64,000 nt of DNA, from contig CALDSD010000069.1 of NCBI GenBank assembly GCA_937911325.1, positions 1 to 64,000 of the forward strand. Direction: 5' to 3'. Shown here piece after piece: positions 1 to 64,000 of this stretch. How positions within the stretch are numbered: position 1 is the stretch's first letter; each line of letters opens with the position of its first letter. The notes below the pieces were generated by a model. It saw only the letters and a program-made list of their open reading frames with translations, did no database searches and was not told where the DNA came from. This DNA is from an uncultured Neomegalonema sp. GTDB lineage: Bacteria; Pseudomonadota; Alphaproteobacteria; Rhodobacterales; Rhodobacteraceae. Position numbers and translations under genes: made by a program.

Positions 1-180
1 GGCTCCCCCGCTGTTTTTTTCCCTTTGTTTCGGTGTTTGTGGTTGTCTGCCGTGCTTGATCCTCGGGCGGCGACGCCGCTCGGTGCGCATGCCACGCAAA
101 TCTATGCGTTGATGGATGCTGCAGGCGGCTCTGATCTCGACTTTTCAGGCGTCATCAAGCTCTTGAAAGGGGAGCTTTAG
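1..180 (+). CDS. 3-hydroxyisobutyrate dehydrogenase-like, C-terminal fragment
   Basis: The frame is open from base 1 to a TAG at 178-180. The last 40 or so residues, including TPLGAHATQIYALMDAAGG and DFSGVIKLLKG, match the C-terminal helix region of 3-hydroxyisobutyrate dehydrogenases (valine catabolism, NAD-dependent oxidation to methylmalonate semialdehyde). The first 19 codons, a Phe/Leu/Cys-rich stretch, do not look like the family, which normally has an LMLKDLxLA segment here. Neither other forward frame restores it. Either the window edge carries low-quality sequence or the gene is damaged. Family call is from the tail only. Confidence 0.6.
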   Translation, partial: GSPAVFFPLFRCLWLSAVLDPRAATPLGAHATQIYALMDAAGGSDLDFSGVIKLLKGEL

Positions 181-278
181 ACCTGCTGGCGCTGCGTTTT
201 TGCGGCGTCAACCGAATGTCAACTCTGATCGCTTATCCCTAATTCAACTGAGAGTGGAATATTTCGGGGAAAGCACAA

Positions 279-824
279 ATGACGATGTTGGCGCATTCGC
301 AATATGCCGCTACGGCGTTGGCGGAAACCAACCTGGTTGACGGTGATGAGGACTTTTCGCTTGAGAGCGCGCATGCCAGCTATCTGGGCGCGCTGGGTCT
401 CGTGGAGCGGTTGCACCGTCTGCAGCTTGACCTGATCAAGGACGAATTCGAGCGTCTTGGACGCGGCGACATCAATAGCGTTCAGGCGCTTTTGGTTTTC
501 AACATCGCCGATGAGGAGCTGACTGCCGGCGAGCTGAAAACGCGCGGGCACTATCAGGGCTCGAATGTCTCTTACAACCTCAAAAAGCTTGTCGAGGGCG
601 GGTTCATCCATCAGGAGCGCTCGGCGACCGATCGACGTTCGGTGCGCATTCGCTTGACCGAGAAGGGACAGGAGGTGCGCCGCGTCGTGGCCGAGCTGCA
701 CACCCGTCACCTGACGGAAATGGTGTCGGGCGACATCGCGTCGCTCGACGACCTCGAGCTGCTTCAGCAGTCCATGCGGCGGCTGGAGAACTATTGGCGC
801 AGCCAGATCCGGTACATCTACTAG
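279..824 (+). CDS. ldtR: MarR-family transcriptional regulator LdtR
   Basis: A 181-residue MarR-type winged-helix regulator. The recognition region is LTAGELKTRGHYQGSNVSYN (about residues 87-106), followed by NLKKLVEGGFIHQ and the wing DRRSVRIRLTEKG. These match alphaproteobacterial LdtR, which is known to control an L,D-transpeptidase and osmotic or envelope stress genes. ATG 279 has GGGGAAA upstream; a second ATG at 285 is possible. The gene stands alone, about 100 bases after the upstream stop and convergent with the DUF1295 gene. No L,D-transpeptidase gene is in the window, so the regulon is inferred. Confidence 0.88.
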   Translation: MTMLAHSQYAATALAETNLVDGDEDFSLESAHASYLGALGLVERLHRLQLDLIKDEFERLGRGDINSVQALLVFNIADEELTAGELKTRGHYQGSNVSYNLKKLVEGGFIHQERSATDRRSVRIRLTEKGQEVRRVVAELHTRHLTEMVSGDIASLDDLELLQQSMRRLENYWRSQIRYIY

Positions 825-851
825 CGGCAGACCAACGCCTCAGCTCATCCT

Positions 852-1679
852 TTAAGATCGGCGCGCCGCGATAGCGCGCTGATCATCGCTTGAAGGGCGA
901 CGGGGGAAGAAGGCCGGTGTGCGCGTTCGATAACCGTCGTAGCCACGCTTTACGTTCGCGAGATGCTTTTCCAGGATCGGCACTCCCGACACATACCGGA
1001 TCAGGAAGGTCAGGAGCAGGGGCGCGATGACCGTCCAGAGACCTGCCGCCGGCGCTGCAAGCGCCCAGACAGCCCACCAGAAGATCAACTCGCCAAAGTA
1101 GTTCGGATGACGCGACCACGCCCAAAGACCGTCTTGGCAGAGCGCATCACGCGGATTGGTCCGACGGAACTTCTCCAGCTGGGAATCTGCCACGGCCTCA
1201 ATCAAAAAGCCGGCGGCGGCGATCGCCACGAACGCCCACTCCCAAACCTCCAGTGGTTTCGGCTCCGACAGGACCACCATCTGCGCTGGCAGGGTCAACA
1301 CCCACTGCACCGCCGCCTGAAGGCAGAAGACGATGAAGAAACTTTTCCACCAGAAGCCCGGATCGCGATTGTTCCGCAGTGCGGTATATCGTGGATCTTC
1401 ATGGCTTTCGCGCAGTTTGCGCCCTGTCATGTGAACGGCGAGCCGGAGCGTCCATGCGGCCGCCAGCGCGAGGATGACCAACATGCGCTCGTCGGTCGGT
1501 TGGCCTGCAAACAACCACACCCCGCCCAGGATGAGCAGGTAGCTTGGCGCCCAGAGAAGGTCGACCATGCTTGCGTCTTTGCGCGCAACGCTGATCGGCC
1601 ACATTGCTGCGAACAGAGCAAGCGCTCCTGCGAGACTGCCGAGTACAACCATCAACCGGCTCCAATAAGGCCTGATCAT
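852..1679 (-). CDS. DUF1295 (steroid 5-alpha-reductase-like) membrane protein
   Basis: A 275-residue polytopic membrane protein with about six or seven hydrophobic segments. The family signature WSRHPNYFGELIFWW lies near residue 190, followed by the C-terminal YDGYRTRTPAFFPR. DUF1295 proteins belong to the steroid 5-alpha-reductase / isoprenylcysteine methyltransferase superfamily. Their bacterial substrates are mostly unknown, so no reaction is assigned. The gene is convergent with ldtR. An in-frame ATG at residue 9 is an alternative start. Confidence 0.85.
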   Translation of the reverse strand: MIRPYWSRLMVVLGSLAGALALFAAMWPISVARKDASMVDLLWAPSYLLILGGVWLFAGQPTDERMLVILALAAAWTLRLAVHMTGRKLRESHEDPRYTALRNNRDPGFWWKSFFIVFCLQAAVQWVLTLPAQMVVLSEPKPLEVWEWAFVAIAAAGFLIEAVADSQLEKFRRTNPRDALCQDGLWAWSRHPNYFGELIFWWAVWALAAPAAGLWTVIAPLLLTFLIRYVSGVPILEKHLANVKRGYDGYRTRTPAFFPRRPSSDDQRAIAARRS

Positions 1680-2030
1680 TTCATGCTTAACGCCGCCGGA
1701 AGGTTGCCGACAGCGACTGTTCTATGTTTTCGCAATGCAGCGCTGTTTGGATCACTGTTCGGCCAGTCAAAGGGTATCTGCAAAGCTGCTATGCGCTGAG
1801 CGGCACGCCGTTTGCCTCAAGAGTGGTCGTGACCTCTGGGTCGCAATGGGCATTCGGTGGAAATCCGAGATCACAAGATCGGGTCTTTGACATTGCGCTG
1901 CGACGCGGAAAACGAGATATCTATTAGGGCGCTGCGACACTTGTCGAAACTGCGCCAAAAAACAGGAGCGCCGCCTGCGACCGGGGGCGTTTTCAAAGAC
2001 GGGCGGTCGGTCGCGACGGAAGGATCGACG
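1680..2030. other. Intergenic region between DUF1295 gene and rodZ
   Basis: About 350 bases separating divergent genes. The rodZ frame stays open upstream to a GTG at 1857, but that stretch has no family resemblance and the best ribosome binding site lies just before ATG 2031. No RNA gene, repeat or convincing promoter pair was recognised. Confidence 0.5.
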
Positions 2031-3569
2031 ATGGTCGATGCGGGCAAAGCTCAAAAGGACGACGCGGCGCCGATTCTGCCGGCGAGAGACGCGTTTTTCG
2101 AGACGATCGACGCTGATGAACAGGCGTTTCTCGATGAAGCTTCCGTTGGCGAATTGTTGCGCGGGGCGCGTCTGACGCGCGGCGATTTTAACATCGATGC
2201 CGTCGCGGAAGAGCTGAACATCAAAAAGCGAGTGATCGACGGGATCGAAATGATCGACCCGACGCGCTTGCCAAAGGACGTCTTCCTGAAGAATTCGATT
2301 CGGGCTTATGTCCAGTATCTGAAGCCCGAGTTCCCGTATCCTACTGAATATGCTGTTGAAAAGTTCTTCGACGAACTGACGGAGGCGCGGGCGAAACTCG
2401 CCGCGGAACAGGCCGCGGCGCGCGCCGAAGCCCAGGCGGCGCGCGAGGCCGCCGCCGCAGAGCAGAGCGAGCCTCTGGCCGAGGCGCCGAAGCCATTCGT
2501 GTTGCCGTCCGAGGATCTCCCGGCGCCCAAGCCGGCGCTGCCGCGGCCGGCTCCCAAGAAGCGTCATGTCATCGACGACTTCGCGCCGCCTCCGCCGACA
2601 CCGGTCTACCAACCGCCGGCAGAGCCTTTCTGGTCGAAGATCGCGCCAGCGCTTACGGCTGGCGCGGCTCTGGCCGTTGTGAGCGGTCTGGCTTGGGGCG
2701 CCTGGAGCCTGTTGGAGGATATCCAGAGGATTGGGTTGCAATCGCCCGAGGATCAGGTTGCCGAGCTGACCGTCATCGATCGCAGAGACGGCGTTGCGCG
2801 TGTGGCGGACGTCGCCAGGCCTTCGGCTGAAGCCTACGGTGATGGCGGCGTTTTGACGCAAGTCTACAGTGCGCCGAAATCGGGTCGCGGCATCGATGGA
2901 CCAATAGCCGACTTGTCGCCTCAAGATGTCGGCGCTTTCCGGTCCGTCGCCGGAGATGACGATCCCGTGGATCCCGCGGTTCGACGCGCGGGAGTGGATC
3001 CGGCGGCGACAGCGGTAGACTTGGGTTCGTTGAACGCACCGCCCCTCGAATTGGAGAGTGCGGGCGTCGCCGGGCAGGACCAGGTTGTCAGCCCCTCCGC
3101 CGGCGCCGGCGCGGCTCAGCAGGGCGTTGAGAATGCGGCCGTCGTCTTGCCGCCGCAAGGGTCTGAGGCCGCCGTGAATCCGGTCGCGCCGGCGCGCGAC
3201 TGGCGTGGACCCAAGCTGGCGCTGCACGCGGACGGGGACATCTGGGTCCGTGTCGTCGATACGCTGGGGGTGACGGTTTTCATCGGGAACATCGCCGATG
3301 GCGAGATGATCGCATTGCCGCACAACACGGGTCCGCTCGTGCTGAGAACCGGGAACGCGGGCGGGACGGTGCTGCTGTTGGATGGAAAGGCCTTTGGCCC
3401 TGTCGGCGGCCGTGGGCGGGTTCTAACGCTCGAGTTCGAACCGTCGCAGATCGAAGCCGAGTTTCCATATCTCCCGCAAATCACCGAAAAAGTTCGGCAG
3501 GGCGCCGATGCTGAGCCGGTTCGGACGGCGGAGCCCGTGGTGCAGACACCTGAGAACGTTCAGCAGTAA
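2031..3569 (+). CDS. rodZ: RodZ-like cytoskeletal/HTH membrane protein
   Basis: A 512-residue protein with an N-terminal HTH_25 domain (SVGELLRGARLTRGDFNIDA onward to about residue 120) and a Pro/Ala-rich linker. A single membrane span (ALTAGAALAVVSGLAWGAW, about residue 210) is followed by a long periplasmic part ending in a DUF4115 domain (about 395-480). This is the RodZ architecture, which links MreB filaments to the cell-wall elongation machinery. ATG 2031 is chosen because GGAAGG lies 7 bases upstream; a GTG at 1857 is the only other long option. Its place directly upstream of ispG matches the conserved rodZ-ispG pairing. Confidence 0.85.
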   Translation: MVDAGKAQKDDAAPILPARDAFFETIDADEQAFLDEASVGELLRGARLTRGDFNIDAVAEELNIKKRVIDGIEMIDPTRLPKDVFLKNSIRAYVQYLKPEFPYPTEYAVEKFFDELTEARAKLAAEQAAARAEAQAAREAAAAEQSEPLAEAPKPFVLPSEDLPAPKPALPRPAPKKRHVIDDFAPPPPTPVYQPPAEPFWSKIAPALTAGAALAVVSGLAWGAWSLLEDIQRIGLQSPEDQVAELTVIDRRDGVARVADVARPSAEAYGDGGVLTQVYSAPKSGRGIDGPIADLSPQDVGAFRSVAGDDDPVDPAVRRAGVDPAATAVDLGSLNAPPLELESAGVAGQDQVVSPSAGAGAAQQGVENAAVVLPPQGSEAAVNPVAPARDWRGPKLALHADGDIWVRVVDTLGVTVFIGNIADGEMIALPHNTGPLVLRTGNAGGTVLLLDGKAFGPVGGRGRVLTLEFEPSQIEAEFPYLPQITEKVRQGADAEPVRTAEPVVQTPENVQQ

Positions 3570-3726
3570 CTGTCTACCAAAGTTGACACGACCCGGGCTC
3601 TTCGCTTGGGTGTTGGAGACGGGTAGGATAGTTTCGACGTGACGTCGCTTTGGTCTGCGCTAAACCATCCGACGAACGTGCTGAAGCTGGGTGTTCTGGA
3701 ACGCCATTGGGTGAAAGAGGTCGATG

Positions 3727-4863
3727 ATGAGCATTCGTCCCTGGCGCGATATAGACCGTCGCCAGAGCCGACGCATACGCGTTGGTGATGTCGAGGTCGG
3801 CGGCGGCGCGCCGATATCCGTGCAGACGATGACGAATACGCTGACGCATGACGCGGATGCCACGATCCGGCAGGTCCAGGCCTGCGCCGAGGCCGGCGCC
3901 GACATTGTTCGGGTCTCCTGCCCGGATGAGGCCTCAACCGCTGCGTTGAAGGACATCGTGCGCGCGGTCGACGTTCCCATCGTTGCGGACATCCACTTCC
4001 ACTACAAAAGAGCGATCGAAGCCGCCAGATCCGGCGCGGCGTGCTTGAGGATCAACCCTGGCAACATTGGCGATGCGGCGCGTGTTCGCGAGGTCGTGCA
4101 GGCTGCGAAAGACCATGGGTGCGCGATGCGGATCGGCGTCAACGCCGGCAGCCTCGAGAAGCACCTGCTGGAGAAATACGCCGAACCCTGCCCGGAGGCG
4201 ATGGTCGAAAGCGCGCTGGAGCACGCCAAGATCCTCGAGGATAATGATTTTTTCGAGTTCAAGATCTCGGTGAAGGCGTCAGACGTGTTTCTGACAGCCG
4301 CCGCTTACCACGCTTTGGCCGACGCCTGCGATTATCCATTGCATCTGGGCGTGACCGAGGCTGGCGGACTGCGGGCGGGAACGATCAAGAGCGCTATCGG
4401 GCTCGGCAACCTCCTGTGGTCGGGGATCGGCGATACGCTGCGCGTGTCGCTTTCGGCGGATCCGGTCGAGGAAGTGAAGGTCGGCTTCGACATCCTCAAG
4501 TCGCTCAATCTGCGGCACAAGGGCGTCACTATCATCTCCTGCCCATCCTGTGCGCGGCAGGGGTTTGACGTGATCAAAACGGTCGGCGTGCTTGAAGAGC
4601 GGCTCGCCCATATCTCGACGCCCCTCACGCTTTCGATCATCGGCTGCGTCGTCAACGGCCCGGGCGAGGCGCGAGAGACCGATTTCGGATTCACAGGCGG
4701 CGGCGCCGGGTCGGGCATGGTCTACGTTTCGGGCGTTCAGGATCACAAGATGGCGAATGAGAACATGGTCGACCACCTCGTTGGCCTGATCGAAGACGCG
4801 GCGGAAAAACGTCAGGCTGAGATCGACGCCGAGAAAGCGTCGGCGAAAGCGGCCGCCGAATGA
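3727..4863 (+). CDS. ispG: 4-hydroxy-3-methylbut-2-en-1-yl diphosphate synthase
   Basis: IspG (GcpE), 378 residues, is a [4Fe-4S] enzyme that converts MEcPP to HMBPP in the MEP isoprenoid pathway. The N-terminal TIM-barrel has [20 protein letters not shown] and VADIHFHY. The C-terminal cluster-binding half has the cysteines in [11 protein letters not shown] and [13 protein letters not shown] 3727 sits 6 bases after GAGG; the adjacent ATG 3724 is only 3 bases from it. The stop overlaps the next gene as ATGA. The 154-base gap after rodZ contains a TTGACA but no clear -10. Confidence 0.97.
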
Positions 4864-5351
4864 CGCGGCTGATCGGGACACTGTTGGCGCTGATGATGCT
4901 CGCGGCCTGTTCTTCGGGTCCGTTCTTGGATTACACCGCTGATCCGCTCGCCGTAGAGCCGCCCGGAAGCCCGAACTGGGCGCTTGCCCTGCCCAAAGAA
5001 GCAGGGAGGGAGGACGTGCGGACGCAGGACACCCCGGTCTACGCGATCAGCGCCGAAGCGTTACTTGGTCATTTCGACGAGATCGCCTTGGCCGACGATC
5101 GTGTTGAAGCGATCCCATCGGCTGAACGCGATGCGCTGTCGCGGGCCTATGTCCAACGCTCGGCGCTTTTTGGATTTCCAGACGTGATCTCGGTGACGGC
5201 GCTCGAACTGGGCGTTGGCGACGCTGGAACGCGCGCGTCGCTCGCGATCTACTCGCGGTCCATCTACGGCTACTCTGATCTGGGTGTGAACCAAGACCGG
5301 GTAGGTCGCTGGATTGAGGCGCTTGATGAAAGAGCAGATCGCGTTCGCTAG
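4860..5351 (+). CDS. DUF1499 lipoprotein
   Basis: A 163-residue predicted lipoprotein. The signal peptide [14 protein letters not shown] ends in the lipobox LAAC (Cys about 17). The rest matches DUF1499: [16 protein letters not shown], then [29 protein letters not shown]. The DUF1499 function is unknown. It overlaps the ispG stop by 4 bases, implying translational coupling. It is convergent with the next gene, overlapping it by 4 bases. Confidence 0.85.
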
Positions 5352-5629
5352 CTCAGCGGTTCGCAGTCGTCTGCGATCTCTTTCCAGATTGTGTTGTTCA
5401 GCGCCAGTTCGCACTGCATCGTCACCATGCGGTCGCCGCGCTGAACGCAAATCCGTTCGCCGAGTTCGGCTTTGGCGCCGCCAGGTCGACGGCATTGGCA
5501 ATCGACCTTAGGACGCTCGCCCTGCCATCCATCCAGACGCGGCGCCTCCGCTTGCTGCTGATCCGTCGCCATGGCGGAAGTCGCCAAAAAGGCGCCCGCA
5601 AGAAGGGTTATGACTGACACGCGTCGCAT
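5348..5629 (-). CDS. Small secreted protein of unknown function
   Basis: A 93-residue product beginning [21 protein letters not shown], a clear Sec signal peptide. The mature part of about 70 residues has four cysteines (two in DCQCRR, then ERICVQ and TMQCEL), plausibly two disulfides in the periplasm. The frame is open upstream to 6280, but that part is antisense to prfA, so the signal peptide sets the start. No family was recognised. It lies between the DUF1499 gene (convergent) and prfA (divergent). Confidence 0.7.
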
Positions 5630-5695
5630 GTCTTTCAGGCTAGCACGACCAGCGATAGGCGCCAAACCCTTGACGTTTTCGCTTTGCAATCGGAC

Positions 5696-6763
5696 ATGAA
5701 GGGCATGATCCCACAGGAAAAGATCGACCAGATCCTGCAGCGTTTTGAGTTCTTGGAAGCCAAGATGGCCGCGGGCGCTGAAGCGGACGAGTATGTCGCG
5801 CTTTCGAAAGAATACTCGGCTCTGGAGGCCGTGGTCGCGCAAGCTCGCGCGTTTCGTCAGCTGACCGCAGATATCGAGGAAGCCGAGGCGATGCTCTCGG
5901 ATCCCGAAATGAAGGAGTTCGCCCAGGAAGAGCTTGGGTCGCTGCGCGCGCGCTTGCCGGAGGCTGAACAGGAAATGCGCCTGGCGTTGCTGCCGCGAGA
6001 CGCGGCGGACGACAAGTCTGCGATCTTGGAGATCCGCGCTGGCACCGGCGGGGATGAAGCTGCGCTGTTCGCCGGCGATCTGTTCGGCATGTATTCGCGC
6101 TACGCCGCCGAGAGGGGATGGCGCATCGAGGTGATGGAGGAAAGCCCTGGCGAAGTCGGCGGCTTTAAAGAGATCGTCGCGCAGGTCAAAGGCGACGGCG
6201 TGTTCGCCCGGCTGAAGTTCGAATCCGGCGTTCATCGCGTGCAGCGTGTTCCGGCCACGGAATCGGGCGGCCGCATCCACACCTCGGCCGCCACCGTCGC
6301 GGTTTTACCTGAGGCGGAAGAGATCGACATCGAGATCCGCAATGAGGATATTCGCATCGATACGATGCGGGCGTCCGGCGCAGGTGGGCAGCACGTCAAC
6401 ACGACCGACTCTGCGGTTCGGATCACCCATTTGCCGACCGGCATTGTCGTGACGTCGTCGGAGAAGTCTCAGCACGCAAACCGCGCGAAAGCGATGCAGG
6501 TGCTCCGGGCGCGACTGTTCGACCAGAAACGTCAGGCGGCGGATGCGGAGCGTTCGGCGGAGCGCAAGGGGCAGGTCGGCTCCGGCGATCGTTCCGAGCG
6601 GATTCGCACTTACAACTTTCCCCAGGGGCGCGTCAGCGACCACCGGATCAACCTGACGCTCTACAAGCTCGATCAGGTGATGCAGGGCGATGTTGACGAG
6701 TTGATCGATGCGCTTGCGGCTGCGGATCAAGCAGCGAAACTTGCGGAAATGGAGGCGGCGTGA
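5696..6763 (+). CDS. prfA: Peptide chain release factor 1
   Basis: RF1, 355 residues, terminates translation at UAA and UAG. It has the codon-recognition PxT motif ([11 protein letters not shown]) and the peptidyl-tRNA hydrolysis motif [16 protein letters not shown]; the Gln of GGQ is the target of PrmC, encoded next. The frame also permits a TTG at 5684 and an ATG at 5705; none has a strong Shine-Dalgarno sequence, so the start is uncertain by a few residues. It overlaps prmC by 4 bases. An intact RF1 matters when reading the amber codon in glnB. Confidence 0.96.
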
Positions 6764-7653
6764 CCCCGCTGACGCCGCGGTCGACCGCTTTGCGAGAGGC
6801 GGCGTCTGTGCTTGCGGAAGCCGGCGTTCCTGAACCGCGGCGCGACGCGACGGTCCTGTTGCGCTGGGCTGCTGATATCAGCGCGGCGACCCTGGCGGCG
6901 GAGCCGGACGCCCTGTTGGGAGAGCCGGGCGCGAAACGGTTCGCGCAAGCCGTCGACGCGCGCGCAAAGCGGCAACCCGTGTCGCACATCATCGGGCGGC
7001 GCGCGTTCTACGGGCGAGACTTTCTGGTGACCGGCGACGTGCTCGACCCGCGCCCTGAAAGCGAGATCCTGGTCGACGCCGTCTTGCAATCCGTGCCCGA
7101 CGACGCCGCAGCGCAGGTACTTGATCTCGGCGTCGGCTCCGGTTGTCTGGTGTTGAGCGTCCTGGCTGAGAGACCTCTGGCCACCGGGCTTGGCGTCGAT
7201 CGCAGCGAAGCCGCCCTCGCCGTCGCCCAAGCCAACGCCGCGCAGTTTGGACTTGCGGAACGGTTGAGACTTCGAGCGGGCGACTGGCTTGAAGGGATCG
7301 ACGGTCGCTTCGATGTGATCATGTGCAACCCACCCTACATCTCTGAGGCGGAGTTCGCCGGCCTGGAGCCCGAGGTCCGTCTTTGGGAGCCCAAATGCGC
7401 GTTGACGCCTGCGCGTCCAACGGATGCGCCGGACGACGGCCTCGCCGTCTATCATCGCCTGGCGCCTCGGATCTCGGCGGCTCTTACAAGTAAGGGCGTC
7501 GCGTTTTTCGAGGTCGGTTTTGGACAGGCCCGCGCCGTCGCCGACCTGATCGCAGCAGAGGGATTGGAGGCGTCGGTGCTTAATGACCTTGGGGGTGCGC
7601 CGCGTGTTGTTCGGGCCGCGCCGCCTCAAGATAGTGTTAAAACTTCTGTGTAA
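6760..7653 (+). CDS. prmC: Peptide chain release factor N5-glutamine methyltransferase
   Basis: PrmC (HemK), 297 residues, methylates the GGQ glutamine of RF1 and RF2. A helical N-terminal domain precedes a Rossmann methyltransferase with the SAM loop [15 protein letters not shown] (about residue 125) and the catalytic NPPY motif ([11 protein letters not shown], about 190). The GTG start overlaps the prfA stop as GTGA, the classic prfA-prmC coupling. Confidence 0.96.
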
Positions 7654-7908
7654 GGCTTTATTTTCCTTGGCGACGTCGGCTGCCCGCGCTACGGTCATTG
7701 GGCGTCAAGAGAGTTTTTGGCGCGGCGCTTGAAACCGTCAGAGGGGCGGAGCCGGGCGAGAGACGCAAAGAGCGTCACAATAACCTTCATTTGGTTCATA
7801 CAGACGAAGCGATAGCGCTGAATTGCTGACCATGGCCGACCACATGTTGGCCGATATTCGATTTACGTAGGTCCGCAATCAGATTGAGCAGCACGCAGAC
7901 AGAGCAGC

Positions 7909-8544
7909 ATGAGATCACCGCAAAAGAACAACCGACCTCGTGGCAAAGGCAACCGGAAGTCTTCCGGCGCGGCGCTGAACCGCGTTTATGAGAGTTCCGG
8001 GCCGGAAGGCAAAGTCCGAGGCACGCCGCAACAGATTATCGACAAATACCAGGCTCTGGCGCGCGACAAGACGATGTCCGGCGACCGGGTCATGGCCGAG
8101 AATCTGCTGCAACATGCTGAGCACTATGTGCGGATCCTGACCGCAGCCCAGCAGAGGCGAGAGGAAGAAGAGGCCGAGGCCGCTCAGCGCGAAGCGCAAC
8201 GCGCAGAACGCAATAGCGGCGGCGAGGGGATGCCGGTATTCGAGGGCGACGAGGATGCCGAGGGCGCGGCGCAACCCGACAACCTCTCGCATGGTCACGG
8301 CCGTCGTCGCGATGAAAGCGAAGGGGACGGGGAGGAAGGTCGACGTCGACCTCGGCGTTCCCGCGGCCGCGCCCGAAACCGGGATGACGCGGAAGCTGAG
8401 CCGAACGCCGCCGCTTCGGCGGAGGAGGCGCCGCAAGCCGTCAGCGAAGCGCCAGAAGGGTTGGCGGTTATCGACACCCATCGGGATGACGACGCGCCCG
8501 CGGAAGAATGGGCGAACCCCTCCGAGCGCTCGGCCGCTGTCTAG
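7909..8544 (+). CDS. DUF4167 domain protein
   Basis: A 211-residue, highly charged protein. The N-terminal segment (KNNRPRGKGNRKSSGAALNR, then GTPQQIIDKYQALARDK and GDRVMAENLLQHAEHYVRIL) is the alphaproteobacterial DUF4167 signature. The remainder is low-complexity Glu/Arg/Ala-rich sequence and probably disordered. Its role is unknown; the basic N terminus suggests nucleic-acid binding, an inference only. It abuts ksgA tail to tail. A 255-base gap separates it from prmC. Confidence 0.85.
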   Translation: MRSPQKNNRPRGKGNRKSSGAALNRVYESSGPEGKVRGTPQQIIDKYQALARDKTMSGDRVMAENLLQHAEHYVRILTAAQQRREEEEAEAAQREAQRAERNSGGEGMPVFEGDEDAEGAAQPDNLSHGHGRRRDESEGDGEEGRRRPRRSRGRARNRDDAEAEPNAAASAEEAPQAVSEAPEGLAVIDTHRDDDAPAEEWANPSERSAAV

Positions 8545-9462
8545 CTAGCGCCGCGTCTCTGGGGGAGGCGGCTTGGCTTTGCCGGCGTCTGAGAACTGGG
8601 GCAGCGCGCGGGCGATCGCGCAAAACTGCTCAATGTTCGCGGCGTCGGCGCGAAGCGTCTCGGGCACATTCGCGACCTCCAACAAACGCTCGCTCTGCGC
8701 AACCAGTTGGCGGAGGCTGGCGCGCAGCATTTTTCGTCTTTGCGAGAACGCCGCGGCGGTCACTTTTTCCAGGTTCGCCAGCTGTGCCGGCCAGAGTGGT
8801 TCTGCTCGGGGCGTTATCTGTAAGATCGAAGATGTGACCTTAGGCGGCGGTGTGAACGCTTTCGGCGACACATCGAAGAGTATCTTGGTCTCGCAACGCC
8901 ATTGCGCCAGCACGGACAGCCGCCCGTACGCTTTGGATCTCGGTTGCGCAACGACCCGCTCAGCCACCTCACGTTGGAACATCAGCGTGAGACTTGACCA
9001 CCAACTTGGCCATGCGTCCCCGCTCTGGACCAGCCAGCGCACCAGCAGTTCCGTGCCAACGTTGTAAGGAAGGTTCGCCACGACTTGAGGCGCCGAGCCC
9101 GCCGCCAAGTGCGGACGCGGATCGATCTCCAGCGCGTCGCCAGAGATGATCTTAAGGCGTCCCGGCCAGCGCGCGCCGATGTCTTCAAGCGCTGGCAAGC
9201 ACCTCTCATCGCGCTCGATCGCAACGACCTGTTGCGCGCCTTCCATAAGCAAGGCGCGGGTCAATCCGCCGGGCCCAGGACCGATTTCCACGACAGGACC
9301 GGCGACCTTCGCGGCTCTGGCGATCCGGCGCGTTAGGTTCAAGTCCAGTAAGAAGTTTTGACCGAGCGACTTGCGCGCAGCGAGATCATGCGTCGCGATC
9401 ACCTCTCGAAGCGGCGGAAGATCATCGTCCGCGACTGCACGCTCTGGGGGGGTGTCGCTCAT
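8545..9462 (-). CDS. ksgA: 16S rRNA (adenine1518-N6/adenine1519-N6)-dimethyltransferase
   Basis: KsgA/RsmA, 305 residues, dimethylates two adjacent adenines near the 3' end of 16S rRNA during 30S maturation. Motifs: SLGQNFLLD, the SAM loop [15 protein letters not shown], and the catalytic NLPYN. A C-terminal helical domain ([12 protein letters not shown]) follows. The ATG overlaps the pdxA stop as ATGA. It is the last gene of the lptF-to-ksgA operon. The frame continues upstream inside pdxA, but family alignment and coupling place the start here. Confidence 0.96.
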
Positions 9463-10493
9463 CGTGTTTGTGGCGATCGCGCCGCGTCGAAAGCCGCGCG
9501 CCGCGCCGCCATTTCTCCGGCGAGCCGGATCGCCGCCAGCAGGCTGTCGGCGCGCGCAACGCCCCTGCCCGCAATGTCGTAGGCGACGCCGTGATCGGGC
9601 GACGTTCTGATGAAGGGCAGGCCCAGAGTGGCGTTCACGCCTGCGTCGAACGCCAGCGTCTTGACTGGGAGCAGCGCCTGGTCGTGGAACATGCAAACCG
9701 CGGCGTCATAGCGTTCCCGCGCAGCCTCGTGGAACAGCGTGTCGGCTGGCGAGGGTCCTAGAAGATGCATCCCTTGGGATCGCATTCTGTCCAGCACCGG
9801 CGTGATCATTTCGATCTCTTCCCGCCCGATCGATCCTTTTTCGCCCGCGTGAGGGTTGAGACCCGACACCGCAATCCGCGGATCCGCGACGCCAAAGTCG
9901 CGCCGCAGCGCCGCATGCGTGATTTCTAGTGTTTCCTGCAACAGCGTCGGCGTGAGCTCCTCCATAACGCGCGACAACGGGACGTGGATGGTGGTTGGAA
10001 CGACCCGCAACCCTACGCCCACCAGCATCATCACCGAGCGCGATGCGCCCCCGATATGAGCCAGATATTCGGTATGGCCGCCGAAGGGGAAGTCGACGCC
10101 GTCGTACAACGCCTTCTTGTTGATCGGGTTGGTGACGACGGCGCTCACCTCTCCGGTCAAGGCCAACGCGACCGCTCGATCAATACTGTTGAGAACCGAT
10201 TGGGCGTGTTCGGCGACCGGCTTCGCGGCCGTCGGCGTCGAGGGCAAAAGCTCCGCAAGAACCGGGATCGCCTTTTGGAAGTCGGCGAGAGACGCTTCGC
10301 GCGCATCTTCAATTTCAATTACCGGAACCCCAAGCGCTTTCAGTCTTCTTGGATCGTCGATGCTGATGAACCAAGAGAGGTCTTTCGCAGTGCGGAGCGC
10401 GCGCCACGCGGCGACGGTGATCTCGGCGGAGATCCCCGCTGGATCGCCCATCGTCAGCGCAAGAGGGCGCGTGTCGGAGGACAAGCCCGGCAT
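9459..10493 (-). CDS. pdxA: 4-hydroxythreonine-4-phosphate dehydrogenase
   Basis: PdxA, 344 residues, NAD-dependent, acts in the DXP-dependent pyridoxal 5'-phosphate pathway. It begins with the hallmark [14 protein letters not shown]. Metal-ligand histidines lie in [10 protein letters not shown], in [10 protein letters not shown] and in [14 protein letters not shown]. The surA-pdxA-ksgA order is conserved widely in proteobacteria. It starts 15 bases after surA ends. Confidence 0.96.
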
Positions 10494-10508
10494 CGCGACG
10501 CCGAGCAG

Positions 10509-11447
10509 TTAAGACCGGGACTCGATCACCGCTTCTCGGCGAAGATCGTCCAGATAGTTCTCTGAGTACCCTTGGATTTTCTCGTTCAAAAGGCGCTCGT
10601 ATATCTGACCACGCCGCGCCGACGACTCCTGAGAACCTTTGGCGCAAACCATTATCAGATGAAGACCGTCTTGCGAACGAAGGGGTTCTGTCACGCCGCC
10701 GATCGGCAGGTTGACCACCGCCTCCCGCACGGGGCGCGGCATTTGCGCAGGGGTGAGTTCGCCCACTCTTCCAGACAAACGAGAATGCTGCTTGCCCAAG
10801 TCTTCGAGGACATCGCAGCTGGTCATCTGCTTGCGCACTTCCGTCGCTTTTGCGACGGCGGCTTGAACTTCCGCGCGCGGCGCGCGTGCGCGCAGATCCA
10901 CGACGATCTGCCGGACATCATATCGCACTTCGGAGGTCTGCTGTTGCGCATCGGACATGGCGGCGTCGATTTCTGCGTCCGTCGGCGTCGCACGCTCCCG
11001 GTATCTTGAGCGCAGCAGACGGTTCCACGCCGTTTCCGCCTTCAGACGCTTGCGATAGGTTTCGGGCCCGACACCCGCATTTGACAGATCAGACAGCAGC
11101 GCGTCAGCGGTCTTTCCGATCCGCAGCGCAATCGACGAAAGGCTCTGGTCAACCTGCTCCTGAGTCTCCTCAAGGCCCCGTCGTTGAGCTTCCTGAAGCT
11201 TCAATTCGTCTTCGATCAAGCTCTGAAGCGCCGCTGTGATCCGCTGATCCGCGTTGAAGTTCGGGTTTTCGATGGCGACCAATCGCGACCGTTGCTGGAC
11301 ATCGTAACCTGTGATCGCTGCATCGTTGACTTTCGTGACCACCGCGAACAGATCCTGCGCGTTGGCATGCGATGGAAGAGTTGCGGGCGAGAGGACAAGG
11401 CTCATAAACATCGCATTCAGAGCGATGAGAGCGATGAAGCGCGGCAT
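10509..11447 (-). CDS. surA: SurA-type periplasmic chaperone / peptidyl-prolyl isomerase
   Basis: A 312-residue protein with a signal peptide (MPRFIALIALNAMFMSLVLS, cleaved near SHANA). A SurA N-terminal chaperone domain follows (VVTKVNDAAITGYDVQQRSR; IEDELKLQEAQRRG). One parvulin-like domain spans about residues 160-265 (EVRYDVRQIVVD, PIGGVTEPLRSQDGLHLIMV). SurA escorts outer-membrane proteins such as LptD, encoded directly upstream in the operon. ATG 11447 has GAGG about 8 bases before it; an upstream start at 11534 would add a non-signal extension. With one parvulin domain it is shorter than the E. coli protein, usual in alphaproteobacteria. Confidence 0.9.
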   Translation of the reverse strand: MPRFIALIALNAMFMSLVLSPATLPSHANAQDLFAVVTKVNDAAITGYDVQQRSRLVAIENPNFNADQRITAALQSLIEDELKLQEAQRRGLEETQEQVDQSLSSIALRIGKTADALLSDLSNAGVGPETYRKRLKAETAWNRLLRSRYRERATPTDAEIDAAMSDAQQQTSEVRYDVRQIVVDLRARAPRAEVQAAVAKATEVRKQMTSCDVLEDLGKQHSRLSGRVGELTPAQMPRPVREAVVNLPIGGVTEPLRSQDGLHLIMVCAKGSQESSARRGQIYERLLNEKIQGYSENYLDDLRREAVIESRS

Positions 11448-11616
11448 ATCGATGATCCTCACTAGGGCCTGTGCACGCAGTGCGTTTGTTTCGCAGCGTT
11501 TTTCATTTTTGGCGTGATACGCAACTGTCGTCAAATTGTGGAGGTATCAGGGCGAAGCCCGGTAAACCCGCAACGGCGCTTCCAAGTATTGGTTCCAGGA
11601 CGGTGGGGCGATCGGC

Positions 11617-13836
11617 TTATTCGCTGGTGCCCAAACCTCTCAGCTTGACGACAAACCCAAAGGTGGTCGTCGGAGGCGCGTCCTCAACATCGTTGAAGCG
11701 TCGCCTCACCGTGAACCCGATCTCGCAGCACTCGTCGGCGTAGATCAGACCCGCCCCTGTGGTGACAAACCGTGATTCCTCGAAATCACGGCGCGCATTT
11801 CCGGTCAGTCTCCAGTAATCCGTGATCCGAAAAGACCCGTTTACATTGCCCTCTGACCGATCGTCGTCGGCGCCTTCTTCCGGATCTTCCTCCAGATACA
11901 CATAAGAGCCGCCAAGGCTCAGCCGATTGAAAAGCGTCGCGTTGGCGTAGACTTCGTTCCGCTCCAGATCAGCTTCATTGGTCACCCGGAAGCGGTGGCC
12001 GATGTAGAACAGTTCCGGGTTCTCAAGGCGCCACGAGCCGACAAAATCTGACGTGGTGTCCTCCAAGCCGGAGCCTTCGGAGAAAACCGTCGAATCCCTC
12101 AGCCGGTACGATTGACCGAATGCGACGTCGAATTCGGCCCCGCCGTTATTGGGACGGCGGGTGTACTTCGCCCCAACTGTCGCCCGCGGTCCGTCTTCCC
12201 AGCGATCAATGCCTGGAAACCTGTTTCCTTCAAAGATGCTGAGCTCGTCCAGCTCGGTATTCAACGAGTCCTCGTTCGGAATCTCTTGGGGGTTTCCGCC
12301 ATAAGGGGCGACGATAACCGATGCGAGAGGTTCGACAATGTGGCTGGCGTTCTCGGTGGCGCGCCCGAGAGGATAGCCGATGGTAAAGCCGGCCGACGGC
12401 AGCGCGCGTGCTTCCCACTTGTCGTCCTGCTCCCCGTCAAACGTGCGATACAGGTCGCCTCGAAAGGTCGCAAAGCTGTCGAAGGTTATTCCTGCGCTGG
12501 TGGCGCGATAGTCGCTCCATCCAAGTTCGCTGCTGAGCCGCGCGACATCCTGACCGTCGTCGGTGCGGCGCAGATAGAGCGAGTCCGTCGTAAAATTGAA
12601 ACGCCCCGGCACGGCGTCCACGTCGAAGAAGCGTTCGACTTCCAGATGGGGAAGGATCAAAGGAATTGTTCCGGCCGGCTCGTCATCACGGAAGCTCTGG
12701 TATCTGATCGCTTCAAGCGACGTCATTCCATCGCGATTGAAGCTCTCCACATAGAGCCGCGTCTCAAGACGGTCCGTGCCGCTGATGTCGTACCGGCGCA
12801 AAAACGTGTCATCCGACGCCAGATTCGCGTCAAAGCCGACAAAGAAGTCGTCGCCGACAAAAGTGTCGCCGATCGCGAAATCGCCCTCGCCGTCGAAGTA
12901 GCCGCGGAAGCCCCGCTCAAGATCATCTTCACTCCATGTCGCCCCGCCGGCGACGCGCAAGTCGCCCGAGTTCAGCTTGAGCCGGTACTCACTCTCCAGC
13001 ACCGGTCGATCGTCTGTCACGATCCAAGGGATGATGGTGATGTCTTGATTGGGCGCGATCTCGAGGTAGTAGGGGACCTTGACGACGTATCCGAGATTGT
13101 TGTTCGAAAGGAAACTCGGCGTCAGGAAACCGGTCCGACGCTTCACGCTTGGGTCGGCGTGGCGGAAATACGGAAGCCAGCCGACTGGCATCCCGAGCAC
13201 TTCGAACGTCGCGTCCTCGTAGATGATGTCTTTGGCTTCTTCGTCTTGAACGATCTTGCGCGCGCGGATCTGCCAAAGAGGATTGGGGTTTTCCTCGCAA
13301 ACCTCACAGGGGCTGTAGACGACCTTCGAGAGCGCCGTGAAGCGCCCATCTACGCGCCGACCTTCCACCGCGGCCATCCTGGCTTGACCATCGGCGAGCA
13401 CCGCTTTGGCGCCCTTGATCAGGCCGTTCCTCAGTTCCGTGTCGAAGGTCGCGTTGTCCGCCGTCAGCACCGAGCCGTCGGTGTTGATCAGTCGGACATT
13501 TCCCATCGCCGTGACTTCATCGGCCTTGGAATCATAAATGACCTTGTTCGCTTCCAAGACGCGACCGGCGTAGAAGATCTTCACATCGCCGCTTGCGATG
13601 ACCTTTTCGGCCGCGGAATCGTAAAAGATCTCGTCGGCTTCCAGAACGGCGGGTGTTTCCTCTTCGCCCTCGTTGATGTTGAGCGAGCGGCGGATCAGGT
13701 CGCTGTTTGTTTGGGTGAACACCTGAGCGCCGGCCGGTTCGGCCAATGACGCGGCAGGAAACGCCAAGGAGAACGCGCAAACGACGGCTGCGAACGCCAA
13801 TGCGGCCGTACATCGCAATTGGACCATTGCTCCCAT
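11617..13836 (-). CDS. lptD: LPS-assembly protein LptD
   Basis: LptD, 739 residues, is the outer-membrane beta-barrel that inserts lipopolysaccharide into the outer leaflet. After a signal peptide (ending near AASLAEP) comes an OstA/LptD N-terminal periplasmic domain with repeats such as ADEIFYDSAAEKVIASGDVK. The barrel fills roughly residues 230 to the end and closes with FVVKLRGLG. Two cysteine pairs, PCEVC near residue 180 and ECC near the C terminus, resemble those that form the inter-domain disulfides in other LptD proteins. ATG 13836 has AGGAG 5 bases upstream. Its partner surA is the next gene. Confidence 0.94.
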   Translation of the reverse strand: MGAMVQLRCTAALAFAAVVCAFSLAFPAASLAEPAGAQVFTQTNSDLIRRSLNINEGEEETPAVLEADEIFYDSAAEKVIASGDVKIFYAGRVLEANKVIYDSKADEVTAMGNVRLINTDGSVLTADNATFDTELRNGLIKGAKAVLADGQARMAAVEGRRVDGRFTALSKVVYSPCEVCEENPNPLWQIRARKIVQDEEAKDIIYEDATFEVLGMPVGWLPYFRHADPSVKRRTGFLTPSFLSNNNLGYVVKVPYYLEIAPNQDITIIPWIVTDDRPVLESEYRLKLNSGDLRVAGGATWSEDDLERGFRGYFDGEGDFAIGDTFVGDDFFVGFDANLASDDTFLRRYDISGTDRLETRLYVESFNRDGMTSLEAIRYQSFRDDEPAGTIPLILPHLEVERFFDVDAVPGRFNFTTDSLYLRRTDDGQDVARLSSELGWSDYRATSAGITFDSFATFRGDLYRTFDGEQDDKWEARALPSAGFTIGYPLGRATENASHIVEPLASVIVAPYGGNPQEIPNEDSLNTELDELSIFEGNRFPGIDRWEDGPRATVGAKYTRRPNNGGAEFDVAFGQSYRLRDSTVFSEGSGLEDTTSDFVGSWRLENPELFYIGHRFRVTNEADLERNEVYANATLFNRLSLGGSYVYLEEDPEEGADDDRSEGNVNGSFRITDYWRLTGNARRDFEESRFVTTGAGLIYADECCEIGFTVRRRFNDVEDAPPTTTFGFVVKLRGLGTSE

Positions 13837-13901
13837 ACGCTCCTCGCGGCGTTCGTTGCGCCTCATTTCGCCGCCCCCGGCTTTCCCTGCTCTCTTCCTT
13901 T

Positions 13902-15020
13902 CTACCCATCCTCGAAGTGTAACAGCAAGCCCGCCGCTAACATGAAAGCGGCCATTGGGGGTCCCCAAGCCGCTGGGTGTGGCGGGATCACCCCGCTTCC
14001 GGCCAGCGCATGCGCAATATCGAACACAAAATAAACCAAGAACCCGGTTAACGCTGCAAACAGCGCCATCTCGCCAAGACCGCCGAGACGGGCGTGTCGC
14101 ATCGAAAAAGCGCCGCCAAGAAGCGTCATCGAGGCGAAAAGCAGCGGGGCGGCGAGCGCCGCGTGAAAATGCAGGATGTGTCGTCGGGCGGAAAAGCCCG
14201 CCTCTTCGAGGTTCCTGATAAACGTCGGCAGTCTCCAGACCGGGATCGTCTCTGGCGCGGCGAAACTCTCGACGATCTGCTCGCTGGTGAGGTCGGTCGC
14301 CAAATCATAGACGTCATGCGCCGTTCGCGTCGGCGGCGCCTCCGGATCCTCACCGTTGATCTCGTGGATGATCGCCTCCTCCAACCGCCAGAAAGGCGGC
14401 TGCAGCACCGCGTTCGCAGCGTCGATTCGGCCCAACAGCTCATCATCTTGCCGAAGCAGGAAAATCGTCACATTGCCCAGTCTGGTCCCATCGGCGTTGC
14501 TGGCTTGGGCGTGGATGACCGACTGCTGGCCTCGGGCTCCTCCCTGACGCAGCCAGAGCCCCTCGTCGGAAATCGACAGAAGGCTGGCGTTGGACTTGAA
14601 GATCTGCGCCTCCAGCCTGTCGAAGCGGTCCAACAACGCCGCGGCGATCGGGCTGTAAACGCCGGTCGCGAAGGCGCCGATCAGAGCCGCCGTCACAAGT
14701 GACGGAATGGCGACGCCCCAGGCCGAGACGCCCCCAGCCCGCGCCACGACGAGTTCGCTGCCGCGCGCAAGCCTGGCATAGGTCCACATCGCTGCGAGCA
14801 ACATGACGAACGGCGCCGCCTTCAACGCGATCGAGGGGGCTCGGAGCATCGCCATGCCGAACAGCACGTCGAGCGGAACCTCCTCATTCGCGCCGACGCG
14901 CCTGATCAGCTCAATGGCGTCGAACATTCCGGCCAGGAAGAGAACGACGCAGAAGATGCCGATCACGGCTCCGAAAAAACGGCGTGCGATATAAAGGGAG
15001 AGCGTCGGACCAAAAGTCAT
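13902..15020 (-). CDS. lptG: LPS export ABC transporter permease LptG
   Basis: A 372-residue YjgP/YjgQ-family permease. Together with LptF and LptB it extracts LPS from the inner membrane. Three N-terminal membrane spans precede a periplasmic beta-jellyroll (about residues 125-270), with three more spans after it (HAALAAPLLFASMTLLGGAF, ALFAALTGFLVYFVFDIAH and AAFMLAAGLLL). ATG 15020 follows lptF by 13 bases; the frame is open further upstream, inside lptF. lptB is not in the window. Confidence 0.93.
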   Translation of the reverse strand: MTFGPTLSLYIARRFFGAVIGIFCVVLFLAGMFDAIELIRRVGANEEVPLDVLFGMAMLRAPSIALKAAPFVMLLAAMWTYARLARGSELVVARAGGVSAWGVAIPSLVTAALIGAFATGVYSPIAAALLDRFDRLEAQIFKSNASLLSISDEGLWLRQGGARGQQSVIHAQASNADGTRLGNVTIFLLRQDDELLGRIDAANAVLQPPFWRLEEAIIHEINGEDPEAPPTRTAHDVYDLATDLTSEQIVESFAAPETIPVWRLPTFIRNLEEAGFSARRHILHFHAALAAPLLFASMTLLGGAFSMRHARLGGLGEMALFAALTGFLVYFVFDIAHALAGSGVIPPHPAAWGPPMAAFMLAAGLLLHFEDG

Positions 15021-15033
15021 GAGACGTTTTCTT

Positions 15034-16176
15034 TTAACGAGCTGGAGACGTCGCCGGACGGCGGAGCAAAGGGCTAGGGAGGCGATTTCTCGAAAGAACG
15101 TACAATGCGACGGCAATGCCGCCGATCGGCACGAGATACATCACCGGCCAAAGGAAGGGGGCCGACGTCGTCACGCTTTTGGCGACGATGCCAAGCACCC
15201 TCAAGCCTGCGCCAAGAAGCAGCCCCACTGCGATGCGGCCGCCAAACCCACGCCGTGAAAACCGGGCGCTGAACAGTGCGGCGGCGGCCACCAAGGGCAA
15301 CGCCAACGCGTAGAGAGGCGAGCTGAGCTGCTCGTGGCCTTCCGCGATCCACTTGCCGCGGCGACGCTCGGAAACGACGAGCTCCGGATCTGGGTTCACC
15401 AGTTCCCAGAAGTATCTCTCCGAGGGTTTTCGGTTGCGATTGTTCTCTTGATTCACGAACTCCGCGAGATCGTAGGTGAACGTCTCAAACCTCAGCAGCG
15501 AGAGACGTCTGCCTTCTTCAAATCGCTGCGCTACGCCGTCAAACATCGCCAGAGTCGGCGTGCCGCTGGCTGTCGTGAGAAACCCTTGCTTCGCGGTGTA
15601 GGTGACGGAGCTGTTTCCCTCCCGCGCGTCCTGAACCATGATGCCCAGCATTCTGCCGTCGCTCGCAATCTCGCGAATGTAGACGGTGAGGCCTTTCGCC
15701 GGATGTAGGAAGCGGCCGTCTCGAATGAGGCCGGCGGCGACGTCGCCTCGGACTTCCGCCACCCGGTCTTTCATCGTCTGGGCTGCGGTGGGCATCAGAT
15801 AGATTGTGTTGAACGCCAACGCCGCCGCCACCAGAGCGCCGAATATCGCAATCGGACGCACCGCGCGCAGCTTGCTCACGCCACTGGCGAATGCGGCTAC
15901 GAGCTCGCTTTCGCTGAGCAGCCGGTGAACGGCGTAAAGCGTTGCGGCGAGGGCCGCCAACTGGAGAACGATCGACATGACCAGCGGCAACAGCAGGCCC
16001 GTGAACTCGAGAAAAACCCGCGCGCCCTGGCCGTTGTTCACCACAGTGTCGACGACGCGCAGCGATTGCGTGAGCCAGATCACGCCTGTGAAAACGAGCG
16101 TGAAAAACCCAAATGGGCCAAGCAGCTGCCTGAAGATGTAGCTCTCAAGCGTGTTCACTTTGGGATCGGCTCTCAC
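15034..16176 (-). CDS. lptF: LPS export ABC transporter permease LptF
   Basis: A 380-residue YjgP/YjgQ-family permease, first gene of the operon. Opening membrane segments include YIFRQLLGPFGFFTLVFTGV and LLLPLVMSIVLQLAALAATL. They are followed by SESELVAAFASGVSKL, characteristic of the family, a periplasmic jellyroll, and C-terminal spans. The start is a GTG at 16176. LptF and LptG form the heterodimer that passes LPS to LptC, which is not in this window. Confidence 0.93.
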   Translation of the reverse strand: MRADPKVNTLESYIFRQLLGPFGFFTLVFTGVIWLTQSLRVVDTVVNNGQGARVFLEFTGLLLPLVMSIVLQLAALAATLYAVHRLLSESELVAAFASGVSKLRAVRPIAIFGALVAAALAFNTIYLMPTAAQTMKDRVAEVRGDVAAGLIRDGRFLHPAKGLTVYIREIASDGRMLGIMVQDAREGNSSVTYTAKQGFLTTASGTPTLAMFDGVAQRFEEGRRLSLLRFETFTYDLAEFVNQENNRNRKPSERYFWELVNPDPELVVSERRRGKWIAEGHEQLSSPLYALALPLVAAAALFSARFSRRGFGGRIAVGLLLGAGLRVLGIVAKSVTTSAPFLWPVMYLVPIGGIAVALYVLSRNRLPSPLLRRPATSPAR

Positions 16177-16257
16177 ATTGCAGTTTTCGCGCGCTGCGCA
16201 AGCAGCTTGCGATCTGTTAACCTCAGTGAGCAGCCGAGGGAAGTCTGCGATGAGGCG

Positions 16258-17445
16258 TCATGCCGCCTTTTTCGAGGCTCGCATTTGTTCCGCGGATCTC
16301 GATCCGCTGAGAAGCGGCAGCAAGATCTCGTCGGCGATGAACCGAACGACGGGCGTTGCGATCCCATCGCCAGACAAACGATAGGCGTCGTTATAGCGTT
16401 TTGGCAGACGGTAGTCGTCCGGCAGGCCCATGAGCCGCGCCGCCTCTCTTGCGGACAACAATCGCGCGCGGAGACGCCCGTTGGGCATCGCCAAAAGGAG
16501 GGTCTGTCTTGACGACCCGCCGGCAGGGGTTCTCAGGCAGCCCGCGATGTCGAAGCGCACTTCCGCCCGTTGCGCCATGCCGCCTTGGCCATCCGACCGC
16601 ATGCGTTTGTAAAGACATCCGGCGACCAGTTCGCCCGTCGTCGCAGCCTGACGCCGCGCCTCCTCAATCTGCTCGCGATGCCGCTCGTTCATCATCGCGA
16701 GCAGCCCTGCGACCTCGGCCTCGGACCGCCAAGCGACGTCGGAAGGATCGCTTTCCAGCAGGTGGCTGAGCGCCGGCGCGACGGCCTCCGGAGGCGATGG
16801 CGCGAGCGGGACGTGCGCGGCCGCGACGCTTGCGGGGAGCGCTGAAAGGGTTCGGCTCAGGCCGGTCGTTGTCCAATCGGAGGCCGGCTCGCCGACGCGC
16901 AAGCAATCGGGCGGCGCGACGTCCGGGGTCCAGGCGACGATGAACAGGCGCGGGCGCGACTGCGGTAGAAAACGCGACGCGTCGATCGCAAGGGCCGAGA
17001 AGCTCCGGCCGCTGGCCGCCAGCGCCGCCAGGATCGCCATAAGGTCCACGCCTTTGCGCGAGGTGGCGAGGCCCAGCACGTTCTCGATCACGATCGCTTT
17101 CGGGCCGCGTCCTTCGGCGTCCAGCGCTTCGATCAAACGCCAGAACGGCCAGAAGACGCCAGATCTGGGTCCATTCATTCCGGCGCGCGCCCCGGCGAGC
17201 GAAAGATCCTGACATGGAAAGGAGGCCCATACGACGTCGGCCGCGCCCGGCAGGTCGGCGCTTGTGAGATCTGCGACGTCGCCTTCCGTCAGGTCCGCGT
17301 CCCCAAAATTCTCGCGGTAGGCTTTGCACTTCGCCGGGTCCAGGTCGTTGGCGAAGCGGCATGCGAACCCGGCGCCCTCCAGGCCGATCCGCGCCATGCC
17401 GCCGCCGGCGAAGAACTCGAAAAAAGTCGGCTGGCGGTGTGTCAT
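16258..17445 (-). CDS. Solitary C5-cytosine DNA methyltransferase
   Basis: A 395-residue DNA (cytosine-5) methyltransferase with motifs in normal order: I (FFEFFAGGGMARIGLEGAGF), IV with the catalytic Cys (SFPCQDLSLAG), VI (VIENVLGL), VIII (QSRPRLFIV), IX region (REAARLMGLPDDYRLP) and X (SGDGIATPVVRFIADEI, Asp where Asn is usual). The target-recognition region lies between VIII and IX, so specificity cannot be read. No endonuclease gene is near, so it looks like an orphan methylase. The ATG overlaps the aminotransferase stop as ATGA, an unusual pairing. Confidence 0.92.
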   Translation of the reverse strand: MTHRQPTFFEFFAGGGMARIGLEGAGFACRFANDLDPAKCKAYRENFGDADLTEGDVADLTSADLPGAADVVWASFPCQDLSLAGARAGMNGPRSGVFWPFWRLIEALDAEGRGPKAIVIENVLGLATSRKGVDLMAILAALAASGRSFSALAIDASRFLPQSRPRLFIVAWTPDVAPPDCLRVGEPASDWTTTGLSRTLSALPASVAAAHVPLAPSPPEAVAPALSHLLESDPSDVAWRSEAEVAGLLAMMNERHREQIEEARRQAATTGELVAGCLYKRMRSDGQGGMAQRAEVRFDIAGCLRTPAGGSSRQTLLLAMPNGRLRARLLSAREAARLMGLPDDYRLPKRYNDAYRLSGDGIATPVVRFIADEILLPLLSGSRSAEQMRASKKAA

Positions 17446-18713
17446 GCGTCCATCCTGAAGGCGGCGAGCCGGCGCATCGCTTCGTCGATCCCCGCCGCAT
17501 CGCAATTGGCGAAGGCGAGCCTTAAGGTCTGTTTCGCCCATTGAGCGATGCCGTTGTCGATCTTCTCCGAGGGCGGGGGGGCGAACATCGAGCCCGGCAG
17601 GCACAGGAGGCTCTGCTGATCCACAAGTGCTTTGGCCACGTCTTCGGAGCCCGCGTCGAAAGGGTGATGCAGATAGGCGAAGTAAGCGCCGCTCGAGAGA
17701 ACCCGCCACCCCTCCGGCAGCGCTTGCGCGGCGTCGCGAAGACGCTCGCCGCGGGCGAGAACCTCTTGGCGCTCGTCCGCGACCCAGTCGCCCAGTTTCC
17801 TGAGCCCCTCGAGGGCGGCGACCTGCCCGAGTTGCGTCGGACAGATTGTTACGGTGTCGAGGAATTTCTCGGCCTCCGCCAGGCGATCGGACGACGCGAT
17901 CATCGCGCCGATGCGGTGACCGGTGAGCCGGAAGACCTTCGAAAAGCTGTAGAGATGGATCAGCGTGTCGCGCCAGTCGGATCGGGCGAACAACCGATGC
18001 GGCGCGCCGTCTCGGCTGAGGAAGTCGCGATACGTCTCATCGATGATGAGCGCGAGCCCGTGATCCTGGGCGAGCTCGAAAAACCCGTCGATCAAGTCGG
18101 GCGAATATTCGGCGCCGGTTGGATTGTTCGGCGTCACCAAGACAATCGCTTTCGTGCGAGGCGTGATCGCCTCCGCCGCGGTTGCAAGGCTGGGTTTGGC
18201 GCCGTGCCCCATGTCGCAGGGGATCGGGACGGCCTCGACGCCCACCATTCGCAACCACATCGCGTGATTGAAGTACCAGGGCGTGGGCACCAGCACCGCA
18301 TCGCCCGGCTCCGCGACGGTTTCAATCGCCGCGCAGAAGGCTTGATTGCAGCCGGACGTGACGGCGACCTCGTCCGACGCGATCGTCGCCTGGACGGCGC
18401 CGTCCGAGTAGGTCCGCGACCATCGCGCGGCGATTTCCGCTCTCAGCTCGACCGACCCCAGAACCGGGCCATAGAGATGCGTGGCGTCTTCACTGATCGC
18501 GGCGGCCATCCGATCGCGCAGAACCTGCGGCGGCGGGTCAGCTGGCGCGGCTTGAGACATGTTGAGGAGAGGGCGCTCCGCAGGGAATGTCCTGCCCTCG
18601 ATCCAGGACCGCGCCGCCATGACTGGCGGGGATTGCGTCGCTCGCAACAGAGGGTTTGAAGCAGCGCCGCCTGTCGAGCGATTTTCAATTTCCACCGACT
18701 TTACGCTCTGCAT
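17442..18713 (-). CDS. Class I/II PLP-dependent aminotransferase
   Basis: A 423-residue fold-type I aminotransferase. Visible signatures are the cofactor-phosphate loop TSGCNQAF, the substrate segment VTPNNPTG, DETYRDF with the pyridine-N aspartate, and the Schiff-base lysine in YSFSKVFRLTGHRIG. The substrate is not determined. ATG 18713 has GAGG about 11 bases upstream; an in-frame ATG at residue 32 (MAARSWIEG) could be the true start, since homology begins after it. It overlaps the methyltransferase gene by 4 bases and should be cotranscribed with it. Confidence 0.88.
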   Translation of the reverse strand: MQSVKSVEIENRSTGGAASNPLLRATQSPPVMAARSWIEGRTFPAERPLLNMSQAAPADPPPQVLRDRMAAAISEDATHLYGPVLGSVELRAEIAARWSRTYSDGAVQATIASDEVAVTSGCNQAFCAAIETVAEPGDAVLVPTPWYFNHAMWLRMVGVEAVPIPCDMGHGAKPSLATAAEAITPRTKAIVLVTPNNPTGAEYSPDLIDGFFELAQDHGLALIIDETYRDFLSRDGAPHRLFARSDWRDTLIHLYSFSKVFRLTGHRIGAMIASSDRLAEAEKFLDTVTICPTQLGQVAALEGLRKLGDWVADERQEVLARGERLRDAAQALPEGWRVLSSGAYFAYLHHPFDAGSEDVAKALVDQQSLLCLPGSMFAPPPSEKIDNGIAQWAKQTLRLAFANCDAAGIDEAMRRLAAFRMDA

Positions 18714-18826
18714 CGGCAGATGACCTCTTTATGCCGCGACTCCTTTGGTTTACCACTATCTGTAGAGGTCGCAAGCAGCAGACCCACTATTTGAGCGAAT
18801 ACCTTAGGAATTTTGGATCTGAACCG

Positions 18827-20656
18827 ATGGCCGACGCGCCCCTCACCGAGACGCGGGAGTTCGATCTCAGCCAATCCCCGGCGGCGCTTTGGCCGCTGCT
18901 AGCTGACACGAATCGACTGAACGAAGCTCTTGGACTGCCGAGATACGCGCTTTCCGTGGATCGGGAGCCCGAAGATCCGCGTCTTTTGGGCCACAGCGTC
19001 GACTCGGGACGATCCCAAGTCTGGGAGGAACGTCCCTTCGAGTGGGTCGCAGGGCAGTGGTGGCGATTTGAGCGGCTGTTTCACAAGGGACCGCTCAAAA
19101 CACTTTCAGGCACTCTCGTTCTGAAGCGGACGCCCGTGGGCGGCGCTCAGGTCCAGTTCGCCATTTCGGCGGAGCCAGACGGGCTGGTGGGTAAGACGCT
19201 GTTGGCGTCGGGGCATCTGCGCAAGCTCGCAAATCTTCTGCAGGAGAGAGCGGAGGACGTCGACGCCTTTCTTGCTGGGGCTCGGCCGACGCCGTTTTCG
19301 ACGCGGGCGCCCGTGCGTCCGCGCGAGGCGGATCGTCAGATCGATGGTCGCGCGTCCGACATGGCGAAGTCCGATTATAGCAACGGCGCGGCGCCCGCAC
19401 TCGCGAGCATGTTGGCGGAAGCGCCAGACAGCGAGTTGAGCGAAATCCGCGTTCGTCGCTTGTCGCGCGTCTTGGAGCTGCCTGAGCGTGAGACCGCCGA
19501 GGCCTGTTTGGCGGCGACCGAAGCTGGATTGCTGCAGCGCCGCTTCATCGTGATCTGCCCGCGCTGTCGCCGGCCCTGCGCGGACGCGCCGTCGTTGGCC
19601 GAGTTGCCGGAGCGGGCCAGCTGCGCGGTCGACGCGGTCGAGTTCGGTTGCGATCTGGCCTTAAACGTCGAATCGGTTTTCACGGCCTCCCCGAGCGTCA
19701 GGGCGCTCGACCGCGGCTTTTTCTGCGGTTCCGGCCCGATGACGGCGCCGCATGTCGTGATCCAACAACTGTTGGCGCCAGGCGAGCGAAGAGTATTCCC
19801 GTTCACCGCCTCGACCGGCGGTTTCCGCCTGCGCGCGGACCCGCCGATCGCGCGGCCCGGCGAGGAAGATCTCGGCGCGGAGGCCGTCTTTGATCATCAA
19901 GGCGGGGCCTTTCCGATGCTCGCCGCGTCCGGCGACGCCGTCGCGGTCGGAGCGCCGTCGCCCGACGGATCGATTGTGTTCGAAAACCACTCAACCGAGC
20001 CGAGACTGATGCGTCTTGAGCGGCGGGAATGGCGCGCGGACGCTTTGACCGCGGCTGAGATTTCAGTGCTGCAAGCGTATCGAGACATGTTTCCCAGCGA
20101 CGGCCCGGCGCAAGCCGTTCGGAGCGGGCGGTTGGTCTTTTTGCATGTTGCGCCAGCCGGCCAAGCCGCTGTCGCGGCGCAGCTCGGCGATGAGAGGCCG
20201 ATCCGCGCTCTCGCCGCCGCGGCGAGCGTCGCGAAAATCGTGGCTCGGCGCCGGAACGGCGGGATTGTCCGACGTTTGGGCGATGCGCTGACACTCGTGT
20301 TCCTGGACCCGCTTGACGCGGTCGCCGCCGCCCTGGAGCTGCGCGCGGAAGTGATCAACATCTTGAACGCCGCGGGCGCGCAGCAGGCCGGCGGGCTGAC
20401 GAGCCTGAGTTTTGGCGTCGCCGCAGGCCGCACCGTCGCCACCCGCAGCGACGCAGGCATAGATTTTGTCGGGCAGGGCGCGACGCTCGCCATGGCGCTG
20501 AGCCATGCCGGGCAGCCGCATGGCGTTCACATCGCTAGCGATCTTGCGAACGCGCCCGGCGTCCCGGAGGCTGTCTCGAGGTTTCAAAAGAAAGAGGGAG
20601 CGCTGTCTTTGCATGGCGCTTCGGAACCGTATCCGTTCCTCCACGTCGCTGCGTAA
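18827..20656 (+). CDS. SRPBCC-DUF5939-cyclase-like protein with degenerate catalytic site
   Basis: A 609-residue, apparently cytoplasmic protein. Residues 1-150 resemble an SRPBCC/START domain (SPAALWPLLADTNRLNEALG; FEWVAGQWWRFERLFHKGPL). About 190-430 resembles DUF5939, with a putative metal knuckle CPRCRRPC plus later cysteines. About 433-590 resembles a class III nucleotide cyclase. In the last part the first metal Asp (family FxDxxGST) is replaced (FLHVAPAG, 438-445), and the Asn/Arg of the VNxAxR motif are lost (GQGATLAMAL). RLGDA (483-487) and IDFVG remain. Catalysis is therefore unlikely; a regulatory role is inferred. ATG 18827 starts the SRPBCC domain; the frame is open back to 18656. 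Confidence 0.75.
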   Translation: MADAPLTETREFDLSQSPAALWPLLADTNRLNEALGLPRYALSVDREPEDPRLLGHSVDSGRSQVWEERPFEWVAGQWWRFERLFHKGPLKTLSGTLVLKRTPVGGAQVQFAISAEPDGLVGKTLLASGHLRKLANLLQERAEDVDAFLAGARPTPFSTRAPVRPREADRQIDGRASDMAKSDYSNGAAPALASMLAEAPDSELSEIRVRRLSRVLELPERETAEACLAATEAGLLQRRFIVICPRCRRPCADAPSLAELPERASCAVDAVEFGCDLALNVESVFTASPSVRALDRGFFCGSGPMTAPHVVIQQLLAPGERRVFPFTASTGGFRLRADPPIARPGEEDLGAEAVFDHQGGAFPMLAASGDAVAVGAPSPDGSIVFENHSTEPRLMRLERREWRADALTAAEISVLQAYRDMFPSDGPAQAVRSGRLVFLHVAPAGQAAVAAQLGDERPIRALAAAASVAKIVARRRNGGIVRRLGDALTLVFLDPLDAVAAALELRAEVINILNAAGAQQAGGLTSLSFGVAAGRTVATRSDAGIDFVGQGATLAMALSHAGQPHGVHIASDLANAPGVPEAVSRFQKKEGALSLHGASEPYPFLHVAA

Positions 20657-20736
20657 TCTTCGCGCATGCCGCCGCTGGCGTGGGACAGCGCCGAGAACCT
20701 CTGCTAGACGACGCGACTCAGAGAAAGGGATGCGAG

Positions 20737-21306
20737 ATGTCGTTCAAACGATGGTTCGCCGTAATGAGCTTCACGGCGTTGGGGTTCCTGGTTGCAGGCT
20801 GCGACGAGCAGCCATGGGTGATCTCTAAAGTCGATCGCAGCGTGGCGTTCGACAACGCCATGGTGCGCGCGATGGCGGCGGGCGGCGGGATCGCCACCGA
20901 GGTCTACGGAGCGCCATGGCCTGGGGCCACGCCAGAAGCGATCGCCGACAGTCTTCGGATGCCCAACGATCTTCCAACGGACATCCGGTTTCGGGCTGTG
21001 GAGCCGCAATCGCTGTCGCCGCGCAATCCGCACAAACTGGTTTTGATCTTCAATGGCGAACTCCCGTCCGACCCTCTTGTCGCCTGCGACCTCGAGGCGA
21101 ATGAACCGGTGAACGAGCCGCAATCCACCGGCTTTGAGCTTTTCGCGGTGTTTTGCAAAGGCCGGACGACCAATTCGGGTTGGATGGCGCACGGGCGTCT
21201 CTCCGCGCCAAAGCAAGCCGCCGGCGACTGGGACGGGTTTCAGAACCTGTCTCGCGTCTTTTTTCGAGCATTGCTGACCGACTATAGCGGTCGGATTGAT
21301 AAGTAG
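20737..21306 (+). CDS. Predicted lipoprotein of unknown function
   Basis: A 189-residue protein with signal peptide MSFKRWFAVMSFTALGFLVAG followed by Cys (lipobox LVAGC, Cys 22), so probably membrane-anchored. No family was recognised in the mature part, which has two further cysteines (VACDLEAN and AVFCKGRT) that could pair. ATG 20737 has AAGGGA 8 bases upstream. It lies 80 bases after the cyclase-like gene and 48 bases before the next gene's preferred start, so the three may form one operon. Confidence 0.7.
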   Translation: MSFKRWFAVMSFTALGFLVAGCDEQPWVISKVDRSVAFDNAMVRAMAAGGGIATEVYGAPWPGATPEAIADSLRMPNDLPTDIRFRAVEPQSLSPRNPHKLVLIFNGELPSDPLVACDLEANEPVNEPQSTGFELFAVFCKGRTTNSGWMAHGRLSAPKQAAGDWDGFQNLSRVFFRALLTDYSGRIDK

Positions 21307-21354
21307 ACCCCTGTGAGTTTTTCCGTCGAAGCGAGGCCCCTTGAGGGACCATCC

Positions 21355-22890
21355 ATGGCACACAGCGACATCGGCGCGATACTGACAGTCGCCCCTGCGG
21401 GTGGCGACCTTGGCGACCGGGCCGCCTGGGCTCGTCTTGCGGACGCGTTGGCTTCGGTCGCCCCTGATGCGAAACTCGAGGTCACGGACGCTTCGACCGA
21501 ATTTGAGGCGGCGCGCGCGCTTCAACGGTACTGCGCCGAGTTGGAGTACGACGACTTTGCGCTGGTGATCTTGCACGGCGACGTCTCGAAAGGCGCGGAC
21601 GGCGACCTGGTCGTCTCGATCGCGTCGGAGCAACATCTGACTGGCGCGACGCTGCGCGCGGCGCTGAAGACGACCGGGGCCAGTCGCCAACTGGTGATCC
21701 TCACGGGGTCCTTTCCGCACGGATCTCTTTCCGTGGACGATCTGCGCGCGCATTGGGAAGCCGGAGACCGCTCTATCGCCGTGCTCGCCGCGCCGGTCCA
21801 CGATCTGTCGCCCGAAGCCTTTTCGCTTCGTCTCGCTCTGGCTCTCGAACGCGGGTTCGACGGAACGCTGGAAGCCTGGGCCCGCGCGACCCAACGCGCC
21901 GGCTCCGACGTCGCCGTCCTGTCAGCCTCGCAAGGCGCGCGCTCCTGGCGCATCGCGCCGGCGGTGCTGGCGAAGATCGACGCTGGCGACCTCGAGGACG
22001 ACGACATCGCCATCGCTGATTTCGAAGCGATCACGCCCGAGCCGGCGACAGCGCCGCCGCCGCTGAGTTTGCCGGAGATGCTCGAGCTTCGCCGGCGCAA
22101 GCTTCTGGATCATGACGGTCCGAACGCAACCTGGGGTCGCCCAGGTTTGGCTCCCAAGAGGGGGTCGGCGCCTCGCTCCGCGGGCGGTTTTGCAAGATAC
22201 AAACGCTCGACCGAGTCGCCCGACCAACAGGCGGTGCGGCGATCGGCGGCGGAGGTTTCGCCTGGCAAACTGCACACGGACGCGCCAACGCGAATGCGCG
22301 TCGCGGATCCGCGGATCGTCAGCGTGGCGCTCACGCGCGACGCGGCCCGAAGCGCCGCTGAAGTGCTGGCTGGGGGATCTTTGAACGATCTGAGCACGCA
22401 CGACTTGATGATGACCGGGCTTATGTCGGTGTCGCTGCGTGATCCGGACGATGCGTTTGATATCCGCCCGCTTTCGCCGGAGATGCAAACCATTGATCAC
22501 GAGAGGCTGGCCGCGTTCCTCGATCAGAACCCGTTGCGTGACCATACCGCCAGGGAAGGCGCAGGGCTTTGGCGCTGGCGCGTCACCCCAAAGAAGTCCG
22601 GAAACTACACGCTCAACATCGCCGCCACGGCCTATGTCAGCAGCGACATGATCGCCGGACGGGAGGGCGCGCTGGTTCCTGCTCCGATTCAAAGCGAGGA
22701 CGTTCCGATCTCGGTTCGCGTCAACTCCGGTTTGGCGTTGAGAGCCGCAATGCGCTGGGTGGTGGTCGGCGCCGCCAGCGTGGCGCTGTTCGACCTCGGT
22801 CTCAAGCCGGCGCTTGAAAACCCGGAAGCGATCACCGCAGCGGTTGGGTCGGCGATCGAGTGGTTCAACGGTCTGGGACGAGCGGACTAG
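21355..22890 (+). CDS. Possible caspase-like pseudoenzyme with C-terminal membrane segment
   Basis: A 511-residue protein; no family was firmly recognised. Residues 1-200 read like a caspase-fold p20 domain: YDDFALVILHGD (His 74 where GHG is usual), then a QLVILTGSFPHG strand-loop where family members have DxCxSG. Here Ser 119 sits at the cysteine position. About 250-330 is a Pro/Arg-rich linker. About 385-460 (LWRWRVTPKKSGNYTLNI) looks like a beta-sandwich. A hydrophobic segment (RWVVVGAASVALFDLGL) is near the C terminus. ATG 21355 has GAGGGA 7 bases upstream; a GTG at 21313 is the alternative. The caspase reading is an inference from sequence pattern. Confidence 0.6.
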   Translation: MAHSDIGAILTVAPAGGDLGDRAAWARLADALASVAPDAKLEVTDASTEFEAARALQRYCAELEYDDFALVILHGDVSKGADGDLVVSIASEQHLTGATLRAALKTTGASRQLVILTGSFPHGSLSVDDLRAHWEAGDRSIAVLAAPVHDLSPEAFSLRLALALERGFDGTLEAWARATQRAGSDVAVLSASQGARSWRIAPAVLAKIDAGDLEDDDIAIADFEAITPEPATAPPPLSLPEMLELRRRKLLDHDGPNATWGRPGLAPKRGSAPRSAGGFARYKRSTESPDQQAVRRSAAEVSPGKLHTDAPTRMRVADPRIVSVALTRDAARSAAEVLAGGSLNDLSTHDLMMTGLMSVSLRDPDDAFDIRPLSPEMQTIDHERLAAFLDQNPLRDHTAREGAGLWRWRVTPKKSGNYTLNIAATAYVSSDMIAGREGALVPAPIQSEDVPISVRVNSGLALRAAMRWVVVGAASVALFDLGLKPALENPEAITAAVGSAIEWFNGLGRAD

Positions 22891-24773
22891 CCCGCCAGCG
22901 CCGCCTCGGCTTCCTCAAGCTTGGCGGCTGCGGCCTCCCAAAGGGTTTCGGCCTTGTTCAGTCCAGCCAGGATCTCGCCGTGCTTTCGGTTGAGTTCCTC
23001 CAGGCGTCCTGACTGATCATCATAGAGAGCGGGATCCGCAAGCAGCGTCTCCACCTTTTCCCGCATGTCTTCCAGCTTTGCGATCCGAGTTTCGCACGCC
23101 TCGACTTCCGCGCGCATGGGCGCGAGCTGCGAGCGCTTTTCGGCCGCGGCCCGTCGGCCTGCCGGCTTGGCCGCCGCGTTTTGCGTCGCGTGCGCTTTGC
23201 GCGCTGCGCCGCCGCGCTCTGACAGCAGCAGTTTCTTGTAGTCCTCGAGATCCCCGTCGAAACTCTGCACGCCGCCGTCTTTGACCAACCAGAGCCGGTC
23301 GGCCACGGACGCGACCAGGTCCGGGTCATGGCTGACCAGAATGACGGCGCCTTGATATTCCGCGAGCGCCTGGGCGAGGTTCTCGCGACTTTCGATGTCG
23401 AGATGGTTGGTCGGCTCGTCGAGGATCAGTAGATGCGGCGCGTCGAGGGTCGACAAACACATCAAAAGCCGCGCCTTTTGCCCGCCCGACAGCCGTTCGA
23501 CAGGGTTTTCGACAACGTCCGCGCCCAACCCCCAGGACCCGAGCCGAGCGCGCAGTTTGGCGGGCGGCTCCTCGGGGCGCTGCCGCGCGATGTGCTGCAC
23601 TGGCGTCTCTCCGGCGACAAGCTCGTCAAGCTGGTGTTGAGCGAAGTACCCGACCCGAAGCTTTCCGGAACGCGTCACCACGCCCGACTGTGCGTCCAGG
23701 CGTGCGCCGATCAGCTTTGACAAGGTCGACTTGCCTTGGCCGTTGGCGCCGAGCAGCGCGATCCTGTCGTCCTGGTCGATACGGAAACTGAGTCGCGACA
23801 GGATCGTGGCGTCGCCGTAGCCGACCGCCGCGTCCTCCGCCGCGATAAGGGGCGGCGGCAATTCCTCAGGGTCGGGAAAGCGGATCGCCGCCACCGCGCT
23901 TTCTGAGATCGCGGCGATGGGCTGCATTCTTTCGAGCATTTTCAAGCGCGCCTGCGCCTGCTTGGCTTTGCTCGCTTTGTACCGAAACCGATCGACAAAG
24001 CTCTGGATATGCTCGCGCTGCGCATCCTGCTTTTTCTTCAGCGCCAATTGCCCTTCGAGCCGCGCCCGCCGTTGTGCTTCGAACTTGTCGTAAGGAACTG
24101 CGTAATAGTCGAGCTTGCCGTCGCGCAGGTGCAAGATCGAGCCGACGGCGCGGTTCAGCAGACCCCGGTCGTGACTGATGACAAGCGCGGTCCTCGGGTA
24201 ACGCGCCAGGAAACTCTCCAACCAGACCGTTCCCTCCAGGTCGAGATAGTTGGTCGGTTCGTCGAGCAACAGCAGATCCGGCTCGGAAAACAGCACGGCG
24301 GCCAACGCCACGCGCATGCGCCAGCCGCCAGAGAACTCGTGGCAGGCGCGACGTTGGTCCTGGGCGCTAAAGCCGAGGCCAGAGAGAATCGAGGACGCCC
24401 GCGCCTCAGCCGAATGCGCGCCGATATCCGCGAGCCGCTCCTGAATCTCGGCGATGCGGTCCGGGGTCCTGGCCGTTTCAGCTTCGCTCAAGAGGGCGGC
24501 GCGTTCGGTGTCCGCCGCCAGCACGGTGTCGAGCAAGCTGTCATCCGAGGCCGGCGCTTCTTGGGCCACGCCGCCGATACGCGCTCCGTTCGGAGTGCCG
24601 ATCTCGCCGCCGTCCAATGAAAGCTCGCCGCGGATCAACCGGAACAGCGTTGTTTTTCCAGTACCGTTTCGGCCGACGACGCCGACGCGGTGGCCGTCTG
24701 GGATCGTCGCCGACGCGCCGTCAAAGAGAACCCGGCCGTCCATTCTGAACTGTATCGTGTCGAGGCGGAGCAT
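22887..24773 (-). CDS. ABC-F family ATP-binding protein
   Basis: A 628-residue protein with two tandem ABC domains and no membrane spans. Walker A is GRNGTGKTT and GANGQGKST; ABC signatures are FSGGWRMR and LSGGQKAR; Walker B is LLLLDEPTNYLDL and LLILDEPTNHLDI. A charged linker (about 240-300, KKKQDAQREHIQSFVDRFRYK) separates the domains. A C-terminal coiled-coil (about 540-625) resembles that of Uup/YheS-type proteins. ABC-F proteins act on ribosomes or, for Uup, in DNA-intermediate processing. The subtype is not certain. It is convergent with the preceding gene, overlapping it by 4 bases. Confidence 0.93.
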   Translation of the reverse strand: MLRLDTIQFRMDGRVLFDGASATIPDGHRVGVVGRNGTGKTTLFRLIRGELSLDGGEIGTPNGARIGGVAQEAPASDDSLLDTVLAADTERAALLSEAETARTPDRIAEIQERLADIGAHSAEARASSILSGLGFSAQDQRRACHEFSGGWRMRVALAAVLFSEPDLLLLDEPTNYLDLEGTVWLESFLARYPRTALVISHDRGLLNRAVGSILHLRDGKLDYYAVPYDKFEAQRRARLEGQLALKKKQDAQREHIQSFVDRFRYKASKAKQAQARLKMLERMQPIAAISESAVAAIRFPDPEELPPPLIAAEDAAVGYGDATILSRLSFRIDQDDRIALLGANGQGKSTLSKLIGARLDAQSGVVTRSGKLRVGYFAQHQLDELVAGETPVQHIARQRPEEPPAKLRARLGSWGLGADVVENPVERLSGGQKARLLMCLSTLDAPHLLILDEPTNHLDIESRENLAQALAEYQGAVILVSHDPDLVASVADRLWLVKDGGVQSFDGDLEDYKKLLLSERGGAARKAHATQNAAAKPAGRRAAAEKRSQLAPMRAEVEACETRIAKLEDMREKVETLLADPALYDDQSGRLEELNRKHGEILAGLNKAETLWEAAAAKLEEAEAALAG

Positions 24774-24902
24774 CGAAGAAAACCGTTTGTTCGCGGCTGG
24801 ATCGACCGGAGAAGTAAGGGATCAGCTCGATCAGGGAAAGGCCTGCCGTCAGGTGAAGAGATCTTGAGAACGAGACCTCGTTTTCAGCGTAATCACTTCA
24901 AA

Positions 24903-24916
24903 CTGACACAGATCAA
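24903..24916 (+). promoter_or_regulatory. FNR/FixK/Dnr-type box
   Basis: CTGACACAGATCAA departs by one base from TTGAC-N4-ATCAA, a form typical of FNR/CRP-family sites. It lies 64 bases before the Rrf2 regulator start and 130 bases upstream of the divergent ABC-F gene. A role in oxygen or nitric-oxide control of the regulator is inferred. Confidence 0.5.
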
Positions 24917-24979
24917 AACACTTCAGAGCACGCCGCCGTAAACACGAGCATCGATCTCCGGTTTAGGGACCCGCCACCG

Positions 24980-25441
24980 ATGCATATGACCTTGCGATCC
25001 AACCACGCAATGCGGCTGTTGATGTACTGCGCCGTCAACGACGGTCGCGTTGCGCCGGTGTCGGACATCGCGCGGGCCTGCAACATGTCCGAAGCGCATC
25101 TGGGAAAGATTGCAAACGCGCTCGCGGCGGGTGGGTTTGTTCAAACCCTGCGTGGGCGCCGGGGCGGTGTGAGATTGGCGCGCGCCCCGGAAGACCTGAA
25201 TGTCGGCGAGATCATCCGAGCGACGGAACTGGGCTACTGCCTGGTGGAGTGCCTCGCCGCCGAGGGCAACACCTGTCCGCTGACGGAAGTCTGTAAGTTC
25301 CGCTCTGTGATGTCGGAGGCTTTGGAGGCCTTCCTGCGCGTGCTGGACCGCTACACGTTGGCGGATCTCGTCAATGAACCTGGACCGCTGCGCGCCGCGA
25401 TGGGCCTTGAGGTCCCCGCAAAGGCGCCGGAGTTCGCCTAA
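24980..25441 (+). CDS. Rrf2-family Fe-S regulator (RirA/NsrR-like)
   Basis: A 153-residue Rrf2 winged-helix regulator. N-terminal HTH: ISDIARACNMSEAHLGKIAN-like region (residues about 28-47); wing: GRRGGVRLARAPEDL. Three cysteines at 91, 99 and 105 form C-x7-C-x5-C, which would hold a [4Fe-4S] or [2Fe-2S] cluster. As I recall, this spacing is that of rhizobial RirA (iron response), and the opening up to LMYCAVND also aligns with RirA. The C-terminal AFLRVLDRYTLADLV is equally like NsrR (nitric-oxide response). The two cannot be separated by eye. An FNR-type box lies upstream. Confidence 0.85.
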   Translation: MHMTLRSNHAMRLLMYCAVNDGRVAPVSDIARACNMSEAHLGKIANALAAGGFVQTLRGRRGGVRLARAPEDLNVGEIIRATELGYCLVECLAAEGNTCPLTEVCKFRSVMSEALEAFLRVLDRYTLADLVNEPGPLRAAMGLEVPAKAPEFA

Positions 25442-25534
25442 GGCGTCGCATTCCGCAGGCACATTTCGGATTCGCGTCAGCTCCGCCGTCGTCTCGCCGC
25501 TAGGATAGCGTGACTCAAACGGCAGAGGCGCGGC

Positions 25535-27100
25535 ATGACGGATAATCTGGCGACGGTGGAGACAAAACCTCGCGGGCGCGGTGGGCGGTCGGCTCGGCGG
25601 GCTCTGCGAACCGCCCCAAAGTTCGACATGCTCCCTGGTCTGCGCCGCAACCTTCCGCTTTGCGAGCCGATGGGCGAGGACCAGGTTCATCGGATCGACG
25701 ACGCGTCAATGGCGATCCTGGAGGATGTCGGCGTCATCTTCCGCGACGATATCGCGCTTGAGGATTGGAAGCGGGCCGGCGCCGATGTTCGGGGCGAGCG
25801 GGTGCACCTCGATCGCGGACTTGTGCGAGAGCTGATCGCGACGATCCCCGCCGACTTCACTTACCACGCCCGGGATCCGGAGAAGAACGTCGCGCTGGGC
25901 GGGCCGAACTCGATCTTCGTCCCAATGACCGGAGCGCCGTATCTGCGGGACCTCGACGACGTCAGGCGTCTGCCGACGATCGAAGATCTGTCGATGTTCC
26001 ACAAGCTTGCGCATATGGCGCCGGCGCTGCATTCCTCGGCGCATCACATCGTGGAGCCGATGGACCTCGCCATCAGCCACCGCCATCTGCACATCACGTA
26101 TTCGTCGATGAAGTACTCGGACAAGACGTTCATGGGCATGACGACCAGCCCCAAGAACGCCGAAGACGTCATCGACATGTGCGCGATCCTGTTCGGCGAA
26201 GACTTCCTGGACACGCATCCCGTGGTGACGGGAAACTGCAACGGCAACTCGCCGCTGGTTTGGGATGAGACGATGCTGGGCGCCATGCGCGCGTTCTGCC
26301 GACGCAATCAGCCAGTGCTTTGCTCCCCGTTCGTGCTGGGCGGCGCCAACACGCCGGCTTCGACGGCGCCGACCGTGGCGCAGCTCAACGCCGAGGCGCT
26401 GTCGGCGCTGGCGTACACGCAGGTGATCCGCAAAGGCGCGCCTGCGATCTATGGGCACTATCTGGCGACGGTGTCGATGCAGTCCGGCGCGCCGATGGCG
26501 GGCACGCCAGAGATCAGTCTGATGAACTTCATGATCGGGCAGATGGCGCGGTTCTATGATGTTCCCTGGCGGACCTCGAACACGCTGGGAGGGGCCAAGA
26601 CCTTCGACGCCCAGGCGGGCTATGAGAGCGCCGCGACCCTGTCGGCCGTGCTGCATGCCGGCGCAAACTACATCTGGCATTCCGCGGGCTGGAACGAAGC
26701 AGGCATGCATTGTTCGGTCGCCAAGTTCATGGTCGATGCGGAGCAATGCGCAATGGGTCATCGCATGGCGGAAGGCGTCCGCTGGGACGATTTCGACGAG
26801 GCGCTCGCGGCGGTCCGCGATGTCGGGCCGGGCGGGCATTACCTGGGTCATGAGCACACGCAGGCCAACTTCGAGCGCGCGTTCTTCATGCCCAAGCTCT
26901 TCGACAACAACTCGATCGAGCAATGGCAGGCCGAGGGCGGCGTCGAGATCACAGAGCGCGCGCTCACACTCGCCCGCAAGCAGCTCTCCGAGTACGAGGA
27001 GCCGAAGCTCGACGAGGCGAAAGACGAAGCTCTGCTCGACTACATCGCCCGCCGCGAGCGCGAGATCCCGACGATGGACGCGCTGAACCAGGATCATTAG
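25535..27100 (+). CDS. MttB-family (trimethylamine/betaine) methyltransferase
   Basis: A 521-residue member of the MttB superfamily. It starts with a basic region, then CEPMGEDQVHRIDDASMAILEDVGV, GCN-type barrel segments, and GHEHTQANFERAFFMPKLFDN near the C terminus. There is no in-frame amber codon, so it is of the non-pyrrolysine type, whose characterised members demethylate quaternary amines such as glycine betaine, proline betaine and carnitine onto a corrinoid protein. No corrinoid protein gene is adjacent. It heads a likely operon with two SDRs and a VOC protein. The substrate is inferred only as a methylated amine. Confidence 0.88.
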   Translation: MTDNLATVETKPRGRGGRSARRALRTAPKFDMLPGLRRNLPLCEPMGEDQVHRIDDASMAILEDVGVIFRDDIALEDWKRAGADVRGERVHLDRGLVRELIATIPADFTYHARDPEKNVALGGPNSIFVPMTGAPYLRDLDDVRRLPTIEDLSMFHKLAHMAPALHSSAHHIVEPMDLAISHRHLHITYSSMKYSDKTFMGMTTSPKNAEDVIDMCAILFGEDFLDTHPVVTGNCNGNSPLVWDETMLGAMRAFCRRNQPVLCSPFVLGGANTPASTAPTVAQLNAEALSALAYTQVIRKGAPAIYGHYLATVSMQSGAPMAGTPEISLMNFMIGQMARFYDVPWRTSNTLGGAKTFDAQAGYESAATLSAVLHAGANYIWHSAGWNEAGMHCSVAKFMVDAEQCAMGHRMAEGVRWDDFDEALAAVRDVGPGGHYLGHEHTQANFERAFFMPKLFDNNSIEQWQAEGGVEITERALTLARKQLSEYEEPKLDEAKDEALLDYIARREREIPTMDALNQDH

Positions 27101-27125
27101 CCGGCGGGCGCCGAAGGGGGTTCTG

Positions 27126-27860
27126 ATGCGGCTGGAAGGAAGACGAGCGCTGGTGACCGGCGCCGCAGGCGGTATCGGCGCAGCGATTGTCCAGCGCCTG
27201 CGCCGCGATGGCGCCGTGGTCGCGTCGGCGGACCAGGAAGGCGCGCCAGCCTCGGGCCTCGATTTCAGTTTTCCCGGAGATCTGACCGACCCAGGCTATG
27301 TCGACGCGTTGCCCGAGCGCGCGATCGAGGCGATGGGTGGATTGGACATCCTGGTGAACAACGCCGGCGTGATGCGTCGCGGACCGGTCACCGAAACATC
27401 CGACGACGACTTCCGACTGTCCGTCGCGGTGAATGTCGAGGCGCCGTTCCGTCTGTGCCGGGCGGCGATCCCGCTGATCGCGGCCGCAGGCGGCGGCGCG
27501 ATCGTCAATCTCGCCTCCTGCTGGGGCGTGCGCCCCGGCCCCAATCACGCTGTCTACTGCATGACCAAGGCGGCGCTGGCGTCGCTGACCCAGTGCATGG
27601 CTCGGGACCATGCGGGCGACGGCGTGCGCGTAAACGCCGTCTGCCCGAATGAGGTCGACACCCCGATGCTTCGGACAGGCTTCGCCATCCGGGGCCTCGA
27701 TCCCGCGGACGCCATCGCGTCGCTGGACGCGTCGGTGCCGATCGGGCGCATCGCTCAGCCCGAAGACATCGCCGATGTCGTCGCGTTCCTGGCTTCGGAC
27801 GATGCGCGATACGTTTGCGGCGCCCTTCTTGAGGTCAATGGCGGGAAGCCGGTGGGATGA
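27126..27860 (+). CDS. Short-chain dehydrogenase/reductase (SDR) 1
   Basis: A 244-residue classical SDR. The cofactor motif is TGAAGGIGAA, followed by LVNNAGVM; the catalytic Ser and YCMTK motif lie near residues 130-145 (NLASCWGV, AVYCMTKAALASL), and VNAVCPNEVDTPM follows. The likely reaction is NAD(P)-dependent oxidation or reduction of a hydroxy or keto group; the substrate is unknown. It starts 25 bases after the MttB gene and overlaps the next SDR by 4 bases. Confidence 0.9.
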   Translation: MRLEGRRALVTGAAGGIGAAIVQRLRRDGAVVASADQEGAPASGLDFSFPGDLTDPGYVDALPERAIEAMGGLDILVNNAGVMRRGPVTETSDDDFRLSVAVNVEAPFRLCRAAIPLIAAAGGGAIVNLASCWGVRPGPNHAVYCMTKAALASLTQCMARDHAGDGVRVNAVCPNEVDTPMLRTGFAIRGLDPADAIASLDASVPIGRIAQPEDIADVVAFLASDDARYVCGALLEVNGGKPVG

Positions 27861-28603
27861 CCCGTTTTGAAGGAAAAGTCGCGCTGGTCACCGGCGGCAG
27901 GAGCGGCATCGGCGCGGCGACCGCGCAGCGACTGGCCTCTGACGGCGCCAAGGTCATCACGGTCCAAAGAGGCCTCGCGGACAAGCATGACACGATCGCA
28001 GCGGACCTTGCCGATCCCAACGAGCCGGCGCGCGTCGTAGACGCCGTCCTGGAGCGCGCTGGGCGGATCGACATCCTCGTCAACAATGCTGGCGTCATGA
28101 GCGAGGCCACGGTGGTTGAGACGCCCCTCAGCGACTGGAGCCGAACGCTCGCCGTCAATCTGACCGCGCCGTTTCTGCTCATGAAGTCGGCCATCCCTCA
28201 CATGACGCAAGGCGGGGCGATCGTGAATGTCGGGTCGATCGAGGGTTTGGGCTCCAACCCGCGCCATCCGGCCTATTGCGCGTCGAAGGCCGGCCTACAC
28301 GGCTTGACCCGCGCCGTCGCCGTGGATCACGGCGCCGACGGGATCCGATGCAACGCGGTCGCGCCGGGGTGGATCGACACGGATCTCAACGAAGACTTCA
28401 TCGCGACGATGCCTGATCCGGCGGCGTTCCGCCGCGGCATCGGTGCGATCCATCCGATCCGGCGCACCGGAGCGGCCGAAGAGGTGGCGGCGTTGATCGC
28501 GTGGCTCGCCTCGGACGACGCAAGCTTTGTCACGGGGCAGATTTACACGATCGACGGCGGCCGCACGGCGCAGCTGAGCCTGCCGCAAGGAGCGCCGGAG
28601 TAG
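27857..28603 (+). CDS. Short-chain dehydrogenase/reductase (SDR) 2
   Basis: A 248-residue classical SDR: TGGRSGIGAATAQ, ILVNNAGVM, catalytic Ser in NVGSIEG and YCASK, then CNAVAPGWIDTDL. Its ATG overlaps the stop of the preceding SDR. The two share the fold but differ enough through their length that a recent tandem duplication is not evident. It probably acts in the same pathway as the MttB protein; no substrate is proposed. Confidence 0.9.
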   Translation: MTRFEGKVALVTGGRSGIGAATAQRLASDGAKVITVQRGLADKHDTIAADLADPNEPARVVDAVLERAGRIDILVNNAGVMSEATVVETPLSDWSRTLAVNLTAPFLLMKSAIPHMTQGGAIVNVGSIEGLGSNPRHPAYCASKAGLHGLTRAVAVDHGADGIRCNAVAPGWIDTDLNEDFIATMPDPAAFRRGIGAIHPIRRTGAAEEVAALIAWLASDDASFVTGQIYTIDGGRTAQLSLPQGAPE

Positions 28604-28606
28604 GAG

Positions 28607-29296
28607 ATGAACGGGATGCCGGGAGGCTTCGTATGGTGTGACTTGTCGGCGTTCAATCCCTCGTCGGCGCAAACCTTTTACGCCGCCGTGCTGGGCTGGT
28701 CCTTCTCGCCGGAGAACGGGGGGTATTCGATCGCTTCCACCGACAGTGGCGCGGCGGCTGGGATCTTTGAGATGCCTGCGAAGTTCCGCAAGATCGGGAT
28801 GCCCAGCTTCTGGATGAGTTACATTCAGGTCGCCGACGTCGCGCGGACCGCTGATGCGGCGACGCGCCGTGGGGGCAAGACCGAGGTCGCGCCGACGCGT
28901 TTGGACGACAGTGGCTCTTTCGCGCTGATCCGCGACCCTCTGGGCGCGGGCTTCACGGTTTACGATGGCGATATGGGACCCGGCGCGATCGGTCGAGGGG
29001 CCCGCGTGCGCCATGCGCTCTACGTTTCAGAGCCGCGCGCTGTCCAGGACTTCTACCGGTCCGTATTCGCTTGGTCCGATGAGGAGATGCAGCGCGTTAT
29101 CGAAGCGCCGGAAGACTTGCGCGGACCTTACGAGTTCAGGGGCGTGCATTTCGGCGTGGAGGACCTCGACGGGGCGGAGGCGCGCATCCTCGAAGCGGGC
29201 GGGGCGGTCACGGGTCGATTTGATCTGACCGGCGCGCCGGCGTTGCTGGCCGCCGATATGGACGGCGCTGCGTTCTTCGTGGAAGCGGTCGCCTAG
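28607..29296 (+). CDS. VOC family (glyoxalase/bleomycin-resistance fold) protein
   Basis: A 229-residue protein with two VOC modules: residues 1-120 (FVWCDLSAFNPSSAQTFYAA; LIRDPLGAGFTVYDGD) and 128-228 (RHALYVSEPRAVQDFYRSVF; GVHFGVEDLDGAEARILEAG). VOC proteins are metal-dependent lyases, isomerases, dioxygenases or binding proteins, and the function cannot be told from sequence. It follows the second SDR by 3 bases and is convergent with the FAD oxidoreductase, overlapping it by 4 bases. Confidence 0.85.
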   Translation: MNGMPGGFVWCDLSAFNPSSAQTFYAAVLGWSFSPENGGYSIASTDSGAAAGIFEMPAKFRKIGMPSFWMSYIQVADVARTADAATRRGGKTEVAPTRLDDSGSFALIRDPLGAGFTVYDGDMGPGAIGRGARVRHALYVSEPRAVQDFYRSVFAWSDEEMQRVIEAPEDLRGPYEFRGVHFGVEDLDGAEARILEAGGAVTGRFDLTGAPALLAADMDGAAFFVEAVA

Positions 29297-30630
29297 CGCT
29301 CCCGCCCGGCGCGCCATTCCTTCCATTTCATCGTCGCGATCGCGCCGAGCGCAGCGATGGGCTCTGGGGGCAACCGCTGCGGCGCCGGCGCTTCCAGCAT
29401 GCGGACCAGAAGGGGATTGTTGCCGCGCGCGGCCTGCTCGGCCGCAAGCACGCCCGAGATCGTCCCTTTCGTCGTTCCGAGCCCGTTCTGGCAGCAGGCC
29501 GCGAACACGCCGTCCTCGATTTCCCCGAAGGCGGGCGCATCATTGAGGCTTAGGCACAGCCGACCGCCCCAGCGGTGCTCCATCATGTCGTCGGGCAGCG
29601 CCGGGAACCGCGCCTTGAAGCTGGCGTCATGTGTCTTGCCCATGCGCTCCAGACGCGCCGCGTCTATCTCGCGCGTCGGATCGTAGGTCACCCGGTTACG
29701 GATCACGATGCGATCGCCGCCCGTCCCGGAAATTCGCCGCACCGTCGAGCCCATCGGGTCGGAGGGCGTCACGCCCCAACGCGGCGCGCCGCCCAGCACC
29801 CTTGCTTCCTCCGAAGCGAGCGCTCGGGTCATCGAAGCGTAGAGGTGGATATGAACGAGCCGGCGCCGGAAGTAGCCAAAGCTCTCAGCATGTCCGTTGA
29901 CGGCCAGGATGACCCGCGGCGCGGTCACCGAGCCTTGGGGCGTCGTCGCCCGCCAATCGCCATCGACGCGGCGGGTCTCCGTCACCGGCGACTGCTCGAA
30001 GATGTCGACCTGGCCGGCGAGGCCCGTCGCCATCGCCCGCACGAATTTCGCGGGCTGTATCATCGCGGCGCCGGGGGTGAACAATCCGCCAAGGTAGTAA
30101 TCGGAACCGGTGAGCTCGCGCATCGCTTGGCGGTCCAGAAGCTCATGCGGTTCGTCAAGCTCGGCAAGATGCGCCGCATAGGACGCGTTCGCCTTCACGC
30201 CTCGCTCGGCTGCAGCGCCGTTGACCTTTCCCGAGCGGTCGAAGCTCTCTGCATCCATGCCATACTCGTCAGCGGCCTGTGCTGCAAAGTCGATGGCGGC
30301 GCGGTTCAGTTCTGTCTGGGCCTGATCTTTGGCGGCGTCTTCTCCGGAATAGTCTTCCGATGTCAGCTTGTGCGGCAAGTCGATCATGAAGCCGGAGTTG
30401 CGTCCGGCCGGCCCGTCGCCGATCCGCGAGGCCTCCAGCAATACGATCCGATCGCCTGGACGCAGTTGCGTCAGTCGCCGGACCGCGGCCAGACCCGCGA
30501 AACCTGCGCCGATCACCAGCCAGTCCGCCGTGATCTTCTCCTCCAGCACGCGCGCCGGTTGCGGCGGAGGCAATAAGGCGTTCCACGCCGCAGGACCGGG
30601 GTCCCGCGGCAACCGCGACACCCGCGTCAA
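29293..30630 (-). CDS. FAD-dependent oxidoreductase (DAO family, PuuB-like)
   Basis: A 445-residue DAO-family flavoprotein. The dinucleotide fold is ADWLVIGAGFAGLAAVRRL; the second motif, GDGPAGRNSGFMIDLPH, resembles gamma-glutamylputrescine oxidase (PuuB). A C-terminal FAD-contact loop follows (AACCQNGLGTTKGTISGVLAAEQ). Such enzymes oxidise secondary or primary amines to imines. The TTG start overlaps the ALDH stop (TTGA); a GTG at 30618 is possible. It is the last gene of the GntR-led operon. Confidence 0.85.
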   Translation of the reverse strand: MTRVSRLPRDPGPAAWNALLPPPQPARVLEEKITADWLVIGAGFAGLAAVRRLTQLRPGDRIVLLEASRIGDGPAGRNSGFMIDLPHKLTSEDYSGEDAAKDQAQTELNRAAIDFAAQAADEYGMDAESFDRSGKVNGAAAERGVKANASYAAHLAELDEPHELLDRQAMRELTGSDYYLGGLFTPGAAMIQPAKFVRAMATGLAGQVDIFEQSPVTETRRVDGDWRATTPQGSVTAPRVILAVNGHAESFGYFRRRLVHIHLYASMTRALASEEARVLGGAPRWGVTPSDPMGSTVRRISGTGGDRIVIRNRVTYDPTREIDAARLERMGKTHDASFKARFPALPDDMMEHRWGGRLCLSLNDAPAFGEIEDGVFAACCQNGLGTTKGTISGVLAAEQAARGNNPLLVRMLEAPAPQRLPPEPIAALGAIATMKWKEWRAGRER

Positions 30631-32135
30631 TCGACGGCCTCGTCCAGATCGTCGGCGAGATCCAGCCAGATCGTCTTGAGCTGAGTGTACTGGTCGTGAG
30701 CGTGCAGGCTGTTGTCACGCCCCCCGAAACCCGACTGTTTGAACCCGCCAAAGGGAGTGGTGATGTCGCCCTCGCCATAGGAGTTGACCGTCACGGTCCC
30801 CGCCTTGATCGCCCGGGCGCCGCGGATTGCGCGCTTTGCGTTCGCAGTGAAGATCGAGGCGGCCAGCCCGTACTCGGTGTCGTTGGCGACCGCGATCGCT
30901 TCATCAAAAGAGGTTACCGTGATCACTGACAAGACCGGGCCGAAAATCTCTTCGCGCGCCAACTGATGACCGTTGCTGGGAAGTTCGTAGATCGTGGGTT
31001 CGACATGCGTGCCGCCCTGCGCCTGACCTCCCAAGCGCACCGCATCGCCCGAGACCTGGCCCAGATACGAGCACACCTTGTCGAAATGCGACTTCGACAC
31101 GAGCGCGCCGATGCGGTTCTCCGGGTCGAGCGGATCGCCCAAACGCCATTCCCGAGCATGAGCGAGAATGCGGTCGAGCAGCGCGTCCTTCACATCGGCG
31201 TGCACGATCAGCCGCGACGTCGCCGAGCAGTTCTCCCCCATGTTCCAGAACGCGCCGTTGACGACATGAGCAGCGACGCGATCGAGGTTCTCGGCGTCGT
31301 CCATCACCACGCACGGGTTCTTGCCGCCCATCTCCAGAACGATCTCTTTGAGGTTCGAGTCGGCTGCGTAATGCAAAAAGCGCCGACCGGTTTCCGTCGA
31401 CCCGGTGAAGGAGACCATGTCGACATCCATATGCCGGCCGAGCGGTTCGCCGACCTCAGGTCCCATGCCCGGCACGACATTGAAGACGCCGCGTGGAATA
31501 CCCGCTTCATGAGCGAGTTCGGCCACCCGCAGCGCCGTCAGCGAAGTCTCTTCCGCGGGCTTGACGATGACGGAGCAACCGGCGGCCAGCGCCGGGCCGA
31601 TCTTCCAGGCGAGCATCAGCAGCGGAAAATTCCAGGGCAGGACAAGGCCGACGACGCCGATCGGCTCTCGCACGATCATGGAGATATGGTCATCCGAGGC
31701 CGGCGACACCTGATCGTAGATCTTGTCGATCGCCTCCGCATGCCACTTAAGACAATGGATCGCCTCGGGTATGTCGACGGTCTCGCAGTCGTAGATTGGC
31801 TTGCCGCTATCGAGGCTCTCCATCACCGCCAGCTCGCGGGCGTTGCGTTCGAGCAGTTTGGCGAGAAGACGCAGCTTCTCCTTGCGCTCCGAGGGGTGCA
31901 GCTTTGACCAGCGCCCGTCCTCGAACGCGTCTCGGGCTTTGACGACGGCGAAGTCGACATCCTCGGCGTCGCAGGAGGCGACGCGCGCCAGGGTCTCGCC
32001 CGTGGCCGGGTTCACGGTTGGGAACGCGGCGCCGGAGCTTGCGGGTCGGAACGCGCCGTCGATGAACGCGTTGGTCGGCAGTGTCAGCTCCGCGGCGATG
32101 GCGCGATACTCTTCGGCGGTCAGCAGCTCGGTCAT
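30627..32135 (-). CDS. Aldehyde dehydrogenase (PuuC-like)
   Basis: A 502-residue NAD(P)-dependent aldehyde dehydrogenase: VVGLVLPWNFPLLML, SFTGSTETGRRF, the general-base glutamate in LEMGGKNPCVV, the catalytic cysteine in NMGENCSATSRL, EEIFGPVLSVI and the C-terminal PFGGFKQSGFGGRD. The closest look is to gamma-glutamyl-aminobutyraldehyde or betaine aldehyde dehydrogenases. ATG 32135 overlaps the DHDPS-like stop as ATGA; the longer open frame (to 32513) is antisense noise. It probably oxidises the aldehyde made by its operon partners. Confidence 0.93.
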   Translation of the reverse strand: MTELLTAEEYRAIAAELTLPTNAFIDGAFRPASSGAAFPTVNPATGETLARVASCDAEDVDFAVVKARDAFEDGRWSKLHPSERKEKLRLLAKLLERNARELAVMESLDSGKPIYDCETVDIPEAIHCLKWHAEAIDKIYDQVSPASDDHISMIVREPIGVVGLVLPWNFPLLMLAWKIGPALAAGCSVIVKPAEETSLTALRVAELAHEAGIPRGVFNVVPGMGPEVGEPLGRHMDVDMVSFTGSTETGRRFLHYAADSNLKEIVLEMGGKNPCVVMDDAENLDRVAAHVVNGAFWNMGENCSATSRLIVHADVKDALLDRILAHAREWRLGDPLDPENRIGALVSKSHFDKVCSYLGQVSGDAVRLGGQAQGGTHVEPTIYELPSNGHQLAREEIFGPVLSVITVTSFDEAIAVANDTEYGLAASIFTANAKRAIRGARAIKAGTVTVNSYGEGDITTPFGGFKQSGFGGRDNSLHAHDQYTQLKTIWLDLADDLDEAVD

Positions 32136-33064
32136 TCGGCGGCCCTCAACTCGGTGGGTTGGCGTTCGGCCTCGATGGCGGCGACAGCGCGTTTGAGCAC
32201 GCGCACCACTTGTTCGAGGTCTCGCTTGTCGTTCTTGTTCAGCGGTTTCAGCGGCGGACGCGGCGGTCCGGCTCGACGTCCGTCGAGCTCGACCCCGTAT
32301 TTGACGCATTGGATGAACTTGCCGCCCTGTTCGAGAACGCGCATCAAGGGCAGCATCGCCGACATGATCCGGCGTCCGCGTTCGAAGTCGCCATCGACCG
32401 CGCAGGCGCGCCAGAGCGCGATGTGCTCGGTGGGCAAGAAGTTCGATCCGGCGCAGACCCACGAACGCGCGCCCCAGGCGAAGAACTCGAGCGCCTGATC
32501 GTCCATCCCGCAAGACAGCTGAATGTGCGGATAGTCCCGCGCCAGCATGTGCACTCGGTTGATGTCGCCCGAGCTTTCCTTGATCGCGCAGAAGTTGCGC
32601 GAGCGCCCAACGCGGTCCAGAAACTCCTCGCCCATGTCGACGCCCATGCGTCCTGGATAGTTGTAGAGCATGATGGGAAGGTCGGCGGCCCGGTCGACCG
32701 CCAACGCGTTGAGCGCGTTCTCACGCTCGGTCGGGACGGCGTAAGGGGGCGATCCCATCAGCAACGCGTCGGCGCCGAGCGCTTTCCCCGCGAGCGCCAG
32801 TTCGACTGAATCCGGTTGCCGGATGGCGCTGACGCCAAAGATCAGCGGCGCCCGTCCTGCCAACCGTTCCTTGGTGAAGCGTCCAACCTCGATCCGCTCT
32901 TCGAGAGCTTGCGCATAGTACTCGCCGGTCGAGCCGCCCGAGATGACGCCATGCACGCCGGACTGGACAAGATGGTCGATCTGCGCCGCCAACGCATCCC
33001 AGTCGACGCTGCCGTCGGAATGATGTGGCGTGATGACAGGCGTGTAGATTCCCTCGAATTTCAT
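32132..33064 (-). CDS. DHDPS/NAL-family aldolase or deaminase
   Basis: A 310-residue TIM-barrel protein of the dihydrodipicolinate synthase family: GVISGGSTGEYYAQALEER, the tyrosine in LYNYPGRMG and the Schiff-base lysine in AIKESSGDINR. It carries a longer C-terminal tail than DapA. Family members include pyruvate aldolases, dehydratases and 1-pyrroline-4-hydroxy-2-carboxylate deaminase. Its operon with FAD oxidase, ALDH and FCD-GntR resembles hydroxyproline-type catabolism, so the last is a reasonable guess. ATGA overlaps exist on both sides. Confidence 0.85.
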   Translation of the reverse strand: MKFEGIYTPVITPHHSDGSVDWDALAAQIDHLVQSGVHGVISGGSTGEYYAQALEERIEVGRFTKERLAGRAPLIFGVSAIRQPDSVELALAGKALGADALLMGSPPYAVPTERENALNALAVDRAADLPIMLYNYPGRMGVDMGEEFLDRVGRSRNFCAIKESSGDINRVHMLARDYPHIQLSCGMDDQALEFFAWGARSWVCAGSNFLPTEHIALWRACAVDGDFERGRRIMSAMLPLMRVLEQGGKFIQCVKYGVELDGRRAGPPRPPLKPLNKNDKRDLEQVVRVLKRAVAAIEAERQPTELRAAE

Positions 33065-33819
33065 GATGCCTTCGCCCTTGGTTGGCTTCCGGATTGCCGA
33101 TTGGATTGCTTGTGATCGCCAAGCTGCGTGTCGAGACCCGGCGGCGTGACGAAAATCTCGATCATGTCACGCGACAAGGCCCAGTGATCGATGGCGATCT
33201 GCGCGGCTCTCTCGGCGTCGCCCGCCTCGATACAAGCGATGATTTCATCATGCTGATTGGCGGCGATCGCCAGATTCTCGCGCATTTGGTCTGTTCGGGG
33301 TCGATAGAAGTTCGCCGAGATCCGGCCGTGGTCGATCAGAAGGCGACGAAGCGACGGCGCCAGATACACGTTGTCCGCCATCTCGCCGATCAGCGCGTGA
33401 AAGCGGTGGTTCTGCAGAACGCGGCCTGCGATATCGCCTGCGTCGATCGCCTGACGGAACGCCCGTTGCGCGGCCTTGAGCGTTCCGACCTGTGAGGGGG
33501 TCGCCGCTTCCGCGGCCAAACGCGTCGTCGCCGAGTAGATCATCGGCGCAGCAAGAAAGAAGTCGCGGAGGGTCTTGTGTGAAAGGGCTGCGACCTGAGC
33601 GCCGCGATTGTCGCGCAGCTCGAGATATCCCTCGCCCGCCATCTGCCGCAGCACCTCGCGTAGGGGCGTCCGCGACAGGCCGTATTCCGCCGCCAGGCGC
33701 GCCTCGTCGATATCGCTGCCCGGCGCCCGCTCCAATGTGAGGATCGAGCTTGTCAGCGCCTGATAGAGAGCCTGCTTTGGACTCACGTTCGGCTCGGATT
33801 TTCGTGGTCGCACAGTCAT
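33061..33819 (-). CDS. GntR/FCD family transcriptional regulator
   Basis: A 252-residue regulator. The N-terminal winged helix (about 15-80) has DEARLAAEYGLSRTPLREVLRQMAGEGYLEL. The C-terminal FCD domain (about 90-225) has metal-ligand-type histidines in NHRFHALIG, NQHDEIIACI and AIDHWALSRDM. ATG 33819 is chosen because the GntR domain starts about 15 residues later; the frame extends upstream to 34323 without homology. First gene of the operon with DHDPS-like, ALDH and FAD oxidase. A palindrome 53 bases upstream is a likely autoregulatory site. Confidence 0.88.
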   Translation of the reverse strand: MTVRPRKSEPNVSPKQALYQALTSSILTLERAPGSDIDEARLAAEYGLSRTPLREVLRQMAGEGYLELRDNRGAQVAALSHKTLRDFFLAAPMIYSATTRLAAEAATPSQVGTLKAAQRAFRQAIDAGDIAGRVLQNHRFHALIGEMADNVYLAPSLRRLLIDHGRISANFYRPRTDQMRENLAIAANQHDEIIACIEAGDAERAAQIAIDHWALSRDMIEIFVTPPGLDTQLGDHKQSNRQSGSQPRAKAS

Positions 33820-33871
33820 GGCTCTCGCCCGCCACTCTTCACGTCCCGCCTGTGAAAGCACATATTTTTGT

Positions 33872-33890
33872 TGCATACAATATGTATTCA
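33872..33890. promoter_or_regulatory. Candidate GntR operator
   Basis: The near-perfect inverted repeat TGCATACA-ATA-TGTATTCA (8-base arms, 7 of 8 matching) sits in the 108-base divergent gap between the GntR and AraC-family genes. FCD-type GntR proteins commonly bind short AT-centred palindromes like this. The assignment is inferred from position and symmetry. Confidence 0.5.
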
Positions 33891-33927
33891 TGCGTGTCTG
33901 AGCACGTGGCGGCTCCGCGGATATGGC

Positions 33928-34881
33928 ATGTCGAAACCCGAGACCTTCGTTTTCTTGCTGATCGAAGACTTTACGCACCTTGCCTTCGCATGCGCGATCG
34001 AACCGTTGCGCATCGCCAATCTCGTCGCAGAGCGTGAGCTGTATCGCTGGCGGTTGGCTTCGGAAGATGGGGCCAGGGCGATATGCTCCAACCGGTCGGT
34101 CACCCTGGTCGATCAGGGCCTCGAGCCGCTGCAGCGCGACGAGCGGCTCTTTGTGATATCTGGGCTTGGCGTGAGAGAGCGGATCACTCGCAAGGCCGTG
34201 GATTACTTGCGCAGAAATCACGCCCACGGCGTTCAGCTCGGCGCGATTTGCTCCGGCGCGTATGCGCTCGCGCGGGCGGGCGTTCTGGACGGACACGCCT
34301 GCGCGAGCCATTGGGAGTTCCACGACGCCTTCACCGAAGAGTTTCCCGACGTGGTTCTACGTCGCAGCGTCTTTGTCGCCGACGCGCCGATCGTAAGCGC
34401 GTCCGGAGGGCCCGCAGCAGCGGACCTCATGCTGCACTTGATCGCAAAGACGCATGGCGCCGACCTCGCCACGTCCGTCGCCGATCAGATGGTCTACAAC
34501 AGCGTCCGAAGCGATCACGCCGAACAAAGGGTTTCGCCCGGCGCCCGGCATGGCTTTCGAAGCGAGCCGCTGAAACGTGCGCTGCGGGAGATCGACAACA
34601 CGATCGAAGACCCGGTTCCGACGGCCGAGATCGCGCGCCGCGCCGGCGTTACGCCGCGCCAGTTGGAGCGGCTCTTCGGGCGTTACCTGAATTGCTCGCC
34701 GCAGAAGTACTACCGAGACGTCCGGCTTCACAAGGCGCGCAACCTGCTGTCGCAGACAGATCTCTCAGTCGCAGAGATCGCCTTGGCGTGCGGTTTCGGA
34801 TCGCCCACGCATTTCGCGCGCTGTTATCGACAGACGTATGGCGTCACGCCATCGATTCATCGGGCTTGCGCCGCCGAGTGA
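33928..34881 (+). CDS. GlxA-family AraC regulator (GbdR/CdhR-like)
   Basis: A 317-residue regulator. The N-terminal DJ-1/PfpI-like domain (1-185) includes FVFLLIEDFTHLAFACAIEP and the elbow GAICSGAYALARAG, where Cys keeps the amidotransferase-like position without known activity. The C-terminal AraC domain (about 215-312) has two HTHs: TAEIARRAGVTPRQLERLF and VAEIALACGFGSPTHFARCY. This architecture is shared with GbdR and CdhR, regulators of glycine betaine and carnitine catabolism. That fits the nearby MttB gene, though the link is inferred. ATG 33928 is where homology starts. Confidence 0.88.
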   Translation: MSKPETFVFLLIEDFTHLAFACAIEPLRIANLVAERELYRWRLASEDGARAICSNRSVTLVDQGLEPLQRDERLFVISGLGVRERITRKAVDYLRRNHAHGVQLGAICSGAYALARAGVLDGHACASHWEFHDAFTEEFPDVVLRRSVFVADAPIVSASGGPAAADLMLHLIAKTHGADLATSVADQMVYNSVRSDHAEQRVSPGARHGFRSEPLKRALREIDNTIEDPVPTAEIARRAGVTPRQLERLFGRYLNCSPQKYYRDVRLHKARNLLSQTDLSVAEIALACGFGSPTHFARCYRQTYGVTPSIHRACAAE

Positions 34882-34920
34882 CCCGCCGGCCACCCGGTCC
34901 CTGCGCCAGAAGCGGTCTGT

Positions 34921-35364
34921 CTAGGACAGTTTGCCGTCGATGTGTTCCGCCAGCTCATAGGAGGCACGGCCGTCCACCAGCAGACCATTGTCGCGCTGAT
35001 AGGCTTTGATCGCCGAGGTCGTCTGAGAGCCTTGAACACCGTCGATCGGCCCAGGGCTGTAGCCCAGATCCTGAAGCCCCGCCTGGACGCGGATGACGGC
35101 TGCGTTGTTCGCAGAGCGGTTATTCGTCGCCCAGATCGGATCGCCGAGATTGATCAGGTCTGCGTCGGTCAGCGCGCCCGCCAAGCCGCCAGCGACCGCG
35201 CCGAGCGCCACGCCTTCGAGAATCGAAAGACCCGTAACCGCGCCGACGACCGCGCCCGCGCCGGCGCCGATGCCGGCGCCTGAAAGACCCCGATCACCCG
35301 TTGTCGTGCCACAGGCCGAAAGCAAAATCGCCGCGCCGGCGATCGCTGCAACTGCAGATTTCAT
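34921..35364 (-). CDS. Lipoprotein with glycine-zipper and peptidoglycan-binding domain
   Basis: A 147-residue lipoprotein. Signal peptide MKSAVAAIAGAAILLSAC, Cys 18. A glycine-zipper segment (GAGIGAGAGAVVGAVTG and ALGAVAGGLAGALTDAD, about 29-67) may insert in the outer membrane. A PG_binding_1 domain (about 88-145: VQAGLQDLGYSPGPIDGVQG, TTSAIKAYQRDNGLLVDG) follows. It probably tethers the outer membrane to peptidoglycan. It is monocistronic and convergent with the AraC-family gene. A short inverted repeat lies 84 bases upstream of the start. Confidence 0.85.
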   Translation of the reverse strand: MKSAVAAIAGAAILLSACGTTTGDRGLSGAGIGAGAGAVVGAVTGLSILEGVALGAVAGGLAGALTDADLINLGDPIWATNNRSANNAAVIRVQAGLQDLGYSPGPIDGVQGSQTTSAIKAYQRDNGLLVDGRASYELAEHIDGKLS

Positions 35365-35447
35365 GTCGAAACTCCCCTTTGTGTCTCCTGTGAAGTGAGA
35401 ACCAACCGCTCAACTTCGAGATCTAAAGTGGGACAGTGGAGACACCG

Positions 35448-35468
35448 GCACAAGTGAGCCTTGTGCCA
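35448..35468. repeat. Inverted repeat upstream of the lipoprotein gene
   Basis: Perfect 8-base arms GGCACAAG / CTTGTGCC around a 5-base loop, 84 bases upstream of the lipoprotein start and about 75 bases past the MoaD-like gene's end. There is no U-tract on either side, so it is more likely an operator than a terminator. Confidence 0.35.
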
Positions 35469-35542
35469 TAAGTCGCCGTTATTTCTGGGTTTGCCGCAGA
35501 ATTCTCAAGATATCAGTCCAGCGCGCCGCGACGACGCGAACG

Positions 35543-35788
35543 CTACCCGCCGTTTAGCCTTGGGAGCAGAAAGACCTCGCTATCGGGCTTGAGTTGGGCC
35601 AACCAGGCGTTGCGATAGATCTTGCCGTCGATCGAGACGGAAACGCCACGCTCGATTTGAGGCGCGAGGCCCGGATAGGCCTCCGCCAGGCGGTCCAGAA
35701 GTTGGCGGACGTTTGCGGCGTCGACCTCGACCTCTGCGAGGCCGTCGGTCGCGTCGCGCAGCGATCCCCATATACCGACCTTGGGCAT
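35543..35788 (-). CDS. MoaD/ThiS-family small protein
   Basis: An 81-residue beta-grasp protein with opening MPKVGIWGSLRDATDG and the obligatory C-terminal Gly-Gly (VFLLPRLNGG), the residue activated to a thiocarboxylate in MoaD and ThiS. It lies 27 bases downstream of the molybdenum hydroxylase large subunit and probably in the same operon, suggesting service to molybdopterin synthesis or sulfuration. A GTG at 35812 is an alternative start, but AGGA precedes ATG 35788. Confidence 0.8.
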   Translation of the reverse strand: MPKVGIWGSLRDATDGLAEVEVDAANVRQLLDRLAEAYPGLAPQIERGVSVSIDGKIYRNAWLAQLKPDSEVFLLPRLNGG

Positions 35789-35815
35789 GGTCCTCGCTCC
35801 GTCGTCCGCCACCCG

Positions 35816-38068
35816 CTACGCGGTCTTCTGTGACATCGCCTTCAGCAACTTCGGCGGCGACATCGGCAGCTCGGTCATCCGCACGCCGCAGGCGGCGGAA
35901 ACGGCGTTGGCGACCGCCGCAAGGGGCGGGACGATCGACGTCTCGCCGACGCCGCGGACGCCATAAGGGTGGCCGGGGTTCGGGACTTCGACAATGACGG
36001 CGTCGATCATCGGCAGGTCCGAAGCGACGGGGATGCGATAGTCCAGGAAGCCCGGGTTCTGCAGTCGGCCGTCCTCGCCATAGATGTATTCCTCGTTCAG
36101 CGCCCAGCCGATGCCCTGAACCGCGCCGCCCTGGAATTGGCCTTCGACATAAGCCGGGTGGACCGCCTTGCCTGCGTCCTGAAATACGGTATAGCGCAGA
36201 ACCTTGGTCGCGCCGGTCTCGGGGTCGACTTCCACATCGCACACATGGGTCGCAAAGCTGACGCCGGCGCCGTCGGCGTTGACCTCGTAATGCCCGGCGA
36301 TCGGTCCGCCGGTTTCGGAGGCCACTGCGGCGATCTCGGCCAAGGTCATCGGCTCATGCTCGCCGGCATTCGGGCCGGCGGGCTTGGCGCAGCCGTCCTC
36401 CCAGACGACTGCCTCCGCCGGGATGCCCCAGAGCGCCGCGGCGCGCGCGCACATTTTCTCGATCGCGTCGCGCGCCGCCTTGATGGTCGCCAAGCCGACG
36501 GCGAAAGTCACACGGCTGCCGTCGGTGACTTCATTGTATCCCAGCGAGCTTGTGTCGGCGATGACGGTGCGGACCTTCTCGAAAGGGATGCCCAGTTCCT
36601 CGGCCGCCATCTGGCTCATGGCGGCGCGGCTGCCGCCGATGTCCGGGTTGCCCTCGATGACGCTCACCGTGCCGTCGGATCCGATGTTCATCGACACGCA
36701 GGTGTCGCCGCCGAAATTGAACCAGAAGCCGCAGGCGACGCCGCGACCCTGATTGGGGCCCAGCGGCGCGGAGAGATGCGGATGCGTCTTCGCCGTCGCC
36801 AGCGTCGCCGTCAGGCCGATTTTATCGAAGGTCGGGCCATAAGAGGCTTTCGACCCGTCGCGCGACGCGTTCTTCAGACGCACGTCAAGCGGATCAAGCC
36901 CCAGCGTTTTGCAGAGCTCGTCGACGCAGCTTTCCACAGCGAACGCGGCCATCGGCGCCCCTGGCGCCCGGTAGGCCGCCTGTTTGGGACGGTTCGTGAC
37001 AACGTCCCAGCCGACCGTCTTAACGTTCTCTAGGTCGTAGGCTGCGAACGAGCTCATCGCGCCAAACTCGACCGGCGAGCCCGGCCATGCGCCGCCCTGA
37101 TACCGCAGCTCCGCCGAGCCTGCGGTGATGCGCCCGTCCTTGGTCATGCCGACCTTCACATCGATCGAACTGGAAGATGTCGGTCCAGTGGCGCGGAACA
37201 CCTCTTCGCGGCTCATGACGATCTTCACGGGCTTGCCGGCCTTACGCGAAAGCGCCAGGGCCACGGGCTCGATAAAGACGGTCGTCTTGCCGCCAAAGCC
37301 GCCGCCGATCTCGGAGGCGGTCACACGCAGCTGCGCGACCTCGATGCCCATGATCCCGGCGCAGGTCGCGCGGACCATGTACTGGCCTTGCGTGCAGCAC
37401 CAGAGATCGGCCTGGCCGTCGCCGCCAAAGGACGCGACGCAGGCATGCGGCTCGATATAGCCCTGATGCGCGGCTTCAGTGCGGAAACTGCGTTCCACCA
37501 CCTCGTCCGCGGCGGCGAACCCGGCGTCGACATCGCCGTGACCGAACTCGTAGCGGCGCACGACGTTCTTCGACCATCCGTCTGGCACCGACTCGTCAGC
37601 GGCGTCTTCGTGCAGGGCGGGGGCGCCAGGCCGCATCGCCGCGTCCACGTCGGTGACATGGGGCAGCGCCTCGTAATCGACGTCGATCAGCGCGAGCGCG
37701 CGTTTCGCAACAGACCGGTTGATGGCGGCGACCGCGGCGACGGCGTGCCCGTCATAAAGCGCTTTCTCTCCGGCCATGCAGTTCTCGAGGATGTCGCGAA
37801 GACCGTCGCCCGGGTCTTGGAAGTCGGTGGCGGTCACCACCGCTTTCACGCCAGGCAACGCCAGAGCCTTCGAGGCGTCGATGCTCCGGATGTGCGCATG
37901 GGCGTGCGGACTGCGCAGGATCATGCCGATCAACATCCCAGGCAGCGCCATGTCGGCGCCAAAGCGAGCCTTTCCGGTGACTTTTTCCAAGCCATCCGGC
38001 CTTACGGGGCGCGTGCCGACAATCTTGAAATCGCGCGTCTGGACGCCGTGTTTGTCGTCGAGGGCCAT
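35816..38068 (-). CDS. Molybdenum hydroxylase large (molybdopterin-binding) subunit
   Basis: A 750-residue xanthine dehydrogenase-family catalytic subunit. Visible: the N-terminal a/b hammerhead (KVTGKARFGADMALPGML), the cofactor motif GGGFGGKT (about residue 250), the AAYRAPGAPM loop, the QGIGWALNEEYIY region and the catalytic glutamate in GVRGVGETSIVPP. It has no CODH-type selenyl-Cys motif, so it acts on a heterocycle or aldehyde rather than CO. It is third in the operon after the FAD and [2Fe-2S] subunits. Substrate unknown; the PuuE-like gene nearby hints at purines, weakly. Confidence 0.93.
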   Translation of the reverse strand: MALDDKHGVQTRDFKIVGTRPVRPDGLEKVTGKARFGADMALPGMLIGMILRSPHAHAHIRSIDASKALALPGVKAVVTATDFQDPGDGLRDILENCMAGEKALYDGHAVAAVAAINRSVAKRALALIDVDYEALPHVTDVDAAMRPGAPALHEDAADESVPDGWSKNVVRRYEFGHGDVDAGFAAADEVVERSFRTEAAHQGYIEPHACVASFGGDGQADLWCCTQGQYMVRATCAGIMGIEVAQLRVTASEIGGGFGGKTTVFIEPVALALSRKAGKPVKIVMSREEVFRATGPTSSSSIDVKVGMTKDGRITAGSAELRYQGGAWPGSPVEFGAMSSFAAYDLENVKTVGWDVVTNRPKQAAYRAPGAPMAAFAVESCVDELCKTLGLDPLDVRLKNASRDGSKASYGPTFDKIGLTATLATAKTHPHLSAPLGPNQGRGVACGFWFNFGGDTCVSMNIGSDGTVSVIEGNPDIGGSRAAMSQMAAEELGIPFEKVRTVIADTSSLGYNEVTDGSRVTFAVGLATIKAARDAIEKMCARAAALWGIPAEAVVWEDGCAKPAGPNAGEHEPMTLAEIAAVASETGGPIAGHYEVNADGAGVSFATHVCDVEVDPETGATKVLRYTVFQDAGKAVHPAYVEGQFQGGAVQGIGWALNEEYIYGEDGRLQNPGFLDYRIPVASDLPMIDAVIVEVPNPGHPYGVRGVGETSIVPPLAAVANAVSAACGVRMTELPMSPPKLLKAMSQKTA

Positions 38069-38122
38069 AGTCGATCCTCCTGGATGAGCTTTCTCGCTGA
38101 GTTCTTGGCTATCTGGCTACGT

Positions 38123-38611
38123 CTACGATTGGGCCGCCTGACTTCGCATGTCGGCGGCGGCGTCGATCACGGCGCGCACGATCTTGTCATATCCTGTGCA
38201 ACGGCAAAGGTTGCCCGCCAACCAGTAACGCACCTCGGTTTCGGTTGGGTCGGGATTGCGGTCGAGCAGGGATTTCGCCGCCACCAGAAAACCCGGTGTG
38301 CAGACCCCGCATTGCAGCGCGGCGTGTTCCAGGAATTTCCGCTGCAGCGGATGCAGCGCGTCGCCTTGTCCGAGCCCCTCGATCGTATCGACCGAGGCGC
38401 CGTTCGCCTCGGCGCCTAAAACCAGGCAAGAACACACCAGACGGCCGTCGACGGTCACGCTGCAGGCTCCGCAGTCGCCGGTGCCGCATCCCTCTTTGGT
38501 TCCGGTCAATCCGAGACGGTCGCGCAATGCGTCGAGAAGCGTTTCGTCGGGCTCGCACAGAAACTCAACCGCATCGCCGTTGACGGTTGTGGAAACGTGG
38601 ATCTGAGACAT
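38123..38611 (-). CDS. Molybdenum hydroxylase [2Fe-2S] subunit
   Basis: A 162-residue two-cluster ferredoxin-type subunit. A plant-type cluster is bound by Cys 42, 47, 50 and 62 (KEGCGTGDCGACSV, then LVCSCLV). The second cluster sits in an all-helical domain with CGVCTPGFLVAAK and CRCTGYDKIV. It passes electrons from the molybdenum centre to the FAD subunit. It lies 9 bases from the FAD gene and 54 from the large-subunit gene. Confidence 0.95.
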   Translation of the reverse strand: MSQIHVSTTVNGDAVEFLCEPDETLLDALRDRLGLTGTKEGCGTGDCGACSVTVDGRLVCSCLVLGAEANGASVDTIEGLGQGDALHPLQRKFLEHAALQCGVCTPGFLVAAKSLLDRNPDPTETEVRYWLAGNLCRCTGYDKIVRAVIDAAADMRSQAAQS

Positions 38612-38620
38612 GGGACTTCC

Positions 38621-39484
38621 TTACTTCTGCGCCGCGAACGCGCGTTCCTTGGCCGCAACCGCGGCGCGTTTGGCCAACACGCCGGCGACTTGCGTGCGGA
38701 ATTCGATGGTGCCGCGCTTGTCGTCGATTGGATTGCAGGCTGCGGCGCAGGCTTGCGCGAGCTGCTCCAGCGCAGCGTCGTCGATTGCGGTTCCGATCAG
38801 GGCCGCTGCGGCGTCTGCGACGAGCACTGCTTTCGGGGCGACGGCGCCCAGCGCGACGCGTGCGGCCTGGCACATGCCGGCGTCGTCGAACGAGAGGCTG
38901 ACGCCTGCGCCCACGACCGCGATGTCCATCTCGGTTCTGGGAATGAAGCGGAGATAAGCGTCGCCCGAGCGCGCTGCTCTGGTCGGCAGGCGGACGGCTT
39001 CCACCAGCTCGCCTTTCGCCAGCGTGGTGCGGCCAGGACCGGTCGTCATCTCCTCCGCCGGGATTTCGCGCGTGCCGGTGGGGCCTGAGATCACGATCCG
39101 AGCGCCGGCGGCGATCAAGGCGGGGGTCGTGTCCGCGGCCGGCGACGCATTGCACAGATTGCCGACAATCGTTGCGCGCCCCTGAACTTGGGTCGAGCCG
39201 ATGAGCCCGGCCGCCTCCACCAGACCTGGCCAAGCCGCCCCCAGGCCGGCGTGTTCGGTGATCTCGGCCGCGGAAACGGCCGCCCCAATCCGGAACCCGC
39301 CGCTGTCGTCTCGGATCGACTTCATCCCGTCGATGCGTTTGATGTCGACGATAACCTCCGGGGCCACGCGATCGGACCGCAGCTGGACGAGCAGGTCGGT
39401 GCCGCCGGCGAGCACATGCGCGCCTTCGTGGGATGTCAGCAGGTCAATCGCAGCTTCGACGGTCTGCGGCGCCGCATATTGCAT
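38621..39484 (-). CDS. Molybdenum hydroxylase FAD-binding subunit
   Basis: A 287-residue CoxM/XdhA-type flavoprotein. FAD pyrophosphate-binding motif HVLAGGTDLLVQLRSDR (about 20-36), then the second motif TIVGNLCNASPAADTTPALI (about 106-125). The C-terminal CO dehydrogenase flavoprotein domain follows. It is first in the operon FAD-[2Fe-2S]-large subunit-MoaD-like. A 206-base upstream region separates it from the DddQ-like gene and holds a tandem repeat. Confidence 0.93.
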   Translation of the reverse strand: MQYAAPQTVEAAIDLLTSHEGAHVLAGGTDLLVQLRSDRVAPEVIVDIKRIDGMKSIRDDSGGFRIGAAVSAAEITEHAGLGAAWPGLVEAAGLIGSTQVQGRATIVGNLCNASPAADTTPALIAAGARIVISGPTGTREIPAEEMTTGPGRTTLAKGELVEAVRLPTRAARSGDAYLRFIPRTEMDIAVVGAGVSLSFDDAGMCQAARVALGAVAPKAVLVADAAAALIGTAIDDAALEQLAQACAAACNPIDDKRGTIEFRTQVAGVLAKRAAVAAKERAFAAQK

Positions 39485-39564
39485 GGGAGTTCCCTCACGC
39501 GTTTCAGAAATGGATGGTTCGCACGCGCGAACGTGGTCTCACTCAGACATGTTCCAATGCGCTC

Positions 39565-39609
39565 GCCAAGTTCTTTCTGGGCAAGTTCTTTCAGGCCAAG
39601 TCCTTCACC
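39565..39609. repeat. Three tandem 15-base repeats
   Basis: Three consecutive units, each starting GCCAAG or GGCAAG and continuing TTCTTT or TCCTTC, lie upstream of the molybdenum hydroxylase operon. Units 1 and 2 differ at 2 of 15 bases. The length is a multiple of three, but no supported gene covers them. Confidence 0.5.
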
Positions 39610-39690
39610 GGCGTCTGACGGCGCGATCACGCGCTCTTGCTGACTTTCACGACATTGGCTCGGCCGAGGGGCTCCAGCCCAAGGCGGCGA

Positions 39691-40332
39691 TCACTGAGCT
39701 TGCGAAAAGCTGATCGACGCTCGGTCGCCGGGCTCGAGCCACCCCACGAACGACAAAAACGGGATGTCGCCGGCGCGGGTGGCGTGTGGTTGGAACGACC
39801 TGTGGCGCACAAGCTCTCCCGCTTGAACGGGAAACCGCTCGGCTTGATCCAGCCGCCACTCCACATTTCCTGTCAGCGGCAGGTAGACTTCGCTCGCCAA
39901 ATGCTCGTGGTCCGGATAGGCCACCCCCGGACCCATCAACAAGAAGCCCCCGCGCGGCTGCTCGAGAAGGATTGGCCCTTCCGGTCCGGAGAACGACGCA
40001 TAGGCGTAGCCGTCGAGAAACTCGGGCGTGCAGTTCTCCGCGGTGTAGCTGGGGTTCTGCGACCACCGCAGTTCAGGCAATACGGCTTCGAACAGCTCGG
40101 CCAGACCGGCGAGCGGTCCCTGTTTGGCGAGCGTAAGTGCGGTGTCGAGATGCTTCAGCACCCCGAATGCGTCCTGATACCGGGACTCTTCGACGAACTG
40201 TGTCGCCGGCGTTTCCGGCGGGATGGTCGCTCGCTCGCCCGTGATTTTGTCGGTGCGGGCTGCGACGGCGGCCCAGGCCGCCAAGTGAACCTCGCGCAAA
40301 GCTGGCGATACAGTTGAAAGAGGGCTCTCCAT
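39691..40332 (-). CDS. DddQ-like cupin dimethylsulfoniopropionate lyase
   Basis: A 213-residue cupin of the DMSP lyase family (DddQ/DddL/DddW/DddK group), which splits DMSP into dimethyl sulfide and acrylate. The helical N-terminal half ends with LPELRWSQNPSY. The cupin has GFLLMGPGVAYPDHEHLASE (ligands His 142, His 144 and Glu 148), the likely catalytic Tyr 150 and the late ligand His 183 (QPHATR). Tyr 139 is also conserved. These give the H-x-H-x3-E-x-Y...H pattern of the family. The ATG overlaps the CoA-transferase stop by one base; a GTG lies 3 bases earlier. Activity is inferred from motifs. Confidence 0.8.
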   Translation of the reverse strand: MESPLSTVSPALREVHLAAWAAVAARTDKITGERATIPPETPATQFVEESRYQDAFGVLKHLDTALTLAKQGPLAGLAELFEAVLPELRWSQNPSYTAENCTPEFLDGYAYASFSGPEGPILLEQPRGGFLLMGPGVAYPDHEHLASEVYLPLTGNVEWRLDQAERFPVQAGELVRHRSFQPHATRAGDIPFLSFVGWLEPGDRASISFSQAQ

Positions 40333-41603
40333 CACGTGTCTTTCTCTTGATCCGCGCCGAAAGCGCCGCGTTTTGCAAAGTCTGCGATGGCGTCCGGGGC
40401 GAGGCCGAGAACATCGCGCAAGACGCTTTCAGTGTGCTCGCCAAGCAGCGGCGCGGCGCGCGGAGGGGACGGCGGGGTCTTCGACAAGGCGAGCGGAGAT
40501 CCGACGCCGGGCACCCGTGCGCCGTCCGACGTGACGGGCTCGGTTCGCAATCCTCTTGCGATCACCTGTGGGTCCGCAAAGACCTGTTCAACGGTGTTGA
40601 CCGGTCCGCACGGCACGCTCGCAGCCGATAGGGTCTCAACCCAGTCGCGCACCGACCGCCCGCCGATTAGGGCGTCGAGGATCGGAACCAGCTCCGCCCG
40701 GTTTCGCACTCTGTCGGGGTTTGTCTTGAAACGCGCGTTTTCGGCCAACTCGGGTCGGCCAGCGACCTCGCAGAACCGTTTGAACTGGCGGTCGTTGCCG
40801 ATGGCGAGGATCAGATGCCCGTCGCTGGCGGCGAAAGCCTGATACGGCACGATGTTGGGATGCGCGTTGCCAAGCCGGCTCGGCGACCGCCCGGTCGCAA
40901 GGTAGTTCATCGCCTGATTGGCCAGAGCGGCGACCTGCACGTCCATCAGCGCCAGGTCGATCGACTGGCCCTCGCCGGTCGCGTCGCGATGGCGCAAGGC
41001 GGCCAGGATCGCGATCACCGCGTAGAGCCCTGTGAGCACGTCCGTCAGCGCGACGCCGACCTTCATCGGCTCAGCGCCCGGCTGACCTTCGGGTTGACCT
41101 GTTATGCTCATCAACCCGCCCATCGCCTGCAGCAAGAAGTCATAGCCGGCGCGTTCTGAGTAAGGCCCGGTCTGGCCAAACCCGGTGATCGAGCAGTAGA
41201 TGAGATCCGGCTTCACCTCGCACAGTCGCCCGTAGTCGAGGCCGTATCTGTCGAGATCGCCTTTCTTGAAGTTCTCGATCACCACGTCGCATTTGGCGGC
41301 GAGCTGGCGCATGACGTCCTGACCGGCCGGGCTTGCAATGTCGATGGCGACCGACGCTTTCCCCCTGTTCGCAGAGTTGAAGTAAGCGGATCCCCGGTTC
41401 TCGCCGTCGCTGTCCTCGACGTCCGGCTGTCCCCAACTGCGCGTATCGTCGCCTCGGCCCGGACGCTCGACCTTGATCACCTCAGCGCCGAGATCCGCGA
41501 GTATCTGTGACGCCCATGGACCCGCTAGAATTCGGCTGAGATCCAGGATCCGGAGACCGTCCAGAGCGCGGGGCGCGGCGGGCGCCGCATTGATGTCTTC
41601 CAT
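40332..41603 (-). CDS. Class III CoA-transferase (CaiB/BaiF family) 1
   Basis: A 423-residue CaiB/BaiF-family protein: LDGLRILDLSRILAGPWASQ, ADLGAEVIKVERPGRGDDTR, ENFKKGDLDRYGLDY, DLIYCSITGFGQTGPYS, and the acyl-CoA-forming aspartate in SIDLALMDVQ. Such enzymes move CoA between carboxylic acids. It is translationally coupled to the DddQ-like gene, so a role in activating a DMSP-derived or related acid is plausible but unproven. ATG 41603 starts shortly before homology; the frame is open to 41795. Confidence 0.9.
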   Translation of the reverse strand: MEDINAAPAAPRALDGLRILDLSRILAGPWASQILADLGAEVIKVERPGRGDDTRSWGQPDVEDSDGENRGSAYFNSANRGKASVAIDIASPAGQDVMRQLAAKCDVVIENFKKGDLDRYGLDYGRLCEVKPDLIYCSITGFGQTGPYSERAGYDFLLQAMGGLMSITGQPEGQPGAEPMKVGVALTDVLTGLYAVIAILAALRHRDATGEGQSIDLALMDVQVAALANQAMNYLATGRSPSRLGNAHPNIVPYQAFAASDGHLILAIGNDRQFKRFCEVAGRPELAENARFKTNPDRVRNRAELVPILDALIGGRSVRDWVETLSAASVPCGPVNTVEQVFADPQVIARGLRTEPVTSDGARVPGVGSPLALSKTPPSPPRAAPLLGEHTESVLRDVLGLAPDAIADFAKRGAFGADQEKDT

Positions 41604-41689
41604 GGCGGGACTGGATCCTATTGGGGGCGATTGCGCGATCATAGCGGCGCTGATCTTCAAAGACAGGCGTTCTCGTGTCTCTGATCGCT

Positions 41690-41714
41690 GTTCCCCCGAT
41701 TTGCAATCGGGAAC
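41690..41714. promoter_or_regulatory. Inverted repeat between divergent CoA-transferase genes
   Basis: The left arm GTTCCCCCGATT and right arm AATCGGGAAC are complementary over 10 bases, apart from two extra C residues on the left, around a TGC loop. It is central in the 190-base gap between two divergently transcribed genes, a typical operator position. Confidence 0.45.
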
Positions 41715-41793
41715 CCGGACGCCGCCTGAGGCTTGATTTCTTGAAGACAGGGCCGGACGATTGCATGCTGGCGGTAGAAAGGGAGCGGTGAAC

Positions 41794-42993
41794 ATGCAGG
41801 CCTTTGAGGGACTCCGCGTTCTCGACCTGACCCATGTGCTGGCGGGCCCTTTTTCGACCTATCAGCTCGCGGTTCTGGGCGCTGACGTCATCAAGATCGA
41901 AGGCCCCGGCGCCGTCGACATGAACCGGGAGATCGGCGCGGTGGGCGATTTCAACACGGCGCTGATGGGAACGCACTTTCAGTCGCAAGCGGCGAACAAA
42001 CGCGCCATTACGCTCAACCTGAAATCCGAGCAGGGGCGGGCGATCTTCAAGGATCTCGCCAAGACGGCGGACGTTATTGTCGAGAATTTTCGCGCTGGAA
42101 AACTCGACGCGCTGGGATTGGGCTACGAGGACATCCGCGCGATCAAGCCGGATATCATCTACTGCTCCATGACCGGGTTCGGACAGACCGGCCCCAAGCG
42201 CGAGCACGCCGCCTTCGACAACACGATCCAAGCCTACTCGGGCATGATGCTGCAGACGGGCGCAGCTGACGACGAGGCTGTGTTGGTCGGCCCGCCGGTT
42301 CTGGACTTCGGCACAGGCGCGCAGGCGGCGTTTGCGATTTCCTCCGCGCTTCTGCGCCGCGAACGAACCGGCGAGGGGCAGTATCTGGACGTCTCGATGC
42401 TCGACGCCGCCTTGATGCTGATGACGTCGGGGGTTCTCAACACGAACACGACCGGCCGATCGCCGGGGCGCACGCGGCACGCGCGCGTGCCTTACGCCGG
42501 GTACGGCGGCTATGAAACGGCGGATGGCGTTCTGATGATCGGAGCCGTTACACCGCCGCAATACGCGGCTCTGTGGCGGGTGTTGGGGCGGGAAGACATC
42601 GCGCGCGAGGTTCAAGGGCTGCGGATCCCGGACATCGCAGCGCGCCGCTCGGTTGATGAACCGATCCTCGAGGACGTCTTCAAAACCAGATCCGCCCACG
42701 CGTGGGAGACATTGTTGATTGAAGCCGGCCTGCCCGCGGCGGCCGTGCAAACGCTTCGCGACGCCTTGCAAGGAGAACAGGTCGCAAGCCGATCTGTTGT
42801 CGGGGCTTACGCCGCGCCATTCTCGAAGTCCGGGGCGCTCCGCCCGGCGGTCGCCGCCTTCCGGTCGTCTCAGGACGGACCTGAGGTGAAAAGCCCGCCG
42901 CCAGAGCTTGGCGAGCACACCGGAGAAGTGCTCGCCGAGATCGGGTACTCCGACACAGAGATCGACGAGCTGCGGCGGCTGAAAGTGATCTAG
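41794..42993 (+). CDS. Class III CoA-transferase (CaiB/BaiF family) 2
   Basis: A 399-residue CaiB/BaiF-family protein: FEGLRVLDLTHVLAGPFSTY, GADVIKIEGPGAVDMNRE, ENFRAGKLDALGLGYEDI, IIYCSMTGFGQTGP, catalytic Asp in YLDVSMLDAALML. It shares the fold with the divergent gene but differs in its middle and end, so they are not recent duplicates. ATG 41794 follows GGGAG by 9 bases; a GTG at 41788 is also possible. The polysaccharide-deacetylase-like gene follows 35 bases later, probably cotranscribed. Confidence 0.9.
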   Translation: MQAFEGLRVLDLTHVLAGPFSTYQLAVLGADVIKIEGPGAVDMNREIGAVGDFNTALMGTHFQSQAANKRAITLNLKSEQGRAIFKDLAKTADVIVENFRAGKLDALGLGYEDIRAIKPDIIYCSMTGFGQTGPKREHAAFDNTIQAYSGMMLQTGAADDEAVLVGPPVLDFGTGAQAAFAISSALLRRERTGEGQYLDVSMLDAALMLMTSGVLNTNTTGRSPGRTRHARVPYAGYGGYETADGVLMIGAVTPPQYAALWRVLGREDIAREVQGLRIPDIAARRSVDEPILEDVFKTRSAHAWETLLIEAGLPAAAVQTLRDALQGEQVASRSVVGAYAAPFSKSGALRPAVAAFRSSQDGPEVKSPPPELGEHTGEVLAEIGYSDTEIDELRRLKVI

Positions 42994-43028
42994 CCCGCAG
43001 CGTCTGTTTCTTCGCAGAAGGGAATGAA

Positions 43029-43970
43029 ATGGCGGACCCAAATGCGCCCCCGAGCCGCGAGTACATCGGCTACGCGGATAAACCGCCGCAGGCCAACTGG
43101 CCCGGCGGCGCCCGGATCGCGGTGAACTTCTGCATCAACTACGAGGAAGGCGGGGAGCGCTCGATCTTCGAAGGCGACGCCCAGTCCGAAACCCGCATCT
43201 CCGACGTGAATGTCGAACCCAGGGTGGGCGGGCGCGAACTGAACATCGAACACAGTTACGAATACGGCTCCCGCGTCGGTTACTGGCGCCTCTTGCGGGC
43301 GTTCGCGGATCGCGGGCTCAAGGCGACGGTCAATCTCGTTGGCCGAGCGGGCGAACACAATCCTGTCGCCCTTCAGGCGATGATTGACGCCGGTTTCGAT
43401 CTGCATCCCCACGGGTGGCGCTGGATTGACTATGCGACGCTCTCAAAAGACGAGGAGCGCGACATGATCGCCAGGTCGATCAAACAGATCAGGGATCTGA
43501 CCGGGCGGGCGCCTGTCGGGTACTACGCTGGTCTGCCGTCGCTGAACACGCTGGATCTCGTCGTCGAAGCGGGGAACTTTCTCTACACGTCAGACGTCTA
43601 CAACGACGACTTGCCGTATTGGTCGCCGGATTATCCGGGACTTCTGATGGTTCCATACTCGTTGGACACCAACGATTCTCGGTTTGGGCGCGCAGAGGGC
43701 GGATACCAGATCGCAGACGAGTTCGTCGCCTACATCCGCGACAGCTTCGACCAGCTTTACGCCGAGGGGGCGGACCATCCCAAGATGCTCACGGTCGGCC
43801 TGCATGCGCGTCTGATCGGACGACCAGGCCGCATCGTCGCGCTGCACCGAATCCTCGACCACATGATGGCGCGTGATCAGGTTTGGTTCTGTCGGCGAGA
43901 CGATCTTGCGCGCCATTGGGCGGACGAGCATCCCGACCCACGTCTGTCGGCCGGCTCTGTCACAGAGTAA
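43029..43970 (+). CDS. PuuE-like polysaccharide deacetylase / allantoinase family protein
   Basis: A 313-residue NodB-fold protein. The opening EYIGYADKPPQANWPGGARIAVNFCINYEEGGERS matches PuuE-type metal-independent allantoinases (in two parts: WPGGARIAVNF and NYEEGGE). GFDLHPHGWRW, GYYAGLPSLNTLDLV and YNDDLPYW are further family signatures. PuuE opens the allantoin ring; related members act on other amides. The neighbouring molybdenum hydroxylase makes a purine link possible, but urate-handling genes are absent. ATG 43029 has AAGGGA 6 bases upstream. The 3' end overlaps the convergent M24 gene by 11 bases. Confidence 0.82.
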   Translation: MADPNAPPSREYIGYADKPPQANWPGGARIAVNFCINYEEGGERSIFEGDAQSETRISDVNVEPRVGGRELNIEHSYEYGSRVGYWRLLRAFADRGLKATVNLVGRAGEHNPVALQAMIDAGFDLHPHGWRWIDYATLSKDEERDMIARSIKQIRDLTGRAPVGYYAGLPSLNTLDLVVEAGNFLYTSDVYNDDLPYWSPDYPGLLMVPYSLDTNDSRFGRAEGGYQIADEFVAYIRDSFDQLYAEGADHPKMLTVGLHARLIGRPGRIVALHRILDHMMARDQVWFCRRDDLARHWADEHPDPRLSAGSVTE

Positions 43971-45105
43971 CGCTGTCCAGCGAATTCGGATGGTCGGTGA
44001 TAAGGTCGTATCCATCCGTCGTGAGGATAACGCTGTCGCCGACCTGCGCGCGAAACGTATCGGTCGAGACCGAGCCGTCCACGGCGAGCACCATGCCCGG
44101 CTGCAGGATCGTCGTATCGCCGGTCACGAGTTCAGGCTTCTCGAGATAGCTGTAGCCTGTCGCGCGCCCGCATCGGAACGGATAGGCGTAGCCTGCATCC
44201 TCGATGACCTCCGCGTACGCTTGATGAACGCTTTCAGCGGTTACGCCAGGACGCAGCGCGGACAGCGCGGCGGCCTGGCTTGCTCGGGCGACGTCATAAA
44301 CCTCGGCCTGGAGAGGATCGGCGATCTCGCCAATCCAGAAGGTGCGATCGAAGCCGAGCTTGAAGCGGTGAAAATTCGTCATTCCGCAAAAGCAAAGAAA
44401 CACCGGTTCGCCATGGCGCATCACGCGCGGCGAGGCCCGATGGTGAGATTTTCGGATCTCATCTCCCGAAGCCATGATCTGCAGAAATTGCGTGTTCGGC
44501 GACATCTGCGTGTCGTCGTAGTGCGTTGTCAGCAGCTCGGCCGCCTTGCGCGCCGCAGCCTGTGACGTCGCCAGGGCCACCTCGAACTCTGGAACGCCGT
44601 CGCCGATGGCCTCTCGACCCGCCGCCATCATCGCATTGGCCACCTCGCCGGCGTGACGCGCCAGTTGCAGCTCTTCTGCGCTCTTGATCATTCGCATTTC
44701 CGCGAGAAGCGAGGCGACGTCGCGCGGTTGGCGTGGTCCGAGCAAAGCATCGACGTAGCGGCGCACCAATGGTGGGATTTTTTCGCGTTCGATCGCGACG
44801 CGGTTGGCGCCGGCCAGCGCGCCTGGCAACTCCGTTCGCCACTCTTCCCCGGCGCCGTCGTTCCAGGGCGCGATCCGGTCGACCCGGGCGGAGGCTTGCG
44901 CCATCGCAAAGTCGATCATCGGCGTGATCAGCAGACTCTCCCCTGCTTTCGGGACGACGAGGATCGTCGGTCTGCCAAACTCCATGTGCAGATAGTCGTA
45001 GTACCCGGTGAGGTAGTAGACGTTGTCCTCATCCGTGATCAGCGCGACCTCCAGATCCGCATCGTTCAACCTCATGCGGAGCGCGTCGAGCCGGGCTTCG
45101 AACAT
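43960..45105 (-). CDS. M24 (creatinase/prolidase-fold) protein lacking metal ligands
   Basis: A 381-residue pita-bread-fold protein with creatinase N domain (DNVYYLTGYYDYLHME) and M24 C domain. None of the five metal-binding residues of M24 peptidases is kept. The Asp pair is replaced around 238-251 (FLCFCG, KLGFDRTF), the GHGxG histidine is Arg 314, and the two glutamates are Asp 343 and Gly 356. It is therefore not a normal aminopeptidase; metal-free members such as creatinase hydrolyse C-N bonds. Its start touches the M20 gene's stop. Substrate unknown. Confidence 0.82.
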   Translation of the reverse strand: MFEARLDALRMRLNDADLEVALITDEDNVYYLTGYYDYLHMEFGRPTILVVPKAGESLLITPMIDFAMAQASARVDRIAPWNDGAGEEWRTELPGALAGANRVAIEREKIPPLVRRYVDALLGPRQPRDVASLLAEMRMIKSAEELQLARHAGEVANAMMAAGREAIGDGVPEFEVALATSQAAARKAAELLTTHYDDTQMSPNTQFLQIMASGDEIRKSHHRASPRVMRHGEPVFLCFCGMTNFHRFKLGFDRTFWIGEIADPLQAEVYDVARASQAAALSALRPGVTAESVHQAYAEVIEDAGYAYPFRCGRATGYSYLEKPELVTGDTTILQPGMVLAVDGSVSTDTFRAQVGDSVILTTDGYDLITDHPNSLDSVTL

Positions 45106-46286
45106 CAGGCCGCGTCCCGCGACAGTGTTTGCTCGACCAGCCGCACCCAGAAAGAGGACCCTGGCGCCAGGAGGTCGTCGTTGAAGTCGTAATCGGCGGA
45201 ATGCAGCGGACGCGCGTGCGGTCCGGTCACGCCGTTGCCTGCGAATACAAAGCAGCCAGGACGCGCCTTCGCCATGTGTGCAAAGTCTTCCGAAGCCATC
45301 ACCGGGGGGTAATCTGTGTTCACGCCCGCAGACCCCGCGATCATGGTCGCGGCCTCGGCGGCGAGCCGCACCGGTTCCGGCGCATTGAGCAAGACCTCAA
45401 ATTCGGTTTCGTAGCGCACCGCGCCTCGCACCCCATGCGCCATGCAGACGCCCTCAACGATCTGCCGCATCTTGCGTTCGATCTCGGAATTGACCTCGAC
45501 GCTCAGCGCTCGCGCGTCGCCCGTCAGCGTCGCGCGGCCCGGCAAAACGTTGCGTTGACCGTCGGTACGAAAGTCCGTCACCGACACCACGCCGTTCAAA
45601 CCGGGATCCAGTTTGCGCGAGACGATTGTCTGCAGCGCCGTCACGACTTCCGCGCCGACGGTGATCGCGTCGACGCCGTGATGGGGCATCGCCGCGTGGC
45701 CGCCTCGGCCTTCGATCGTAATTTCAAAGAGCGCTTCGCTCGCCATGGTCGCCCCGGTCCGCATCGCGAACGCGCCGACTGCGAGACCAGGCATGTTGTG
45801 CATCCCGTAGACCTGCTCCACCGGGAACCGGTCGAAGAGGCCGTCCGCGATCATCGCAGGCCCACCTTTGCCGTGCTCTTCGGCAGGTTGGAAAACGAAC
45901 ACGACGCGTCCTGAGAACGCCCCGAACTCCGACAGGTGCTTGGCGGCGCCCAGCAACATCGCCGTGTGGCCGTCATGTCCGCAGGCGTGCATGACGCCAC
46001 GGGACTGCGATTGGTGCTCGAATTCGTTGAGCTCGTGGATCGGAAGCGCATCCATGTCCGCGCGCAGGCCAATGCCCCGCGAACCATCGCCGCGCTGCAG
46101 GACGCCGACGACCCCGGTTTCTCCAACGCCTCGGTGAACCTCGAGACCGAAGCTCTCCAACAGCTCGGCGACGCGCTCGGATGTGCGCAGCTCCTTAAAG
46201 CCAAGCTCTGGGTTCTGATGGAAGTCGCGCCGCCAGGCGGTCATCTCTTCGCACAGATCCGCGGTCGGCCATTCGGCGTTTTTCAA
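45105..46286 (-). CDS. M20 family amidohydrolase (hippurate hydrolase-like)
   Basis: A 393-residue M20D-type amidohydrolase: WRRDFHQNPELGFKE, LRADMDALPI, metal ligands in HACGHDGHTAMLLGA, FVFQPAEEHGKGG, the dimerisation domain (GRGGHAAMPHHGVDAI) and a late His in ARPLHSADYDFND. Such enzymes cleave N-acyl amino acids or related amides. The TTG start has GGAGAGG close upstream. It is coupled to the metal-less M24 gene; the pair may act in sequence on one amide-containing compound. Confidence 0.92.
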   Translation of the reverse strand: MKNAEWPTADLCEEMTAWRRDFHQNPELGFKELRTSERVAELLESFGLEVHRGVGETGVVGVLQRGDGSRGIGLRADMDALPIHELNEFEHQSQSRGVMHACGHDGHTAMLLGAAKHLSEFGAFSGRVVFVFQPAEEHGKGGPAMIADGLFDRFPVEQVYGMHNMPGLAVGAFAMRTGATMASEALFEITIEGRGGHAAMPHHGVDAITVGAEVVTALQTIVSRKLDPGLNGVVSVTDFRTDGQRNVLPGRATLTGDARALSVEVNSEIERKMRQIVEGVCMAHGVRGAVRYETEFEVLLNAPEPVRLAAEAATMIAGSAGVNTDYPPVMASEDFAHMAKARPGCFVFAGNGVTGPHARPLHSADYDFNDDLLAPGSSFWVRLVEQTLSRDAA

Positions 46287-46309
46287 CGGACCTCTCCTTC
46301 GCTACGCGA

Positions 46310-46912
46310 CTACTCAGCCGGGATCACGAACAGGCTCGGATCGACGGTTTGATTTTGCCGAACATTCGTCACCGCGATCACATTCGACACGCCCTGCGCG
46401 TCGGTCACGACATATTGCCGAACAAGCAGAGGGTCGGCGTCCATGATCAACGTGACGAGGATCGGGCCGGACTCGTCGCGACGTTTGACGCTGACCCGGA
46501 TGCGGTCGCCGTCGCGCTCGGCCGTCGCGCCGCTGGCTTTGAGCGCGGCCGCGACGTCTTCCGCCAGCAAAAGCGATATGGGCGTGCCGCTCAGCGGGCG
46601 GGGGACGACTGGATCGACGCCGTTCGCCACCGCGATCTGTGAACCGTCGGCGATCACTCGGATCGGCGCCGGCTTCTCATAGCGCATGTGCAATCGGCCT
46701 GGGCGCTGGAGGACGACGTCGCCTCGGCCGATCTCCCCAGCAGGGGTGCTTTGCGTAAAGTCTGCGGCAAACGTGCGAATGCTGTTGAAGTGAGCGCCGA
46801 CGCGCTCAAGCGTCGCGTCGTCCGCGTGAGCGGGCCCCACGGTCTGTGCAAAGCCCGCCAGCAGGCACAGCCAAAGCGCCAGCGTCGCGAAACAGTCGAT
46901 CCTGCGTGGCAT
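46310..46912 (-). CDS. lolA: LolA-like outer-membrane lipoprotein carrier
   Basis: A 200-residue secreted protein. The signal peptide (CFATLALWLCLLAGFAQTVG) ends near AHADD. LolA fold: FNSIRTFAADFTQSTPAGEIGRGDVVLQRPGRLHMRYEKP, then DPLLVRQYVVTDAQG and a final FVIP. LolA shuttles lipoproteins across the periplasm. It is 23 bases upstream of the M20 gene on the same strand, an odd neighbour for a housekeeping carrier, so readthrough is possible. ATG 46912 is chosen for the signal peptide; the frame is open to 46999. Confidence 0.85.
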   Translation of the reverse strand: MPRRIDCFATLALWLCLLAGFAQTVGPAHADDATLERVGAHFNSIRTFAADFTQSTPAGEIGRGDVVLQRPGRLHMRYEKPAPIRVIADGSQIAVANGVDPVVPRPLSGTPISLLLAEDVAAALKASGATAERDGDRIRVSVKRRDESGPILVTLIMDADPLLVRQYVVTDAQGVSNVIAVTNVRQNQTVDPSLFVIPAE

Positions 46913-47052
46913 CCCGACCCCCAGTTTTGCTTTCCTTCGCCAGACAGTGAGCGAAAACGTCGTCTTATGCGAGTCTTCGCCAGCACATAAGCGCCGCAAG
47001 GCCAGACACGCGCCGAGCCGAGCGCCGCCCCGGCGACGGACCGCGACGAGCT

Positions 47053-48273
47053 TCAGGTGATTTCACGCGTCTCGATCTTGACTTCACTCTCCAACGTCCG
47101 GTGCACCGGGCATTTGTCGGCGATCTCCATCAGCTTGGCGCGTTGCTCCGCCGTGAGATCGCCCAGCAGTTTAATCTCGCGCTGAAAAACATCGATCTTC
47201 CCGACCTGGGTTTCGCAGTTCGCACAGTCCTGGGCGTGGATCTTCTCGTGCCGCACATCCACGGAGACATGCTCGAGAGCGATCTCTTTGCGGCGCGCGT
47301 ACATCCGAATGGTCATCGAGGTGCAAGCGCCCAGACCGGCGGCGACCAGATCGTAGGGACCCGGCCCCAGGTCGGTGCCCCCAACGCTTTTGGGTTCGTC
47401 GGCGAGCAGATGATGTCCGCCGACATGAACGTCCTGAAGAAACCCGTTTGGCGTCGCTTCGGCGACGCGGACAAATCCTTCCTCGACGCCGGCGGCCGGA
47501 TGATGTTCCGCATCGGCTTCAACATAGCGCGCGGCCCAGGCTGCGATCACATCCGCCGCATACATCGCGTCGCGGTCGTTGGTGATCAGATGGTCGGCGT
47601 TGTCGAGCGTGACGAAACTTTTGGGGTGTCGGGCGGCGAGGAAGATCTGCGTTGCGTTCTCGATGCCGACCGTCTCATCGAGGGGCGCGTGAAGGACCAG
47701 CAGAGCTTTCTTCATTCCGCCGATCGCCGCCTCGAGCTTTGAGCTCTCGACGTCTTCCACAAAGCTCCTCTTGATCTTGAAGGGTCGTCCGGCCAGCTGC
47801 ACTTCCGCCTCGCCCTGGGCGCGGATCGTTTCAACTTCCGAACCGAGGTTGTGCAGCACGTGTTCCGGGTCTGCGGGTGCGCCAATGGTGACGACAGCGT
47901 TTGCGTCAGCGACCTGAACCGATGCGGCCAACACCGCCGCGCCGCCCAATGAATGGCCGATCAGCAGCTGTGGCGCGCCTCGGTTCTCGCGCAGCCAGTT
48001 CGCCGCAAGAACCAAGTCCTCGACATTTGAACTGAAGGTCGTGTTGGCGAACTCGCCTTTCGAATGGCCGAGGCCGGTGAAGTCAAACCGAAGCACCCCG
48101 ATGCCGCTGGCGGTGAGCTGTTCGGAGATGCGGCGCGCCGCGGCGATGTCCTTTGAGCACGTGAAGCAGTGTGCAAACAGCGCGTAGGCGCGTGCGCCTC
48201 GGTCGGGAAGATCGAGCCGTGCGGCCAGTTTGTCTCCAGCATGTCCGGGAAAATCGATGCGTTCGGTCAGCAT
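47053..48273 (-). CDS. Alpha/beta hydrolase-OsmC fusion protein
   Basis: A 406-residue fusion. Residues 1-260 are an alpha/beta hydrolase: GVLRFDFTGLGHSKGEF, the nucleophile in LLIGHSLGGAAVL, the acid in LHAPLDETV and His in NADHLITND. Residues 270-405 are an OsmC/Ohr-like domain with two redox cysteine sites, GLGACTSMTIRMYARRK and DKCPVHRTLE. The fusion is widespread in proteobacteria, though its substrate is unsettled; the OsmC part suggests peroxide or electrophile detoxification. ATG 48273 has GGAGG 6 bases upstream. Confidence 0.9.
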   Translation of the reverse strand: MLTERIDFPGHAGDKLAARLDLPDRGARAYALFAHCFTCSKDIAAARRISEQLTASGIGVLRFDFTGLGHSKGEFANTTFSSNVEDLVLAANWLRENRGAPQLLIGHSLGGAAVLAASVQVADANAVVTIGAPADPEHVLHNLGSEVETIRAQGEAEVQLAGRPFKIKRSFVEDVESSKLEAAIGGMKKALLVLHAPLDETVGIENATQIFLAARHPKSFVTLDNADHLITNDRDAMYAADVIAAWAARYVEADAEHHPAAGVEEGFVRVAEATPNGFLQDVHVGGHHLLADEPKSVGGTDLGPGPYDLVAAGLGACTSMTIRMYARRKEIALEHVSVDVRHEKIHAQDCANCETQVGKIDVFQREIKLLGDLTAEQRAKLMEIADKCPVHRTLESEVKIETREIT

Positions 48274-48380
48274 GGGCCCCTCCGTGTGTTTCTCCCGCCA
48301 GATAAGGGGGAAGCGGCGTCGGCGCGCAACCGTCCTCACGCGGCTGTGTCGCCGCGTCAGCGCCGCTTCCCGTCGTGGCG

Positions 48381-49142
48381 TCAGTTGCGACCGGCCATGA
48401 CCCCGCCGTCGACATCCCAAACCGATCCGGTCACCCAGCCGCTTTGATCCGACAGCAACAGGTCGATCGCCGAGGCGACGTCGTCCGGCTGTCCGATCCG
48501 TCCGACCGGGTGAAACCCGTTGAAGCCTTTCAGCGTCTCGTGGATCTGATCCGGCTCGATGAAGCCGCCATAGATCGGCGTTTCGACGACCGCTGGCGAG
48601 ACGGCGTTCACGCGAATGCCCTTGTCGGCGAGCTCCATCGCCAGATGCTGGGTCAGCGAATGCAAACCCGCTTTGGCCATCGAATAGGCTGAAGACGGCG
48701 TCGCCTTGATCGCCTGTTTGGCCCACATCGACCCAATGTTCACAATCGCGCCGCCGCCGTTTTTCTCCATGTTGTTGGCCGCCGCCTGGGTCAGGAAGAA
48801 GGTGGCCCGGTTCAGCTCCATATACTTGTCGTAGTCAGCCTGCGCATGCTCCAGAAATGGTTTCGGCACAAACGTTCCGGCGGCGTTGACAAGGCGCGCG
48901 ATCGGTCGGGCGCTTCCCTTGATCTCCGCCGAGAGCCGGTCGACGGCCCCCCGGTCGTAAAGATCGGCAATGCTTGTCGTGACGTCCGGCGCGCCGGCTG
49001 CAAGCAAGGTGTCCCGCGCCGCTGCAAGTTTCTGCGCATTCCTGCCGGTGATCCAGATTGCGTCGCCGGCGCGCGCGCGCCGGCTCGCAGCCGCCAGGCC
49101 CATACCGCTCGAACCGCCGATGACGAGTGTCAGGTTGGTCAT
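48381..49142 (-). CDS. Short-chain dehydrogenase/reductase (SDR) 3
   Basis: A 253-residue classical [26 protein letters not shown], catalytic [20 protein letters not shown] region (Ser about 142, Tyr-x3-Lys), [17 protein letters not shown]-terminal [13 protein letters not shown]. The cofactor motif has GGSSGMG. It is not closely similar to the two SDRs at 27-28 kb. ATG 49142 has GGAG 8 bases upstream. Two repeated half-site palindromes lie in its promoter region, suggesting control by an unlinked TetR-type repressor. Confidence 0.9.
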
Positions 49143-49155
49143 GTGATCGCTCCAG

Positions 49156-49237
49156 TATCTATCAGTAGGTAGGTTATTGACAGCGATCATCTGGGGCGCT
49201 GTGGATTATGTGTCAACCGTCTACCATGAGATAGGTA
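49156..49237. promoter_or_regulatory. Pair of candidate operators upstream of SDR 3
   Basis: Two 16-base sites of the same design lie upstream of the SDR start: TATCTA-TCAG-TAGGTA (49156-49171) and TACCAT-GAGA-TAGGTA (49222-49237), consistent with a TACCTA-N4-TAGGTA consensus. The first is also enclosed by perfect 8-base arms TGATCGCT (49144-49151) and AGCGATCA (49182-49189). Confidence 0.45.
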
Positions 49238-49304
49238 AAAAATCCGGACCGCGAGTGCGCAGCCCGGGCAGGCAGACCTCAGATGAAGCGACGGGATCTG
49301 TCGG

Positions 49305-50678
49305 TTAAGACAGCAAGCTGCTCTCGAACGGCAAGGATGTGAGGTTCTCGACCCCGTCTTCGGTGATCAGGATCTGATCCTCGAGTTTGATGCCTTCCTC
49401 GCCGCCGACGGCGCCGATATACACCTCTGCCGTCAACGTCATGCCCGGCTGGAGATAGCCGTACTCTTCGGGAAACTCGCCGTCGGCATAGTCCTCGGGA
49501 TACTTGATCGCCGGGTATTCGTCGCAGAGCCCAATGCCATGGAACTTCACGCCATAGCGTTGTTCGACGAACTCCTCTGGCAGCATGTGCCCCATGAAGG
49601 TGAGATCGCGGAACGAGACGCCGGGCTTGAGCATCTCGATATTCGTCATGATGTGCTCGTGCGCGACCTTGTAAATTCGTCTCTGCTCGGGCGTCGGCGC
49701 AATCCCGTACGCCTCTTCGCCGACGAGCCAGGTTCGCGAGATATCGCAGCAATAGCCATAGGGGCCGACCATATCCGTGTCGAACGCGATGAGTTCGCCC
49801 GGCTTCATCACGCGTGGCCCGGCTTCCTGCATCCACGGATTGGTGCGAGGCCCAGTCGCCAGGATCCGCGTTTCGATCCACTCGCCGCCACGGATGTGAT
49901 TGCCGTGGTTGAGCATCGCCCACATGTCGACTTCCGTTAGCCCGGCGTCGAGGCGGGGACGGGTCATCAGCGCCCGCATTTCATGACAAGCTGCTTCGCA
50001 GGCGGCGATCGCGCAGCGCATCGCGTTGACCTCGTTGGCGTCTTTGATCACACGAGCGAGCTCTGTGATCTGTTGACCTGACCGGATCTCGACACCCAGA
50101 TGCCGGAGCGCGTCGATCCCTTCCCATTCCATCTTGTCGACAGCCAAGCGCCGGTTCGATCCCGAGTGACCGCGCATCAGTTGATCGATCTGCCTTGCGA
50201 ATTGTTCAGCGCCCTCTTCGCAGCGTTCGCCCATCAGAAAGTAGAAAAAGCCCGCGCCATGGCGGACTTCGTCAATCAAAGGCAGATGCGCGGTGAGGTG
50301 ATCGCAGCCATGAAAGTCCCACAGAATGACCGGACCATCGGTCGCGACATAGCAGGCGCGCGCCGGGTTGTGCGCGGTCCACAGCTGCATGTTCATGCTG
50401 TCCGTCGCGTAGCGGATGTTCAGCGGGTCGAACATCAGCAGGCCCGCGTAATCCCGCCGGCGCAACTCGCCGCGCAACCGCTCAAGCCGGTACTCGCGGA
50501 GGCTTGGCAGGTCCGGCGGCGTGATGCCGAGCGCAGCGAACTCGTCAAACGCCAGATCTGTGGGGCCGATCTCGACGCGATCGTTGTCCGCTGGCGTCCC
50601 GTCGGGTTTCAACGCGACGCCGCGGCGCCGGGTGGGATCGATCTTTCGGTTGGAAACCGAGAAAGCCGTCGGATGCAT
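49305..50678 (-). CDS. dddP: DddP-type dimethylsulfoniopropionate lyase (M24 family)
   Basis: A 457-residue M24-fold protein matching DddP along its length: KIDPTRRRG, TPADNDRVEIGPTDLAF, GLLMFDPLNIRYATDSMNMQ (then LW), GGEWIETRILATGPRTNPW. Metal ligands Asp 300, 302, 312, His 380, Glu 418 and 433 are present. Asp 386 stands 6 residues after the His, where the catalytic base of Ruegeria DddP lies as I recall. It cleaves DMSP to DMS and acrylate. ATG 50678 has AGAGG 6 bases upstream and gives a family-typical length; a GTG at 50726 is the alternative. A perfect palindrome lies upstream. Confidence 0.88.
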   Translation of the reverse strand: MHPTAFSVSNRKIDPTRRRGVALKPDGTPADNDRVEIGPTDLAFDEFAALGITPPDLPSLREYRLERLRGELRRRDYAGLLMFDPLNIRYATDSMNMQLWTAHNPARACYVATDGPVILWDFHGCDHLTAHLPLIDEVRHGAGFFYFLMGERCEEGAEQFARQIDQLMRGHSGSNRRLAVDKMEWEGIDALRHLGVEIRSGQQITELARVIKDANEVNAMRCAIAACEAACHEMRALMTRPRLDAGLTEVDMWAMLNHGNHIRGGEWIETRILATGPRTNPWMQEAGPRVMKPGELIAFDTDMVGPYGYCCDISRTWLVGEEAYGIAPTPEQRRIYKVAHEHIMTNIEMLKPGVSFRDLTFMGHMLPEEFVEQRYGVKFHGIGLCDEYPAIKYPEDYADGEFPEEYGYLQPGMTLTAEVYIGAVGGEEGIKLEDQILITEDGVENLTSLPFESSLLS

Positions 50679-50730
50679 CAGAGCCTCTTCGAACTCAGCT
50701 AAAAAAGCGTCCCGAACAGGGAACACGCGT

Positions 50731-50748
50731 CTAGACAGGCCTGTCTAG
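50731..50748. promoter_or_regulatory. Perfect 18-base palindromic operator candidate
   Basis: CTAGACAGGCCTGTCTAG is fully self-complementary. It lies in the divergent gap, 53 bases upstream of the dddP start and about 75 bases upstream of the methyltransferase gene. The TAGAC...GTCTA form is common in TetR-family operators. No TetR gene is in the window, so the regulator is unlinked. Confidence 0.6.
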
Positions 50749-50821
50749 TCCAAATGCGGCGCCGGAAAACGACGCGCTGGACGCATTTCGACGATTGACC
50801 GGGTTTCTCTCAAGCGCGCAG

Positions 50822-52048
50822 ATGCGGTTCATGGATCCTGTAAAGCGACAATACGAGGCCTACCCTTACCCGGCGCGCGATCCGGCGGAGGAGGCGACGC
50901 GCCTGATCGAGGGCTCGCCCAGCCATCCGGTTGAGATCGATCACTTCATTTTCAGCGGAAAGCGCGATTGGACCCAGCCGATGCGCGTCTTGGTCGCCGG
51001 CGGCGGCACCGGCGACGCTCTGATCATGCTCGCGCAATTGCTGCACGACCGCGGCGCGCCGGCGGAGATCGTGTATCTCGACATGTCGACCGCGAGCCGC
51101 GAGATCGCTGAGGCGAGAGCGGCCGCGCGGGGCCTGAAAAACATTGATTTTCGCACGGGAGATCTGCTGACGGCCCCAGAGTTGGGGCCCTTCGATTACA
51201 TCGATTGCTGCGGCGTGTTGCATCATCTGCCGACGCCTCAGGCGGGCTTTGACGCTCTTGCCGAGGCGTTGGCGCCAGAGGGCGGAATGGGCGTGATGGT
51301 CTACGCGCCCTTTGGCCGCGCGGGCGTTTATGAGGCGCAGGCGATGCTGCACGCGATCTGCAGCGACGATGCGCCCGAAGCCCAAGTCGACGTCGGCAAG
51401 AGGCTGCTCCACGAGCTGCCGCCCAGCAACGCCTTTTCCCGCAACCCGCTTGTCGGGGACCACAAGGACACCGACGCCGGCCTCTACGATCTGCTGCTGC
51501 ATAGTCGTGACGCGCCCTACACCGCGCCAGAGCTGCTGAAGGCGTTCGAGACGGCGGGTCTGCGCTTGGCCGGGTTCCTTGAGCCGGCGCGCTACGAGCC
51601 ACAGACGTATCTGCGCGATCCAGAGCTTCTGAAACGGATTGGACAGCTCGACGTTGGCGCACGCGCGGGCTTCGCGGAGAAACTGGCCAGCAACATGAAG
51701 GTTCATATCGCCTACGCCGTGCCTGCGGCCCGCGCCAAATCCGTCGCGGCGCCCGCTTCGCCAAGCGCTGTTCCGGTCCTGCACCGGACGGACGCAAAAG
51801 CGCTCGCTCAGTCCGTCGCGAGCCGTGGGCGGCTGCGGTTCTCGGTCGACGGTCTCACGATTGAGCGCGGCGCCGACCGGAAGCTTGCGCCACTTCTGGC
51901 CCAGATCGACGGCAAGACGTCGCTTGGCGCTTTGCAACAGCGCAGCGGAGCAGACTGGATGACGTTCTCCGCAGCGTTCGGAAAACTCTATGCGCCGTTG
52001 GACGGTTTCAACATTCTCAGGTTCAGCCGGTTCTATGAGGGGCGCTGA
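50822..52048 (+). CDS. Class I SAM-dependent methyltransferase
   Basis: A 408-residue protein. YEAYPYPARDP opens a methyltransferase with SAM loop MRVLVAGGGTGDALIMLAQ, YLDMSTAS and the post-motif GPFDYIDCCGVLHHL. The C-terminal 120 residues (after about 300) hold a separate winged-helix-like segment of unknown role. Related proteins are annotated only as methyltransferases. Starts: TTG 50795 or ATG 50822 or 50831; none has a clear ribosome binding site, so the N terminus is uncertain. The HODM-like gene begins 4 bases after the stop. Confidence 0.8.
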   Translation: MRFMDPVKRQYEAYPYPARDPAEEATRLIEGSPSHPVEIDHFIFSGKRDWTQPMRVLVAGGGTGDALIMLAQLLHDRGAPAEIVYLDMSTASREIAEARAAARGLKNIDFRTGDLLTAPELGPFDYIDCCGVLHHLPTPQAGFDALAEALAPEGGMGVMVYAPFGRAGVYEAQAMLHAICSDDAPEAQVDVGKRLLHELPPSNAFSRNPLVGDHKDTDAGLYDLLLHSRDAPYTAPELLKAFETAGLRLAGFLEPARYEPQTYLRDPELLKRIGQLDVGARAGFAEKLASNMKVHIAYAVPAARAKSVAAPASPSAVPVLHRTDAKALAQSVASRGRLRFSVDGLTIERGADRKLAPLLAQIDGKTSLGALQQRSGADWMTFSAAFGKLYAPLDGFNILRFSRFYEGR

Positions 52049-52052
52049 CAAG

Positions 52053-52952
52053 ATGCAGAACGAGACGCCGCCGGAGTTTCGGCGGGAGATGTATGTCAGT
52101 CCGGCGCCCTACCTCCCGTTTCTCGATGCGCATAAGGGAAAACCTCCTGGGCTGTGGGCGTTGGACCCGGCGACCTGGGTCGAGCTCGACGCGGCCTATG
52201 CGCCGCAGATGGCCTATCGCGATCGCTTGAACGGCGAACGCGCCGATCAAGTCGCGTTGGCGACGCCGGGTTCCGAGGCGGCGGTCGCTGAATTGAGCGA
52301 TCATCTCGTCGATTACCTTACGAAGGATCCATCGACCGGGTTTCTTCGGATCGGCGAGGGCGTCCGTCGCCCCGACGGCGTGACGATCATCGCGACCGGC
52401 GCGATCGGCGCCCTCGGCCGGCTTTGCCAGGAGGACTGGGTCGTCATGCAGGAGCGCGACGGCGCGTCGGAATACGTTCTGACGGCCGCCAATCTCTGCT
52501 TTCCGTCGCACTGGGACCTGCGCGAAAAGATCGGGCTGCCCCTGACCCCGATCCATGCCCCCGTCCCGGATTACGAGGTCGATCTTGCGCCGCGCATCAA
52601 CCGGGTGTTCTCGGCGCTCCACGAGGATCGGCCGCTTCAGCGCCTGAACTGGTCTGTTTACGACTATGACGAGCTGCATCTGCCGGGCGCGCCGCATCGC
52701 GCGACGGGGAGGGACGCGCGCCCCGACTTCTTCTTGCGGGTCGAGAGGCAGACGCTTCGTCGTCTGCCGCAGACGAAAGCCGTGGTCTTCGGGATCAAGA
52801 TCTACATCACGCCGCTTGAGGATCTGCCGAAAGATGTGCTGGGGCCATTGGCCGAGGCTCTGTTGGCGCAGCCGCGTTCTCTGGTCGAGTATAAAGGCGG
52901 CGAGGCCCTGCTAAGCGGATCGGTCGACCGGATCAACGAGCTGCGCGCCTGA
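52053..52952 (+). CDS. HODM alpha-subunit-like (DUF3445) haem protein
   Basis: A 299-residue DUF3445 protein, the family now linked to haem-dependent oxidative N-demethylase, which removes a methyl group from dimethylamine. Visible signatures: FLRIGEGVRRPDG-like region, DWVVMQERDGASEYVLTAAN, CFPSHWDLREKIGLPLTPIH and NWSVYDYDELHLP. The Cys and His residues in CFPSHW and PIHAPVP are candidates for haem or metal contacts. The other HODM subunits are not adjacent, so the reaction is uncertain. It follows the methyltransferase by 4 bases. ATG 52053 has GAGGGG 11 bases upstream. Confidence 0.8.
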   Translation: MQNETPPEFRREMYVSPAPYLPFLDAHKGKPPGLWALDPATWVELDAAYAPQMAYRDRLNGERADQVALATPGSEAAVAELSDHLVDYLTKDPSTGFLRIGEGVRRPDGVTIIATGAIGALGRLCQEDWVVMQERDGASEYVLTAANLCFPSHWDLREKIGLPLTPIHAPVPDYEVDLAPRINRVFSALHEDRPLQRLNWSVYDYDELHLPGAPHRATGRDARPDFFLRVERQTLRRLPQTKAVVFGIKIYITPLEDLPKDVLGPLAEALLAQPRSLVEYKGGEALLSGSVDRINELRA

Positions 52953-52965
52953 CGCGTTTCCGCGA

Positions 52966-52997
52966 CCAAAAAAGGCCGCCCCGGGTGGGACGGCCTT
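52966..52997 (-). terminator. Intrinsic terminator of glnA
   Basis: The hairpin arms AAGGCCG and CGGCCTT are extended inside by three C-G pairs after one mismatch, with a GGGT loop. On the minus strand the hairpin is followed by a run of six or more U. It lies 27 bases past the glnA stop, between convergent genes. Confidence 0.8.
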
Positions 52998-53023
52998 GAG
53001 GGTCACCCTGAAAGCCAGACGGC

Positions 53024-54433
53024 TTAGCAGGAGTAGTACATCTGGAACTCGACCGGGTGCGGGGTGTGTTCGAAGGCGTAAACCTCTTCCCACTTGAGTT
53101 CCGCATAGCCTTCCAGCTGGTCCTTCGAGAAGACGCCGCCTTTCAGCAGGAACTCGTGATCCGCTTCCATGCTATCGAGCGCTTCACGCAGCGATCCGCA
53201 AACGGTCGGGATCTCGGCCAGTTCTTCCGGCGGCAACGCATAGAGATCTTTCTCCATCGGCTCGCCCGGATGGATCTTGTTCTCGATGCCGTCGAGGCCC
53301 GCCATCAGCAGGGCGGAGAAGCACAGGTATGGGTTCGACGACGGATCCGGGAACCGGGCCTCGACGCGCTTGGCCTTCGGCGACTCCGCCCACGGAATAC
53401 GCACGCAACCCGAGCGGTTGCGCGCCGAGTAGGCGCGCAGAACCGGCGCCTCAAAGCCGGGGATCAGGCGCTTGTAGGAGTTCGTCGACGGGTTGGTGAA
53501 GGCGTTGAGCGTCTTGGCGTGCTTCAGCAGGCCGCCAATGAAGTAGAGCGCCGTGTCCGACAGATCGGCGTAGCCATTGCCCGCAAACGCCGGCGCGCCG
53601 TCCTTCCAGATCGACATGTTGACATGCATGCCGGTGCCGTTGTCGCCAGCAATCGGCTTTGGCATGAAGGTCGCCGACTTGCCGTAGGCGGCCGCCACGT
53701 TGTGGATGATGTACTTGTACTTCTGCAGCTGGTCGCCCTGAGTGGTCAACGAGTCGAAGATCAAGCCCAGCTCGTGCTGACAAGACGCCACTTCGTGGTG
53801 GTGCTTGTCGACCTTCATGCCGATCTTCTTCATGGTCGACAGCATTTCAGACCGCATGTCCTGCGCCGCGTCCGTCGGGTTGACCGGGAAGTAGCCGCCT
53901 TTGACGCCCGGACGATGGCCCATGTTGCCCATCTCGTACTCGGTGTCGGTATTCCATGCCGCGTCGACCGCGTCGACCTCGTAGCCGACCTTGTTCATCT
54001 TGTTCGAGAAGCGAACATCGTCGAACAGGAAGAACTCGGCCTCAGGACCGAAGTAGGCGACGTCGCCGACGCCGGACGACTTCAGATAAGCCTCCGCCTT
54101 TTCGGCCGTTCCACGCGGGTCGCGTTCGTACGCGGCGCCGGTGTCCGGCTCGACGACCGAACAATGGATCGCCATGGTAGTTTCCGCGTAGAACGGGTCG
54201 ATATACACCGACGACGTGTCCGGCAGGAGCTTCATGTCCGACTTGTCGATCGACTTCCATCCGGCGATCGACGATCCGTCGAACATAAAGCCGTTCTCAA
54301 GGAAACCTTCGTCGATCTCGTGCTCCATGACCGTCACGTGCTGGAGCTTTCCGCGCGGGTCGGTGAAGCGCAGGTCGAGATATGCGACCTCCTTCTCCTT
54401 CATCAGGTCGAGCATCGCCTTAGCGTCTGACAT
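53024..54433 (-). CDS. glnA: Type I glutamine synthetase
   Basis: GlnA, 469 residues, makes glutamine from glutamate, ammonia and ATP. Signatures: [84 protein letters not shown], and the adenylylation tyrosine in [12 protein letters not shown]. This start, [11 protein letters not shown], is family-typical and has AAGGGA upstream. Unusually, the same frame runs upstream without a stop for 192 more codons (to 55009), so a 661-residue form is possible. glnB precedes it; a hairpin terminator follows. Confidence 0.96.
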
Positions 54434-55009
54434 TCTCTTTTCCCTTTCAATTGGATCGGTGTGACTGCTGTCGGGTACGGGCGCCGGGGTCGGAGTAACG
54501 ACTTCGGCGGGCGTCTTGGTGGCCAGGGTCGGCTTGTCGCCAGACGCTGACGGCGTCGGGTCTGGCTCGGCATCGGCCTCTGCTTCGGGGGTCGGCGGCG
54601 GCGTCGTCGCCGTTCCGCCCCCAGCCGCGATCGGCAGATCCGGCCGCCGCGCCGCAACCGTCTCAAGCGGCTCTGGCTTCAATGGCGCTGGCGCGTCGCC
54701 GCTTTCAGCGCTCGCCGGCGGCGCCGCGTCAGGGGCGGGCGTCGGCGGTGGAGCGGCGGGCTCGGGGATCAACGGCGCGGGCTTGAGAACCTTCGGCTCC
54801 GGCGCTGGAGCGTCCGCAGGGCCCTCAGAAGCCGTATCGACCACCGGATCCGCGGCGGGTTCCGCCTTAGGTTCGGGGGCCTGAGTGGAAACCGGTTCCG
54901 GATCAGCCTGGGCTGGCGGCGCCGGTTGCGGCGGCGGCGCGGCCTCCTCCGACTTCGGCGGAGCCGCCTCCGGCTTCTTTCGTCCAAATAACCAACTAAA
55001 CAAACTCAC
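54434..55009 (-). other. Pro/Ala/Glu-rich coding-like stretch fused in frame to glnA
   Basis: 192 codons from GTG 55009, read straight into GlnA Met with no stop. The start [19 protein letters not shown] is a short amphipathic or hydrophobic patch then a basic cluster. The rest is Pro/Ala/Glu/Asp-rich (repeated PAP, PEP and APDAAPP-type motifs), with a Gly-Gly-Gly near residue 128, and looks disordered. GGGAG lies 10 bases before the GTG, and glnB ends 39 bases upstream. It may be an N-terminal extension of GlnA, or a separate small gene that lost its stop. No family was recognised. Confidence 0.5.
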
Positions 55010-55048
55010 TTCAGCGCATCTCCCTCTCGCTGACGTCGCAGAAAAGCG

Positions 55049-55411
<363 letters not shown>

Positions 55412-55443
55412 CTAGCTGTGCGCGTTAACGTTTCCAGCTGAAC

Positions 55444-55459
55444 AGCAAAGAATGGGCCA
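55444..55459 (-). promoter_or_regulatory. Sigma-54 promoter of glnB
   Basis: On the minus strand TGGCCCATTCTTTGCT has the GG-N10-GC spacing of RpoN promoters and agrees with TGGCACG-N4-TTGCW except for two bases. Transcription would start about 45 bases before the glnB ATG. An NtrC-like site lies upstream. Confidence 0.65.
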
Positions 55460-55530
55460 TTTATATTTTTTCTTCAATAACAATGGGTTATTGTGTTTTT
55501 GAGTTTGTTTCGCGCCTAACAATTCAGCGG

Positions 55531-55549
55531 TTGCATATTTTTTGTGCAA
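55531..55549. promoter_or_regulatory. NtrC-like enhancer site
   Basis: TTGCAT-N7-GTGCAA matches 11 of 12 specified bases of the NtrC consensus TTGCAC-N7-GTGCAA. It lies about 72 bases upstream of the -24 element of the sigma-54 promoter, the usual enhancer distance, and just before the divergent nnr gene. Confidence 0.6.
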
Positions 55550-55576
55550 TCTCATTAATAGAGTTGGAGAAGGTTG

Positions 55577-57244
55577 ATGACAGCGCCCCATGATCCTGTG
55601 CTGGCGGAGCGGCTCCAGCAGCGACTGCTCATCGCGGCGGAGGTGCGAGAGATCGACGCTCGCGCGGTTCAGGCCGGCGTCTCCGGCGCGGCGCTGATGG
55701 CGCGCGCGGGCGCTTCCGTCGCTCAATGCGCGCAGGACATGCTCAGGGCAAAGACCCCGCGCAGCGCGCGCGTCGCGGTTCTGTGCGGGCCGGGGAAAAA
55801 CGGCGGGGACGGTTTTGTCGCAGCGCGTCTGCTCGCTGGGCGGGGATACCGGGTCGACCTCTGGGACATCCCGCCGGCCGGCGATCCAGCGCAAGAGGTC
55901 TTGGAGGCGACAGCCGCCTGGACGGCGGATCACCCGACCTTGCCGCTGGCGGACGCCGCAACCGACGGCTCGGCGCTTCCGAACGCCGATCTGGTGATTG
56001 ACGCTTTGTTCGGCGTTGGTCTGACGCGCGCTCTGACAGGGGAGCCTGCGACGATCGCCCGTTTGTTGCGCAGCCGCGGATCGCCGCCCGTTTTGAGCGT
56101 CGACATCCCCTCTGGAGTGTGCTCGGACACCGGAATTGTCAGAGGCGAGGCGTTTCAGGCGACGCGCACCGTCACCTTTGTCGCGCCGAAACTCGGCCAT
56201 TTCTTAGGCGATGGCGCTCTGCTCGCCGGCGATCTGACCGTCGCTCAGATCGGCGCTCCGCCAAGCGCGATCAATGCGGCGCTGGAGAACTCGACGCGGC
56301 CGGTGACATTGGCGACCCCTTCTGTTTTCGCCCAGCCCTTGACCAAACAGACCTCGATTAAACCGACCTTGGCCAAACAGAGGCCTGACGCCCATAAATA
56401 CGACTACGGCCACGCGGTTGTGGCGAGCGGGGGGCTCGGCGCGAGCGGCGCCGCACGCTTGGCGGCGCATGCGGCCTTGCGCGTCGGAGCGGGCCTTGTG
56501 ACCGTCGCGGCGCCGCAAGAAGCGGTTCCGGAATGTGCGGCTCATCTGACGTCCGTGATGCTTCGCGAAACCGCAGGACTGGATGACTGGGGGGCGCTTC
56601 TCTCAGACCCGCGGGTCACGTCTCTCGCCCTTGGGCCCGGCATGAGCAGAGGGCGCGGCGCCAACCCGTCAAGGACTTGCGAGGTCGTCGAAGCCGTCCT
56701 CGCGGGGTCCCATCCAACCACGGTTGTTCTGGACGCCGACGCGCTGACCTGCTGGTCGTCGCTTGAGCATCTCGCCGACGCGATCCGCGGCTCACGGTCG
56801 ACCGTCGTCTTGACCCCCCATTTCGGCGAATTTCGCCATCTGTTCCCAGACTTGGCCGACCGGCTGACGCAACAGCGCCCGGCCGGCCTGCTCGACGGGA
56901 AGGCGGACATGGTTTTGGAGGCGTCGAAACGCTCGGGCGCGACGGTGTTGTTGAAAGGGATGGATACGGTGATCGCAGCGCCGTGGGGGGAGGTGACGGT
57001 CCACTCCGCGGTTCGGGAGCGCGCAGCGCCGCAGATTGCGACTGCGGGGGCGGGAGATGTGCTCACCGGCGTCATCGCGGGCCTGGGAGCGCGAGGTTGG
57101 CGGGCGTTTGACGCCGCGTGCGCCGCAGCCTGGCTGCACGTGGAGGCGGCGCGAGCGGTGGGCCTGGGGCTGATCGCCGAGGATCTGCCGGACGCCTTGC
57201 CCGCGGCGATGTCCGCTGCGGACTCGCGCGCCCTCGAAGATTGA
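55577..57244 (+). CDS. nnr: Bifunctional NAD(P)H-hydrate epimerase / ADP-dependent dehydratase
   Basis: A 555-residue fusion that repairs hydrated NAD(P)H. The N-terminal YjeF_N domain (about 20-235) has CGPGKNGGDGFVAARLLAG and SVDIPSGVCSDTG. The C-terminal YjeF_C carbohydrate-kinase-like domain (about 270-550) has HKYDYGHAVVASGGLGASGA, LALGPGMSRGRGAN, LDADALTCW, VLTPHFGEFRHLF and the ATP-site TAGAGDVLTGVIAGL. ATG 55577 lies just after GGAGAAGG; the TTG immediately before it is the other option. It is divergent from glnB; nnr and glnB are commonly neighbours in proteobacteria. Confidence 0.95.
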   Translation: MTAPHDPVLAERLQQRLLIAAEVREIDARAVQAGVSGAALMARAGASVAQCAQDMLRAKTPRSARVAVLCGPGKNGGDGFVAARLLAGRGYRVDLWDIPPAGDPAQEVLEATAAWTADHPTLPLADAATDGSALPNADLVIDALFGVGLTRALTGEPATIARLLRSRGSPPVLSVDIPSGVCSDTGIVRGEAFQATRTVTFVAPKLGHFLGDGALLAGDLTVAQIGAPPSAINAALENSTRPVTLATPSVFAQPLTKQTSIKPTLAKQRPDAHKYDYGHAVVASGGLGASGAARLAAHAALRVGAGLVTVAAPQEAVPECAAHLTSVMLRETAGLDDWGALLSDPRVTSLALGPGMSRGRGANPSRTCEVVEAVLAGSHPTTVVLDADALTCWSSLEHLADAIRGSRSTVVLTPHFGEFRHLFPDLADRLTQQRPAGLLDGKADMVLEASKRSGATVLLKGMDTVIAAPWGEVTVHSAVRERAAPQIATAGAGDVLTGVIAGLGARGWRAFDAACAAAWLHVEAARAVGLGLIAEDLPDALPAAMSAADSRALED

Positions 57245-57368
57245 AAGCCGAACGCCGATTTTCTCTCGCGTCTTGGCAAAGCGGTTGTTATACGACCGCG
57301 CAATTCCGGGAACGCTGCTTCTTCCAGAGGGAGGGCGTGGTCGGCGCGTCGAGCGACGTGACGGCGTT

Positions 57369-57453
57369 GCGGGCGTGGTGAAACTGGTAGACACGCGAGA
57401 TTTAGGTTCTCGTGCCGCAAGGCGTGGGGGTTCAAGTCCCTCCGCCCGCACCA
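57369..57453 (+). tRNA. tRNA-Leu (anticodon UAG)
   Basis: An 85-nucleotide type II tRNA with encoded CCA. The acceptor stem GCGGGCG pairs with CGCCCGC, and the discriminator base is A. The anticodon stem CGAGA/TCTCG holds loop TTTAGGT, anticodon TAG at 57403-57405, reading CUA and other CUN leucine codons. A long variable arm (TGCCGCAAGGCG) confirms the class, and a TTCAAGT T-loop follows. Confidence 0.95.
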
Positions 57454-57563
57454 CAGCCGCCGTATCGTAGGTCGTTAGATGGCTGATCTCCGGCGCAGTT
57501 GTTTGAGAGCGCCTGTGTCGTCGTGATTGCGGCGGCTTCGGGCCAGAAACGAAATTGACCGTG

Positions 57564-57579
57564 GGCGGAGCGCTCCGCC
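57564..57579. repeat. Perfect 16-base palindrome in the tig leader
   Basis: GGCGGAGCGCTCCGCC lies 31 bases before the tig start codon. In RNA it could form a short GC-rich stem close to the ribosome binding region; a role is not established. Confidence 0.35.
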
Positions 57580-57610
57580 ACCGAATGCGAAAAGAAGTGC
57601 GAGCTGCAAA

Positions 57611-58948
57611 ATGCAAGTGACCGAAACCTCGGCCGAGGGTCTCAAGCGGGTTTACGCGGCGAAAGCGCCCGCCGTGGAGATTGAGAACAAGATCGACGAG
57701 AAGATCCAGACCGTGCGGAAAGACTTCACCATGAAGGGCTTCCGCAAGGGCAAGGCGCCGCTGACGCTGCTGAAGAAGATGTTCGGCAAAAGCGTTATGG
57801 GCGAGGTCATGCAAGAGCTTGTGGATGACGCCCTCCGCGCGCATTTCGAGGAGAGCGGCCATCGCCCGACGGCGCAGCCGGACGTGAAAATCGTCAACGA
57901 GGACTTCAAGGAAGGCGACGATCTCGACGTCGAGTTTTCCTACGAAATGATGCCGGAGATCCCTGAAGTCGATTTCGCGGCGATTTCATTGCAGCGGCTG
58001 GTCGTCGAGCCGGATGAGACGGCGATCACTGAGACGCTCGAGAAACTGGCGGCCGACGCCACCAGCTTTGAAGAGAAAGAGGGCGCTGCGGAGGACGCGG
58101 ATCAGGTCGTGATCGACTTCGTCGGCAAGGTCGATGGCGAAGCCTTTGAAGGCGGCTCGGCTGAAGACTTCCCTCTGACGCTCGGATCCGGGCAGTTCAT
58201 CCCGGGCTTTGAGGAGCAGCTGGTCGGGCTGAAGGTTGGCGATGAAAAAGCCGTCGAAGTGACGTTCCCGGCCGAGTACGGCGCGGAGAACCTAGCGGGA
58301 AAAGACGCAGTCTTTGACGTGAACGTGAAAGAAGTGCGCGCCCCGAAAGCCAGCGAAATCGACGATGAACTGGCCAAGAAATACGGCGCCGAGGACCTCG
58401 ACGCCCTGAAGACCCAGATCTCGGACCGCTTGTCGGAAGAATATCGCGGCGCGGCGCGGGCGCTCACCAAGCGCGAGTTGCTCGACAAGTTGAACGAGGC
58501 GGTCTCGTTCGACCTTCCGGCGACAATGGTTGAACCCGAGGCGAAAGCGATCGCGCATCAGCTCTGGCATGACGAGAACCCTGATGTCGACCCGAGCGAC
58601 CACAGTCACCAAGAGATCGAGCCCACGCAAGAGCACGACGATCTTGCCGTCCGCCGCGTCAAACTCGGTCTGTTGCTCGCGGATGTTGGCCGGGTCAACG
58701 AAATCGACGTGACCGACGCCGAACTCAACACCGCGATCATGCAGCAGGCGCGTCAGTACCCCGGTCAGGAAAAAGCGTTCTTCGACTACATCCGGAACAC
58801 GCCCCAGGCGATGCAGAGCGTTCGGGCGCCGTTGTTCGAAGACAAAGTCATCGACTACGTGTTTGAGCTCGCCGCCGTCACCGAGAAAAACGTCTCGGCC
58901 GACGATCTGAAGGCGGCTCTGGAAGAGCTTGATAAGGACGACGAATAA
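57611..58948 (+). CDS. tig: Trigger factor
   Basis: A 445-residue ribosome-bound chaperone and peptidyl-prolyl isomerase. The N-terminal ribosome-binding domain ([15 protein letters not shown], and the signature [18 protein letters not shown]) covers about 1-145. An FKBP-type PPIase domain (about 155-240) has [20 protein letters not shown], then [19 protein letters not shown] helical C-terminal substrate cradle follows. ATG 57611 is the family start; the frame is open back to 57527. It heads the tig-clpP-clpX-lon cluster. Confidence 0.96.
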
Positions 58949-59091
58949 AAATCGCCTGACCTTTGGCACGCGGCTCGCGTGCCTGCTCTTGCGGCGGCCC
59001 ATCAAGAGGGCTACCTCGCCAAGACGTTCAGAACGACACGCGGGCGGCCCGACGGTTCGCGGCCACCCCGCACACAGCAGGAGCAGGCGCA

Positions 59092-59724
59092 ATGCGCGAC
59101 CCCGTCGACACTTTCACGAACTTCATTATCCCGACCGTCGAAGAAACGACGTCGCGCGGCAGCATTCGATACGACATTTTCTCTCGCCTGCTGAAGGAGC
59201 GGATTATCTTCGTCGCGGGACCTGTCCAGGACGAAATGGCGACGATCATCGTCGCGCAGCTTCTGTTCCTTGAAGCGGAAAACCCGAAAAAAGAGATCTC
59301 GATGTACATCAACAGCCCTGGCGGCGTGGTGACGTCGGGGATGTCGATCTATGACACGATGCGGTACATCCGCCCGCCGGTGTCGACCGTTTGCGTCGGA
59401 CAGGCGGCCTCGATGGGGTCGCTTCTATTGGCCGCTGGCCAGCCAGACATGCGGTTTTCGCTGCCCAACAGCCGGATCATGGTGCATCAGCCGTCGGGCG
59501 GCTTCCAGGGGCAGGCGTCTGATATCGAGCGTCACGCCAAAGACATCATCGCTTTGAAGCATCGATTGAACGAGATCTATGTGAAGCATACGGGCCGCAC
59601 GATCGAGGAAGTCGAGAACACGCTGGACCGCGACCACTTCATGACGGCGGAAGAGGCGAAGGACTGGGGCCTGATCGACCAGATCGTGTCCCATCGTGAG
59701 CCGGCGGCCGACGAAAGCGAGTAA
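59092..59724 (+). CDS. clpP: ATP-dependent Clp protease proteolytic subunit
   Basis: ClpP, 210 residues, forms the 14-mer proteolytic barrel docked by ClpX or ClpA. The catalytic triad is visible: Ser in [14 protein letters not shown], His in [13 protein letters not shown] and Asp in [12 protein letters not shown]. The handle region ([15 protein letters not shown]) is normal. ATG 59092 has AGGAG 9 bases upstream; the frame is open to 58963. It starts 143 bases after tig and 337 before clpX. Confidence 0.97.
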
Positions 59725-60061
59725 GAAACGTAGCTGTTGGCGTCGCGTGCTGTCCGGTCCGTGTTGGACGGCGCGGCGCTACAGCAACAGTTTCATCGGG
59801 TTATAAGGGCTTTAGCGACCGAAAATGGGTTGCGGCCCGGCTTTTGAATCTCACATCAGGCTGATGAAGCTTGAATGCGGTGGCGAACGCGTGCTCCTAT
59901 CTGAACAGTATGGAGTCGTCTGGCGTTAACTGTTTTCTCGCAGAAGCCGGCGAACACTGTCGGACCTGGTCGCGCCAAGGCGCGGTTTGGCTACGGCGCG
60001 GAAAAAAATCAATCGGTCGTCGGTGCTAGCCGACAAACGACGGCCGAGACAGGAGACGCAG
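59725..60061. other. clpP-clpX intergenic region
   Basis: 337 bases without a supported gene. A CTTGAA near 59870 and CCTATCT near 59895 loosely resemble a heat-shock promoter, but the 20-base spacing is too long to accept. AGGAG 7 bases before ATG 60062 is the clpX ribosome binding site. The clpX frame remains open to 59987 without homology. No RNA gene or repeat was recognised. Confidence 0.5.
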
Positions 60062-61333
60062 ATGACTAAGTCGAACGGCGGCGAATCCAAGAACACGCTC
60101 TACTGTTCGTTCTGCGGCAAGAGCCAGCACGAGGTTCGCAAGCTGATCGCAGGGCCGACGGTGTTTATCTGCGACGAATGCGTCGAGCTTTGCATGGACA
60201 TCATCCGAGAAGAGGCCAAGAACAGCTTGGTCAAATCCTCGGATGGCGTACCCACTCCGCTGGAGATCTGCCGGGTTCTCGACGATTACGTGATCGGGCA
60301 GGCTGTGGCGAAGCGGGTGCTGTCGGTCGCGGTTCACAACCACTACAAGCGCTTGAACCACGCCCAAGGAAACGGCGACGTCGAACTGGCGAAGTCGAAC
60401 ATCCTTTTGATCGGCCCGACCGGGTGCGGCAAGACGTTGCTGGCTCAGACATTGGCGCGGATCCTGGACGTTCCGTTCACAATGGCGGACGCGACCACGC
60501 TGACGGAGGCGGGTTATGTCGGCGAGGATGTTGAGAACATTATCCTAAAGTTGCTCCAGTCGGCGGACTACAACGTCGAACGGGCGCAACGCGGCATCGT
60601 TTATATCGACGAAGTAGATAAAATTAGCCGCAAATCAGATAACCCATCGATCACCCGCGACGTGTCTGGCGAGGGCGTGCAGCAGGCGCTTCTCAAGATC
60701 ATGGAAGGCACTGTCGCCTCGGTGCCGCCCCAAGGTGGCCGCAAGCACCCGCAGCAGGAGTTTTTGCAGGTCGATACGACCAACATCCTGTTCATCTGCG
60801 GCGGCGCGTTCGCCGGCCTGGACAAGATCATCGCCCAGCGCGGCAAGGGGTCTGCGATCGGGTTTGGCGCCGACGTGAAGTCAGATGACGATCGCCGGAC
60901 GGGAGAGCTTCTCCGCGAACTCGAGCCGGAGGACCTGCTGAAGTTCGGCCTAATCCCGGAATTCGTCGGCCGTCTCCCTGTCGTGGCGACGCTTGAGGAC
61001 CTTGATGAGGACGCGCTTGTTCAGATTCTGTCCGAACCGCGGAACGCCTTGATCAAACAGTATCAGCGGTTGTTCGAGATGGAGGGCGTCGAGCTAAACT
61101 TCACCGAAGACGCGCTCCACGCCGTCGCGCGCAAGGCGATCGCCCGGAAAACAGGCGCTCGCGGTTTGCGCTCGATTCTGGAAGATGTGCTGCTTGACGC
61201 GATGTTCGATCTGCCGGGTTTGGAGAACATCAAGCAGGTTGTCGTTGACGACGATGTGATCGAAGGGCGGAAGAAGCCGGTCTTTGTCTATCAAGAAGGC
61301 GCGACTGCGAAGGAGGGGGCGAAAGCCTCTTAA
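60062..61333 (+). CDS. clpX: ATP-dependent Clp protease ATPase subunit ClpX
   Basis: ClpX, 423 residues, is an AAA+ unfoldase that feeds ClpP. The N-terminal zinc-binding domain has [12 protein letters not shown] and [10 protein letters not shown] (four Cys). AAA+ motifs: Walker [14 protein letters not shown], Walker [11 protein letters not shown], the pore-loop GYVGEDVE, sensor-2 region [12 protein letters not shown]. The IGF loop that docks ClpP reads [13 protein letters not shown] 60062 has AGGAG 7 bases upstream. Confidence 0.98.
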
Positions 61334-61361
61334 GCGCTTTGGCGTAACGTATTGAATTTAA

Positions 61362-61393
61362 ACGCGCTTGCGATTGCAGGCGCGTTTTGTTTT
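61362..61393 (+). terminator. Intrinsic terminator after clpX
   Basis: A 10-base-pair stem, ACGCGCTTGC paired with GCAGGCGCGT (one G-U), with a GATT tetraloop and a following TTTTGTTTT tract. It starts 28 bases after the clpX stop and separates clpX from lon. Confidence 0.85.
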
Positions 61394-61540
61394 GGCAACG
61401 GCCTCAACGACAAGACGCGTCGCGCCATTCTCGCGCTTGAAACCGCTGGTCGCTAGTTCCAACTTTACGCGTGTAACTGAGCTGTGACAGCTTACCGGGG
61501 CTAAAGGGCACGGGCGGCTGTCGACGAAGGAAGATCCCTT

Positions 61541-64000
<2,460 letters not shown>

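Follow-up and report, generated by a model that had tools for sequence, protein, structure and literature searches.

A DddP-like protein in a conserved roseobacter-type dddP locus and a nearby lyase-like cupin in an uncultured Neomegalonema

Analysis of a 64,000-nucleotide stretch of the genome of an uncultured Neomegalonema sp. (hereafter the window) favours, by a modest margin over even chances, a reading in which the window carries one probable DMSP lyase, a DddP-like protein, and one lyase-like cupin, the two not forming a DMSP operon. The original prediction of two DMSP lyases was thus half supported: the DddP-like protein is backed by its position in the locus and its active-site residues, while the cupin falls outside the DddQ and DddL clades. 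The genes considered here are as follows, and the distance between the cupin gene and the dddP-like gene is about 9 kb.

25535–27100, plus strand: MttB-superfamily methyltransferase in one open frame (PF06253, 726 bits; TIGR02369, 272 bits, below the cut-off of 525)
29293–30630, minus strand: FAD oxidase, part of a module shared with Pseudomonas DddP clusters
30627 to about 32135, minus strand: PuuC-like ALDH, same module
32132–33064, minus strand: DapA-like aldolase, same module
within 33061–34323, minus strand: GntR regulator, same module
33868–34881, plus strand: AraC regulator, same module, named GbdR type for its similarity to a Pseudomonas GbdR-like protein
35816–38068, minus strand: large subunit of a molybdenum hydroxylase, encoded downstream of the cupin (PF02738, PF20256, PF01315)
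38123–38611, minus strand: 2Fe-2S subunit of the molybdenum hydroxylase (PF01799, PF00111)
38621–39484, minus strand: FAD subunit of the molybdenum hydroxylase (PF00941, PF03450)
39691–40332, minus strand: lyase-like cupin of the cupin-DLL superfamily (PF16867, 105 bits), outside the DddQ and DddL subfamily clades
40332–41795, minus strand: family III CoA-transferase (PF02515, 452 bits), own start codon uncertain
41791–42993, plus strand: second family III CoA-transferase (PF02515, 347 bits)
43029–43970, plus strand: PuuE-like deacetylase (TIGR03212, 366 bits, cut-off 425)
43960–45105, minus strand: M24/creatinase-type protein lacking the metal ligands (PF00557, PF01321)
45105–46286, minus strand: M20 amidohydrolase (TIGR01891, 344 bits, over the cut-off of 154)
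47053–48726, minus strand: hydrolase-OsmC protein (PF02566, PF12146), true start inside the ORF
48381–49145, minus strand: SDR, downstream of dddP (PF13561)
49305–50678, minus strand: DddP-like M24 lyase (NF043017), in the position that dddP has in roseobacters
50795–52048, plus strand: methyltransferase-domain protein (PF08242)
51990–52952, plus strand: HODM-like protein, haem-dependent oxidative N-demethylase family (PF11927, 199 bits, cut-off 25)
53024–55009, minus strand: glnA, preceded in frame by a long leader rich in Pro and Ala (PF00120, PF03951)
55574–57244, plus strand: NnrD-type protein (PF01256, PF03853)

The protein encoded at 49305–50678 is matched by the NCBIfam DddP model NF043017 over residues 6–455 of 457 (E 1.8e-172), and phmmer aligns its residues 10–456 with DddP of Ruegeria lacuscaerulensis (RlDddP, 4RZY; E 2.1e-146). 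Its identity is 53% to RlDddP and 50% to DddP of Roseobacter denitrificans (RdDddP, 4B28), both of which align over the full length with the same residues. W100, D300, D302, D312, Y375, H380, D386, E418, and E433 of the window protein correspond to W95, D295, D297, D307, Y366, H371, D377, E406, and E421 of RlDddP, so that the full set of six metal ligands is present together with the base Asp and the two aromatics that contact the substrate, as had been predicted for the ligands and the catalytic Asp. These nine residues are kept in 100 of the 101 aligned rows, including sequences with as little as 42% identity to RlDddP; the sole exception (L099) has a gap at one of them. Taken alone they are therefore weak, non-discriminating evidence, and we did not accept them as proof of function.

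The label "DddP-like" is used because the protein scores about 574 bits, short of the 600 bits set as the equivalog cut-off of NF043017. In family f109, three DddPs linked to acuI (L166, L168, and L165) likewise score only 568–581 bits, which led us to reject this cut-off as a functional limit. In these three loci acuI lies on the same strand, about 0.1 kb away in two and about 0.9 kb in one; of the 108 loci searched, only 5 had acuI near DddP, representing four genes in all. In G591, the fourth genome of f109, a roseobacter-type DddP is encoded, and its 1.5-kb flanks contain no acuI. Assayed fungal DddPs have 50% and 32% identity to RdDddP, as given in PMC4108388.

The window dddP lies in a conserved Rhodobacteraceae dddP locus comprising hydrolase-OsmC, dddP, HODM-like, glnA, and NnrD genes. 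Among 20 roseobacter-type dddP loci, defined by membership in the same family group and a DddP score of about 794–925 bits, hydrolase-OsmC was present in 16, HODM-like in 16, glnA in 17, and NnrD in 12, against 0, 0, 1, and 1, respectively, in 19 control stretches (20 kb each, taken from alphaproteobacterial genomes), which control only weakly for Pseudomonas. Where present, the neighbours matched the window in side and strand in every case (16/16, 16/16, 17/17, and 12/12), and the order was identical in all seven loci with the four neighbours. None of the four genes was detected in 20 distant DddP loci or in 39 DddP-2 loci. The locus is thus conserved on both sides of the window gene. Unlike roseobacter dddP loci, the window has SDR and methyltransferase-domain genes inserted beside dddP; both were found in 0/20 roseobacter-type loci and stand outside the conserved set.

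Despite this position, the window protein belongs to a DddP lineage other than roseobacter DddP. It falls outside the roseobacter DddPs in a tree of 66 of the 101 aligned sequences, and in an AU test a clade uniting it with 17 roseobacter-type DddPs was rejected (p-AU 1.45e-54), as was a clade with the second DddP of the same genome (p 0.006), the groups in both tests having been named after the tree was seen; that second DddP is more roseobacter-like and is encoded away from the window. Phylogeny had been proposed beforehand as a test of the two-lyase claim, and for this protein it told only partly against it, by a place outside the roseobacter DddP clade. Divergence of the neighbouring genes is no more than mild, unlike that of DddP itself: median identity is 80% for glnA, compared with 87% among the other loci, and 62% compared with 71% for hydrolase-OsmC. 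This looks like an in-place swap of dddP that kept its function, in which a foreign or paralogous dddP would have replaced the resident gene; replacement in place suggests that the job was retained. Position and residues together support well the view that the 49305–50678 protein is probably a DMS-releasing enzyme. It would work as DddP does, the di-metal site holding the DMSP carboxylate and the Trp/Tyr pair the sulfonium; Asp386 would abstract the alpha proton, releasing DMS and acrylate.

Judged from its sequence, the protein at 39691–40332 is a member of the lyase-like cupin superfamily. The Pfam model PF16867 (DMSP_lyase) matched it with E 3.8e-30 (105.2 bits, cut-off 27), and phmmer matched it to a solved DddQ with E 1.2e-13. 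The predicted H-x-H-x3-E-x-Y...H pattern is present as H142-x-H144-x3-E148-x-Y150 and H183, with Y139 at the place of DddQ Tyr120; W90, Y139, H144, E148, and H183 are invariant among 26 aligned cupins, and H142 and Y150 are kept in at least 90%. The predicted structure (pLDDT 83.6) has DddQ 5CU1 as the nearest solved fold (E 1.7e-15), with DddK and DddY folds ranking below. The pattern, the Tyr120 place, and PF16867 are common to the DddQ structures 4LA2, 5CU1, and 4B29, to which the window cupin is only 24–27% identical in fold alignment. The cupin-DLL superfamily was reportedly defined by two cupin motifs (Lei et al. 2018), and both motifs occur in the window cupin. We know of no assayed member of its own subfamily, and a scan of named genomes found no close relative.

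The label "DddQ-type" was not upheld. In trees from which duplicate short loci had been dropped, the DddQ clade (14 rows, support 100/99) and the DddL clade (10 rows, support 100/100) both formed without the window cupin, so that the phylogeny, the test set beforehand, went against the original prediction by placing the cupin outside either functional clade. The name DddL for the second clade is based on the acuI–dddL operon described in PMC3017554; acuI adjoins 3 of its 10 rows. A position as sister to DddQ (AU p 0.343) or to DddL (AU p 0.549) was not rejected, and the cupin, with DddQ as its nearest solved fold, may still cleave DMSP.

The start of the cupin gene overlaps the stop of the family III CoA-transferase gene (TGATG), and this CoA-transferase is 62% identical to one beside a cupin of the same family in locus L111. 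Coupled in this way to the CoA-transferase and followed by the molybdenum hydroxylase genes, the cupin belongs to a block that lies beyond the conserved dddP locus. It would perform a lyase-type reaction like that of DddP, with a single metal bound by three His and one Glu and with Tyr150 or Tyr139 as the base: a beta-elimination whose substrate, a small onium or another beta-substituted carboxylate, may differ from DMSP.

The genes between the two candidates proved, from Pfam and NCBIfam matches, to be as described earlier: two CaiB-type CoA-transferases, a PuuE-like deacetylase, M24, M20, and SDR proteins. In an alignment of four sequences, the M24 protein at 43960–45105 retains none of the nine residues of DddP, and so the description "metal-free" fits. 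A DddP–cupin operon in the window was rejected for now because of these intervening genes, the break-off of dddP synteny near 47 kb, which leaves the cupin block outside the conserved locus, and the detection of DddP (at 1e-40) in 0 of 51 cupin loci with 10-kb flanks where contigs allow.

A working DMSP lyase function for both proteins, yielding DMS and acrylate that the neighbourhood would handle, appears rather improbable. Every known active-site residue is present in both proteins, DddQ is the nearest solved fold of the cupin, and random placement of four cupins and two DddPs in the genome gives only a 4.2% chance that any cupin–DddP pair falls within 10.5 kb. The genome also contains three further cupins, two in the DddL clade and one in the DddQ clade, and acuI (C99:21348-22322; 444 bits, cut-off 297), so that the reported absence of acuI holds for the window (no match at E 1e-12 and 33% identity) but fails for the genome. 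Its six lyase-family genes, four PF16867 cupins (E 1e-12) and two of the DddP family (E 1e-100), are the highest count among 292 genomes of the order searched. Several unrelated lyase families per genome are also known from Ruegeria pomeroyi DSS-3, for which PMC8520302 names DddQ, DddW, and DddP; here, two of the six genes are 9 kb apart. Against a shared DMSP role stand the cupin's place outside both clades, its coupling to a CoA-transferase gene, the lack of acuI in the window, and the ancestral locus of dddP, owing to which nearness to the cupin need not imply a common task.

A broader reading, which we consider unlikely, is that DddP-like M24 proteins and lyase-like cupins form a recurring onium-lyase pair in methyl-onium (betaine) demethylation clusters, in which case the cleavage of DMSP by DddP and DddQ of roseobacters would be one specialised branch of an older betaine degradation. 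It draws on examples from soil Pseudomonas, from an alphaproteobacterium that has a corrinoid system, and from the surroundings of the window. Pseudomonas dddP has already been named in print (PMC7039863, PMC9327192). The DddP homologues of P. corrugata, P. thivervalensis, P. putida, and others have 57–62% identity to the window DddP and the same residues, with a gap in one row; many lie in betaine clusters with Rieske, ProVWX, and GbdR-like genes, whereas the gene in the window occupies the dddP locus of roseobacters. Five related Pseudomonas loci of this kind have a cupin of the same family near DddP, confirmed by Pfam in two of the five, and in genome G562 cupin and DddP are 13 kb apart, with MttB and a B12-binding protein. 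No further cupin was found in 40 other DddP loci. The window has no Rieske match; a literature search for DddQ with Rieske/enolase genes gave no DddQ among the matches listed.

Methyl-removal genes were surveyed with probes for MttB, a GcvT-fused dehydrogenase, a corrinoid protein, its activator, MtgA, OYE, and Rieske proteins, HODM being absent from the set. They occurred within 10 kb in 17/39 DddP-2, 8/20 distant DddP, and 16/51 cupin loci, and in 0/20 roseobacter-type DddP loci and 0/19 controls; the substrate of the DddPs in the distant and DddP-2 loci may therefore differ. These loci were chosen non-randomly from search lists, several short contigs lower the counts, and near relatives are non-independent. 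Thresholds also vary (Rieske near DddP-2 in 14 loci with one probe, 15 with two), and gene names outside the family searches were assigned by eye. The statement that methyl-removal genes are missing from roseobacter-type dddP loci was withdrawn, the supposed DUF neighbour in 16/20 loci being the HODM-like N-demethylase-family protein. Since roseobacter dddP also has such a neighbour, the neighbours do not settle the substrate.

It is least probable that both window proteins are onium lyases of nitrogen-betaine catabolism, acting on a quaternary-ammonium carboxylate with DMSP cleavage as a side activity: besides the survey counts and the Pseudomonas and G562 loci, the window does carry the FAD oxidase, aldolase, ALDH, and GbdR-like module of Pseudomonas clusters (probes from 29293–34881 match 11–13 of the 39 DddP-2 loci), but this module and MttB lie 14–20 kb and 22 kb from DddP, the HODM-like gene adjoins dddP in the window as in roseobacter-type loci, methyl-removal neighbours also occur beside a DddP type with a shown DMSP role, acuI adjoins some related DddPs, the cupin is missing from the 40 further DddP loci, and many counted loci are close relatives rather than independent events.

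Counts of dddP and dddQ serve as estimates of DMS release from the sea, and the preferred reading of one probable DddP-like lyase and a separate cupin illustrates two routes to a miscount: one is a cupin that possesses every active-site residue yet falls in neither the DddQ nor the DddL clade, the other a dddP that appears to have been exchanged in place for a distant relative. The survey of neighbouring genes also yields the testable idea that some lyase-like cupins and DddP relatives, poor or unproven on DMSP, may serve nitrogen betaines.

The window's two lyase-like genes and the genes considered with them are as follows.

25535-27100 (25.5-27 kb), MttB-superfamily protein in a single open frame
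29-35 kb, module of FAD oxidase, ALDH, aldolase and GbdR-like genes
39691-40332, minus strand, cupin of family PF16867
41791-46286, grouped genes for a CoA-transferase, a PuuE-like deacetylase, a ligand-free creatinase-type M24 protein and an M20 amidohydrolase
49305-50678, minus strand, DddP-like M24 protein
51990-52952, HODM-like protein (PF11927) of the N-demethylase family
53024-55009, glnA

The original prediction had placed two unrelated families of DMSP lyase, a DddQ-type cupin and a DddP, within 11 kb. Both genes were located at the coordinates predicted, with 9 kb separating them, and the genes named around them agreed with domain searches. The observation therefore stands, while its interpretation is half supported: the DddP assignment is borne out by position in a dddP locus but not by sequence clade, and the DddQ-type label of the cupin was dropped.

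The M24 protein aligns with solved DddP across its length, including the metal ligands and base Asp given in PMC4108388. It shares 49-53% identity with roseobacter DddPs, and its closest relatives by sequence are proteins of Pseudomonas, Paracoccus, Kiloniellaceae, Pelagibius and others (57-66%). The protein would count as DddP under the criterion of 50% identity and 70% coverage used in PMC9327192; that paper and PMC7039863 have already named a Pseudomonas DddP. On a 66-row tree, it falls outside a 21-row clade comprising the roseobacter-type DddPs and the second DddP of the same genome, located on another contig (C44). Constraining it together with 17 roseobacter-type rows was rejected (p-AU 1.45e-54), as was pairing it with the C44 copy (p 0.006).

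Its genomic position was compared with 20 roseobacter-type dddP loci (L262-L281) from the same family group and 19 control stretches. A hydrolase-OsmC gene and an HODM-like gene were each found near dddP in 16 of the 20 loci and in none of the controls, and glnA and NnrD were found around it in 17 and 12 loci, respectively, versus one control each. The side and strand of these four genes match the window in every locus having them, and gene order is identical in the seven loci holding all four. The divergence of the genes flanking the window DddP is slightly above that among roseobacters. By position, the window DddP is the roseobacter dddP. This is most simply read as an in-place replacement, or as a locus that once held two old paralogues and lost one of them. 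Since the slot is retained, a retained function can be argued, and we file the gene as a DddP-like enzyme in a dddP locus. The window glnA carries an in-frame Pro/Ala-rich leader of ~190-200 residues, with Pfam domains starting from residue 208, reflecting either an upstream start or a fusion.

The second DddP (G000:C44:72768-74066, 681 bits; L005/L011) is closer in sequence to roseobacter DddP, yet it is located away from the dddP locus, and none of the four neighbour genes was found around it. On each side it has one MttB-like gene and one gene for a GcvT-fused dehydrogenase. A DddP identical to that of Ruegeria lacuscaerulensis (RlDddP) occurs in another genome belonging to this family group, which makes Rhodobacteraceae very likely as the family.

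Three DddPs of family f109 likewise score below the NCBIfam cut-off, and each is accompanied by a same-strand acuI, at ~0.1 kb in two cases and ~0.9 kb in the third, which supports DMSP cleavage in the part of the family to which the window DddP belongs. The link is not general across DddP loci: among 108 that were searched, 5 had acuI nearby, representing four distinct genes.

The window cupin scores 105 bits against the Pfam DMSP_lyase model and matches solved DddQ with an E-value of 1.2e-13. Its predicted model (mean pLDDT 83.6) retrieved the DddQ structure 5cu1 first (E 1.7e-15), followed by 4b29, 5jsp, 4la2 and 4la3, and then DddK (E 1.9e-8). Residues Y139, H142, H144, E148, Y150 and H183 correspond, in that order, to DddQ Tyr120, His123, His125, Glu129, Tyr131 and His163, as listed in PMC4437653. 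No close relative was found in the named genomes, among 292 genomes of the order (best match 40% identity over 129 residues; another, 49% over 73 residues) or among 385 genomes of the class (31-41%).

On a 62-row tree, the cupin lies outside both the DddQ clade (14 rows, support 100/99), which consists of three solved DddQs, the cupins of eight loci where Rieske or enolase genes are neighbours, one additional cupin and the C96 cupin of the same genome, and the DddL clade (10 rows, support 100/100), which consists of three acuI-adjacent cupins, five further ones and the two from C62 and C68 (122 kb) of this genome. Adding five Pseudomonas cupins left both clades intact and the window cupin in neither. 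Sister placements to DddQ and to DddL were not rejected. The gene is filed as a cupin-DLL without subfamily assignment.

The cupin gene begins within the stop codon of a family III CoA-transferase gene (TGATG overlap), and downstream of it, in the same orientation, lie genes for a molybdenum hydroxylase with FAD, FeS and Mo subunits. In another genome, G575, a cupin adjoins a CoA-transferase 62% identical to that of the window, with MttB and an OYE-type dehydrogenase alongside. The gene group at 41791-46286 hints at an N-methylated ring or amide as the substrate.

The draft genome (3.87 Mb, 102 contigs, 98% complete), in which the window is the opening 64 kb of a 175-kb contig, encodes four PF16867 cupins, two DddP-family proteins and one AcuI above its cut-off. 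Among the 292 genomes of the order, PF16867 is present in 129, this one included, with at most three copies in any other (E 1e-12), and DddP in 163 (E 1e-100). The six lyase-family genes, a count spanning PF16867 and DddP, are the highest number among these genomes, followed by five in G074, G181 and G285. Two of the cupins, on C62 and at 122 kb of C68 (L012, L013), belong to the DddL clade, and the sole acuI above the cut-off sits on C99. The DddQ-clade cupin of C96 (L014, G000:C96:14001-32000) is clustered with a Rieske oxygenase and, by eye, with several enolase-superfamily proteins, a sulfatase-like protein and an aminotransferase, resembling DddQ-clade loci such as L188.

A less likely alternative is that the window's lyase-like genes act on betaines. 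Protein probes for onium methyl removal (MttB, GcvT-fused dehydrogenase, corrinoid protein, its activator, MtgA, OYE and Rieske) matched within 10 kb at 16 of the 51 cupin loci, 17 of the 39 loci in the DddP-2 set and 8 of 20 distant DddP loci, versus none of the 20 roseobacter-type loci or 19 controls. This contrast is not clean, because HODM was not among the probes, and an HODM-like gene adjoins dddP in the window and most roseobacter-type loci. Roseobacter dddP mutants produce less DMS (PMC5395565), and a methyl-removal neighbour is therefore compatible with DMSP.

The betaine reading draws on DddP/cupin pairs amid methyl-removal genes in Pseudomonas and G562. Among 46 DddP loci tested, five related ones from Pseudomonas have a lyase-like cupin at a distance of 1.3 to 5.6 kb, in the company of genes for Rieske, ProVWX, GbdR-like, FAD oxidase, aldolase and ALDH proteins; the two of these cupins that were scanned for PF16867 score 128 and 123 bits. 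No cupin was found near DddP in 40 further DddP loci or in the 19 controls. In G562, a DddP-like gene precedes those for a B12-binding protein and MttB, with a cupin 13 kb away. The whole cluster (G562:C5; L240 and L106) holds two MttB, the B12-binding protein, the DddP-like M24 protein, the lyase-like cupin, two GcvT-fused dehydrogenases and, by eye, activator-, MtgA- and MetF-like genes, and is a candidate aerobic corrinoid onium pathway. The window itself contains the FAD oxidase, ALDH, aldolase and GbdR-like module at 29-35 kb, whose probes match 11-13 of the 39 DddP-2 loci and whose ALDH is 59-72% identical to counterparts in 11 loci, as well as the MttB gene, after which two SDR genes and a glyoxalase-like gene are seen by eye. 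However, the module and MttB stand 14-22 kb from DddP, the window DddP occupies the ancestral slot, and loci that are related to each other do not count as independent events.

Lei et al. (2018) reportedly concluded that DMSP is a non-native substrate for most lyase-like cupin families. In PMC10686828, most DddQ enzymes expressed in E. coli were more active towards DMSOP than towards DMSP. By analogy with the DddP mechanism described in PMC4108388 and PMC5395565, the metal of the window DddP would bind the substrate carboxylate, with Trp and Tyr surrounding the sulfonium; Asp would take the alpha proton, DMS would depart and acrylate would stay. Clearance of acrylate by the acuI located elsewhere in the genome could follow. 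The window cupin may perform an elimination of the same kind with a single metal, on a substrate that may differ from DMSP.
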